This document shows positions 1 to 39,325 of a stretch of DNA of 39,325 nucleotides, in pieces. The notes under the pieces are model-generated. The model ran no database searches and was not told the origin of the DNA. It saw only the letters and a list, made by a program, of their open reading frames with translations. Each line of letters starts with the position of its first letter. The stretch's first letter is position 1. A program made the translations under genes and the position numbers. The stretch covers positions 1-39,325 of the IMG/VR virus record IMGVR_UViG_3300033153_009329, one strand, 5' to 3'. Origin of the DNA: a virus.

Positions 1-503
1 AGCTAAAAAATGATGTTAAAAAAAATCACTGGATGATACTTACTTGGTTGCCGTTTGCAGAGCTAAAAAATGGAAATATTGTTTTCCACCTTCATTATAA
101 AATTCTGCCTTATCTCTTACAATTAAAAGAAAAATTTACGGTTATCTCTATTGATATTTCTATGAAATTAAAATCAGCACATGTGTTTAGATTGTATCAT
201 TTGTTGTCTCAACACAAAAATATAGGTAAATTAACTATCAGTCTTGAAGAACTAAAAAATAAATTGGGAGTGAATGGCTGCCATCAACCATCATACGAAG
301 CTTTTGGGCATATAAAAGACAGAATTTTAAACAAATCTTTAAACGAAATAAACGCAAAAACAGACATTCTCTTTTCTTTCGAAGTTTTAAAAGAAGGACA
401 CAAAGTTGTATCTTTAACTTTCAAAATTCATCACAACAAATCTCACGATCCAGAACGAGCGTACATCGAAGAACATCTGCAAAAACTTAAAAAAATGGTC
501 TAA
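1..503 (+). CDS. rep: Replication initiator Rep, C-terminal part (Rep_3/RepB type)
   Basis: This is the C-terminal part of the plasmid initiator that would bind the origin iterons and open the DNA for host replication. The frame is open from the first bases of the window. The N-terminal part is at 39051-39325; overlapping the identical 13 bases at both window ends joins the two in one frame of about 254 residues, normal for Rep_3 proteins. This part contributes about 163 residues and contains the second winged-helix-like region (for example SAHVFRLYHLLSQHK and LEELKNKLGV), which in this family binds iterons. A methionine at position 33 exists but is internal, not the true start. The tetrapeptide ELKN occurs twice, about 20 residues apart, so the exact join is slightly uncertain. 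Family assignment is from sequence appearance, not a search. Confidence 0.85.
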   Translation, partial: LKNDVKKNHWMILTWLPFAELKNGNIVFHLHYKILPYLLQLKEKFTVISIDISMKLKSAHVFRLYHLLSQHKNIGKLTISLEELKNKLGVNGCHQPSYEAFGHIKDRILNKSLNEINAKTDILFSFEVLKEGHKVVSLTFKIHHNKSHDPERAYIEEHLQKLKKMV

Positions 504-521
504 AAATTCTGAGGATAAATC

Positions 522-758
522 ATGAAACCAAAATTATTCATTACACTACTTTTAATCAGCCCTTTTGTTTACGCTACTAATTATTTTACGCAAACTCAAG
601 CAAATAATTACGCTAAATTTGTTTCGTTTTCTATAGATTATTTTGTTAACACCTCTAAACTTGTGATAACAGCGTATTTCACCATATTTATTATATTATT
701 CCCTTTCATGATTATTATTTTGGCAATAAGGGCATATTTTAGCTTAAAAGACACTTGA
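522..758 (+). CDS. Small exported membrane protein
   Basis: A 78-residue protein with a clear signal peptide: charged start MKPK, hydrophobic core FITLLLISPFV, and a likely cleavage site after YA near residue 19. A polar stretch of about 25 residues follows, then one long membrane segment (residues about 48-70) and a short charged tail ending SLKDT. It should sit in the inner membrane with its middle part in the periplasm. The start has a GAGGA ribosome site. It lies 18 bases downstream of rep and may be co-transcribed with it. I do not recognise the family. Superinfection exclusion or surface change is possible for a small membrane protein beside a phage-plasmid replicon, but that is only inference. 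Confidence 0.65.
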   Translation: MKPKLFITLLLISPFVYATNYFTQTQANNYAKFVSFSIDYFVNTSKLVITAYFTIFIILFPFMIIILAIRAYFSLKDT

Positions 759-783
759 CTTTTATCCCATAGTATATATATTA
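755..783 (+). promoter_or_regulatory. Rightward promoter with TATATA motif
   Basis: TTGACT at 755-760 is followed after 16 bases by TATATT at 777-782. The spacer contains ATAGTATATATA, the reverse of the TACTA/TATATA motif found at the promoters near 1836 and 35380. It overlaps the last codon of the preceding gene and would drive the small ORFs at 840-1208. Read from the sequence; strength and regulation are inferred. Confidence 0.55.
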
Positions 784-839
784 CAATACCATTCACATGA
801 TACTGTGCGAATGTGGGCAGCACAGAAAAGAGAAAAAAC

Positions 840-896
840 ATGTTTGACTCATGGAATAATGAGTATAATAAAAAATCTTTTGAAAAAGAACATTAA
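840..896 (+). CDS. Possible 18-residue ORF
   Basis: A short reading frame starting MFDSWNNEY and ending KEH, preceded by a purine-rich stretch (AAAAGAGAAAAAAC) at ribosome-site distance. It is the first start codon downstream of the 755 promoter and ends one base before the next small frame begins. It may be a leader peptide or simply chance; nothing in it suggests a function. Confidence 0.25.
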   Translation: MFDSWNNEYNKKSFEKEH

Positions 897-897
897 C

Positions 898-963
898 ATG
901 AAGTCAAAATTATTTATTTTACTAAGAGTTTCTAATTATAAGAAGTGGAAAAGTTTAAAATGA
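898..963 (+). CDS. Possible 21-residue leader ORF, coupled to next gene
   Basis: A short frame starting MKSKLFILL and ending KSLK. Its stop overlaps the ATG of the next gene (ATGA at 960-963), the layout of translational coupling. Its start MKSKLFILL resembles the signal-peptide start MKPKLFITLLL of the protein at 522, so it may be a decayed copy of that gene start. Whether it is translated is unknown. Confidence 0.3.
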   Translation: MKSKLFILLRVSNYKKWKSLK

Positions 964-1208
964 AAACAGAAATTTATGAAATCATCCTAAATATCTTAGG
1001 TATTGGTCTGCTTGTTTTACTAAGTCCTTTTATAATCGTCTTAGGAATTATACTTGTAGCCATTTTTTTTCTTCTTTATTCTGTTGTAGAGATTATACCT
1101 TTTTTGTGTTGCGCGTTTATGCTCTTCTGCATTCTTTTGCTCCCTTTTTTAGGAATACTTTTTTTTATTTGGTGTGTATTTTTAATGGCAAAAAGTATAT
1201 TTGGTTGA
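960..1208 (+). CDS. Very hydrophobic small membrane protein
   Basis: An 82-residue protein (if the ATG in the ATGA overlap is used; a GTG at 945 in the same frame would add five residues). After the charged start MKTEIYE nearly the whole chain is hydrophobic. Two long membrane stretches, or three to four short ones, run from about residue 10 to 78, with cysteines in LCCAFMLFCILLL and only a few charged residues, mostly at the two ends. It follows the 755 promoter in a small unit with two tiny ORFs and ends 45 bases before the tRNA. I do not recognise it. Length and hydrophobicity would also suit a holin-like pore, but the lysis genes are elsewhere, so a role in host envelope change is an equally weak guess. 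Confidence 0.6.
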   Translation: MKTEIYEIILNILGIGLLVLLSPFIIVLGIILVAIFFLLYSVVEIIPFLCCAFMLFCILLLPFLGILFFIWCVFLMAKSIFG

Positions 1209-1215
1209 ATAACGC

Positions 1216-1244
1216 TTGACATACTAGCCGCTAGTATATAGACT
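1216..1244 (+). promoter_or_regulatory. Promoter of the tRNA, with palindrome between -35 and -10
   Basis: TTGACA at 1216-1221 is followed after 17 bases by TAGACT at 1239-1244; TATAGA at 1237-1242 is an alternative with a 15-base spacer. A perfect inverted repeat, TACTAG-CCG-CTAGTA, fills the spacer at 1222-1236 and looks like an operator. It lies just upstream of the tRNA and the two ORFs after it, including the YdaS-like regulator. This would allow self-repression, an inference. Confidence 0.6.
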
Positions 1245-1252
1245 GCATTCTA

Positions 1253-1326
<74 letters not shown>

Positions 1327-1342
1327 TTAAAACGAGAAAAAA

Positions 1343-1561
1343 ATGCCCTATAATTCTTACAAAAGACTTTCTCCAAAATTGCAGGAACTTCACGACCTGA
1401 GAGAATCTGTATCCGCAGAAATTTCTTTTCAAAAAGGATTGATTTGTGAAATACGCCCCGAGGAAAAAGTAAAATCTAAAATAAGATTAGCAAAAGCTAA
1501 TGATGCCCTACAACATTTTTTTAATAAGGAAAGACAACATGAAGAAGTTAACGCCAAATGA
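1343..1561 (+). CDS. Hypothetical protein, 72 residues
   Basis: A short, charged, probably helical protein starting MPYNSYKRLSPKLQELHDLR and ending KERQHEEVNAK. No membrane segment and no motif I recognise. It starts 16 bases after the tRNA, behind an AACGAGAAAA stretch, and overlaps the start of the next gene by 23 bases, so the two are likely translated together from the promoter at 1216. Being next to a regulator of the YdaS/Cro type it could act with it, but the sequence does not show that. Confidence 0.55.
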   Translation: MPYNSYKRLSPKLQELHDLRESVSAEISFQKGLICEIRPEEKVKSKIRLAKANDALQHFFNKERQHEEVNAK

Positions 1562-1826
1562 ATCTTTAAAAAAAGCAACAAAAATTGTTGCTGGTGAAAG
1601 GATAGGTTGTTTTACCAAAATGTCACGTCTAATAAAACCATACGTTTCAGATACTTATACAACTGATACGCTCGTAAAAAATATCTCCAAAACAAAAACC
1701 CATCCTCTAAATTTAGGAATAGCTATAGAGTTATTGACTGATGGTAAAGTAAAGATGGAGTCTATTTGTCCTCACATTAATTTCAAAGGATTGTGGAAAG
1801 TTTTAGATAACAGAAAAAATAAATAA
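1539..1826 (+). CDS. YdaS/Cro-like transcriptional regulator candidate
   Basis: A 95-residue protein. The chosen start MKKLTPNESL has an AAGGAAAG ribosome site; an upstream in-frame ATG at 1500 lacks one and lies inside the previous gene. The central part, HPLNLGIAIELLTDGKVKME followed by SICP, resembles the end of the helix-turn-helix of YdaS/Cro-type phage repressors, where a pattern like A-x-x-I-E-x-x-T-x-G-K-V is followed by a Leu/Ile-x-P segment. It is thus the best candidate in the window for the switch protein of the phage-plasmid. It ends 9 bases before the promoter at 1836 and follows the promoter at 1216, both with operator-like repeats, so it may repress one or both. Family call is by motif and moderate; no other repressor or antirepressor was recognised. 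Confidence 0.55.
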   Translation: MKKLTPNESLKKATKIVAGERIGCFTKMSRLIKPYVSDTYTTDTLVKNISKTKTHPLNLGIAIELLTDGKVKMESICPHINFKGLWKVLDNRKNK

Positions 1827-1835
1827 ACATTAGAC

Positions 1836-1887
1836 TTGACAGATTATACTACTATATATATACTACTATATATATACTACTATATAT
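1836..1887 (+). promoter_or_regulatory. Consensus promoter overlaid by three 14-bp repeats
   Basis: TTGACA at 1836-1841 and TATACT at 1859-1864 with a 17-base spacer form a near-consensus sigma-70 promoter. Three tandem copies of TACTACTATATATA (1847-1860, 1861-1874, 1875-1887, the last with one change) cover the -10 region and the start site. They also create TATACT three times, 14 bases apart, though only the middle one has good spacing. The layout suggests cooperative repressor binding. It would drive the early operon from 1911 through yqaJ and recT. An almost identical promoter stands at 35380. Confidence 0.75.
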
Positions 1888-1910
1888 TCCTTAAAAGAAA
1901 GGAAAACATC

Positions 1911-2114
1911 ATGACAAAAAACTCAGATATGCAGGAGAAATTCAAAATTGAACAGATAGCTGAACAGATAGCTGAACAGATAGCTGATGAGCTGGTCGAC
2001 GAGGTCGATTTGCTGCTTCACAAAGTTGAAGATTGTGTTAATCAAATGTCCAAAAGTATTGCCAAAGAAACGGTAATCAAGCTAGCAAAAAAAATGAAGG
2101 AGAAAATATTATGA
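1911..2114 (+). CDS. Small helical protein with IAEQ repeats
   Basis: A 67-residue, highly charged, helix-forming protein starting at the ATG after an AAAGAAAGGAAAAC ribosome site. Residues about 14-26 read EQIAEQIAEQIAD, produced by three exact 12-base DNA repeats at 1950-1985. The rest (ELVDEVDLLLHKVEDCVNQ, then KKMKEKIL) is amphipathic and could form a coiled coil. It is the first gene behind the 1836 promoter and overlaps the next gene by four bases (ATGA). I do not recognise it. Its style matches the protein at 2513, so both may be relatives or partners. Confidence 0.6.
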   Translation: MTKNSDMQEKFKIEQIAEQIAEQIADELVDEVDLLLHKVEDCVNQMSKSIAKETVIKLAKKMKEKIL

Positions 2115-2503
2115 ATGATTTTACCGAAGTAATATTTAAAATATCAGACAAATATGGCAATAAATTTTATGATGATTTGCCAATTGAGGCGCAAGTAATA
2201 TTAATAGACGCATACATAGGAGAAAAAAGAAATAAATCAGATGGATATTTAACATTTGATATTGAAGTTTCAATACCTCCAGGCTTTGGGATGAGAATGA
2301 TTTTTGACATGCAAAGTAATGATGTGCAAACAAACACAACAGCTCTTGACATTTTGCAAAGGGGATTGATGAAGTATACTACAATAAACGTAAGCGAATA
2401 CTACGATGATTTCATCGAATCAACAAAGAAAGACAAAGCAGGCGACCCCGAAGAAGAAGCCTATTTTAACATTGACGAAATAATAGACGGAAAAAGAGGG
2501 TAG
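2111..2503 (+). CDS. Hypothetical protein, 130 residues, acidic C-terminus
   Basis: A soluble 130-residue protein starting MNDFTEVIFKISDKYG. It has a mixed strand/helix appearance with a segment FDIEVSIPPGFGMRMIF near the middle, and a strongly acidic tail (GDPEEEAYFNIDEIIDGKRG). It overlaps the gene before it by ATGA and is followed nine bases later by the next gene, so it sits in one operon running toward the exonuclease and RecT genes. By position it might help recombination or inhibit a host nuclease, but no motif supports this. Family not recognised. Confidence 0.6.
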   Translation: MNDFTEVIFKISDKYGNKFYDDLPIEAQVILIDAYIGEKRNKSDGYLTFDIEVSIPPGFGMRMIFDMQSNDVQTNTTALDILQRGLMKYTTINVSEYYDDFIESTKKDKAGDPEEEAYFNIDEIIDGKRG

Positions 2504-2512
2504 GAGAAAACC

Positions 2513-2824
2513 ATGAAAACAAAATTAGATAAGCACATAGAATTAGATAAGCAGATAGAATTATATAAGCATACAATGGAACAGATTCACAAAGTGGTCT
2601 ATAAGATGATTTATGAGACGGTCTACCAAATCGGCTACCAGCTATCCTACGGGGTGAGAAATCTACTTGATAAGCTAATTAGCTACGAGATAACCTGCAA
2701 ATTAGCCAACCAGGCGGCCGATGATATGGCCGATGATATGGCCAAGAAGATGAGCAAGATTGCCGACCAGATGGTCAAGGAAATTACGGATAAACTACTA
2801 GACCTAGAAGAGGAGAAATCATGA
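2513..2824 (+). CDS. Helical protein with internal repeats, 103 residues
   Basis: A charged, almost wholly helical protein. Its start contains three 18-base DNA repeats (2525-2578) giving LDKHIE, LDKQIE, LYKHTM. Further on, GATGATATGGCC is repeated at 2720-2743 and gives ADDMADDMA. The middle, VYKMIYETVYQIGYQL, is rich in tyrosine and strongly amphipathic. The C-terminal part is likely coiled coil. Ribosome site is TAGGAGAAAAC. It ends in an ATGA overlap with a 30-residue ORF. Unknown function; the repeat-driven growth resembles the protein at 1911. Confidence 0.6.
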   Translation: MKTKLDKHIELDKQIELYKHTMEQIHKVVYKMIYETVYQIGYQLSYGVRNLLDKLISYEITCKLANQAADDMADDMAKKMSKIADQMVKEITDKLLDLEEEKS

Positions 2825-2913
2825 AAATATCACCACAATTACAAAAGCAGACTGCGCATATAATTAATATAGCCAAGGAGATGGTTTATCAGGAGAAAGA
2901 AAATGTTAACTAG
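2821..2913 (+). CDS. Possible 30-residue ORF between early genes
   Basis: A short frame starting MKISPQLQKQTAHIINIAKE and ending KENVN. Its ATG overlaps the stop of the gene before it (ATGA) and its last codons overlap the start of the exonuclease gene, so the chain of overlaps is unbroken. The helical, charged sequence resembles the neighbours at 1911 and 2513 and it may be a shortened relative. Translation would also place ribosomes at the exonuclease start. Confidence 0.4.
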   Translation: MKISPQLQKQTAHIINIAKEMVYQEKENVN

Positions 2914-3799
2914 AGAACAAAAATTGGAGCGTAAAAACGGTATTGGCGGTAGTGACGTTGCAGCAATATTCGGAGAATCTCCTTATAATTCTGCGGCAAC
3001 TATCTGGGACGAAAAAATTAGCCCTGAAGTTACTGAAGATGAAAAAGACCCAGCGCATTATCAAAACATCGGAGGTCTCCTAGAACCAGCAATTTCTGGT
3101 ATTTATGCGCAAAAATATAATGTTTCAGTCGAACGCCCTGAAAAAATGTTCAAGCATCCCAAGTATGATTTTATGACTGCAAATATTGATTATTTGATAA
3201 CTAATAGAAACGCCGCACTAGAATGCAAAAATGTTGGTCAATATTCTAAAATTGGTAATGTAGACGAAAATAATTTCCCGATCCCATATTTATTACAGTG
3301 CGCACATTATCGTATAGTGCTAGACCTTGATTATATTGATATTGCTTATTTAATAGGCGGAAATCAATTCAAATGTCTTCGCTATGTAAAAAACCTGGAA
3401 CTCGAACAACAAATAATTGAAAAGGAACATATCTTTTGGGAACACGTAAAAACAAAAAAACATCCTCCATTAATGGAACTTGAAGACTTAAAACTAAAAG
3501 AAATTAATGCAGGAGCAATTATTGAAGGGAGTGCCTTTGCTAAAGAGCGAGTTGAAGAATTATCTTTAATAAAAGCGCAACTGAAAGAATTAAAAATACA
3601 ACACGACAATTTAAATTTATTATTGGCGCAGGAATTAAATGAGAATAGTAGCATGGTTGATTCTTGCGGAAATAAATTATGTTCGTGGGTTGCCTACGAC
3701 AAAAATAATTTCAAACAAAAAAAATTCAAAGAAGAAAACCCAGAAATTGCGGAAAAATATACCTCAATAATTAAAATTAAATATCTTAAAACTTATTAA
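2903..3799 (+). CDS. YqaJ-family exonuclease
   Basis: A 298-residue nuclease of the YqaJ/lambda-exonuclease type. It should digest one strand at double-strand ends and feed single strands to the RecT protein encoded next. Seen in the sequence: the family start GIGGSDVAAIFGESPY (residues 13-28), a glutamate in LLEPAISGIY (E61), an aspartate in ANIDYL (D96) and the catalytic E-C-K triad part (E107, K109). The C-terminal third is helical (LIKAQLKELKIQHDNL). Length is normal for the family. The ribosome site AGGAGAAAGAAA precedes the ATG and lies inside the small ORF before it. Pairing with recT 13 bases downstream is the usual phage arrangement and supports both calls. It would help replicate, circularise or recombine phage DNA. 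Confidence 0.93.
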   Translation: MLTREQKLERKNGIGGSDVAAIFGESPYNSAATIWDEKISPEVTEDEKDPAHYQNIGGLLEPAISGIYAQKYNVSVERPEKMFKHPKYDFMTANIDYLITNRNAALECKNVGQYSKIGNVDENNFPIPYLLQCAHYRIVLDLDYIDIAYLIGGNQFKCLRYVKNLELEQQIIEKEHIFWEHVKTKKHPPLMELEDLKLKEINAGAIIEGSAFAKERVEELSLIKAQLKELKIQHDNLNLLLAQELNENSSMVDSCGNKLCSWVAYDKNNFKQKKFKEENPEIAEKYTSIIKIKYLKTY

Positions 3800-3812
3800 A
3801 GGAGAAATAATC

Positions 3813-4706
3813 ATGGCATCACAATTAGATTTATTAATTAATCAAAAATTAGATTCTTCATTTTTATCAACAGAAGTGCAAAAAGCATTGCCGAGCACTT
3901 TGCAATCAGAACGCTTCATTAGAACGTTAAAATCTGCAATAAAAAATGACCAAAAATTAAAAGAATGTCATCCAGATTCTTTCAGATCAGCAGTGATGGA
4001 ATGCGCGCAACTTGGTTTAGACCCCAACCCAAAATTAGGAAAAGTAAGTCTCATTCCTAGAAAAAACTTTAAAAAGAACATAACAGAGGTCTCTGTAGAG
4101 ATAGGTTTTAAAGGTTTTATAGAACTTGCAGATCGCTCAAACAAAGGAATATGTCACGGAGTAGTAAAAGAAAACGATTCTTTTAATTTTCAACTCGGCA
4201 CTGACCAATTCTTAAATCACATTCCAAATTTAAGAGGTGAAAGAGGTAAAACTTTCGCATATTGGGCGGTCGGAATATGGGGTAATAATAAAAAATTAAT
4301 TGTAATAATGTCGATTGATGAAGTTAATTCTATTAGAAATAATTCAGATAACTACAAATCAGCAATAAAATTTAATACAGTAGAAAAAAGCGTTTGGCAT
4401 AAATATCCAGACGAAATGGGAATAAAAACTGTAATTAAAAGACTGTGTAAATATTTACCTCTTAATACAGAAATACAATCAGCAATAGCCAATGTAGAAG
4501 AAAAAGCAGTTTTTGACGGAGAATATTCTAACGAATTAGAGCCAGAAGAAAAAACTATTACGCAAGAAACTACTGAATCTATAGACGAAGAAACGGGAGA
4601 AATAACGTTGCAGGAAGATGAATGGGAAGAGGCGGTTGTAGTAACAGCCCCGCCGTTAATGAACACTGAATCTGCACTAAACGAACTTAAGAAGGCAATA
4701 AAATGA
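3813..4706 (+). CDS. recT: RecT-family single-strand annealing protein
   Basis: A 297-residue RecT-type recombinase that anneals complementary single strands made by the exonuclease. Family features seen: AVMECAQLGLDPNPKLGKVS (residues about 61-80) followed by LIPRKN, then VSVEIGFKGFIELADRS, and the later VWHKYPDEMGIKTVIKRLCK. The last 70 residues are acidic and low in complexity (EEKTITQETTESIDEETGEI), as in many phage RecT proteins. Ribosome site AAAGGAGAAATAATC. The gene overlaps the next by four bases (ATGA). With the YqaJ nuclease upstream it forms a two-gene Red-like system, which would also act on the long direct repeats of this genome. Confidence 0.95.
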   Translation: MASQLDLLINQKLDSSFLSTEVQKALPSTLQSERFIRTLKSAIKNDQKLKECHPDSFRSAVMECAQLGLDPNPKLGKVSLIPRKNFKKNITEVSVEIGFKGFIELADRSNKGICHGVVKENDSFNFQLGTDQFLNHIPNLRGERGKTFAYWAVGIWGNNKKLIVIMSIDEVNSIRNNSDNYKSAIKFNTVEKSVWHKYPDEMGIKTVIKRLCKYLPLNTEIQSAIANVEEKAVFDGEYSNELEPEEKTITQETTESIDEETGEITLQEDEWEEAVVVTAPPLMNTESALNELKKAIK

Positions 4707-5134
4707 TTGAATATAAATTTAGTGACTATGGGTTTTTTTATACCTTCATGGACACCCCCCCAGAGTTTTTTTACGATGGCTACAAGAAAGAGATTTTTTT
4801 TACAAAGGCTACTAACGATGCACTCCACCTTTATATAAGCCTACGTCGTATAAACAGCACTATTGACAAAGCACGCACTGACCTTTTGCAAAAAACTGCT
4901 TTATGCTACTTAAATGATGATGAACGATGTAAATTAGTTGATTATGAGCAAAAAGAGTTAGAGTTGAGGTTGTATTTAACAAAAGACGAAGAAGATATTT
5001 TTTGTTGCGCAGGTGTAGACACTTACTTCGACGGTGCTAAGCAGTATGTGCTTTTACGAATGCATGTAGATGAAGCATACAAATTAGCAGAGTTAAAAAG
5101 CTACTGTGGAAAAAAGGAGAAAACAAATGATTAA
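4703..5134 (+). CDS. Unknown protein, first of three tandem paralogues
   Basis: A 143-residue soluble protein starting MIEYKFSDYGF. The next two genes start MIKYRLSDYDF and MIKYRLSDYNF and share further blocks, such as LRLYLTKDEEDIF here against LRLYLSTTEGELF in the second, and KQYVLLRM against EQYVLLYM. So this is the first member of a tandem family. It overlaps recT by ATGA and the second copy by eight bases. A few aromatic-rich stretches and cysteines (FCCAGV, CYLNDDERC) are present, but no known motif. Function unknown; by position it belongs to the early recombination operon. Confidence 0.65.
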   Translation: MIEYKFSDYGFFYTFMDTPPEFFYDGYKKEIFFTKATNDALHLYISLRRINSTIDKARTDLLQKTALCYLNDDERCKLVDYEQKELELRLYLTKDEEDIFCCAGVDTYFDGAKQYVLLRMHVDEAYKLAELKSYCGKKEKTND

Positions 5135-5639
5135 ATACAGATTAAGTGATTACGATTTTTCGTGTGTCATAGGCAATGTAGAGCCTGAGTTTACTTACAA
5201 AAATAATTATTGTGGGTCGTTTACAGACCATACAGATATTATAATCAACTTAAGTATAAGCTTGCTGCGTGTAAACTACGATCGTGAGGAAGCCAAGCAC
5301 GAACTTTTATTAAATGTTGTTGCGTGTGAATTAGAAGACTACGGTGAAAACATAGAACTGAGGTTGTATTTATCAACAACTGAAGGTGAGCTTTTTAGCA
5401 AAAAAGGAATAGTAATCTCACATGAAGGAGACGAGCAATATGTACTTTTGTACATGTACTCACGAGAACGTTTAGTGGAGCTAATAGGTAATTGCAAGCT
5501 AGAAGAAAAAGAAAAGAGCGAAAGTAAAGGCAAAGAAGCCGTTAGAGAGGTTTTTAAAGAAAGGGTTAACTACCTACAGAAGCTGCTTGCAGAGCTTGCA
5601 GATGATTTTTTAATCCCTCCTAACGGAGAAAGTAAGTGA
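5127..5639 (+). CDS. Unknown protein, second tandem paralogue with helical tail
   Basis: A 170-residue protein; the ATG at 5127 follows an AAAAGGAGAAAACA ribosome site and aligns with the starts of its paralogues, so it is chosen over an earlier in-frame ATG at 5106. The first 120 residues match the gene at 4703 in blocks (start MIKYRLSDYDF, then LSISLLRVN, ELRLYLSTTEG, EQYVLLYMYS). It then has an extra charged helical tail, KEAVREVFKERVNYLQKLLA, ending FLIPPNGESK. It overlaps both neighbours. Function unknown. Confidence 0.65.
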   Translation: MIKYRLSDYDFSCVIGNVEPEFTYKNNYCGSFTDHTDIIINLSISLLRVNYDREEAKHELLLNVVACELEDYGENIELRLYLSTTEGELFSKKGIVISHEGDEQYVLLYMYSRERLVELIGNCKLEEKEKSESKGKEAVREVFKERVNYLQKLLAELADDFLIPPNGESK

Positions 5640-5994
5640 TTAAATACAGATTAAGTGATTACAATTTTTCAGTTGGCGTTGACTTTCGTCAAAATATATG
5701 TGATTCAGACTGGAACGAACAAAACAAAGCTAGAATTTTTTTATATATGTCTAAGGAAGAAGCTTCAGTTTTAACTGCTTCTAATATATCTGTGTACACA
5801 AATATATTAGGTCATGACCTTTGTTTTTTTGTGCCTTTATATTTTGACGGTTCCATGCTGTTAAAAAGTTCATGGGTTTTTGTAAAAAAGAAGACCATGA
5901 AAAACCAAAAGACTCGCTTGAAGTTCAACGCTGGTTAGAATTTGCGCAGGAAATCATCAATAATTTAAGTGACTTCTATAAAAGTAAAAAATAA
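5636..5994 (+). CDS. Third tandem paralogue, with -1 frameshift site
   Basis: Starts at a GTG (MIKYRLSDYNF), with DNA almost identical to the start of the second paralogue. The middle block of the family is missing. The zero frame ends at 5938 after 100 residues, but from 5890 the -1 frame reads a natural-looking charged helical tail (EDHEKPKDSLEVQRWLEFAQ, then EIINNLSDFYKSKK) ending at 5994. That tail resembles in style and position the helical tail of the second paralogue. The zero-frame text after 5890 (MKNQKTRLKFNAG) looks like read-out. Exactly at the switch is A AAA AAG (5884-5890), in the phase used by the dnaX-type -1 slippery site. So this is either a programmed frameshift giving about 119 residues, or a recent frameshift mutation. 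Function unknown. Confidence 0.5.
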
Positions 5995-6060
5995 TTTGTA
6001 ATCCTGAATTTACGCAATGTAATATAAATCTCCGTTTAATATAATTATAAGGAGTACAAA

Positions 6061-6726
6061 ATGTTTACAGTAAATGCAATAGATACATCAACAGTTAAAA
6101 AATTAGAAATATTAATGCAATCTTTAATAATGATTGATAAAACACGAATCATTGATGTTTTATGTGACCTGCGTTGTAAACTTCAGTACATTAAAAATTT
6201 ACCTTCTTTAGATGATATTATTAACAGCGTAAATTTGCATGGAGTTTCTTTTTCGATATCTTATGACAATAAAGGAGAAGTTCTTGTTAAAACCCAAAAC
6301 AATAATATTGTTTGCCATTACTTTTTAACAAATATTTATGAAACTTATACTATTAGATTTCTAAAATGGGAAGAGATTTGGTATAAAAATAAAGACAAAT
6401 TAGAAGCAATTAATAGCATTATTAAAGATATTCTTCCTAAAAGTGATATTTTAAGCTTTACAAGTTTACCCTCAAACAATTTACTAAAAGCACTTTTTTG
6501 TGATTTAGAAAAAAACACATGCTGGGGCTCTTCATTTTTAACAATGCACGATTATTTTAAATATAATTTAAATTCAAAAGTGTTGGCTCGTGATTCAGCT
6601 TTTCACCAAGCTTTTGTTTTTGTCTGTAAAAAAACCAATCAACCAATACCCACAGGATTATTTAAATATAATTATTCATATCCAGGAGAAAAAACTAATG
6701 AGAGAAATCACAGCACAACACCTTAA
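6061..6726 (+). CDS. Hypothetical protein, 221 residues
   Basis: A soluble protein starting MFTVNAIDTSTVKKLEILMQ after an AAGGAG ribosome site. It comes after a 66-base gap with weak promoter-like AT-rich sequence (TTGTAA at 5996 and TATAAT at 6038). Mixed helix and strand, with several aromatic residues (RFLKWEEIWYKNKDK) and a few cysteines (CDLEKNTCWG); no motif recognised. It ends inside the next gene (29-base overlap), so the two are co-translated. It opens a block of genes (6061-8429) with no recognised families and marked AT richness. Confidence 0.6.
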   Translation: MFTVNAIDTSTVKKLEILMQSLIMIDKTRIIDVLCDLRCKLQYIKNLPSLDDIINSVNLHGVSFSISYDNKGEVLVKTQNNNIVCHYFLTNIYETYTIRFLKWEEIWYKNKDKLEAINSIIKDILPKSDILSFTSLPSNNLLKALFCDLEKNTCWGSSFLTMHDYFKYNLNSKVLARDSAFHQAFVFVCKKTNQPIPTGLFKYNYSYPGEKTNERNHSTTP

Positions 6727-7102
6727 GGCCATTGGAAAAGAGTATTTAGAAATTTGGCCTACACCTACAGCAACCTGCTTCTTTTGTGCTCGTCATACAA
6801 ACCAATTTTTTGCACAATGTTTAATTGATTTAGATTATGATAAACCCGAAATATTACTTTTAAAAGATATTGAAGCTGTTTTTAGTCACATGCCAAATGT
6901 CAAAGGGTTTTTAGGAAGAAAGTTAATTAATTTAATGTATTTACGTTTTAATGATTTTGATGACTTTAATTTTAAATACCAAGATTATAATGTTTCAATA
7001 AAAAAATTATACACTCATATGATTAGGAATTTAATAAACTGGCTTGAGAAGGACGATTCTAAAACGACTACTTATTGGAATAGGCGTAAGCGGTTCGTAT
7101 GA
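6698..7102 (+). CDS. Hypothetical protein, 134 residues, source of a truncated copy
   Basis: Starts MREITAQHLKAIGKEYLEIW at the ATG behind CAGGAGAAAAAAC; an earlier in-frame ATG at 6590 lies deep inside the previous gene. The sequence has a CFFCARH motif near residue 28 that could be part of a metal or redox site but has no second pair. Its C-terminal part is helical and basic (TTTYWNRRKRFV). The following short ORF begins with the same residues and is a decayed duplicate. It overlaps that ORF by ATGA. Function unknown. Confidence 0.6.
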   Translation: MREITAQHLKAIGKEYLEIWPTPTATCFFCARHTNQFFAQCLIDLDYDKPEILLLKDIEAVFSHMPNVKGFLGRKLINLMYLRFNDFDDFNFKYQDYNVSIKKLYTHMIRNLINWLEKDDSKTTTYWNRRKRFV

Positions 7103-7200
7103 AACAAATCACAGCACAGCATCTTATAAATATAGGTAAAATTTACTTAGAAAAATGGTCTAAGCCTATAGCTACTGTATTATTTTTAACAAACGCATGA
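7099..7200 (+). pseudogene. Truncated duplicate of the preceding gene
   Basis: A 33-residue ORF starting MKQITAQHLINIGKIYLEKW. It aligns with MREITAQHLKAIGKEYLEIW of the gene just upstream and continues with PIATVLF against PTATCFF, then stops. It is a clear tandem duplicate of the gene start that lost the remaining 100 residues. The ATGA overlap with the parent gene means it may still be translated. Confidence 0.6.
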
Positions 7201-7221
7201 ACCAAAAAGAGGAATAAATAA

Positions 7222-7422
7222 GTGAAAAAATGGTTAATAGAACATTATCATCATATTCTGATTTCAATCAGTTATTCAATGGTGATTATAGCTTTTATGT
7301 TGCCTCCAAGATTTTATCTTTTTATAATTATGGCGGGCGCAGCACTTATTATTGGATGGTTAATGACTGATGAATTTAAAAGAATCACAAAAAGAGCGAA
7401 AGAAGAAAACAATGAATTATAA
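7222..7422 (+). CDS. Small two-segment membrane protein
   Basis: A 66-residue protein with a GTG start (MKKWLIEHYHH) after an AGAGGAATAAATA site. Two membrane segments are visible, residues about 12-27 (ILISISYSMVIIAFML) and 31-49 (FYLFIIMAGAALIIGW), joined by a tight turn with PPR. A charged tail follows, KRITKRAKEENNEL. The positive ends suggest both termini are in the cytoplasm. It overlaps the next gene by 11 bases. It is not near the lysis genes, so a holin role is less likely; exclusion or membrane anchoring is possible but unproven. Confidence 0.6.
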   Translation: MKKWLIEHYHHILISISYSMVIIAFMLPPRFYLFIIMAGAALIIGWLMTDEFKRITKRAKEENNEL

Positions 7423-7885
7423 CTTTGAAGATTTTAAAAAACTTTTTAAAAAAATTAATCGCAAAAAAAAATTCACTTTATCCATATCTAAAAGAGCATA
7501 CCAAATTAAGGAAAAAATAGATTTACCCGCCCATCTTTTACCTTTCTGTCTTTCAGAAGAACAGTATAAAGTGATTTTATATTTAAAAATCATGAGTAGA
7601 GGAATTAGTTGTGACAAAAAAAGTAAATATTTTCCTATAGTTGAAATTAAGCTTTTTGAGATACCAGAATTGTTTTCTTTACTCCAAGTACATTTTCTTT
7701 ATTTGATAGACGTAGAAATTGATGTAAAAACATTATCTGATAATTTATACGATGCATATATTAATTATAATTATGAGAACAAATTTTGTCCTGTTGAAAA
7801 AGAGCTAAGAGATTTATTTTTAGAAATACAGGCCGCATTATGGAATGATTTTTTACCTAAAAAGAAATCAATATTAAGAAGATAG
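7412..7885 (+). CDS. Hypothetical protein, 157 residues
   Basis: Starts MNYNFEDFKKLFKKINRKKK at the ATG after AAAGAAGAAAACA. A basic N-terminus is followed by a mixed fold. The blocks KIDLPAHLLPFCLSEEQYKV and a later EKELRDLFLEIQAAL resemble, in order and spacing, YELDINLLPYCKFTEDDI and CRFLREFFFRLKG in the next protein, so the two may be distant paralogues. No catalytic motif seen. The 70 bases after its stop contain a remnant discussed under findings. Confidence 0.55.
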   Translation: MNYNFEDFKKLFKKINRKKKFTLSISKRAYQIKEKIDLPAHLLPFCLSEEQYKVILYLKIMSRGISCDKKSKYFPIVEIKLFEIPELFSLLQVHFLYLIDVEIDVKTLSDNLYDAYINYNYENKFCPVEKELRDLFLEIQAALWNDFLPKKKSILRR

Positions 7886-7955
7886 TTGTAAACGTTAATA
7901 GAAGATGATAAAGTTATTAAACAAGATCTAAGAGTGTTTAAAGAGATAATTATAA

Positions 7956-8429
7956 ATGAGAATAAACGTTAATCGAAAACATGAAACCTTTCATCCAAGT
8001 ATTATTACTATGCGATCATTAGCAACTGGTATATGTGACCCAAACACTAGTGTTGCAATATTTAATTGCTTAAATAAATATACAGGAGTAGAACTATATC
8101 TTAGGATAAAGTTTCATTGTAAGAAAGAAAACCCATACTCAATACCAAAATATGAACTAGACATTAATTTACTTCCTTATTGCAAATTTACTGAAGATGA
8201 CATAATTAATACAATGAATATGCCTTCGTTAGATTTAAGCCCTTCTATATTTAGATCTGAATATTATGTTAATAATGAAGATAAGTTGTATAAAAGTGTG
8301 GCACTAAATTTTGAAAAACTAGCTGAAAGAATAAATAAAGAAGAAGGGGGTATTTGTTGTAGACCTTTCTGTAGATTTTTAAGAGAGTTTTTTTTTAGGC
8401 TAAAAGGAATGTCTTTAAATGAGAATTAA
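7956..8429 (+). CDS. Hypothetical protein sharing its start with the resolvase
   Basis: A 157-residue protein whose first eight residues, MRINVNRK, are identical to those of the resolvase-like nuclease encoded next, although the codons differ at most silent positions. After that the two have nothing in common. The rest shows weak similarity to the preceding 157-residue protein (LLPYC against LLPFC, then similar helical C-termini). Cysteines occur in GGICCRPFCRF. It overlaps the resolvase gene by 11 bases. Function unknown; the shared start may be an expression or interaction signal. Confidence 0.55.
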   Translation: MRINVNRKHETFHPSIITMRSLATGICDPNTSVAIFNCLNKYTGVELYLRIKFHCKKENPYSIPKYELDINLLPYCKFTEDDIINTMNMPSLDLSPSIFRSEYYVNNEDKLYKSVALNFEKLAERINKEEGGICCRPFCRFLREFFFRLKGMSLNEN

Positions 8430-8934
8430 TGTCAACAGAAAAGGAAAGGTGGGCGAGCGAGAACTTGCTGCTTTGTTCAGAGAGTATGGAATTGAAGCAC
8501 GTAGGTCAAAGCAGTACTGCGGGGTAACAGGTGAACAAGATTTAAAGCACGCGTTAGAAGGCTATTATATTGAATGCAAACGTGTTAAAGATTTATATAT
8601 AAACAAAGCATTTGAGCAGATAGAAAAAGATGCAAAGGATACGGGTATTCCCATAAGACGCCATCTTTTATTTGCCCGCACTAATCGTTTAAAATGGTTG
8701 TTAATTGTAAGGCCAGTAGACTTATTTCCTTTCCACATAGAACGTGCATATGAAGAATTTGGAGACCTTAACATCTTAAAAAAAGATGACATAAAAGGTA
8801 CGGAAGATACAGTTGATATTGAATATCTAATAAACCTTGCCGAATTAAACCAAAACTACGTGGTTTTCGGGGCTCGAACCTTTTTATTCAATTATACAGG
8901 CCACATACATGGAAATTACTCACGCACTTTTTGA
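8419..8934 (+). CDS. Holliday-junction-resolvase-like PDDEXK nuclease
   Basis: A 171-residue protein with the core of Hjc-type resolvases. It starts MRINVNRKGKVGERELAALF and continues with REYGIEARRSKQYCG, an aspartate at about residue 41, and the E-C-K signature (YYIECKR, residues about 50-55). E13 or E15, D41, E52 and K54 fit the PDDEXK active site. In phages such enzymes cut recombination or replication branches before packaging; here it would partner YqaJ and RecT. The last 12 residues (TGHIHGNYSRTF) are not native: they are the out-of-frame reading of the left 115-bp repeat, whose right copy codes for part of another protein. The original C-terminus has therefore been replaced. Confidence 0.75.
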   Translation: MRINVNRKGKVGERELAALFREYGIEARRSKQYCGVTGEQDLKHALEGYYIECKRVKDLYINKAFEQIEKDAKDTGIPIRRHLLFARTNRLKWLLIVRPVDLFPFHIERAYEEFGDLNILKKDDIKGTEDTVDIEYLINLAELNQNYVVFGARTFLFNYTGHIHGNYSRTF

Positions 8935-9010
8935 CAAGCAACTTAAAAAAGAGGATTAAATTATGGACACCTACATAACAGACACTAACGTATTAACACC
9001 ATTAAATTAC
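8896..9010. repeat. Left copy of the 115-bp direct repeat
   Basis: Matches 35993-36107 in the same orientation at 112 of 115 positions, with mismatches at 8904, 8970 and 8999. The left copy begins inside the last codons of the resolvase gene, read out of frame, and ends after the first 16 codons of the gene at 8963. Both borders cut genes here, while in the right copy the genes are intact, so the left copy is the derived fragment. The pair encloses the whole late operon. Confidence 0.97.
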
Positions 9011-9181
9011 TTTTACAGTGAGTATGTTAAGTGTTTTAGGTGTGGTGACAAAGCCACGATACCAATAGATAAACCTATGTTACTTGATATACTTGATATA
9101 CCTGCGTATTTTGGTAGTATAAAAAAGTTGCCAAAAGTAAAAAGTGACTATATAATACTAAAACTTATCTCACCAAGATAA
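8963..9181 (+). CDS. Chimeric ORF fused to a duplicated gene start
   Basis: A 72-residue ORF. The first 16 residues, MDTYITDTNVLTPLNY, come from the 115-bp repeat and match the start of the intact protein at 36060. From residue 17 it changes to an unrelated sequence with CFRCGD and DILDIPAYFGSIKKLPKV. The ribosome site AAGAGGATTAAATT is part of the repeat, so it carries expression signals. It is either a broken gene or a new fused protein. It is the last rightward gene before two terminators. Confidence 0.5.
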   Translation: MDTYITDTNVLTPLNYFYSEYVKCFRCGDKATIPIDKPMLLDILDIPAYFGSIKKLPKVKSDYIILKLISPR

Positions 9182-9190
9182 GTTTTTTAT
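9160..9190 (+). terminator. Rho-independent terminator ending the early operon
   Basis: A perfect 11-bp stem, AAAACTTATCT paired with AGATAAGTTTT, with a five-base loop CACCA, followed by T-rich sequence (TTTT then TATATT). It overlaps the last codons of the chimeric ORF. With its A-rich left side it may also work leftward, for the late transcript. Confidence 0.85.
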
Positions 9191-9216
9191 ATTATAGACA
9201 AAATGCACTTCAGAGT

Positions 9217-9249
9217 AAAAAAGCCTCGTTACCTCCGAGGCTTTTTTTT
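9217..9249. terminator. Second, bidirectional terminator
   Basis: AAAAAAGCCTCG and CGAGGCTTTTTTTT form a GC-rich hairpin with a run of A on one side and T on the other, so it can stop transcripts from either direction. It lies between the convergent early (rightward) and late (leftward) units. The remaining bases up to 9417 hold no convincing gene; small inverted repeats such as ACCTTTTAGGT are present. Confidence 0.88.
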
Positions 9250-9417
9250 ACATGTAATATTTATTGATTTAAATTAACTATTGCAGTAATATAGGATTGC
9301 CTTGATATGCCCTGCTTCTACCAATGATAGCTTCGATGATAGCTATGTAGTAGCAACATTTAAAGGTTACGCGCCGCCTATTGATGTACCTTTTAGGTGC
9401 ATCGAGACCGCGGGGTT

Positions 9418-9699
9418 TTATTTCTTAATTAATAATAATAAATTATCTACATGTATTTGGTACATGGTTATAGTGATGGCTAAACCGAAGCCTAAAATTC
9501 TCCACCAATTAGTAATAAAAAAGCTTTTGATTTTATTTTGCCCATCTAATTCTTTAAACCTACCCGTATGTATTTTAACATCTTCTTTTATTTCTTTAAC
9601 GTCTTCTTTTATTTCTTTAACATCAGCACCTAGCACAGCTACGGCAACATCTATGTTGCCAAATTTATTATATATTTGTGCTGTATTATCAGCTACCAT
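9418..9699 (-). CDS. XhlA-like lysis protein (coiled coil plus membrane anchor)
   Basis: A 93-residue protein. Residues about 20-45 form a repeated charged helix (VKEIKEDVKEIKEDVKIH) from a 21-base DNA repeat. A linker follows and then one C-terminal membrane segment (ILGFGLAITITMYQI) with a basic end. This order of coiled coil then single anchor matches XhlA-type haemolysin/holin partners of phage lysis cassettes. Its ATG overlaps the stop of the holin gene (ATGA), and endolysin lies two genes upstream, so context agrees. It is the last gene of the late operon. It could alternatively be an outer-membrane-disrupting or accessory protein; no separate spanin pair was recognised. Confidence 0.65.
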   Translation of the reverse strand: MVADNTAQIYNKFGNIDVAVAVLGADVKEIKEDVKEIKEDVKIHTGRFKELDGQNKIKSFFITNWWRILGFGLAITITMYQIHVDNLLLLIKK

Positions 9700-10100
9700 C
9701 AGCTTGCTACGCCTTTTAACTTTTCAACTGCTCGCATACCATATAAACCCATTTGAGCCATGAATAATTCTTTAATGGGGGTAATAGATACAGGATAAGG
9801 AAACAGTGAATGAGCTTTTAAACTCATCACTACCCACATATACGAAGCTAATGAATAGTAAGGTATTAAAGCAATCGCTAAAATAATGCCAATCATATAC
9901 ATATTAAAAGGCCTTGCCCCAGCAATTATTTTCGACGGATGCTTAAGTTGAATTTCATTTAATTTTACTTGGGCTAAAGATGGTGTTTGTCGTAACGTTT
10001 CTAGCGCGGCCTTACACTTTAGCCTTTCTTCATCTGACGTTATATTTTTATCAACAGCAGAGCCAAATGAGTCAATAATACTGCTAATAGAGGATAACAT
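9699..10100 (-). CDS. 3TM holin (gene-transfer-agent type)
   Basis: A 133-residue holin candidate that would form membrane holes to let endolysin reach the cell wall. The sequence around the membrane region, KIIAGARPFNMYMIGIILAI, then further hydrophobic stretches and a C-terminal MGLYGMRAVEKLKGV, follows the pattern of the three-membrane-segment holin family, where G-x-R-P-F stands before the first segment and G-L-x-G-x-R-x-x-E-K near the end. The N-terminal 50 residues are soluble. Ribosome site AAGGAGAAAGTTTAA. It lies between a small unknown protein and the XhlA-like gene in the lysis cassette. Confidence 0.8.
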   Translation of the reverse strand: MLSSISSIIDSFGSAVDKNITSDEERLKCKAALETLRQTPSLAQVKLNEIQLKHPSKIIAGARPFNMYMIGIILAIALIPYYSLASYMWVVMSLKAHSLFPYPVSITPIKELFMAQMGLYGMRAVEKLKGVAS

Positions 10101-10394
10101 TTAAACTTTCTCCTTAAATCTTTCTTTGAAATTAGCATCTGAATAAGACTGATCGCGCTCTGGTTTATGAACTAGCCAATGACCAGGGCAGATTATTGAC
10201 GTGTTTGTGTATAAAGCAGGGAGTCTAGTTGTAAATTCAGTAAGTGCGTGTTCTCCCATCAAGCAGTTGCAAAGTGGACACTTATCCTTAGTCATCTGCT
10301 CTGGCGGGTCATATTTTTTAAACGTGTCGTTATATACACCTTTTACATATTGCTCAGCTTCTGCTTCAACGGTTTTTTCAATATAAATAGTCAT
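10101..10394 (-). CDS. Small phage protein with CPLC and PGHW motifs
   Basis: A 97-residue protein starting MTIYIEKTVEAEAEQYV. It has CPLCNC near residue 40 and CPGHWLVHKPE near residue 70. The latter, followed by NFKERFKEKV, resembles the end of a widespread small phage protein (PGDWI-x-x-G-x-x-G-E-x-Y ... F-x-x-x-Y-E) of unknown role. The cysteines could bind a metal. Ribosome site GAAGGAGAGATTA. It sits between endolysin and holin, so a part in lysis or late gene expression is possible. Confidence 0.6.
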   Translation of the reverse strand: MTIYIEKTVEAEAEQYVKGVYNDTFKKYDPPEQMTKDKCPLCNCLMGEHALTEFTTRLPALYTNTSIICPGHWLVHKPERDQSYSDANFKERFKEKV

Positions 10395-10897
10395 TAATCT
10401 CTCCTTCCAATAGTTACTAAAGACATAGACGACATAATAGCTTTATATGCGTATAAAAACTTTTTCAGCGTAGTTGCGCCGCGCTGTGTGTTATAGTATT
10501 TTTTATAGTATTTAAACATCTTAACAGGCATCTTATAGGATGGCAAAGGCTCAGCAAACCGTCGATAATGTGCACGAGCCATCAGGCATGCATATGATAA
10601 GTTGTTTACCATATCATCAGCCACAGGGTCTAAATCCATATTACAATAAGTTTTAATTTCTGACTTCATGCCAGTCGTTAAAAAGTTATTGTGTAAATCA
10701 TCATGAGTTGCTTTTTCCATTTGCCATAAACCCAATGCAGGACCCTTTACTTGATGTAAATATTTTAAACCTGATTCAACCTGTGCGGTGAACAGTAAAA
10801 GCATAACGGCATCTTTACTGTACCACCCCAAGTTTATTTCTTCCAGTGCTGGTTTTACAATATATTGATGTAACTGTTTTGTGCTTAATCCGCTCAT
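10394..10897 (-). CDS. Endolysin, lysozyme/lytic-transglycosylase-like
   Basis: A 167-residue protein likely to cut the glycan strands of peptidoglycan. The segment TAQVESGLKYLHQVKGPALG (residues 37-56) followed by LWQME has the form seen in lysozyme-fold transglycosylases, with a glutamate (E41) in the place of the catalytic residue and a downstream G-x-x-Q-like strand. There is no signal peptide, so release would depend on the holin encoded two genes on. The C-terminus is basic. It lies directly after the tail fibre genes. The exact glycosidase family cannot be fixed from sight alone; a virion-associated lytic protein is an alternative. Confidence 0.65.
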   Translation of the reverse strand: MSGLSTKQLHQYIVKPALEEINLGWYSKDAVMLLLFTAQVESGLKYLHQVKGPALGLWQMEKATHDDLHNNFLTTGMKSEIKTYCNMDLDPVADDMVNNLSYACLMARAHYRRFAEPLPSYKMPVKMFKYYKKYYNTQRGATTLKKFLYAYKAIMSSMSLVTIGRRD

Positions 10898-10898
10898 A

Positions 10899-12290
10899 TT
10901 AAGAAGTACCTAATCTAAGACTGCCACCACTGGGTAATATATTTCTATAGCTACCAGAAATTTGGCGTCCATATAATTCAAAAACATCATCGTTATTTAC
11001 TGCTGTAACTGCAGTAATGATAATAGTTTTAATTGTAGCATCAAGCGTTACCGTTGTAGCTGCACCCTCAATAGGGACACCATTTTTTGCTACTATTAAT
11101 TCATATGGATAAGAACCGCCACCTAAAATAATTGCATCACATGTTAAATCTACGGGTCCTTTTGTCGGCCTTGGAATTAAAGAGCGCATGTAGTTATCAA
11201 CATGCAATTCAGTAACTTTATCTAAATCAGTAAACCTCTCTTGAAGCGAAGAGGCAAGTGTAGGCCAAGTTAATTTTTTGAAATTAAAGTCAGTTATCGT
11301 TGTAGCAGTTGTGTTAGGTTGCCCAAGAATAAAGCCTATTTCTGCGCTATTCGGTAAATCGCGCACACTCCCTCTGTAACTCCAAAAAGGGTCTGTTTGG
11401 TCTTTGCTTCCAGGAGCAAAAGGAACTTCGCATCCGTTTGGTAGTAGCATTTCTGCCACGATGCCGAAACCTACAGAACTACTTGCTTCCACATTAAATA
11501 GTGGTTCGACAGAGTGCATATATACAGTTGCTGAAACAATTCGTACCCCATTTACTGGACCACTAAAATTAAATACTGAATCAGTTAAAACTTGAACGTT
11601 CGTTAAATTGTGACTATCAAAAGATACAGTGGCATTTGAATTAATGTAAAAACCTGCCGTGTATTGTCTAGAAATAAAACCATTTAAAGCTAACAAACTT
11701 CCGTGTGCAGTTGACAATTTGTTTGTGTTTTGTAACTGCGTTTGACGCATTAAAAAAGCACTTGTATTAGTAGGGTCATTAGTATTAATCCACTCGTCAC
11801 AAGAAACCGAGCTGTTATTAATACCAACACACGTAAACCCAGCTCCTAAATTATTTATAACAGCACCTGTGCATTCGCAATACAACAACTCTAAATACAG
11901 AGCATTACCAGGTGCAACATTTATAAAAGCAGGGCCATTAGTGCATTTATAAATAGTCAAATACCCAGCACTCGTAATTACATTACCTCGTGGGTGGAAA
12001 GGATACGGAGTTTCAAGCGTACCTATAAAATCCATATGATAGTGAATACCAGGGTCACCTAAATGCACAAACAACCCTGGTACTATTTCAACAACGGGCG
12101 GTAAATCAGCAGTGGTCTGAATGAGTTTTTTTGTGATGGATTTTATGCCTTTCTGTGCTTCAGCAATAATTTCATTAAGAGTATAGTAACCGCTAACTGC
12201 ACCAACAGTTGCGTATATTTTGCCGTCAGTAGTAATATCCCAATGATTAGATAACGCAGATAATGTAATGCCAGGACATTGTTCGGCCAT
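10899..12290 (-). CDS. Tail spike/fibre-like virion protein, 463 residues
   Basis: A beta-rich protein without charged helices. It has many short strands ending in Asn/Ser/Gly turns (for example INVAPGNALYLELLYCECTG and SNATVSFDSHNLTNVQ), the look of a right-handed beta-helix. The start MAEQCPGITLSALSNHWDIT and the region HYHMDFIGTLETPYPFHPRG are consistent with a trimeric spike or fibre body. The strong ribosome site GGAGGTGTAATT precedes the ATG. It is the last of five adjacent fibre genes and probably touches the host surface. Whether it has enzyme activity on surface sugars cannot be told. Confidence 0.6.
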   Translation of the reverse strand: MAEQCPGITLSALSNHWDITTDGKIYATVGAVSGYYTLNEIIAEAQKGIKSITKKLIQTTADLPPVVEIVPGLFVHLGDPGIHYHMDFIGTLETPYPFHPRGNVITSAGYLTIYKCTNGPAFINVAPGNALYLELLYCECTGAVINNLGAGFTCVGINNSSVSCDEWINTNDPTNTSAFLMRQTQLQNTNKLSTAHGSLLALNGFISRQYTAGFYINSNATVSFDSHNLTNVQVLTDSVFNFSGPVNGVRIVSATVYMHSVEPLFNVEASSSVGFGIVAEMLLPNGCEVPFAPGSKDQTDPFWSYRGSVRDLPNSAEIGFILGQPNTTATTITDFNFKKLTWPTLASSLQERFTDLDKVTELHVDNYMRSLIPRPTKGPVDLTCDAIILGGGSYPYELIVAKNGVPIEGAATTVTLDATIKTIIITAVTAVNNDDVFELYGRQISGSYRNILPSGGSLRLGTS

Positions 12291-12292
12291 AA

Positions 12293-12880
12293 TTACACCT
12301 CCGCTTCATAAATTAAATGGATATTTAAGTCACCAGATTGAGCATAAATTGAGTCAACACCATTTAGTTTTAAAACTGTTATTTTTGCAGTTATTCCAAC
12401 AGTTAAATAAACTATCGAAGTTCTTGCTACGATCAAATTAGCACCAGCGACTAAATTAGTTGGAGATGCTCTTTGTCCATAAATAGGCCTTGGACCTAAC
12501 GAAGTATTTATATTAATAAATAAATCGTCTGAAGATGTTAAAGCTGAATATCTGATGTACGCATCAAAACAATAAAAGCCAGATACTGGTGCAGTAAAAA
12601 CACCTGTTGTTAGGTTATAAGCCCCCCCACCTGTAAAATAAGGGGCATTATTAAAAATGATGTCTGTTTCAGTGTTTACTGGAATTGTAATAGATGCAGC
12701 AAAACTTGCTGAAACCATATATACATTATTAACGGATGTATGAAGATTTTGATAAGTTACATTTTTGGTCTTCAAAGAAGGATCAGCCTCAGACGTATCA
12801 ACAACAGCAAATAAGTCATCTGGTGCAATTAGTGTAAGTTCATTTAGCCCACTTATGGGCTTAGTTCCATCTGCGGCCAT
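12293..12880 (-). CDS. Fibre protein with C1q/TNF-like domain
   Basis: A 195-residue protein. The N-terminal 45 residues (KPISGLNELTLIAPDDLFAV) look like the attachment peptide of phage fibres, where a similar 'pi-L-p-x-x-x-x-L-x-x-x-D-x-x-x-V-V-D' pattern is common. Residues about 50-195 form a jelly-roll of the C1q/TNF type: GGGAYNLTTGVFTAPVSGFY is the classic family signature and the chain ends LNIHLIYEAEV. Such domains make trimeric tips that bind receptors. Ribosome site GAGGGGAGACAAAA. It stands between two larger fibre genes. Confidence 0.75.
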   Translation of the reverse strand: MAADGTKPISGLNELTLIAPDDLFAVVDTSEADPSLKTKNVTYQNLHTSVNNVYMVSASFAASITIPVNTETDIIFNNAPYFTGGGAYNLTTGVFTAPVSGFYCFDAYIRYSALTSSDDLFININTSLGPRPIYGQRASPTNLVAGANLIVARTSIVYLTVGITAKITVLKLNGVDSIYAQSGDLNIHLIYEAEV

Positions 12881-12899
12881 TTTTGTCTCCCCTCAAAAA

Positions 12900-15896
12900 T
12901 TAAGCTGTTAAAATGAGATTATTGTCCTCAGTTGTGATTGGAAATAAATCTTCTTGTGCGATGTAAGAATGCATTTCTGCAGTTTCTTCAGTATATAATA
13001 CACCTCCCCCTTGTTCTAGTTTTAAATATCCTGCATTAGACTCCATTAAAAAAGGTGCATTATTTTGTAAAAGCCAATAAGTAAAGGCCTTAGTGTATAA
13101 ACCAGTTGCTATTGTAGAACTAATTGAATAAGGCCACAGTTTAACTTCACCAATATCAGCATTACATGAGTCATATGGCGGGGCTGAGTCTGGCCTATGA
13201 CCTAGTGTTATATAGTTAACTAAATCAGCATTAGAAGCAGTGCTGTCTTTATATAGTACCTCAATATTATTCAGCCAAAACTTAAAACTACCATCTCGAT
13301 AACGAGTAAAAATAAAGATGTCAAAACTACCTGGAACATAATCAAAATGATAAAAGGCACCATTAAAATACACGCGCATTTGTCCTAGCTGCTCCCAGTG
13401 AGCAACGCTAAAGTGCCATGTACTAGCGTCTAGTCCACCAGCAAAAATAGTGCTGGTTTCGCCAATAGGCTCTATTTTAGCAGCTATTAAACCCGTAAAT
13501 TCATTGGTATTAAAAGGTGCTAATAATTGACCTTCCATTCTACTTTTATCAGTACTGTTAAATCTAGCAATTTCTCGGCCATATGAATTAGTAACTATAA
13601 CAGGACGTTCTATTGCAGTTGGTGCTGTCATTATAGTATTAACACCGCTTTTAGAATGCCAGATATCTAGTTTATCTGTATCAGAAATTTCGAGTGAAAG
13701 AGGGTCATTACTATCTAACCAAAAACTATCGTTTTTTAAAGTTGATAGCCATTTATTAATCCAAGTTTCAAATGTACTTTTAATAACCGAATCTTCTAAG
13801 ACTTTGCTAGTTATAGCTAGCTCTCCTAAATATAAAGTTCCTCCTGTAATACCTTCTGATCCCCTTTTCCCTAATAAAAAGTCTATAAGTAACGCAGACT
13901 GGCTAAAATTAGAAGCTGAAGCACTAAGTTTTCCATTTATAAAGATGTCCACATTAAACCCGTCTTTTTTTACACAAATTATATGCTCATTAGATGAGTG
14001 GTGAGCAGCTGCAAGTTGCGAGTATAATGTGCCATTCCCAGCATATATATAATTATTTACCCCGTGCCATGTTGAAAAATCTAAGAACTTATAAGCTTCT
14101 GGTGTGTTTGATGTAAACGTTGTGCTGTTAGCTGTGGAATCATATATTTTACGAGCTATAAAAATTGTGAACTTTTCTGTATCAAATAGCTGTTTAAACT
14201 TACCTTCTAAATATCTAATAGTTGGCGAGCTTTCAAATTTAAGAGCCTTTAACCCATTTATAGCATTTGAGGATAATAGTACTTGGTTATCTAATACTCC
14301 TTGAAAAGCATCTTGTTTGTGAATAGTTTTGTCCTTTAAGCGGGACACGTAGCCAGGATTATTATATTTTAAAGAATTACTTGATACTAAAGCTAATCTT
14401 TGATTGTCACTGGCTTTAAAATTTATTGAATATTTCTCTGTTTCAGCATCTTTTACATATAGTGGTTTCCACACAGCTATTGGTTGGTCTGCATTATTTC
14501 CATAAATACCTAAATCTTCACAATGATAAATATCTTGTGTTGGCGGAGTCACCTTTATAGAATCTACGTCAGAGGCATCAAACCAAAATGACGTAAAATT
14601 GTTTGTTGAATCAAAAAGATAATTATAGTAAAAATATTTATTAATAAAACTCATTTCTTCTACTGAATAAGCTTTACTAACAAATATCATTGCAGAATAT
14701 TCAATATTAGAATTATAACCAACTAAATAATCTAGCAATATAGCTGTATCTTTAGTTAGTATTTTTTCGCCAATTAAATTACCATTCAAATATCCTCTAG
14801 CAAGACCATTCTCATCATAAGTGAAAGCTAACACTTTATAATCTTTTTCATTATCAGTAATAGAAAATGACTCAGTAGAGACACCGTCACCCACATGCAT
14901 TGTTGTAACACCACCATCCGCATCGTGAGTTATTAAAAATATATATGGGGGAATTGGAACGTCTGCATTGAATATAATTTGTGCACCTGTAGGTGCTGTT
15001 TTAAGAACAAAAAGAATAGTTATGTCTTTTATTTGTGTTGGCTTTAACATTGTACCTTTAAAATACGCGTCTTCAGGAGCTTTTGATGTCTTGATAGAGT
15101 TTATTGCGCCATTTATTTGCTTACGTAAAAGTAATGGTTCATCACCTGCGGTAGCGTGGGGCGAATAACTTAAACCTCCTGGAGCAGTATTATACCAAGT
15201 AGTTACGTCTTCATCCCCTAAAATAAAATAAAGGGTATTTGTATCTTGAGCGTTTAATCGAATGTAATCATTTTGGCTTATATAAGAATAAAACCATTTA
15301 TATACAAGTTGTTCTATGTTTAAAAAACGCTCGCCTGTACTTAATAAAGAGAAGTAGCAATGTATCTCTGTGAAATATCCTTCAAACTTTTTAGCTAATG
15401 ATAAATCTTGACCAGCAAGTGTTAATAAGCCTGTTGTATTAAATGGCACAGATGACAAAGCTGTTAAATCTAGGTCTAAAGATTCTAATAATCCAGTTTG
15501 ATTATATAAACCTACAAAACCAAGTTTTGTTTCTGGGTTAACCCAAAGGTTTATTATTACTTTTTGATTATTATTGTTTCTTGTTAAAGTAAAGGTTCTA
15601 GTGTTGTCAACATCACTAAACGAAATACTTAATTTTCCATCAGTTAAAAATGTAACTTCAAAAGAAGGAGCTGTTAATTCAGTACCACTTAATTTTGCTA
15701 TAAAATAATTATTATCAGCAGGAATTTGAGTTTGTGGTTCGCAGACAATAAGAAGTTCAAATTGCGAAGGTATAGATAAAGCAGTATTTGATGCATCATA
15801 ATGTAATATCCAATTAATATTGTCTGCATCATCATTATCAAAAACGACTCCCGCCGAATTTAAATATTTTCTTTTTTTCTCCTCAAAATTATTCAT
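12900..15896 (-). CDS. Giant adhesin-like tail protein with four lectin-type repeats
   Basis: A 998-residue protein composed of four related beta-sandwich modules of about 200-270 residues, beginning near residues 20, 205, 435 and 720. Each starts with a phrase like NINWILHYDASNT, DYIRLNAQDTN, TSFWFDASDVDS or DSFWLDSNDPLS, followed by an Ile/Trp-rich turn (IYHCEDLG, LDIWHSKSG). Later come strands such as YFNGAFYHFDYVPGSFDIFIF and a closing module strand (IGEVKLWPYSI). This is the pattern of LamG/concanavalin-A-like domains that bind sugars. The chain ends with a short separate tail. It should be a receptor-binding fibre. The four copies have diverged strongly. The start lies three bases after the upstream gene's stop with a weak ribosome site, so coupling is likely. 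Confidence 0.75.
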   Translation of the reverse strand: MNNFEEKKRKYLNSAGVVFDNDDADNINWILHYDASNTALSIPSQFELLIVCEPQTQIPADNNYFIAKLSGTELTAPSFEVTFLTDGKLSISFSDVDNTRTFTLTRNNNNQKVIINLWVNPETKLGFVGLYNQTGLLESLDLDLTALSSVPFNTTGLLTLAGQDLSLAKKFEGYFTEIHCYFSLLSTGERFLNIEQLVYKWFYSYISQNDYIRLNAQDTNTLYFILGDEDVTTWYNTAPGGLSYSPHATAGDEPLLLRKQINGAINSIKTSKAPEDAYFKGTMLKPTQIKDITILFVLKTAPTGAQIIFNADVPIPPYIFLITHDADGGVTTMHVGDGVSTESFSITDNEKDYKVLAFTYDENGLARGYLNGNLIGEKILTKDTAILLDYLVGYNSNIEYSAMIFVSKAYSVEEMSFINKYFYYNYLFDSTNNFTSFWFDASDVDSIKVTPPTQDIYHCEDLGIYGNNADQPIAVWKPLYVKDAETEKYSINFKASDNQRLALVSSNSLKYNNPGYVSRLKDKTIHKQDAFQGVLDNQVLLSSNAINGLKALKFESSPTIRYLEGKFKQLFDTEKFTIFIARKIYDSTANSTTFTSNTPEAYKFLDFSTWHGVNNYIYAGNGTLYSQLAAAHHSSNEHIICVKKDGFNVDIFINGKLSASASNFSQSALLIDFLLGKRGSEGITGGTLYLGELAITSKVLEDSVIKSTFETWINKWLSTLKNDSFWLDSNDPLSLEISDTDKLDIWHSKSGVNTIMTAPTAIERPVIVTNSYGREIARFNSTDKSRMEGQLLAPFNTNEFTGLIAAKIEPIGETSTIFAGGLDASTWHFSVAHWEQLGQMRVYFNGAFYHFDYVPGSFDIFIFTRYRDGSFKFWLNNIEVLYKDSTASNADLVNYITLGHRPDSAPPYDSCNADIGEVKLWPYSISSTIATGLYTKAFTYWLLQNNAPFLMESNAGYLKLEQGGGVLYTEETAEMHSYIAQEDLFPITTEDNNLILTA

Positions 15897-15898
15897 AA

Positions 15899-16252
15899 TT
15901 AACTAACCGTTATATCTCCATCTGCATACCACAATATCATATCAGAGGTACTGTCAACAAGGCCTAATGCTGAGGTAAAATTATAAAATGATAATATCCT
16001 TTTTGCCGCTCTAACAAATAAAAACTTTCCCGCTGGCCAATCTATTATTGGAATGATACTTCCATCAATTATTTCTATTATTAAATTACCCGCAGTATGT
16101 GGCAGATAAAATGCCGTTGCGTGAAAGATTTTATTTTTATCTATTGCTGTTTCTTGAGTGAAGTTTTTATCTAAAACAACAATATCTCCTTGGGTGATAT
16201 GAAATGATGGTAATGTAGCTGGTTGTGATGAGTTTATCGCATATCCACTCAT
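15899..16252 (-). CDS. Small virion-associated protein between fibre genes
   Basis: A 117-residue beta-rich protein starting MSGYAINSSQPATLPSFHIT, with hydrophobic strands (GNLIIEIIDGSIIPIIDWPA) and ending DMILWYADGDITVS. Its ribosome site GAGGAGAGAAAATA is strong. Placement between the collar fibre and the large adhesin suggests an adaptor or a fibre chaperone. No family recognised. Confidence 0.5.
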   Translation of the reverse strand: MSGYAINSSQPATLPSFHITQGDIVVLDKNFTQETAIDKNKIFHATAFYLPHTAGNLIIEIIDGSIIPIIDWPAGKFLFVRAAKRILSFYNFTSALGLVDSTSDMILWYADGDITVS

Positions 16253-16264
16253 TATTTTCTCTCC

Positions 16265-18541
16265 TCAAAATTTAATAGTTTCTAAGACATAAATATTAAT
16301 AGCTCTTGTTTCTTTTCCGCCATAAGGTAATGATGTTAATTTGTGCGCGTCTTCATATTGGATTGCTCCAGGAATTGCTGCTTGTAGAGGTGACCCTGAT
16401 GGTGAATCAACAGTAACATTATCATGGGTATGAGTTTCTACACCACCATTTTGAACTGTTCCAATAAAATCTCCTGTTGTCCCGTCTCCCCTATCTCCTC
16501 TATCTTTTCTCTTGTCTGCATCAGGGTCTCTTCCTATGCCCCCATCTTTTGCTCTAAAAAAATAACCTCTCGGGTCTGGCAATTTAAAAAGGGCAGAGTT
16601 TAAAGCTTCAGCTAATTTAGTTGCTTTTTCTTCTGCTGTATCAGTTGAAGCAAGTTTTAATTTTATTCTATCTTTTCCACCAGGGACAGGGTCATTTTCT
16701 ATGCCATCCAAAATAATATCAACGTAAAAATTGTGCTCAACTGAATTTATTTCAAAATATTGCCCAGCTTCTTGAGCTGTTGCTGTAGGTGTTATTTCTG
16801 TTACTTCTACTCCAGTAGAACCTTGTTGGATTACTGTTATTGTCCATCCTGTATTAATATCTACAGCATCGCTAACACTACCTTTTTTCTCATTTTGAGC
16901 TGTAACTTTATCACCTACAACAATAGCACTTATAGCATCATCTATCGAAACATCATCGACTTCTCCCCTTATATTTGTTGCAAATTGAACAGCTACTTGT
17001 GCAGCAGTAAATCCTGTTAATGTATTAACTCCAAAAATGATAGCACCAGGAACAACAGGAGGAGTCCCACTACCATTTTTTTTCACAAACGGAGCATAAA
17101 GTTTCCCTTTTGTGTGAAAAGTAAAATATGTGCCTTCGGTTAGATCATCAAAAGGCACGCAGGTAATTTTTGTTATTTCTGGAAGAGTTGGCGTTCCTTG
17201 TTGGGTTACAACTATTGTAAATGTAGTATTATGATCAACAGCATCATCTACATCACCTTTTTTTAAATTTTCAATAGTGAAATAATCTCCAATAGCAGTT
17301 GCATTAACCGAATCATTGCTTGGTCCATAATCCATTCCTAGTTTATTATATAAATCTGGATATTTTGAACGTACTAATAAATTACCGTTAGCTTCAAGTT
17401 CGTTGGGATCTAAATTTCCATGCCATTTAGAAGAACGATTGCCGATGCCTGGGCGAATCCATTTTATATTTCCATTCCCATCAGAACCCATATAAGTACC
17501 ATAAACATTAATATCCTCTAATTCATCATTTGAATCTCTCTTTAATGGGAGCTCAAAAGTTTTTGAAATAGTTGCCTGTTCTTCATATGTTAAATATTCA
17601 TAATCAACCAATTGATTTCCTTGGGTTAGAGCAAAATTAGTTAATTCGATATTACATGTTGCATTTAAAGGCATATCTATAGCTATAATCGACCTATCAT
17701 TTGCCGTTCCCAAAGATTTACCCGTAGTAAGAGGAACAACAAATGGTTTATGAAAAACTTTAGAGCTTGTTGATTCTAAATTAAAAATATCTATTACTGT
17801 TGGAACGTCGGTACTTCCTCCATCTCCAAAATCTTGAATCCATTTAGCTTCAACTGTAGAATTAGTAGAACTTTCACCTGCAAATTGAAAAGTTAGAGAT
17901 TGCCCTTCAAATGAAATTACATCTTTAAAGGAAATAAGCAACCGCTTGATCGTTTCTCCAGAACCTGCTGCTGTACATACGTAATTAAAAGAATATCGAG
18001 GATTAAATTCTGGGTTTTGACTTCCTAACGGATATTCAACAAATTCTATTGTATCAGTTGCAGTTTTATTGTTTTTTGAAAATGACCAACCAGAATCTGC
18101 TATTTGTTCTTCAGAATCTGTTAAGTGATGTATTTTTTTCTCAGGAAAAAGACGGAATTGCCCATTTGGTATATGATTGCGCGCATCTTCTTTAGTTGGC
18201 GTTACTCCTCCCGAAAGAAAAGTTGGGTATACGTCAATTTCAGAAACAATAGTTCCACAACAATCCTCTACAATCATTTTCCACAAATCAGTAGGATTGT
18301 CTGGGTCTACATCTAAATAAATAGTTTTTGGTCCAACACTATCAATAGAAGGACGTCCAGCAGCATCTAGTTCTATAGGATTTGGAAAAGGAATTGAAAA
18401 TTTATTGTCTGCATAAACTGCTTTATCAACATCAGGATTTAAACTGCTTTTAGTATATACTTTCCCATTAGGTACATGTTTACCATTAACATCTACAGGC
18501 TGCCAGATATAGTAATAACCTATCATTGCAGTTTTAGCCAT
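16265..18541 (-). CDS. Tail fibre with collar domain, 758 residues
   Basis: The ATG at 18541 (MAKTAMIGYYYIWQPVDVNG) has a GGAGACAATA ribosome site and is preferred over one 11 codons upstream inside the previous gene. The first 80 residues (VPNGKVYTKSSLNPDVDKAV then NPIELDAAGRPSID) resemble the N-terminal domain of many phage fibres and spikes that binds the tail. Two repeats in the centre share KKGDVDDAVDHNTTFTIVV and KKGSVSDAVDINTGWTITV. The C-terminus has collar features: DPRGYFFRAKDGGIGRDPDA, the His-rich THTHD, and GGKETRAINIYVLETIKF at the end. It overlaps the ejection-protein gene by eight bases. It is likely the main adaptor fibre on which the smaller fibres sit. Confidence 0.8.
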   Translation of the reverse strand: MAKTAMIGYYYIWQPVDVNGKHVPNGKVYTKSSLNPDVDKAVYADNKFSIPFPNPIELDAAGRPSIDSVGPKTIYLDVDPDNPTDLWKMIVEDCCGTIVSEIDVYPTFLSGGVTPTKEDARNHIPNGQFRLFPEKKIHHLTDSEEQIADSGWSFSKNNKTATDTIEFVEYPLGSQNPEFNPRYSFNYVCTAAGSGETIKRLLISFKDVISFEGQSLTFQFAGESSTNSTVEAKWIQDFGDGGSTDVPTVIDIFNLESTSSKVFHKPFVVPLTTGKSLGTANDRSIIAIDMPLNATCNIELTNFALTQGNQLVDYEYLTYEEQATISKTFELPLKRDSNDELEDINVYGTYMGSDGNGNIKWIRPGIGNRSSKWHGNLDPNELEANGNLLVRSKYPDLYNKLGMDYGPSNDSVNATAIGDYFTIENLKKGDVDDAVDHNTTFTIVVTQQGTPTLPEITKITCVPFDDLTEGTYFTFHTKGKLYAPFVKKNGSGTPPVVPGAIIFGVNTLTGFTAAQVAVQFATNIRGEVDDVSIDDAISAIVVGDKVTAQNEKKGSVSDAVDINTGWTITVIQQGSTGVEVTEITPTATAQEAGQYFEINSVEHNFYVDIILDGIENDPVPGGKDRIKLKLASTDTAEEKATKLAEALNSALFKLPDPRGYFFRAKDGGIGRDPDADKRKDRGDRGDGTTGDFIGTVQNGGVETHTHDNVTVDSPSGSPLQAAIPGAIQYEDAHKLTSLPYGGKETRAINIYVLETIKF

Positions 18542-20570
18542 TATTGTCTCCAAATGTTTGCAATAAGCCCGCATAAGCCGAGGGCGGTAAATATTTTAAT
18601 AATCTAGCCGCAGACTTTTCAGATAGCATTGGGAGAATATTTTTCTTTTGTCCAGTTATAATATATTTGGAAAGCCCCTTATCTTCCATGTGTTCCAAAA
18701 TTGGTTTTAAAGCTCTTTTTGAAACCTCTCCCAGCAGACCTCCAGCTAATGCACCCGCACGCCCATGAGCCGCACCCAGAGAAGCACCTCCTAAGGATGG
18801 GACAATTCCTTTTGTTAATGCTTCTTTTATTGCGTTTGCATGAGGCTTATATTTAATATGCAAATCAGTAATTCGTCTAAAAATACCTCTTTCCTCGTCA
18901 TCAAACAAATTACTGTTTTGTACTTCTTTCGAAAGTCTATTAAATATATCTTTTGCTTTTAAAATATCTGAAAAATCTGGTCGCTGTGATTCACCAACTT
19001 TTATTGCTTTACCAAATAGTTTTCTTTTCAAAATCATATCTGGGTCTATATGCTTGGCAGCTTCTCCTTTTGCCATGATTCTTCTAAAATGATTTATAGT
19101 TTTTAATCCAATTTTTGAATTAGATGGGTTGCTTAAATCAAAGTAATCTAAAAGCCTTTCTGTATCTGGCGGCATATCGCTATACTCAGAATATTTGGAC
19201 ATTATGCTAGGTCTGCCAGATGGTGCTTTATGAAATAAATCTTCCATCTCGCCCCAGCGTTCGTTTAGCTGTTTTAAAGTTTTATGGTGCACATCTAGTT
19301 CAGGATGAATTTTAACGTTGTGCTCTAATAAGTCATCAGTGCTTTTTTTAGCATCAAGCAAGGCCTTATATACCCTATCTCCAGAAGGCACGCCAGAATC
19401 GTGGTGATATGCCGTTAATTCATTTATAGCTCTACGATTATCGATATGGTCAGACATCGTTATAGGCTTACTATATTTGGCTTTCATTTTTGGTTCTTTG
19501 GCCATAGCTCGCGCATCTTTCAAACTTTTTGCAATAATAATATTAGGCTCTTCTCCTACTTGTCTGCCTGTTTTTTCAAGATTTAAAAACTTAAGTGCTT
19601 TTCCAGAAATTAAATCAGAAGAGGGTATTTTACTTTCTTTAATTCTATCAATTGCATCGCCAAGTGTTTTTTCATGGCCTTTGCTCTCTAATGGAATCTG
19701 ATATTCTTCATTTTTTAAAGTTTCTGATAATTTCCCATATCCACTATGTAACGCGTTTTTTGTTCTTGTATAATTATCTATCATCGCTTTAGCAGCCTCA
19801 TCTAAATCATGACCACCGAGATTTTTTTGCATGAAAGAACCAACTTTTGAAAGAGTGCTGGCTGCAAGGTGAGCTCCTGGCGCACCTATTGCTTTATATC
19901 CCTTTCCAATTCCATGCGGAATAAGAGCTGCGCCCATACCAGCCGCAGCTCCAGGCACTCCACCAGTTGCCCCACCATATATTCCACCAGCAGTTACAGC
20001 CCTTCTAAGAGGAGTTTTAAGTAATCCTCTACTTATTAGTGTTCCTCCTTTTGATGCTTCTAAGCCTTTCTGTAGCGTTCCTAGACCGCCTTCCGTTGCT
20101 ACCCATGGAATAACCTCTCCAGCAAAGCGGCCTGCTTGTGCTGATGTCGCTTCTGGGTATTCTGGTGCGCCAAATTTTTGTGATAACTCTTCAGGCGCAC
20201 CCAGTCCTTGGTAATATTTCCCAATTCCTGGGACGTGCGACATAATATTTGATGGGAGATTGTATAAGCCAGCAGTCCCGTGATAAAGGCCTGCCGCTGC
20301 TCCACGTAGAACATTTTCAGAGGTCTCTACAGCTCCATAAGGTTTTCCCGCGGCATGTGTTTCTTCTTTTTCTAACTGCGTTTTTATCTGACTTCGAACG
20401 TCTTTAGGTATTTTTTCAGCATCAAAAGTTATATTAGATTCTTCAACTCCAGAATCTAAATCTTTTTTCATCTGCGCAACTTTTTCTTTTGGCAGATGTT
20501 GTTTTAATAGGTTACTCCATTTCTTGCGATCTGTTTGCGGCATATCCGCTAATGATATTATTTTAGCCAT
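18534..20570 (-). CDS. DNA ejection/internal virion protein, gp16-like by position
   Basis: A 678-residue protein; P22 gp16, at this place in the order, has 609. The N-terminal part is polar and helical. Residues about 150-240 are Gly/Ala-rich and hydrophobic (AGGIYGGATGGVPGAAAGMG), fit for membrane insertion, and a second Gly/Ala stretch (GGASLGAAHGRAGALAGGLL) occurs near residue 610. The rest is long charged helix. Such proteins are packed in the head and are injected with the DNA to cross the envelope. It is the third of three consecutive ejection genes and starts right at the stop of the second. The call rests on composition and synteny; direct similarity to gp16 was not testable. Confidence 0.65.
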   Translation of the reverse strand: MAKIISLADMPQTDRKKWSNLLKQHLPKEKVAQMKKDLDSGVEESNITFDAEKIPKDVRSQIKTQLEKEETHAAGKPYGAVETSENVLRGAAAGLYHGTAGLYNLPSNIMSHVPGIGKYYQGLGAPEELSQKFGAPEYPEATSAQAGRFAGEVIPWVATEGGLGTLQKGLEASKGGTLISRGLLKTPLRRAVTAGGIYGGATGGVPGAAAGMGAALIPHGIGKGYKAIGAPGAHLAASTLSKVGSFMQKNLGGHDLDEAAKAMIDNYTRTKNALHSGYGKLSETLKNEEYQIPLESKGHEKTLGDAIDRIKESKIPSSDLISGKALKFLNLEKTGRQVGEEPNIIIAKSLKDARAMAKEPKMKAKYSKPITMSDHIDNRRAINELTAYHHDSGVPSGDRVYKALLDAKKSTDDLLEHNVKIHPELDVHHKTLKQLNERWGEMEDLFHKAPSGRPSIMSKYSEYSDMPPDTERLLDYFDLSNPSNSKIGLKTINHFRRIMAKGEAAKHIDPDMILKRKLFGKAIKVGESQRPDFSDILKAKDIFNRLSKEVQNSNLFDDEERGIFRRITDLHIKYKPHANAIKEALTKGIVPSLGGASLGAAHGRAGALAGGLLGEVSKRALKPILEHMEDKGLSKYIITGQKKNILPMLSEKSAARLLKYLPPSAYAGLLQTFGDNNG

Positions 20571-21941
20571 TTAAAAATCCCATTTCTCTTTAGATGATTT
20601 AACAGCCCTACTAGTTGGTGCTGCTGCTGCTCCTGGAGTAGGAGCAGAAGTTCCCCCTGCTATCGGTACATAAGGTATAAATTTCTCTGCCTCACCTCTC
20701 CCTATTACTCCTAAAGAAACATTTAGACCCCTATTTAAAGTGTTTAAATATTCTCCATATAGGTTAACTGTCTCTACAAATTGAGAATAGGTCATATTAT
20801 AGAAATCACTTGCACCACTAAGACGTAAAGCATCTTTTGTTGATTGGTCTGTATGCGGATCCATCATTAAATTAGTAACATCTTTTGCAATAAGAGGTAA
20901 TTGTTTTTCAACGAAAAACCTAGCCTTAATATAATTAGGGTCTTTTGTTGTTACCCCACTCATCCCTAATATTTTATCTTTCATCATTTTTATGCTCCCA
21001 CCAACACCCATGAAACCTTTTACTGCTGAAAGATTTGCTTTTGCATCATTTAATCCTGTTACAGCAACTACTCCTCTAACTCTTGCATTTGCTATTGCAG
21101 CAGTAGTGCTCAATTTTTCGTTATAAGAACGCAAAGTATCTTTTTCCGCATCAGTCAGTTCTGTATATGCTGAAGAATCCCCACTAGGTGGTTGAGCTCC
21201 AGGTTGAACAGCAGTAGGAGGAGCTGTTTGTGGAATTTGCGGTGTAGTTAGTTGAGGCTGGCCTGTTGGCGGGACTCCTCCAGTTAAATTTTGTTGTTGG
21301 CCAACAAATGCATTAGGAGAGGATGCAATCCCTTGTAAATTTTGCGGGTTTATTCCTCCTGATAAATTTCCCATAAGTGATTGAACTGCATTGGAAACAT
21401 TTTGATGTTGTTGTGGCTGTAATGCATTTGACGGAGGCAAACCATTGCCTGAACTTGTAGGAGCAGACTGTAACAAATTTGGCACTCTACCCGCCTTGAC
21501 AAGGGCTATATTTTTCCATGCTGTTGGCATTCTTGACACTGCTTTTACTAGCTCGCTTTGATAAACGTTCCAATATTGATTAGTTCTATTATCATTAGTT
21601 CCCCATTTATTTTTTGCTTGAAGATATTTTCCATATGCTCCAGCAGCACCACCCCCTGTTGACGCTAAACTAGGATCATTTAATTGAGCCATTATTTGCT
21701 GTGCACGAGCCATTTTTGACTCAGCACCAGCTTTAGCGGTAAGTCCTTCGTAAGGTGTTTTGGCTTGTAAATTTGCAGCTTGAGCTTTAGTAAGTCCAGT
21801 TTGAGCTTTTATTAAAGGCTCTTTAGCTTTCATTTGCTTGAATTTAGCAAGCATTGACAGGGCACTTAAAGTATCACTAAACGGATTTACAGGTGTCGGA
21901 TACGGCCGTACTGGTAAAGAAACTTGTGGCATTACAGCCAT
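20571..21941 (-). CDS. DNA ejection protein, gp20-like by position
   Basis: A 456-residue protein (P22 gp20: 471). It starts MAVMPQVSLPVRPYPTPVNP. An alanine/glutamine-rich helix follows (KAQTGLTKAQAANLQAKTPY), then a long Pro/Gln/Gly-rich linker around residues 160-255 (QPQLTTPQIPQTAPPTAVQP) and a helical C-terminal half. The order of helix, flexible linker, helix and its place between the gp7-like and gp16-like genes suggest a pilot protein that leaves the head with the DNA. Ribosome site AAAGGGGGTTAAA. No enzymatic motif seen. Confidence 0.65.
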   Translation of the reverse strand: MAVMPQVSLPVRPYPTPVNPFSDTLSALSMLAKFKQMKAKEPLIKAQTGLTKAQAANLQAKTPYEGLTAKAGAESKMARAQQIMAQLNDPSLASTGGGAAGAYGKYLQAKNKWGTNDNRTNQYWNVYQSELVKAVSRMPTAWKNIALVKAGRVPNLLQSAPTSSGNGLPPSNALQPQQHQNVSNAVQSLMGNLSGGINPQNLQGIASSPNAFVGQQQNLTGGVPPTGQPQLTTPQIPQTAPPTAVQPGAQPPSGDSSAYTELTDAEKDTLRSYNEKLSTTAAIANARVRGVVAVTGLNDAKANLSAVKGFMGVGGSIKMMKDKILGMSGVTTKDPNYIKARFFVEKQLPLIAKDVTNLMMDPHTDQSTKDALRLSGASDFYNMTYSQFVETVNLYGEYLNTLNRGLNVSLGVIGRGEAEKFIPYVPIAGGTSAPTPGAAAAPTSRAVKSSKEKWDF

Positions 21942-21952
21942 TTTAACCCCCT

Positions 21953-22600
21953 TTATGCCATTGCTACCATCATAGCGATCATCATTGCAGATTCAGCCAT
22001 TTGCTGCTCGTTTGCGTCACTAGCTGCATCACCAGCCGCATCTGATGCAGATTGCTGGCCTTGCATTCTCGCTATATTAGAACCTATGCCCATGTAACTT
22101 TGAGCTATATCTTTAGACGCCCCCATTCCAATTTGACCCAGCGCACCTTCTCCAGCCATCCCTTTTTGAAATGTACCCGCTTGTTGCTGATAATATTTAC
22201 TTGCATCTGCTTGTGTTAGGGTTTGAGCATATTTTTGCTGTTCGCGAGCTAATGCTCCTCCTCCTGACATTCCCATTGCGGAAGCTTGATTAGTGGACAT
22301 TTTTAGGCCTTCTTGTTCGGCCATTTTGGCCTCGGGGGACATCGAATAACCCTGCATCATTTGTTGCCGAAATGCTTGCGGGTCCATCATTAAATTAGAG
22401 CCAGCTTGATATTTATCAAGAGACCCGAGGCCATATTTTTCGTATGGTTGCATCTCCCCAATTGCTTTACCCCCATACCATTTAATATTTTCCTCGGGTG
22501 AAAGAACAGTGTTACCAAACATCTGATTATATTGTGCTATAGTCATTTGACTAGGATCTGTTGGCCCCGAACCTGATGCACCTGCACCTCGTTGAAACAT
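21953..22600 (-). CDS. DNA ejection protein, gp7-like
   Basis: A 215-residue protein (P22 gp7: 229) very rich in Met, Gln, Gly and Ala. Typical stretches are GLKMSTNQASAMGMSGGGAL followed by AREQQKYAQ, which resembles the 'n-a-l-a-r-s-g-m-x-x-s-G-g-x-l-r' pattern in this class, and a hydrophobic end MAESAMMIAMMVAMA. The ribosome site TTGGGGAGCGAAAT is strong. P22 gp7 is cut at its N-terminus when built into the head; whether that occurs here is unknown. It heads the three-gene ejection block. Confidence 0.7.
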   Translation of the reverse strand: MFQRGAGASGSGPTDPSQMTIAQYNQMFGNTVLSPEENIKWYGGKAIGEMQPYEKYGLGSLDKYQAGSNLMMDPQAFRQQMMQGYSMSPEAKMAEQEGLKMSTNQASAMGMSGGGALAREQQKYAQTLTQADASKYYQQQAGTFQKGMAGEGALGQIGMGASKDIAQSYMGIGSNIARMQGQQSASDAAGDAASDANEQQMAESAMMIAMMVAMA

Positions 22601-22623
22601 ATTTCGCTCCCCAACTAAATATA

Positions 22624-23370
22624 TTATGTTGTATTATCTATCCTATACTTTTCTAGTGTGTGATCAATTCTTAATATTGAGGGTTTTACACCCGTTTCTA
22701 GCTTTGTATTAAATATATTAAAGTCTGTTTTAGATTGACTATTTACGTTGATTATATAATGTAATTTGTTTGGACGCGAGTCATTATTTAATGTAGGCGG
22801 TGAAATGTGAGCATTAATAAGCTGTGGTTTACCAGATTCAGTTGCAGGAACTATAATATTACCGCTGTCGTGATATTCATCAACCGTTCCATTTCCGTTG
22901 TGGTCATATCCTAACCTAAATTTGATGTTTAAAGGTTTACTGCCAGCAGTTTCAGTTTTTTTATTAGCTAATAATAAAGAAAAGTTTAAATTTTTACCTT
23001 GTGCAGTTGCTATTTTATTTTCTTGATTTTGTGAAATAACTAAATTTTGGCCTACATCATTTCCTTTGATATTAAAATATTGAGCAGAACCTGTTTCATT
23101 TGAATAAATTGAAGATGCGTAAGTTGTTGGATTAGCTTCAAAATTATTTCCATCAATATTCCATCTTTGGGCAAAATCACCAGCTCCAGTTAAAAGAGTT
23201 GGTTCGAAATTAAAATCTCCGTTTAATAAAAGAGAGGGGTTGTGTAAAGCACTTTTGTTCAAAAAATCATCGTGCAAATCAGATAACCATTTCTTCCAAG
23301 AATCCGAATTTATTTCTTCATTTATAGGCGGTTTTGAGAGTAATTTATAACTTTTATTTAAGAATGTCAT
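22624..23370 (-). CDS. Virion protein in the tail-needle position
   Basis: A 248-residue protein at the place P22 uses for needle gp26 and gp14. The N-terminal 35 residues are helical (INEEINSDSWKKWLSDLHDD). A beta-sandwich follows that starts NPSLLLNGDFNFEP, the usual opening of phage carbohydrate-binding or fibre-tip modules, and continues with DHNGNGTVDEYHDSG, a calcium-loop-like sequence. It lacks the long heptad-repeat needle of gp26. It may be a shorter plug with a knob, a fibre, or a decoration protein. The ATG at 23370 is chosen; a TTG two codons earlier is possible. It overlaps the gp10-like gene by 17 bases. Confidence 0.5.
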   Translation of the reverse strand: MTFLNKSYKLLSKPPINEEINSDSWKKWLSDLHDDFLNKSALHNPSLLLNGDFNFEPTLLTGAGDFAQRWNIDGNNFEANPTTYASSIYSNETGSAQYFNIKGNDVGQNLVISQNQENKIATAQGKNLNFSLLLANKKTETAGSKPLNIKFRLGYDHNGNGTVDEYHDSGNIIVPATESGKPQLINAHISPPTLNNDSRPNKLHYIINVNSQSKTDFNIFNTKLETGVKPSILRIDHTLEKYRIDNTT

Positions 23371-24793
23371 AGCCAACCAACAATTTATCTATCATAAAAT
23401 CTCCTAAACCAAAATATTCGATTTTAAATGTCCAATATTGAGCAACACCAGCATTTCTCCAGATTGTTTTGTTTTTGTATTTACCAGTTTTACCCAAGCC
23501 TCCAGGTATTTTGTTAGAATAATTTATCCCTCTATCTTTTGAAAGGCTTAGGTAAGCAGGTATAGCCCTTTTATTTATAAAATCTAAGCCTTCTTTGCAT
23601 GATAATTCAATGCTATTTACTCTAATATATGATTCATCTTTAATAGAAAATGTTGTGCTTATTCGAGTGCGTTTTATCTTTTCATTATTGTTAGTGTGAT
23701 TTTTTTCATCAATCACATATAAATTTCCGCTCCTATAATCTCCAACTATATCTTCACCATTAAAAAATGCGTGATGCTGTGCAATATTACGCCCGCCTGT
23801 TAATGCTTCTTTTTCACTCCATGTGAAAATTCCATCCTTAAGACTGCTTTCAGTAATATCAAAAACCCATGTGTTATTATCAAAAGATACTTCATAAAGC
23901 GAATGTCCGTTTTCTGAATACATAAAGGCAGATGCCTCTGCAATATTTTTATAAGAAGTAAGCAATTTTTGTAAAGATTTGGGCGTTATCGATATGGCTC
24001 TGTCGCCTTCTGATATCATGAAACTTAAAACTCCATTTTCATCTTGTGCGAGCCATATTATATAACCAGAGGTAGTTGCAATCGAATCTTTAGCAATACA
24101 GCCATATTCCATTGCTTGAACTCTGTTGGGAACAAAAGGAAAATCTTTTCCACCTTGGTTTTCCCAGATTTCAGTAAATTTCTTTCCAAACAAAAATATA
24201 CTTTGCTTTAGCACGCGAACGGCGATTAATGTATCTGGTCGTTGGTCAAAAGGTTCTTCGTCAAAGGCATTGTATGTTGTTAAATCGTTATTTGCAGAGA
24301 TGACAAATTTATTTGAATCGCCTTCGACAACTATTGTAAATCCATCTTTAAAATCAACGTCAGTTGGGCTTATAGGAAAAGCATCTGCTGTTATTTCTTC
24401 AAAAACCCCAGTATTTCTGTTATGAGAATATCCTTTATTACCATCAACAAATATAGTTTGATTCGAGTTGTTTGATTTTGCTGCTATATATCCAGAAGCT
24501 GTTCCTATATCTCCTAATTTAGTTAAGATAAAAGATGAGTCATATATATAAACAACAGAACCAGAGACAACATATAAATATTTTTCTCCGTTTTGTTCGC
24601 CTGCATATAACAACCTACAATTTTTACCTTCTGGTAAAGTGTTTTTTAGAGTTAAACCTGCGGTTGGAATAAGAACATTATTTTTTGTTACAGCATCAGT
24701 ATGCACAAGCATATTTATAAGACGTTGATTGTCTAATATATTAGAGATGCCATAATTAGAACCCCCGATTATGTTTATTTCACCAACAGCCAT
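23354..24793 (-). CDS. Tail hub / packaged-DNA stabilisation protein, gp10-like
   Basis: A 479-residue protein (P22 gp10: 472). It starts with a beta-propeller-like series of strands and has the features of this family: the opening MAVGEINIIGGSNYG with an NxQRLINMLVH stretch, the middle DKFVIS-like strands, and the typical segment LFGKKFTEIWENQGGKDFPF, which closely follows the family's 'l-F-G-x-x-T-x-E-x-w-x-x-x-G' pattern. In P22 it binds under the portal and gp4 and helps seal the DNA in. It lies directly after the gp4-like gene with a 14-base overlap, as in P22. Confidence 0.85.
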   Translation of the reverse strand: MAVGEINIIGGSNYGISNILDNQRLINMLVHTDAVTKNNVLIPTAGLTLKNTLPEGKNCRLLYAGEQNGEKYLYVVSGSVVYIYDSSFILTKLGDIGTASGYIAAKSNNSNQTIFVDGNKGYSHNRNTGVFEEITADAFPISPTDVDFKDGFTIVVEGDSNKFVISANNDLTTYNAFDEEPFDQRPDTLIAVRVLKQSIFLFGKKFTEIWENQGGKDFPFVPNRVQAMEYGCIAKDSIATTSGYIIWLAQDENGVLSFMISEGDRAISITPKSLQKLLTSYKNIAEASAFMYSENGHSLYEVSFDNNTWVFDITESSLKDGIFTWSEKEALTGGRNIAQHHAFFNGEDIVGDYRSGNLYVIDEKNHTNNNEKIKRTRISTTFSIKDESYIRVNSIELSCKEGLDFINKRAIPAYLSLSKDRGINYSNKIPGGLGKTGKYKNKTIWRNAGVAQYWTFKIEYFGLGDFMIDKLLVGYDILK

Positions 24794-25517
24794 TGGAATA
24801 CCGATTTTTAGAATAGATTGAATTGTTAACTAGCACATTATCTGTGATAGCACCCTCTGATTTGTTTATGTGTTTGTTGGTATAATTCAAAAGTCTTTTA
24901 TATTCTCTATCGTTTTTTGCACTCCAAACTGAGCCGTGATAAAAAGAAATAAGTTCGTATGCAAGAGCATATCTTAAAAAATCGTTCCAATTATAAGGTA
25001 TCTTTATTTCTGATAATTTCATTTCAGACTTTATATCTACAAACGGAAATCGCGCTTGCATGTCAATTTCATATTCTTGATTTGGCGTTGGAAAAAAAGT
25101 TATATAGGAAACATAAGGTTGATTTTCCAGTAAATAATTAACTGGCCTTCCTTCAGAACCTAAGTTGAAAAAATTATTGTAAACTTGATTTGAACTTACC
25201 TCAGACAATGGATAAATTGGTCTATCTGTATTTTTAAATCTTAAGTTTAAAAATTCTATAGATTGAATCATGCTTTTATCAGCAGAAATATTTGTGAAAT
25301 CAATACCACTTTCGTATTTTGGCTGACCTGCAACTGTGTTGAAAGTAATTAAAGTTGAATATGGTATTTTAATTAATGCTAATTTTGTATTAAGTAAACT
25401 TAATGCTCGGCAAAAGTCCCCGCCTGGAATAGTATCAAAATCTCTACTAAATTCTCCAATCATCTCAAAAGCAAGCGTGATAATATCATTTACAGTTGTA
25501 TTAATCATATTATACAT
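24780..25517 (-). CDS. Head-to-tail connector, gp4-like tail accessory factor
   Basis: A 245-residue protein. The first half, TTVNDIITLAFEMIGEFSRD followed by a run like RALSLLNTKLALIKI, is the typical helical start of P22 gp4-type accessory factors, and IPYNWNDFLRYALAYELISF is the conserved later helix. It is longer than P22 gp4 (166). The protein sits below the portal and lengthens the DNA channel. Between it and the coat gene lie 111 bases with short inverted sequences but no clear promoter. Confidence 0.85.
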   Translation of the reverse strand: MYNMINTTVNDIITLAFEMIGEFSRDFDTIPGGDFCRALSLLNTKLALIKIPYSTLITFNTVAGQPKYESGIDFTNISADKSMIQSIEFLNLRFKNTDRPIYPLSEVSSNQVYNNFFNLGSEGRPVNYLLENQPYVSYITFFPTPNQEYEIDMQARFPFVDIKSEMKLSEIKIPYNWNDFLRYALAYELISFYHGSVWSAKNDREYKRLLNYTNKHINKSEGAITDNVLVNNSIYSKNRYSNGCW

Positions 25518-25628
25518 ATATTACCTACAAGAGATTTTTTCTCGTTAAGTAGCGAAAATTCGACCTTTAACAGTCAAAATAGCCGCCTAAGCATCGAAAT
25601 TTAGCACTTAAGCGACTATATTAAGAGA

Positions 25629-26885
25629 TTAAGTTAAAACTCTGATCGCTAAACGTTTATCAATACCAATAGCAAATTGAGTATAAACCCGAGTGAACTC
25701 TTGATCTGATTTTATATCACCCTGCATTCCAATTCTCATGCTAATGCCGCTGTCTGGATCTGTGTACATCGCACCAACAACATTAGATAACTTTTTCATT
25801 TGCATTGGACAAATATATAATGCTTTTGGAGTGTAAACAAAATTAGATTTATAATTTCCAACAACATAACCAGGAGTTCCAGCAACTACTTGACCACTAA
25901 CATTTTCATTTGCATGTGTACTTACTGCTTTAGCTCGAGTGTAAATAATTGCAGGGTCTATTTTAACTCCAGTAACAACAAGAGCAGCAATTACAGCACT
26001 ATCTTCAGTTACTCTTAACTGCAATTGACGTTCCGTTAATTCATCTCCGTTTTCATTTAATGGATAAACACCTTTTGAAACTACATCAATAGATATTAAA
26101 TCGCCTACTAATAGTTTTTTGCCATTTGCAGCAGTATCCGTGAACGTAAGGTCGATAGTAGTAGCACCATCAGGGATATTGTTTGTAACCGTACAAGTTA
26201 TCGCTGGCGGTAGCTCAGAAACATGATTAGGATTATGAGTAGTCCCAAAAATTCCTGAATAACCAGATAAATTCTCAAGAGTTCCAGAAGCCAAGATTTT
26301 ACCAACTTGCTTTAAATTAAAGTTGTTTTGGAAAAAACCCATGAGTTTTGATTTCTGAGTATTGGTTATAGCTAAATATAATTTATCATCCCAGCATAAA
26401 TCCTCAGAAAATGCTCTAGCTTGGTCAAATGCATCCCATGAACTTAAGGATGTTCCTGGAATACCTACAAAGTTAAAAACTTTGTTATGCAATGCTTTGG
26501 CGCATAAAATATCAGATTTAGAAGCAATCTTACGCATAGATGGCTCTAAAATTTTATCCTGTTTGGCCTCGGTATCTAATGCCCCTTGTGAATAAAGCCA
26601 TTTAGCTTGATCATAATTAAATGCAGTATTTTGTTTTAGCTGAACAATAACTGGATAAGTACGATCAACCATATTAGAAGCTGTTACAACATCTCCTTCT
26701 TGCAAATCAATATTAGAATTCATTCTTTGGTGGAATGTTGATCCAACAGAATAAGGACCTTCGCCCCCATAGGGATTTGCACTACCCGTTGCTTTATAGC
26801 CTGTGCGAAAATAAGTTGATAATTTACTGTATAAAAAAATAGCTCGTTTGACTAATGAACTAGTTACAAATTGGTTTGTTGGCAT
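25629..26885 (-). CDS. Major capsid (coat) protein, P22 gp5-like
   Basis: A 418-residue coat protein that builds the icosahedral head (P22 gp5: 430). The start MPTNQFVTSSLVKRAIFLYS has a CTGGGGAGAAAAC ribosome site; a longer frame upstream (to 26954) runs into the scaffold gene and is not used. The region SDILCAKALHNKVFNFVGIP and the insertion-like part PAITCTVTNNIPDGATTIDL (an I-domain-like beta module near residue 235), then QFAIGIDKRLAIRVLT at the end, fit this family. Position between scaffold and gp4-like genes confirms it. Confidence 0.9.
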   Translation of the reverse strand: MPTNQFVTSSLVKRAIFLYSKLSTYFRTGYKATGSANPYGGEGPYSVGSTFHQRMNSNIDLQEGDVVTASNMVDRTYPVIVQLKQNTAFNYDQAKWLYSQGALDTEAKQDKILEPSMRKIASKSDILCAKALHNKVFNFVGIPGTSLSSWDAFDQARAFSEDLCWDDKLYLAITNTQKSKLMGFFQNNFNLKQVGKILASGTLENLSGYSGIFGTTHNPNHVSELPPAITCTVTNNIPDGATTIDLTFTDTAANGKKLLVGDLISIDVVSKGVYPLNENGDELTERQLQLRVTEDSAVIAALVVTGVKIDPAIIYTRAKAVSTHANENVSGQVVAGTPGYVVGNYKSNFVYTPKALYICPMQMKKLSNVVGAMYTDPDSGISMRIGMQGDIKSDQEFTRVYTQFAIGIDKRLAIRVLT

Positions 26886-26923
26886 AATGTTTTCTCCCCA
26901 GAAACATATAATTAAAATAATTT

Positions 26924-27817
26924 TTACATGGCAGCAAACTGCTCCGCTTCCCACGCCTCAAACTGTCTTGAAGGACTTAAATGGTCATTATTAATGACAG
27001 TTTTCCCAGCAGGTTTAGTGTTAATAGCAGCTTGATTTGATGCAGGTTTGTTTTTAACAGAAGATTTCGTATATAATATTTGTGCCATTTTGCTTTTTTG
27101 CTGAACTTGCGGAAGTGATAAAATATCTTCCCATTCATCGGGGTTTTTATCTACCCATTCCACCATATTTTTCAACAGTCCTTTTGTTTCTACTCCTGTT
27201 TCGTCAGTAATAGAGCAATTTGAAGCATATCTTGCTAATTCGCCAATATCAGTGTTTCTAAGTCCTGAATCATTTATTTTGGAAAGTGTTTTTTGCAAAT
27301 TAGTATTATTTAATACAATATCTTCTATTTGCGCGCCCAGGATAGCATTTTGTTCATCTGCATTTCGAACAAATTGTCTCTCCTGTTCTTGAACTCCCTC
27401 ATTAAATTTAAGAATCCTTTGATTTTCGGCTTCTTTATAAACATCTGCATAAACTTCGTCATCTTTTGATAGTGGTTGCCCAGTATCTGGATGAAGTAAA
27501 GGTATTTTGCTAGAAAAGTTATTTCCTGTTTCAAATTGAACAGTTTTTTGCTCTTCCCGCTTGTTACGCTTTAATTGTTTTTCGATGGCTTTATCGATGT
27601 CTTGTTGAGTAAATAACTTTTCTTCTGGCGGTGTAGTAGTAGAAGAATCATCTTGCGAGTTTTTTTCTGCTTCTGATTCAGACGACTGTTGATTTTCTGG
27701 TTCGTTAGAATTAGTTTCTTCTTGCGAAGGTTGATTTTCTTCAGACGCTGAATTATCCCCAGATTCCTGGTTATCATTTTCTTGAATAGATTGACTATTA
27801 TCGTTATCTTCTGGCAT
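26924..27817 (-). CDS. Scaffolding protein, P22 gp8-like
   Basis: A 297-residue protein (P22 gp8: 303) that should guide coat assembly and leave before packaging. The start MPEDNDNSQSIQEND follows an AAAGGGGAGTTT ribosome site; an in-frame upstream ATG at 27874 belongs to a repeat-encoded leader. The first 85 residues are very acidic and Ser/Gln-rich, then EKLFTQQDIDKAIEKQLKRN opens a long helical part, usual for podovirus scaffolds. The C-terminal end is the likely coat-binding region, FEAWEAEQFAAM. It sits between portal and coat. Confidence 0.88.
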   Translation of the reverse strand: MPEDNDNSQSIQENDNQESGDNSASEENQPSQEETNSNEPENQQSSESEAEKNSQDDSSTTTPPEEKLFTQQDIDKAIEKQLKRNKREEQKTVQFETGNNFSSKIPLLHPDTGQPLSKDDEVYADVYKEAENQRILKFNEGVQEQERQFVRNADEQNAILGAQIEDIVLNNTNLQKTLSKINDSGLRNTDIGELARYASNCSITDETGVETKGLLKNMVEWVDKNPDEWEDILSLPQVQQKSKMAQILYTKSSVKNKPASNQAAINTKPAGKTVINNDHLSPSRQFEAWEAEQFAAM

Positions 27818-27833
27818 AAACTCCCCTTTACAT

Positions 27834-27928
27834 AATAACAAGTTTTTTAAATGTTCTTGAAAACATCCGACCAAGTTTTAAAATGTTCTTGTAACATCAT
27901 CCAGGCATTTTTAATGCGCCCGTAACAT
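27834..27928 (-). repeat. Three tandem 31-bp repeats with dyads, upstream of scaffold
   Basis: Read leftward, three units start at 27928, 27897 and 27866, each beginning ATGTTAC or ATGTTTTC and containing an inverted pair such as ATGTT-ACAAG-AACAT. The last two also share TTTAAAACTTG-like ends. Each unit opens with ATG and reads like a short peptide (MLQEHFK, FQEHLKN). The 158-base gap between portal and scaffold is otherwise AT-rich. It could be RNA hairpins tuning scaffold and coat output, an operator or leader peptides. Confidence 0.7.
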
Positions 27929-27975
27929 TAATGTTTTTATTATAGCTCCTTTTTTTTGTTTTTAAAGTGTTTTTT

Positions 27976-30138
27976 TCACTCACCAGGCTTTTCTCCTGTG
28001 TCTTTTTCTATAAGTGATTCTAAAATTCCGTGCAATCCTTCATTCTCTGCTTCAATTTTTTTAATATGGGTGCCTCCTAGAACCTCAGCAGTTTTGAGAT
28101 GCGCCTGAACAGTTTGTTGCTGAGCTTTGTTCATTTCAGCCTCAGCTTTGACTTGTGTATTAATTCTATTAACATTTGTTTCCATAGATTTTTGTATAAT
28201 TTCTTGTTGTTTTAACTGAAGTTCTTTTTCCTTGATTTCCATCATAGGATTTGGTTTTGGTGGCGGCGGCGGCTCATCTTCAGTTATTGCTTTTATAGCG
28301 GGTGGCAATTGAGATTTGTAAATCTTGGCTAACATAGGCGCATATTTGGACGGCAACTCATTAGAGATAATATATTTTGAAACCATATCTTCTATTGCTC
28401 CCAACTTAATCATAGAATCAATAATAAATTCTTTTTGGTACGCATATGGCGCGCCAATATCAATTTCAACGGAATATTTGATGTCTTTTACATTGTTTTT
28501 ATATAAAGGACTGCCTGTGTTATCGTATTCCCCCGTTGGTTCATTTAAGATAACCGATTTTGGTTTTCCCATCCCATCTGTTAGCGTTACGCGTCGAGTA
28601 GATGTATACAATGTGGGTACTAATTCAACTAAGATGTCGGCAATTTCTTGGATTGCCATATAATTGTTGTCTATTTCCGAATAGTTTGTTTTTTGAGCTT
28701 CTTCTATTTTTTTCCCTAGAACAACTCCACTCAATTCTTTTCTATCTGCGCCCATGGTCGCAGGATGCATTCCCGTGCAATTTTCGATATCGACAGTTGC
28801 ATGTTGTGCCGCAGCCAAATAAACAGGAGATACTTGTTGAGGCCCCAAAAGTGAGGGCGGAGGGATATTACCAGCAGAATCATCGTAGGTAATTACATTT
28901 GATGTATTCGTCGAATCTTCCATTTGTGGTTTGTAAATCTCGTCTATTCCGAGCGCAGACTGACCAACAACAGTTTTAGCAAAAATTGCTTGTTTCATCG
29001 CATTCGCATTTAGCGAGTGAGAATAATTTAACAAAATTTGTGCGTCTTTTGCGCTCTCTCCGAACCATTTGGTTCTTATTTTACCCATATCATCGTAAAC
29101 CCAGTTGCCCAAAACTAACGTCCAAGGGAACTTCTCAGCAGGCCATTCTTCACATTCAAGGATTTTGTTGAATGTTAGTGTATACAACTTTATCTTGTAA
29201 ATTTTGCGCACTTGCTGTAATTCAATTTTTAATTCTTCTGGAATTTGATTATTTGTTGGTGCTAAGCCAGCAGGTGGTTGCATTCCAATTTGTGCAAATG
29301 CCGCCATTTGGGTTTGTTGAGAGATAAAATGTTTAATTTGTTTTTTGACGCGTTTTATTTCTTTTTCAGCATCTTCTAAAGGCATTGTGCGGCCATCAGA
29401 TAATTGAGCTAATGTAATTGATTTATACTCCTTTCTAGCATATTTACACAAGCGGATAATTTTTTTATCACCCCAATTATAAGTATAAGAATCCCCAACT
29501 TCAGTTTCTGATGGGAAATTTGTGGGTATATCTTCATCGGGATATAAGTTTTTAAACTGATTGTGGCTTATTGCCCATGTTATTCCACAAAAATCACCTC
29601 TTTGACCAGTTAAATCACGGGAATCTACAATTTTTGGGTCAAAAAACGCATCGAAAGGATTTAAAAGATTATATATTTCTATGGTTTTATGAATGCTGTT
29701 TTGTGATTCATAATCCAGATTTATCCCAAGAACCCCACACCCTAATAATTGATTACGGTAACATTCTTGATAGGCTTTGCGCGCTTCTTTATTATTGACT
29801 TTAGTGCGCAATAATTGCTCGATTATCTCTATATCTTGCTGTTCAACTTTTGAGGCTTCATCTGCGGGGCGTACGATTAAAGAAGGTGTAGTGTTTTTGT
29901 ATTCTCCAACTAAGTTTCTTAAAAGTGGTTGTATTCTGTTTATTTCGAGCAGTACTTTTTTACGATTGTCAAAATCAATTACTTCGTTGTCTAAAAACTG
30001 CCCCTTTTCTTCATAAATAAATTTACGGCCTCTTTCGTAGTTTTGTCGGTTTTCATACCAATACCCATCCCAACCGCGTTTGTTGTCTAATACTTCTTGT
30101 ATTATTTCTTTAGCCTGCTTTTTGCCAATTTTTTCCAT
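27976..30138 (-). CDS. Portal protein, P22 gp1-like
   Basis: A 720-residue portal (P22 gp1: 725) that forms the ring through which DNA enters and leaves the head. Family hallmarks: early RGWDGYWYENRQNYERGRKF, then EINRIQPLLRNLVGEYKNTT, NPFDAFFDPKIVDSRDLTG and the later NCTGMHPATMGADRKELSG. The C-terminal 100 residues form a long charged helix (LQLKQQEIIQKSMETNVNRI), the barrel-like end seen in P22. The ribosome site is TGCTGGGGAGTAAT, shared with the terminase gene. It stands between large terminase and scaffold, as in P22. Confidence 0.93.
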   Translation of the reverse strand: MEKIGKKQAKEIIQEVLDNKRGWDGYWYENRQNYERGRKFIYEEKGQFLDNEVIDFDNRKKVLLEINRIQPLLRNLVGEYKNTTPSLIVRPADEASKVEQQDIEIIEQLLRTKVNNKEARKAYQECYRNQLLGCGVLGINLDYESQNSIHKTIEIYNLLNPFDAFFDPKIVDSRDLTGQRGDFCGITWAISHNQFKNLYPDEDIPTNFPSETEVGDSYTYNWGDKKIIRLCKYARKEYKSITLAQLSDGRTMPLEDAEKEIKRVKKQIKHFISQQTQMAAFAQIGMQPPAGLAPTNNQIPEELKIELQQVRKIYKIKLYTLTFNKILECEEWPAEKFPWTLVLGNWVYDDMGKIRTKWFGESAKDAQILLNYSHSLNANAMKQAIFAKTVVGQSALGIDEIYKPQMEDSTNTSNVITYDDSAGNIPPPSLLGPQQVSPVYLAAAQHATVDIENCTGMHPATMGADRKELSGVVLGKKIEEAQKTNYSEIDNNYMAIQEIADILVELVPTLYTSTRRVTLTDGMGKPKSVILNEPTGEYDNTGSPLYKNNVKDIKYSVEIDIGAPYAYQKEFIIDSMIKLGAIEDMVSKYIISNELPSKYAPMLAKIYKSQLPPAIKAITEDEPPPPPKPNPMMEIKEKELQLKQQEIIQKSMETNVNRINTQVKAEAEMNKAQQQTVQAHLKTAEVLGGTHIKKIEAENEGLHGILESLIEKDTGEKPGE

Positions 30139-30160
30139 ATATTACTCCCCAGCAAAATTA

Positions 30161-31759
30161 TTATACCCAAGCAGATGTTACAACATTCCTGTTGTTTCCA
30201 CTATTTGTTTTTTGTACAGTTTGTGTGCCTGTGGCCGTAAGACAATTATATTGGCCAGCATCGTGGATGTCACTCCACGGATGTAACTTTGACGGAGTTT
30301 CTTTTATGCCCATAACGCCCTCGGTTTTTGTTGATGGATAATTATAGTCTTGTACATAACCATTATATAATACGGGACACCCATTTTCAGAAACTAAATA
30401 TCCAGGTTGACCGCCAACCATTTTGTTCAAAAATCCTTTTACTGAATCCAGGCGCATAATTATAGAATTTGTGCGCGCTGGCTTTGCATTAAATCCACAA
30501 TCACGTAATATTTTAAATTTATCTCTACCTTCTCCATCTGACTTGTCTACTCCTGACGGGTCAAAAGTCACAATAAATTTATTGCGCGGTATATGAGATA
30601 ATGTTGTGTTTAAATACGGTATCACTCTATCATCCAAAAATTCTTTCAGTGATGCCCTAACAGTTGTAAATTCTTTTATGCTTACTCTTTTGCCATTTAT
30701 AAATTGATCAAATAAAGCTGCTGGAGTAAGACCAAAGTCCAAACCGATGTATATTGGATGATTAAAATCAAAAGATAATTCAGAAACTGAATGAATATCA
30801 GCATTAAATGATTCGTAAACCACTACTCCTCTGGTTAATAATCCATACTTGCCTTCAAGCATCACGTGTATATATGATTTCTCGCGGTTTTTAAGCAAAC
30901 CTTCGTAATATCCTTTTTCTAAAAATTCCAGATTTTCTGCTTTTGGATTTACATAATATTCTCCATTGTCTTTTTGCAAAACAGCAGGTGGATAGTGATA
31001 AATTTCTTGGTAATCTTCTTTGTTTTCTTCGAATAAAATTTCTATCCAATGCCCTTTTGGTGGTGCGTTAGTATCCAACAACATGCGCTTTAAAACTATA
31101 TCTGGGTCAGCGCGATCAATCTTTGCTGGATATCTACCTATTCGATCACGACACCAGTCAAATATTTCTTCCTCTTGTTCGCCAGCTTCGTTAAATAAAA
31201 AATATGTGACTTCTAGGGATTTTATTCTTTCTTGAATATTTCCAACATGGTCGAGAGCAAGTCCCTCTAGTTCTATATACACTTGCCTGCAATCTGTTAC
31301 ACCTTCAATTGCGCAGAAAAAACTATAGTAGCGGCGGATAGGTTGGTCTGTTTTTTTTACTGGCTCAATATCTAGTGATAACATCCAAGCATCTAATGTT
31401 TTTACTATTGTTGTCTTTAACTGCTCATAAGTATTTCTTATTATTTTCCCGCGAGACCTATAGACTCCATCCGTACATTCTGGAAACATGCACGCATACA
31501 TTATACATTCCATCACCATCGCAACTGTTTTTCCACAGCCAACAGGACCAATAAGACATTTGTTTATTAATTCTGGTGGTGCATCATGGAATTTTTTTGA
31601 TGTTGTGGACGGCACATATTTTTTGCCGTCGGCGAATACAATACTTCCATCTTTTTTGATTGTTAAACTTATTTTCGGGGGCGGAGCGTGCAGAATACTA
31701 TCTAAGATAGTGCCAGTTTTTTCTAACTTGCTTTCAAAGCTCCCATAATTTGCCATCAT
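30161..31759 (-). CDS. Terminase large subunit
   Basis: A 532-residue packaging motor. Walker A is GPVGCGKT (residues 71-78). A Walker-B-like segment, VTYFLFNEAGEQ, lies near residue 195. The nuclease half shows IYIGLDFGLTPAALFDQF near residue 340 and FIVTFDPSGVDKSD near 390, where the aspartates fit the RNase-H-like active site. It would pump DNA into the head and cut it. The double ATG start (MMANYG) follows a TGCTGGGGAGCA site; either ATG may be used. Portal follows after 22 bases. Confidence 0.95.
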   Translation of the reverse strand: MMANYGSFESKLEKTGTILDSILHAPPPKISLTIKKDGSIVFADGKKYVPSTTSKKFHDAPPELINKCLIGPVGCGKTVAMVMECIMYACMFPECTDGVYRSRGKIIRNTYEQLKTTIVKTLDAWMLSLDIEPVKKTDQPIRRYYSFFCAIEGVTDCRQVYIELEGLALDHVGNIQERIKSLEVTYFLFNEAGEQEEEIFDWCRDRIGRYPAKIDRADPDIVLKRMLLDTNAPPKGHWIEILFEENKEDYQEIYHYPPAVLQKDNGEYYVNPKAENLEFLEKGYYEGLLKNREKSYIHVMLEGKYGLLTRGVVVYESFNADIHSVSELSFDFNHPIYIGLDFGLTPAALFDQFINGKRVSIKEFTTVRASLKEFLDDRVIPYLNTTLSHIPRNKFIVTFDPSGVDKSDGEGRDKFKILRDCGFNAKPARTNSIIMRLDSVKGFLNKMVGGQPGYLVSENGCPVLYNGYVQDYNYPSTKTEGVMGIKETPSKLHPWSDIHDAGQYNCLTATGTQTVQKTNSGNNRNVVTSAWV

Positions 31760-31788
31760 TGCTCCCCAGCAAAACTAGATTTAATTCA

Positions 31789-32481
31789 TCATTTATTAGA
31801 AAACTCTTTTTCAAAAAAATACCTTATGATGTCCAGCATTGTTTCTAAATTTTGGTTGCTTTTTTCAACTGGTTTACGCCAACAGCCAATATCAATTCCA
31901 TAGTTATTTGCTATCTTGACCATGATTTTATGCATTTCACTATTTGACTTTGCTTTTTTGAAAACTCTTGCTACCTCTACTCTAAATCCATTCAGCTCTA
32001 GCTTTTCAAGCTTCTTAAGTGGGTCTCCTTTTACTATCCCGTGATAGGCTAACTTGTCCAACATGTGCATACACAGTTCGGCTTCTTCATTGGCTTTTTC
32101 TTTGTTTTCTTTGGCTTCTCTTTTTGCTTCTTCTTCAACGGCTAATATAATTTTTTTAATTAAATTAAAAAAGTGTTCTTGTGGCTCGTAAGTTTTTTCG
32201 TCAAAACTCTGTTGCGTTTTTTTCACTAATTCATGCCACAACTTGTCTCCATAACCGAAAAAGGTATGAAGCCCATTGACAACAATTTTTATCGTTGGGA
32301 CACGCGTTGGGACACGATAGTAAACCTTATCCTTTCTTTGGTAGCTGGGCAGAGGGCAAACAATGTTTAACTGAATTACACCTGACTCTACTTTCTCCTC
32401 AGAGACTACTAACAACATGTCTTCGTCTACTTCGCTAACTATTTTTTTAAATATATCTATTCTTTTTCTGAAAGTGGTCAT
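31789..32481 (-). CDS. Hypothetical protein, 230 residues, next to terminase
   Basis: A charged, largely helical protein starting MTTFRKRIDIFKKIVSEVDE. A beta-like part follows (YYRVPTRVPTIKIVVNGLHT) and then a long charged helix (EEEAKREAKENKEKANEEAE). The C-terminus reads NYGIDIGCWRKPVEKSNQ. The start is coupled to the short ORF before it by ATGA. It is directly upstream of large terminase, where regulators of packaging are often found, but I see no HTH or nuclease motif. Confidence 0.6.
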   Translation of the reverse strand: MTTFRKRIDIFKKIVSEVDEDMLLVVSEEKVESGVIQLNIVCPLPSYQRKDKVYYRVPTRVPTIKIVVNGLHTFFGYGDKLWHELVKKTQQSFDEKTYEPQEHFFNLIKKIILAVEEEAKREAKENKEKANEEAELCMHMLDKLAYHGIVKGDPLKKLEKLELNGFRVEVARVFKKAKSNSEMHKIMVKIANNYGIDIGCWRKPVEKSNQNLETMLDIIRYFFEKEFSNK

Positions 32482-32624
32482 TTTCTATTTCCTCCTTTCT
32501 TGATTGGTTGATTTCTTAGCGGGGTTTTAATTTTCTTTTTTGATGTTTCTAATATAAAAATCCTGTCTTCTAAGAATCCTATTCTTTCTTCCAGAATTTT
32601 TATCATATTTTCGTTTGTTAACAT
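32478..32624 (-). CDS. Small coiled-coil protein, 48 residues
   Basis: A short ORF starting MLTNENMIKILEERIGFLED. It continues with a leucine/isoleucine heptad pattern (RIFILETSKKK) and has a basic end (NQPIKKGGNRK). Its ATG overlaps the stop of the upstream gene (TAATG) and its TGA overlaps the ATG of the next (ATGA), so it is part of an unbroken translation chain. The helical part and basic tail look like a DNA-contacting or dimer-forming peptide, but this is inference. Confidence 0.6.
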   Translation of the reverse strand: MLTNENMIKILEERIGFLEDRIFILETSKKKIKTPLRNQPIKKGGNRK

Positions 32625-32812
32625 TACTTATCCTTTTTTAAATATTGATTAACTGCTCTAATAATTTCTTCAAGACTTTTTTCTATCTTAGAAATCCGTT
32701 CATCGAAATCAACTTCGAAATCAACTTCAAGTATTAATTTTGAGGGTATACTAACAAATCCGCTAGGATATCTCGGGTCAGATATAGAGTATATATTTTC
32801 TTTTGCTTTCAT
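32624..32812 (-). CDS. Hypothetical protein, 62 residues
   Basis: Starts MKAKENIYSISDPRYPSGFV behind a GAAGAAAATTAAT stretch; an upstream in-frame ATG at 32881 lies inside the previous gene and is not favoured. The C-terminal half, DERISKIEKSLEEIIRAVNQ, is a helix with heptads. It starts just after the stop of the previous gene and overlaps the following short ORF by one base. Function unknown. Confidence 0.5.
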   Translation of the reverse strand: MKAKENIYSISDPRYPSGFVSIPSKLILEVDFEVDFDERISKIEKSLEEIIRAVNQYLKKDK

Positions 32813-32813
32813 A

Positions 32814-33092
32814 TTAATTTTCTTCTTGAAATTCTTCTTCCGTCCCGAACCACACACACATATTATCACGATCGCTAACATTTAATGATTGCACATGTTT
32901 ATACGTTTTAATTTCCTCAACATCTAGGATTTTTAACGATGATAGTTGCTCATAATTTTCTTTGATTTTAAATCGCAAATCCATACATGCATTCAGCAAA
33001 TTTGTATCGTGTAATTTCCACATTTCTATTTCTTCTTTTAACTTTTTAATTTTTTCGTATTGATCTGAGGATTTCGTGGTAAATAATTTCAT
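32814..33092 (-). CDS. Hypothetical coiled-coil protein, 92 residues
   Basis: A charged helical protein starting MKLFTTKSSDQYEKIKKLKE at the ATG just past the stop of the preceding gene; an ATG at 33131 would add 13 residues inside that gene and is possible. The sequence has heptads (EEIEMWKLHDTNLLNACM) and an acidic end (WFGTEEEFQEEN). It belongs to the string of small genes between the terminase candidates. No known motif. Confidence 0.5.
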   Translation of the reverse strand: MKLFTTKSSDQYEKIKKLKEEIEMWKLHDTNLLNACMDLRFKIKENYEQLSSLKILDVEEIKTYKHVQSLNVSDRDNMCVWFGTEEEFQEEN

Positions 33093-33097
33093 GTTTG

Positions 33098-33628
33098 CTA
33101 AATTTCCATGATAGACAGTTCTAACGCGCATTCCATTGCATCTATTTTTTCAGCTATGCTATTTCTTTCTTCAACCCAATTTCCAGACCACTCTTTTATT
33201 TGTTTTTTCAGGTTTAGCTTGGTAGCTTCTCCTTCTGGATTGTGTTCACAATATTTGTGAAAGGGAACGTTTAAATTTTCATCAGTTGCAATTAGGCTGT
33301 CGAATAACTGTAACTGTAAAACTTCTACACAATTTTTGCCAACTAAACTCTGATTGGGTAGTAGGTAACCATTTAAATCAATCCCCCAAACTGTTGTTTT
33401 GCTATTTTGTTCTTTAATGTCCAAAAAAAAGAACGTTCCGTTGCCTGGATTAAACCCCAGGCATAATGATTTGTTGTGATTAATTAATGTAATAAGATTG
33501 TAAATTGTGGGATAACAATTGCGCTGCTTGGTTTTTAACTCAGCAATTTCTGAGCGCAGTTGTTGGCGTATTTTTACGTCCCAATTTTTACCTCTTCCGC
33601 CGGCAACTTCTACTTCATTTGATTCCAT
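33098..33628 (-). CDS. Hypothetical protein, 176 residues
   Basis: Starts MESNEVEVAGGRGKNWDVKI after AGAAGGAAATTAA. Helical ends surround a beta-like centre (LCLGFNPGNGTFFFLDIKEQ then TVWGIDLNGYLL). A cysteine/histidine cluster (FHKYCEHNPEGE) occurs about residue 125. Helical ends and a beta core are also seen in the next, longer protein (33665), and both are found only between the terminase genes here. No function can be given. Confidence 0.55.
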   Translation of the reverse strand: MESNEVEVAGGRGKNWDVKIRQQLRSEIAELKTKQRNCYPTIYNLITLINHNKSLCLGFNPGNGTFFFLDIKEQNSKTTVWGIDLNGYLLPNQSLVGKNCVEVLQLQLFDSLIATDENLNVPFHKYCEHNPEGEATKLNLKKQIKEWSGNWVEERNSIAEKIDAMECALELSIMEI

Positions 33629-33664
33629 TTTAATTTCCTTCTAATAAGTACAATATTGGTACAG

Positions 33665-34471
33665 TTATACCTGTTCACCTGCTTTCTTTGATTTCAATCT
33701 TAGTTCTAGTGCTATTAATTTGTTTTCCTCAATTAATTTTAATCTTCTGAGGTTTAGAAGCAGAGATTTTTTCATGTTCATTTCTCTTTTTCCTTCTACG
33801 TTCTTTTTTGCTTCCTCTTTGATTTCTTTGAAAAAGAAATCAATGTTGCTTTGCAGTGCTTCTATGGGAGGCAAATAAGATGTGGATGTTATTGTAGTTC
33901 TGGTAGAGTCATTTTTTATATACAAATATTCTGCACGTCGTTTGTACGCATCTAATATGCCTAGCATATGTTCTTTTGCGTCCTCCAGTTTTTCTTTATT
34001 AGTTTCGCATGCCGCGGACATTTTTTTTAAATCTTTGGCGATAGCAAACATACATTCCTTGTGTTCTTTTTTTGCTGCTTCCGCATATTGTTCGACGTGG
34101 TCACCCCAATATCGGTGCACTTTACACGATAAATAATCTTCAATTTTGGAACTTCGGAAATTTAATTGCATAGGGCAATCTTTATACCCAAACAATTCTA
34201 ACTCTAATATTTTTTCTATTTTTTTGCCAGTGTTATAAAAAATTTCTATTTTTATTTCCATTTTGTCGTCAAGATTGTTAATGATTGACGTGCGGGTTTC
34301 GCAGGCGTTTTGTTTAGCACACTCCAAAAAATCATAGACAGATATGCCTATGTCATCTTTGTTTTTGTTAAGATTTGCAATTTCATCCCGCAGACTTAGG
34401 ATTTTTGCTTCTGCTTCTCTTTCTTCTGCTTCTGCTGCTTCTGCTTCTGCTGCTTTTGTTTTTAACATCAT
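33665..34471 (-). CDS. Coiled-coil protein with Glu/Ala repeats, 268 residues
   Basis: Starts MMLKTKAAEAEAAEAEEREA, a repeat from GCTGAAGCAGAA-like DNA, followed by ILSLRDEIANLNKNK. The middle contains a beta-like stretch (KMEIKIEIFYNTGKKIEKIL) and cysteines; the end is again long helix (LLLNLRRLKLIEENKLIALE). The ribosome site AAAGGAGCAAAGA and ATGA overlap with the small-terminase candidate show tight coupling. It may be a packaging or assembly partner, an inference from position. Confidence 0.6.
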   Translation of the reverse strand: MMLKTKAAEAEAAEAEEREAEAKILSLRDEIANLNKNKDDIGISVYDFLECAKQNACETRTSIINNLDDKMEIKIEIFYNTGKKIEKILELELFGYKDCPMQLNFRSSKIEDYLSCKVHRYWGDHVEQYAEAAKKEHKECMFAIAKDLKKMSAACETNKEKLEDAKEHMLGILDAYKRRAEYLYIKNDSTRTTITSTSYLPPIEALQSNIDFFFKEIKEEAKKNVEGKREMNMKKSLLLNLRRLKLIEENKLIALELRLKSKKAGEQV

Positions 34472-35133
34472 TCTTTGCTCCTTTCTTGTGCGATTAATCC
34501 TTTAATTTTATCAGCATACGGCAGCAACTGCGCCAATTGATTTTCCATGATTTTAAATTTCTCTTGCATCGATTTAAACTGTGCAATTTCTGTGCGTGCA
34601 ATCAGCATCTTAACCTCTGCCTCTGCAAATTTATAGTTTGTGTTATTTTTGCGCAGGCGTTTGTTGATGTCGTTTAATTGTGCAATTGGGTCGTCATGGT
34701 GCTGCATCGTCAATCGCGCTAGCTTACGATATGTTGCTGATATACACATATTATTACCGCGCAGATATCCTTGTATAATTTTCGCACGTTCCTCTCTGCA
34801 ATTTTTATCGACCATTTCTTGCACAACATTTGAATTGTTGTCGTAGCCATACTCAATCCCCGCGCGCGTCGCGTTCATATATTTTGTTAGCCATTTTTTG
34901 CGCAATTCAATCTGTTTGTCTTCATTTATGATGCTGTACAAAAAATTACCACTGTAGCCAACGGCTTGGGATGCGCGACTATCTGATACACCTGTCGCCA
35001 ACAGCTCTATCGCCGCCGCTATTTTTTCATCCTTGCTCATTTTGTCTACATTTTGCACAATGTCACGCTGCGCATTAGTCAGTAATGCCAGTATCTCTTT
35101 TTGATGCCCCGACCTTTTTTTTGGCTTGTTCAT
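34468..35133 (-). CDS. Terminase small subunit candidate
   Basis: A 221-residue protein. The start MNKPKKRSGHQKEILALLTN follows an exceptionally purine-rich GGGAGGGGGAGC site; a longer frame to 35181 exists but runs over the promoter's start region. Residues about 35-80 look like a helix-turn-helix: EKIAAAIELLATGVSDSRAS followed by QAVGYSGNFLYSII, of the kind small terminases use to bind pac DNA. The C-terminal half is long helix (QEKFKIMENQLAQLLPYADK), fit for ring assembly. It is the first gene of the late operon. Small terminases usually stand next to the large one; here six genes intervene, so a late regulator is the alternative. Confidence 0.55.
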   Translation of the reverse strand: MNKPKKRSGHQKEILALLTNAQRDIVQNVDKMSKDEKIAAAIELLATGVSDSRASQAVGYSGNFLYSIINEDKQIELRKKWLTKYMNATRAGIEYGYDNNSNVVQEMVDKNCREERAKIIQGYLRGNNMCISATYRKLARLTMQHHDDPIAQLNDINKRLRKNNTNYKFAEAEVKMLIARTEIAQFKSMQEKFKIMENQLAQLLPYADKIKGLIAQERSKE

Positions 35134-35186
35134 TTTTTGCTCCCCCTCCCGTGATCGCCTGTCCCGCCACGCACTAGACATATAAT

Positions 35187-35216
35187 ATTATATGTAATGC
35201 CATTACCAATGGTAAT
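35187..35216 (-). promoter_or_regulatory. Leftward late promoter with palindromic operator
   Basis: On the minus strand, TTACCA (35215-35210), a 17-base spacer and TATAAT (35192-35187) form a good sigma-70 promoter facing the late operon. A perfect 15-bp palindrome, ATTACCA-A-TGGTAAT on the plus strand, at 35202-35216 covers the -35 box and looks like a repressor site. It is the only clear promoter seen for the 26-kb late operon. Its operator differs from the TATATA type of the early promoters. Confidence 0.65.
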
Positions 35217-35249
35217 TCTAGCACTTTTTTTTGTGTTTGTGAATTTTTC

Positions 35250-35283
35250 GGGGGTGTGTAGGTGTGGTTACCTACACACCCCC
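35250..35283. repeat. Perfect 14-bp GC-rich hairpin in the divergent region
   Basis: GGGGGTGTGTAGGT and ACCTACACACCCCC surround a six-base loop, GTGGTT. It is the strongest stem in the window and very G/C-rich in an AT-rich genome. There is no T-run in the right place on either strand, so it is not a typical terminator. It lies between the leftward late promoter and the rightward promoter at 35380, and may be an insulator, a protein-binding site, or a structural element for packaging or strand initiation. Confidence 0.85.
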
Positions 35284-35286
35284 AAT

Positions 35287-35318
35287 ATTATGCATAGATA
35301 CTGCATAATATGCATAAT
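35287..35318. promoter_or_regulatory. Dyad cluster, possible operators
   Basis: ATTATGCAT (35287-35295) and ATGCATAAT (35310-35318) form an inverted pair, and GCATA-A-TATGC (35303-35313) is an internal palindrome. The cluster fills the region between the GC hairpin and the rightward promoter. It may bind a regulator that sees both promoters. Only the symmetry is seen. Confidence 0.5.
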
Positions 35319-35379
35319 CTAGCTACTTTAATGTTTAATTATTCACACAAAAAAAATAGGAATTATTTGAAAAAAAGAC

Positions 35380-35418
35380 TTGACAGATTATACTACGGTA
35401 TATATACTACGATATATA
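35380..35418 (+). promoter_or_regulatory. Rightward promoter with two TACTAC repeats
   Basis: TTGACA (35380-35385), a 17-base spacer and TATACT (35403-35408), the same boxes and spacing as at 1836, including the shared first part GACTTGACAGATTATACTAC. Two 14-bp units, TACTACGGTATATA and TACTACGATATATA, follow each other at 35391-35418. It should drive the operon from 35465 and be controlled together with the early operon. Confidence 0.78.
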
Positions 35419-35464
35419 ACAATAATTAATTAGGTTATTTATTATTAATTAAGAGGACAAAATT

Positions 35465-35800
35465 ATGAACGCATACATATCCAACGAGATTTACAATCTA
35501 CATAATACCAGACCATTATATCTACAATATACTGATCAGATTGATCCGCAGAACGCATACATATATTTAGATTTGGAAGATGGAGAAATAACCGCAGAAC
35601 CTGCACGACATCACACGCAGGGTCAACCAATTGGCCTACGCCACGGCATTTTAAAAAAATTTTTGGTAAATAATAAAATCTCCAGAAATGATCTAATAAA
35701 ATCGATTACACAAAACATAGACAATTTTAACGCAATTTTGAACGAAAAATGCCCCATACAACAATATTATCTAATCAAAGATATGAGCTACATAATATAA
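35465..35800 (+). CDS. Hypothetical protein, 111 residues
   Basis: First gene behind the 35380 promoter, with an AAGAGGACAAAATT leader shared in type with the next genes. The protein starts MNAYISNEIYNLHNTRPLYL. It has a well-formed strand pattern DPQNAYIYLDLEDGEITAEP followed by PIGLRHGILKKFLV, a layout that looks like a small beta-rich plasmid protein with a structural His in the RHGIL part. The end is helical. No known function. In plasmids, short genes at such a place are often anti-defence or establishment factors, but nothing here proves this. Confidence 0.55.
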   Translation: MNAYISNEIYNLHNTRPLYLQYTDQIDPQNAYIYLDLEDGEITAEPARHHTQGQPIGLRHGILKKFLVNNKISRNDLIKSITQNIDNFNAILNEKCPIQQYYLIKDMSYII

Positions 35801-35810
35801 CATCCACCGC

Positions 35811-35835
35811 ATGCCCATTGCTAAATAGTGGGCAT
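35811..35835. repeat. Short hairpin between early genes
   Basis: ATGCCCA and TGGGCAT form a 7-bp stem around an 11-base loop. It stands 11 bases after the stop of the previous gene and is followed by CTGGGGGATTTTATT. It could be a weak terminator or an RNA stabiliser. Function is not clear. Confidence 0.45.
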
Positions 35836-35864
35836 CTGGGGGATTTTATTAAGAGGATTAAATT

Positions 35865-36056
35865 ATGAGAATATACACAACAGATTCAAACGCCATGTCT
35901 TTTTTTGACGGAGAAAATATGGATTTTTTCAAACCCTGGATTAAACAAGGAACGCTCAAATATGACAAATCAACTGGCATACATAAATGCACACAGGCCA
36001 GATACATGGAAATTACTCACGCACTTTTTGACAAGCAACTTAAAAAAGAGGATTAA
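35865..36056 (+). CDS. Small protein of the MxIYxTD family
   Basis: A 63-residue protein starting MRIYTTDSNAMSFFDGENMD, then FKPWIKQGTLKYDKSTGIHK, ending FDKQLKKED. It is similar along its length to the first half of the next protein: MDIYITDTNVL, then LDPYIASGDLTYNDNTDQW. So the two are paralogues. Ribosome site AAGAGGATTAAATT. Its last third lies inside the right copy of the 115-bp repeat; a part of it, out of frame, was copied to 8896. Function unknown. Confidence 0.6.
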   Translation: MRIYTTDSNAMSFFDGENMDFFKPWIKQGTLKYDKSTGIHKCTQARYMEITHALFDKQLKKED

Positions 36057-36107
36057 ATTATGGACATCTACATAACAGACACTAACGTATTAACAACATT
36101 AAATTAC
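35993..36107. repeat. Right copy of the 115-bp direct repeat
   Basis: The partner of 8896-9010 in direct orientation, 112 of 115 bases equal. Here it covers the end of one intact gene, its spacer with ribosome site, and the start of the next intact gene, so this is the original context. The distance between equal points of the two copies is 27,097 bases, the size of the circle that recombination would release. Confidence 0.97.
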
Positions 36108-36386
36108 GATAACAAAATCACGACATTGGACCCATATATCGCATCTGGCGATCTAACATACAACGACAACACCGATCAGTGGGATTGTAACGACCACACA
36201 TACGCCAGCATCTGCGATTACATTGCCGCAGATATTAATTTAGCAGCATTAAAAACAAAAATCAGAGAAAAACAGGGTTCTGAACTGCTAGAAGTTGCAT
36301 TAAACAGCAGGCACGCCCCTGATGTAGCACATTGCGAACAATCTGAAGCAACATACGACTACTTAGATGCAATTTTTGCACAATAA
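36060..36386 (+). CDS. MxIYxTD-family protein with acidic extension
   Basis: A 108-residue acidic protein starting MDIYITDTNVLTTLNYDNKI. Its first 55 residues align with the preceding gene. The C-terminal part (DINLAALKTKIREKQGSELL onward) is an added helical extension. The start and ribosome site lie in the 115-bp repeat, and the chimeric ORF at 8963 reuses the first 16 codons. High acidity and small size would suit a DNA-mimic inhibitor, but this is only a guess. Confidence 0.6.
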   Translation: MDIYITDTNVLTTLNYDNKITTLDPYIASGDLTYNDNTDQWDCNDHTYASICDYIAADINLAALKTKIREKQGSELLEVALNSRHAPDVAHCEQSEATYDYLDAIFAQ

Positions 36387-36415
36387 AAGAGGAAAAACCC
36401 GCGGAGGACTAAATC

Positions 36416-36607
36416 ATGAAATCATTTAAATTTAAGGGAGTACGCTACTTTTTTAAACTAAACGAAGCGTGCGACAAAGCAGACATTTACGTTAACAAAA
36501 ACTTGCACACTAACCAATATCTCGGACGCATCAACTTAGATTCCGAAGGCGTAGTATGTGCTTTTTTTCATCAACTAGAATCGCAGAGGAGTATCAAAAA
36601 TGTTTAA
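36416..36607 (+). CDS. Hypothetical protein, 63 residues
   Basis: Starts MKSFKFKGVRYFFKLNEACD behind a GGAGGACTAAATC site. It continues with a short alpha/beta pattern (ADIYVNKNLHTNQYLGRINL) and ends SQRSIKNV. The end overlaps a tiny ORF that has its own GAGGAG site. The family is unknown. Confidence 0.5.
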   Translation: MKSFKFKGVRYFFKLNEACDKADIYVNKNLHTNQYLGRINLDSEGVVCAFFHQLESQRSIKNV

Positions 36608-36656
36608 AAAATTAAAAGGTGATCGCGCATACATTTCGCATCGAGAATTACATTAG
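36600..36656 (+). CDS. Tiny 18-residue ORF
   Basis: MFKKLKGDRAYISHRELH, preceded by GCAGAGGAGTATCAAAA, a good ribosome site that is also codons of the previous gene. It may be the remaining start of a lost gene or a short peptide. The site itself argues it is or was translated. Confidence 0.3.
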   Translation: MFKKLKGDRAYISHRELH

Positions 36657-36683
36657 AAGTAACAAATTAAAAAGGAATTAATC

Positions 36684-36866
36684 ATGGAAACTAAATATAA
36701 AATCACGAAGAAAGAAATCAAAACATTAGAAAACTACGCTTATAAGGTTATGGGGATTGGAAACAATTTATTAAGCGAACTATGGCCTGCTGAAAAGCAT
36801 GCAGAAAATATATATCACGAAAGTGACAATATTTTAAGAGAATTAAAATTTATAAAGAGGAACTAA
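36684..36866 (+). CDS. Hypothetical helical protein, 60 residues
   Basis: Starts METKYKITKKEIKTLENYAY after an AAAGGAATTAATC site and is mostly helical (NIYHESDNILRELKFIKRN). The next gene begins with the same METK and a similar charged helix, with nearly the same DNA around the start. This suggests a shared origin of the two gene starts or of the leader. No function. Confidence 0.5.
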   Translation: METKYKITKKEIKTLENYAYKVMGIGNNLLSELWPAEKHAENIYHESDNILRELKFIKRN

Positions 36867-36868
36867 TA

Positions 36869-37387
36869 ATGGAAACTAAAAAGCTTAAAATCGAAAGCGA
36901 AGAAATGTTAGAAACATTAAAGAATATCAGGGAATTTATGATAAATAATGAAATCGATGAATTTGAGATTAATGACAAAACACACGACCTGAAGGTTAAT
37001 AAGTTTTTACATGGGCGAGTATACACTGTTATCGATAATAAATTTATAGATATAATTGCTTCGGTATGGAAAGATAAAGCCATAAAAAAAGGACAAAACC
37101 CTACTTCTGCGTACAGCTATGCCGGAGGACTTTGGATATTTGGCTACATAAAAAATTCCTGGCGATCGGGAAAAAATAGGGGCTGGAAATACGTCCTATA
37201 TTATTTTGACAAAAAGAAAAAAAAGTTTATCGAAGCAACTCTTAATCGATGGATGAAAGAGATCGTAATAGAAGGCAATCATTGGTCAGGAATAGAGCAA
37301 ATAACCTCTAAGCTAGAAAAAGCTGTTACAAGACAAACTTTCGGAAAAAACAAACTGGACTTAAATTTAAAAAGGAGGAGCACATGA
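36869..37387 (+). CDS. Hypothetical basic protein, 172 residues
   Basis: Starts METKKLKIESEEMLETLKNI, two bases after the previous stop with site AAGAGGAACTAATA. The first 60 residues are charged helix. The centre contains SAYSYAGGLWIFGYIKNSWR and a basic strand GKNRGWKYVLYYFDKKKKKF, suggestive of nucleic-acid contact. The C-terminus has RWMKEIVIEGNHWSGIEQIT. It overlaps the next gene by ATGA. I do not recognise it. Confidence 0.55.
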   Translation: METKKLKIESEEMLETLKNIREFMINNEIDEFEINDKTHDLKVNKFLHGRVYTVIDNKFIDIIASVWKDKAIKKGQNPTSAYSYAGGLWIFGYIKNSWRSGKNRGWKYVLYYFDKKKKKFIEATLNRWMKEIVIEGNHWSGIEQITSKLEKAVTRQTFGKNKLDLNLKRRST

Positions 37388-37710
37388 ATATCACTGACTT
37401 AGAAAACCGAGGTTATAAAATTAATTGGGCATCTACCCGGCATGTTGACGACAGGCTTTATTTCATAAGCTCCGTTAAAACCAAAGAAAAAACATTTATT
37501 TATGCTGGCTGGCAAGAAGCACATAATAGTTATAAATATGAAGAATTTATCGCACTAGAAAAATCTAATTTTCGGCAACACAGAAAAATAAACAAGTTGA
37601 GGAGATATTTTAGAGAGATTAAAAATTATGATGATTTTTGCGAAATGGTGAAGCGTTTTAAATTAAGTTTGGATAAACATAAACTAAGAGGAAATAAAAA
37701 TGAACGATAA
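37384..37710 (+). CDS. Hypothetical protein, 108 residues, with shared FREIKNYDDF block
   Basis: Starts MNITDLENRGYKINWASTRH after AAAGGAGGAGCAC, with a beta-like middle (RLYFISSVKTKEKTFIYAGW). Its C-terminal third contains FREIKNYDDFCE, identical in residues and nearly so in DNA to a block in the next gene. Basic C-terminus LDKHKLRGNKNER. The two overlap by 11 bases. Unknown function. Confidence 0.55.
   Translation: MNITDLENRGYKINWASTRHVDDRLYFISSVKTKEKTFIYAGWQEAHNSYKYEEFIALEKSNFRQHRKINKLRRYFREIKNYDDFCEMVKRFKLSLDKHKLRGNKNER
37608..37645. repeat. 38-bp direct repeat, copy 1 (copy 2 at 37831)
   Basis: Bases 37608-37645 equal 37831-37868 except one C/T change. Both are read in the same frame, giving FREIKNYDDFCE in two otherwise unlike proteins. 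The near-perfect DNA identity points to a recent transfer of a short segment, or to selection on the DNA itself. Confidence 0.9.
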
Positions 37711-37954
37711 AAGTAAAAGTTATAAAAAAGGTTACAAAAATGGTTACAAAGACGGTTACGAAGACGGTTTTAATCGCTACGAAGAAGATTATGAGGATCA
37801 TAGCGATGATGAAGCAGGTTATCTTTACAGTTTTAGAGAGATTAAAAATTATGATGATTTTTGTGAAAATGATGGACTTTGTGAAAAAGAGTATAAAGAA
37901 GGGTATGACGATGGTTATTCTTACGGCCACGAAGAAGGTTTTGATAATGCATAG
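37700..37954 (+). CDS. Protein with GYxDG repeats
   Basis: An 84-residue protein made of GYKxGYxDGYxDGF repeats at both ends (KKGYKNGYKDGYEDGF, then EYKEGYDDGYSYGHEEGF). Between them lies an acidic stretch and the FREIKNYDDFCE block shared with the previous gene. Glycine every fourth residue, with aromatic and acidic partners, resembles the deca-GX3 motif of Yae1-type proteins and of several phage/plasmid orphan proteins, which form tight helix packing. Ribosome site AAGAGGAAATAAAA. A 20-residue frame (37947-38009) follows and couples to the next gene. Confidence 0.6.
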   Translation: MNDKSKSYKKGYKNGYKDGYEDGFNRYEEDYEDHSDDEAGYLYSFREIKNYDDFCENDGLCEKEYKEGYDDGYSYGHEEGFDNA

Positions 37955-38005
37955 GGATTGTTTTCAAAAATTATGTGGGATTAAAAAACTTAGAGTAAAA
38001 ACATT

Positions 38006-38326
38006 ATGAGTATAGTTTTAGAAGAAATCGCAGATAGATTAGAGGAACTTGCTGACGATGTATTAGCAGCTACTCAAAACTCAAGAGTAAAAAGAATAGT
38101 TGAAGATATAGAAGACGAAACCTGCAATCTCAGAAAAGAAATAGACAACATTAAAGGAGAAAAAGATATGAGTAAAAAAAAGATACTGAATCTGGAAAAA
38201 CTGCACGAAGTTAAAGACAGACTAGATGAGCCAAACGCGCTTATAAGTGAAATCTCCTATTGCGGAGCAATAGTTGAACATGTAGAAAAAAGACTGAAAG
38301 AAATCTCTGACTGCTTGATAATTTAA
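38006..38326 (+). CDS. Coiled-coil protein, 106 residues
   Basis: Starts MSIVLEEIADRLEELADDVL, wholly charged helix to its end HVEKRLKEISDCLII, with a short break near NIKGEKDMSKKK where a second start (ATG at 38168, with AAAGGAGAAAAAG in front) could give a shorter form. It is the last gene before the origin. Lacking any known motif it could be a partition-like adaptor, a copy-number partner of Rep or a structural helper; none is supported directly. Confidence 0.5.
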   Translation: MSIVLEEIADRLEELADDVLAATQNSRVKRIVEDIEDETCNLRKEIDNIKGEKDMSKKKILNLEKLHEVKDRLDEPNALISEISYCGAIVEHVEKRLKEISDCLII

Positions 38327-38507
38327 AACCTACCCATTGGTATTAGTAAAGGCATTATCTCTTGTTACGCAAAAACCTTGGCATCCTCTGGGGTTTTCTG
38401 GGATATGTCTTTACCTTCTTTATTATATTCTATTTAAAAAAAAAGAAAAAGATGGTGTTGAGGGGGGTGGATTTTGGGGGTTTTTAAAATCTAGCAAAGA
38501 GCGCGCG
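38327..38507. other. Non-coding stretch before the origin
   Basis: No gene seen. It holds a weak stem, AAAACC with GGTTTT (38372-38397), that could end the early operon, then a purine-rich stretch with GGGGGG and GGGGG runs around 38461-38480, and GCGCGCG at 38501. The sharp change in base composition marks the border of the replicon. Confidence 0.4.
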
Positions 38508-38549
38508 TAATATTAATATTTTATATTATTATTTAATATTAATATTTTA
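38508..38549. repeat. AT-rich direct repeats of the origin
   Basis: TAATATTAATATTTTA occurs at 38508-38523 and again at 38534-38549, with only A/T between. Such repeats serve as the DNA unwinding element of iteron origins. It lies about 40 bases upstream of the first iteron. Confidence 0.75.
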
Positions 38550-38587
38550 GGGGCGAAATTTGGCAATAGAATCATGGACTTCCAGAA

Positions 38588-38820
38588 CGAACTATCACAT
38601 ATTGTCTACAAAAAAGGGCGGAACTATCACATATTGTCTACAAAAAAGGGCGGAACTATCACATATTGTCTACAAATATTTTCTTAAATTTGTCTCTGTA
38701 CAGCAGTTATTAACAGGTTATCCACAGGATGTTAGTATTTTGATGAAATATTGTACAAAAACAGGCGGAACTATCACACATTGATAACGAACTATCACAC
38801 ATTCACACATTCACACATTC
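38588..38820 (+). other. Iteron origin of replication
   Basis: Five copies of GAACTATCAC start at 38589, 38621, 38653, 38768 and 38789. The first three are part of exact 32-bp units (GAACTATCACATATTGTCTA then CAAAAAAGGGCG), so they sit on one side of the helix. The last two are 21 bases apart and continue ACATT. A series of ACACATTC repeats follows (38796-38820). A DnaA box lies between the two groups. This is the layout of Rep_3 replicons, where Rep monomers bind iterons and dimers link origins to limit copy number. Confidence 0.93.
38718..38726 (+). promoter_or_regulatory. DnaA box
   Basis: TTATCCACA is a perfect match to the bacterial DnaA box consensus. It lies between the third and fourth iterons. 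It indicates that initiation uses host DnaA along with Rep. Confidence 0.85.
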
Positions 38821-38925
38821 GCAGATAATATATTACCCCGTTTAGTGGTAAAATTACTAGATTTGGCAACTAAATGGAGAAATATTGCACAAAATCAGCC
38901 TAAACTATTCATTTTTGTATACTAA

Positions 38926-39006
38926 ACCATAAGTTCATATGGTAAAAAAGCACTTATATGAAAAAAACAAGTAAAATAAATGCTTTTTAAAATTGCGTGT
39001 GATAGT
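38926..39006. promoter_or_regulatory. rep control region with dyad and reversed iteron
   Basis: A dyad ACCATA-AGTTCA-TATGGT lies at 38926-38943, and a reversed iteron core, GTGTGATAGT (reverse of ACTATCACAC), at 38997-39006, 45 bases before the rep start. In iteron plasmids Rep dimers bind such a site to repress their own gene. TAGTAT near 39003 might be the -10 box, though no good -35 is seen. A GTATAC at 38917 resembles the early-operon motif. Confidence 0.6.
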
Positions 39007-39050
39007 ATTGTTTTTCAGCATAAGTTAAGTTTTGATTATCAGGGGAAAAC

Positions 39051-39325
39051 ATGAAAAGTGAGAAAAAAATTATGATAGCTAATGAATTAATCAGCGCAAA
39101 TTACACAACATCTTATTCACTTCAAGAACAACGAGCACTCTTATGGGTAATCACAAAATTAAAAAAAGGAGATATTGACTTAGTTGAGAAAAAATTAGAT
39201 AAGGAAATGAGCATTCCTTTAACTGATTTTTCGGAATTCATGGGAATCGACAAAAACCAAGCTTATCGAGACTCAAAAAAAATATTCAAAGCATTGTCAC
39301 GTAAAACCATTGAGCTAAAAAATGA
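39051..39325 (+). CDS. rep: Replication initiator Rep, N-terminal part
   Basis: The first 91 codons of the initiator, open to the window end. The start follows a CAGGGGAAAAC ribosome site. The text KKIMIANELISANYTTSYSL followed by QEQRALLWVITKLKKG is the classic N-terminus of Rep_3 proteins, where N-x-L-x-x-A then L-s-x-x-E-Q-R begins the first winged helix. SIPLTDFSEFMGIDKNQAYR follows, the helix-turn-helix of that domain. The protein continues at the window start: the last codons read ELKN and join DVKKNHW there when the 13 shared bases are merged. The origin lies immediately upstream. Confidence 0.9.
   Translation, partial: MKSEKKIMIANELISANYTTSYSLQEQRALLWVITKLKKGDIDLVEKKLDKEMSIPLTDFSEFMGIDKNQAYRDSKKIFKALSRKTIELKN
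39313..39325 (+). repeat. Terminal overlap with window bases 1-13
   Basis: AGCTAAAAAATGA is found at both ends. Merging gives an open Rep frame; simply abutting the ends gives an early stop. A 12-base partial copy also occurs at 61-72, so the join could in principle be at that point, which would shorten Rep by 20 residues. Confidence 0.85.

Follow-up and report, generated by a model that had tools for sequence, protein, structure and literature searches.

An iteron replicon beside P22-like virion genes in an uncultivated virus: a candidate phage-plasmid

Introduction

The DNA analysed here, a viral stretch of 39,325 nt (the window), begins and ends inside a gene for an initiator of the Rep_3 family, and it also carries virion genes of P22 type. 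The locus raises the question of whether the window is one complete circular molecule, and whether the virus is maintained in its host as a plasmid. The recognised phage-plasmid groups described in PMC11652158 have siphovirus or myovirus particles.

Results

Closure of the circle inside rep

Positions 1-13 are identical to positions 39313-39325 (AGCTAAAAAATGA), and comparison of the two ends of the 39,325-nt window gave no longer overlap. The probability that two random positions of the window match over 13 nt is 4.5e-7. With one copy of the 13 bp removed, 39051-39325 followed by 14-503 reads as a single open frame of 254 aa; with both copies kept, a stop comes after four residues. The two halves of the protein abut in the Rep3_N profile (Table 1), and the merged protein matches Pfam Rep3_N unbroken over residues 8-157 (96.1 bits, cut-off 22.4) and Rep3_C over residues 168-230 (59.9 bits, cut-off 21.1). 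In a separate profile search of the whole record, the 5' half scored 43.9 bits. When the merged protein is aligned in a set of six sequences, the region of the join differs by no more than 2-3 additional residues. One other in-frame join was noticed, through positions 61-72, where 12 bp of the end sequence recur; it would remove 20 residues, and its Rep3_N score falls to 75.2 bits. The early module on the '+' strand is continuous across the join, from 35.4 kb to 39.3 kb and then from 1 to 9.2 kb, as is the GC skew.

Because of the 13-bp overlap, the merged 254-aa frame and the abutting profile halves, we read the window as almost certainly a circle with a unit length of 39,312 bp. Very probably, then, the record spans the entire circular genome (39.3 kb) of an uncultivated virus, opened inside rep. 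A preliminary description of this DNA had claimed that the last 13 bases equal the first 13, that merging them gives a Rep_3 frame of about 254 residues, that a stop follows at once without the overlap, and that the genome is a closed circle of about 39.3 kb. All of this held, the circle being backed also by the gene block that crosses the join, and the comparison with a Rep_3 profile over the whole length that was suggested as a check gave a good fit through the junction.

Table 1. Features of the window, with coordinates, strand and the evidence for each
Feature	Position	Strand	Evidence or remark
rep 5' part (residues 1-91 plus overlap), Rep_3 initiator	39051-39325	+	Rep3_N profile 3-76, 44.3 bits alone
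rep 3' part (bases 1-13 repeat 39313-39325)	1-503	+	Rep3_N profile 80-141, 48.3 bits; Rep3_C
13-bp end overlap, the circle's join	39313-39325		identical to 1-13
AT-rich inverted repeat beside iterons	38509-38546		candidate unwinding region
Three tandem 32-bp iterons, core GAACTATCACATATTG	38589-38684	+	repeat search
DnaA box TTATCCACA, between the two iteron groups	38718-38726	+	motif search; only perfect one in window
Two more iteron cores (GAACTATCACACATT), 38768-38783 and 38789-38804	38768-38804	+	repeat search
Inverted half-iteron ACTATCACA, 45 bp before rep start	38998-39006	-	9-mer count
Sigma-70-like promoter/operator element, copy 1	35376-35418	+	TTGACA-17-TATACT
Sigma-70-like promoter/operator element, copy 2, in replicon arc	1832-1874	+	shared with 35376-35418
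RecE-like/YqaJ exonuclease	2903-3799	+	phrog_434 2e-62; Pfam YqaJ 1.7e-21
RecT ssDNA-annealing protein	3813-4706	+	Pfam RecT 1.5e-33; phrog_148 7e-59
RusA-like Holliday junction resolvase	8419-8934	+	phrog_244 4e-11; 3' end enters 115-bp repeat
115-bp direct repeat, copy 1	8896-9010	+	97% identical to copy 2
115-bp direct repeat, copy 2	35993-36107	+	97% identical to copy 1
Holin	9699-10100	-	phrog_3427 1e-15
Lytic transglycosylase-like gene, last of tail block	10394-10897	-	phrog_3108 3e-39
Tail and receptor-binding genes	10394-18574	-	phrog_327 tail protein 2e-4 for 16265-18574
Two genes (20571-21941, 18534-20570) in gp20/gp16 place	18534-21941	-	position only
gp7-like DNA ejection protein	21953-22600	-	phrog_598 2e-8
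gp10-like head closure Hc3	23354-24793	-	phrog_578 2e-74
gp4-like tail accessory factor	24780-25517	-	position; phrog_12985 4e-9 (unnamed family); colinear L013 homologue 3e-19
P22-type coat protein	25629-26885	-	Pfam P22_CoatProtein 1.4e-11; phrog_283 2.5e-21
Scaffold protein candidate	26924-27820	-	position; weak 2e-4 matches, ORFs in L138 and L058
Portal, P22 type, 720 aa	27976-30138	-	phrog_156 3e-51; 197 related ORFs in collected loci
Terminase large subunit TerL	30161-31759	-	phrog_2 3e-14; colinear relative in L013 9e-77

Initiator and origin

Pfam profiles and an alignment of F-plasmid RepE to the merged protein (query residues 2-230) identify a two-winged-helix Rep_3 initiator over its whole length. 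It is 32-37% identical to plasmid Rep proteins of Geobacillus, Planococcus, Sutcliffiella and Piscirickettsia. Single-protein scans of viral contigs gave no close relatives of Rep, portal or TerL, and a scan of the same kind over genome contigs gave none of Rep. Searches for a host gave no candidate: the best Rep match in 143 genomes of a Legionella MAG's order is 28% identical, and the matches to RecT and the lysis genes are scattered.

In Rep_3 origins, Rep monomers bind the iterons and dimers bind an inverted operator, as with RepE of F and RepA of pPS10. All five direct iterons of the window lie within 0.5 kb upstream of rep, and 8-bp TCACACAT repeats come after the cores of the second group. 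The half-iteron 9-mer has six copies in the 39-kb window against 0.36 expected, all of them in 38591-39006, five direct and one inverted. The inverted copy is likely the operator for Rep autoregulation, a function that we infer, as a single inverted half-site was found. Direct iterons adjoining rep, a DnaA box and an AT-rich stretch make up the layout of a Rep_3 replicon, and the arrangement of iterons and DnaA box reads as that of plasmid origins of the F/RepE type. The plasmid replicon claimed in the preliminary description is supported at the sequence level by an intact Rep_3 gene, iterons and a DnaA box. The iteron sequence is absent from all viral contigs searched, and a search of the origin DNA against PLSDB gave one weak partial match and nothing else.

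Virion, tail and lysis genes

The P22 order is kept on the '-' strand from TerL through portal, scaffold candidate, coat, gp4 and gp10 to gp7, and the P22-type portal, coat and gp10/Hc3 in this order mark the genome as that of a P22-like podovirus. The two genes in the place of gp20 and gp16 had no convincing profile or homologue matches as ejection proteins, and no needle (gp26), gp14 or tailspike was recognised in profile and homologue searches of the window ORFs. The earlier claim of a full virion set is too strong for the latter reason; it stands for TerL, portal, coat and gp10 and for the gp4-like and gp7-like genes. The transglycosylase-like product at the end of the tail block is about 40% identical to phage lytic murein transglycosylases. 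Of the relatives found, the nearest is L013, a contig of 10.7 kb that is colinear over TerL, portal, coat and gp4 and too short for a replicon to show. Against phage records the best portal match is about 24% identical, and P22 is absent among the best 30 of 50 matches. An HTH-like gene at 34468-35136 was considered as a repressor or small terminase and set aside, its AlphaFold model being too poor (pLDDT 59).

Early genes

Profile searches of the window found neither a tyrosine integrase nor ParA/AAA_31, and Pfam scans of its ORFs found no ParB, toxin-antitoxin, partition or addiction genes. Among the ORFs scanned with Pfam and PHROG, no CI-like repressor and no helicase, primase or polymerase was recognised. 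The early traits of Lederbergvirus (integrase/attP, C2/Cro immunity, gp18/gp12 replication) were not found in the window, and close similarity to these phages is lacking. The searches yielded neither an integrase nor ParA nor a second replication gene, which makes Rep_3 probably the only replication initiator of the genome; as the only one found, it probably serves lytic growth as well.

Several further elements of the window were observed. Three consecutive genes at 4703-5938 have similar N-termini (MIxYxxSDYxF...), a local family expansion with repeated starts. A single tRNA gene (1253-1326) with a CAT anticodon is called Met and could be tRNA-Ile2; if that identity holds, it would serve ATA codons, which make up about 33 per 1000 in 13 window genes. 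Ahead of this tRNA gene, a promoter-like site at 1216 contains the palindrome ATACTAG-CCG-CTAGTAT. A long GC-rich palindrome (GGGGGTGTGTAGGT...ACCTACACACCCCC) at 35250-35290, in the divergent region between the late and early modules, is a candidate terminator, operator or packaging site. A small protein with KxGYxxGYxxGY-type repeats, weakly like Yae1_N, is encoded at 37700-37954, and near its gene a 38-bp segment at 37608-37645 recurs at 37831-37868.

Two arcs and a shared promoter

The two copies of the 115-bp direct repeat, with three mismatches and a longest exact stretch of 65 bp, separate two arcs of the circle, one of 12.2 kb with the replicon and recombination genes and one of 27.1 kb with the virion and lysis genes. 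Repeats so placed would be left behind when two circles fuse into a cointegrate, which is the origin they suggest; less likely, they mark the spot where an assembler joined separate molecules into a chimera. The repeat overlaps the beginnings of a pair of related small genes (MDxYITDTNVLT...) and also the RusA-like gene at its 3' end, so that the C-terminal tail of the RusA-like protein may have lost its original frame. The promoter/operator element is present in each arc (93% identity over 43 bp, E 6e-11), which points to common control of both. At both copies of this strong promoter TATACTAC repeats stand 14 bp apart; at these two early operons they are candidate operators of a repressor.

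Surveys for the same combination

Rep3_N was found in none of 100 records with relatives of the P22-type portal or gp10 (viral contigs, phages and two plasmids), an absence that is only partly informative because many of the records are fragments; as a control, the same search detects both rep halves in the window. Nor was Rep_3 found in nine PLSDB 'plasmids' recovered through a P22-type portal or gp10, two of them already among the 100 records, or in P22 and F116. Integrase was present in 8/9 of these 'plasmids', and also in P22 and F116. PLSDB entries with a P22-like portal come from Acinetobacter seifertii, E. coli, Salmonella and Arsenophonus nasoniae. With no Rep_3 in any tested and an integrase in nearly all, they were rejected as precedents, and they are probably excised or mis-filed prophages. 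Seven such records filed as plasmids (NZ_CP061617.1, CP061693.1, NZ_CP123553.1, NZ_CP146567.1, NZ_CP063485.1, NZ_CP081778.1 and NZ_CP043906.1) have P22-like portals with an integrase and without Rep_3, and may for that reason be excised or assembled prophages and not true plasmids.

In the converse direction, 18 viral contigs that carry a relative of Rep were examined; a phrog_156 portal occurs in three of them (two of the matches weak and on short fragments, the strongest on the 45-kb contig G285), and gp10 in none. Rep_3 was detected in 3/46 bacterial genomes with a portal relative, and in these three the fetched stretches of the Rep and portal loci had no 40-mer in common. A P22-type portal with a Rep_3 replicon is thus rare but not unique, and its combination with P22 coat and gp10 was found here only. 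No other record searched has the same combination of iteron replicon and P22-like particle genes.

Discussion

A proposed life cycle

Judged from sequence, the genome qualifies as a phage-plasmid, with a plasmid replicon and structural, packaging and lysis genes on what the assembly indicates is one molecule. We consider it fairly likely that this complete 39,312-bp circle is the genome of a podovirus in the broad P22 virion class which is temperate and has no integrase. After infection, the DNA would circularise. Rep_3 would bind the iterons adjoining its own gene and, acting with host DnaA at the single box, melt the adjacent AT-rich DNA; it would then recruit the host replisome, a step proposed because phage genes for a helicase, primase or polymerase were not found. 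Binding of Rep to the inverted half-iteron at its own promoter would limit Rep synthesis and copy number. During productive growth, the resolvase and RecE/RecT would help to form concatemers, and these would be packaged by headful through the terminase and portal of P22 type. Plasmid maintenance in the host, the use of Rep in both phases, copy control and headful packaging are steps that we infer. The copy-control architecture, the lack of an integrase, the repeated promoter/operator elements and the precedents of F116 and VvAW1 argue for plasmid life, and the failure to recognise partition, toxin-antitoxin or CI-like repressor genes argues against it; because of the latter, it is Rep and the iterons that carry the case for a temperate life.

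Alternative readings

It is very improbable that the window is a linear piece of a larger plasmid or prophage with a coincidental end match: the overlap of just 13 bp is indeed below customary assembler k-mers and terminal-repeat cut-offs, but a chance match has a probability of about 5e-7, and the Rep halves meet both in frame and in profile coordinates. A record with a mere 13-bp end overlap, under the usual cut-offs, can therefore be a complete genome. A chimera, in which the assembler joined a Rep_3 plasmid of about 12.2 kb to a 27-kb P22-like fragment at the 115-bp repeat, is less far-fetched and still improbable. It would account for direct repeats 97% identical at both arc borders, for the GC content of 31.8% in the early arc against 35.4% in the late arc, and for the absence of Rep_3 from all 100 records with P22-like genes. 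The repeat copies, however, differ at three sites and share no exact stretch above 65 bp, and the 43-bp promoter/operator element is common to both arcs. In tetranucleotide composition the arcs differ no more than is ordinary, since 125 of 197 rotations give a difference as large. The total of 39.3 kb is in keeping with the size of P22-type genomes (33.6-40.5 kb in relatives, 41.7 kb in P22). The contents of the arcs are complementary, the 27-kb arc alone being without any replication or recombination gene, and RecE/RecT with a RusA-like resolvase are typical phage early genes.

The remaining alternative concerns lifestyle. P22-type headful packaging yields circularly permuted DNA that assembles as a circle without being a plasmid, so the circular map alone is no proof of a plasmid. 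The virus might be a strictly lytic or pseudolysogenic phage of the P22 class that recruited a Rep_3/iteron origin from a plasmid to initiate its lytic replication. Rep_3 is the only replication gene found, counterparts of the O-like and DnaB-like proteins of P22 are absent, and repressor, partition and integrase genes went unrecognised, all of which would suit such a phage. Yet iterons with an inverted half-iteron are the architecture of copy-controlled plasmids, the repeated promoter/operator elements suggest control by a repressor, and two other tailed phages with a Rep_3-type initiator, KS14 and D6, are plasmid prophages. We regard the lytic reading as rather unlikely, and prefer that of a phage-plasmid.

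A more specific history of the phage-plasmid is offered tentatively, as a somewhat doubtful proposal: in a podovirus of the P22 lineage the whole early region would be a plasmid replicon, one Rep_3/iteron origin serving vertical and lytic replication. It would have arisen by a single crossover between an iteron plasmid of about 12 kb and a virion module of about 27 kb, and the arcs could part again at the 115-bp repeats. If the phage-plasmid reading is true, a compact podovirus without integrase and with a textbook iteron replicon would mean that the P22-type virion class, too, can switch from integration to plasmid life by a swap of the early module, and the genome would be a convenient small model for studying the use of a single initiator in copy-controlled as well as runaway replication.

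Comparison with known systems

Salmonella phage P22 (Lederbergvirus) has the same order and identity of head and neck genes, but it integrates by means of a tyrosine integrase and replicates with the O-like gp18 and DnaB-like gp12. F116 and the F116-like phages of Pseudomonas (Hollowayvirus) are podoviruses with the same order of terminase, portal, head protein and Hc3; F116 is only a distant relative of this genome, with 65 kb, a tyrosine integrase and no Rep_3. It is reported to be extrachromosomal (Miller 1977, as summarised in PMC5217972), and phiC725A, a relative of F116, both integrates and can persist in episomal form (PMC5217972). Vibrio VvAW1 and Thalassomonas BA3 share with the present genome a related portal, a size of 37-39 kb and P22-like virion genes. 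In VvAW1 no integrase was recognised, and a plasmid lifestyle has been proposed for it; unlike this genome, it has a CI-like repressor (PMC3558961) and no Rep_3.

The F-plasmid RepE and other Rep_3 replicons, including that of Acinetobacter RepM, show homology over the whole length of Rep, iterons, an inverted half-iteron and a DnaA box. They differ in that Rep identity is at most about 37% among the plasmid proteins aligned and that here the replicon is linked to a virion module. Burkholderia KS14 (P2-like, 32 kb) and Escherichia phage D6 (P1-like, 91 kb) are tailed phages with a Rep_3-type initiator, with Rep identities of 22-23% to the one described here, and both have myovirus-type virions. 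The IMG/VR contig G285 (3300033463_000266, 45 kb; L309-L311) has Rep_3, 22-bp iterons, DnaA-like boxes and a P22-type portal (phrog_156 5e-31), but its coat matches phrog_371 and not the P22 coat family, it lacks gp10/Hc3 and an end overlap, and its other early genes differ; it is no more than distantly related, and is an independent combination of phage and plasmid. The preliminary description had called a podovirus kept as an iteron plasmid unusual. As regards lifestyle this was too strong, since a plasmid state is precedented by F116 and suggested for VvAW1, and phages living as plasmids are already known; as regards mechanism it stands, since an iteron/Rep_3 replicon in company with P22-type portal, coat and gp10 was found in no other record searched.
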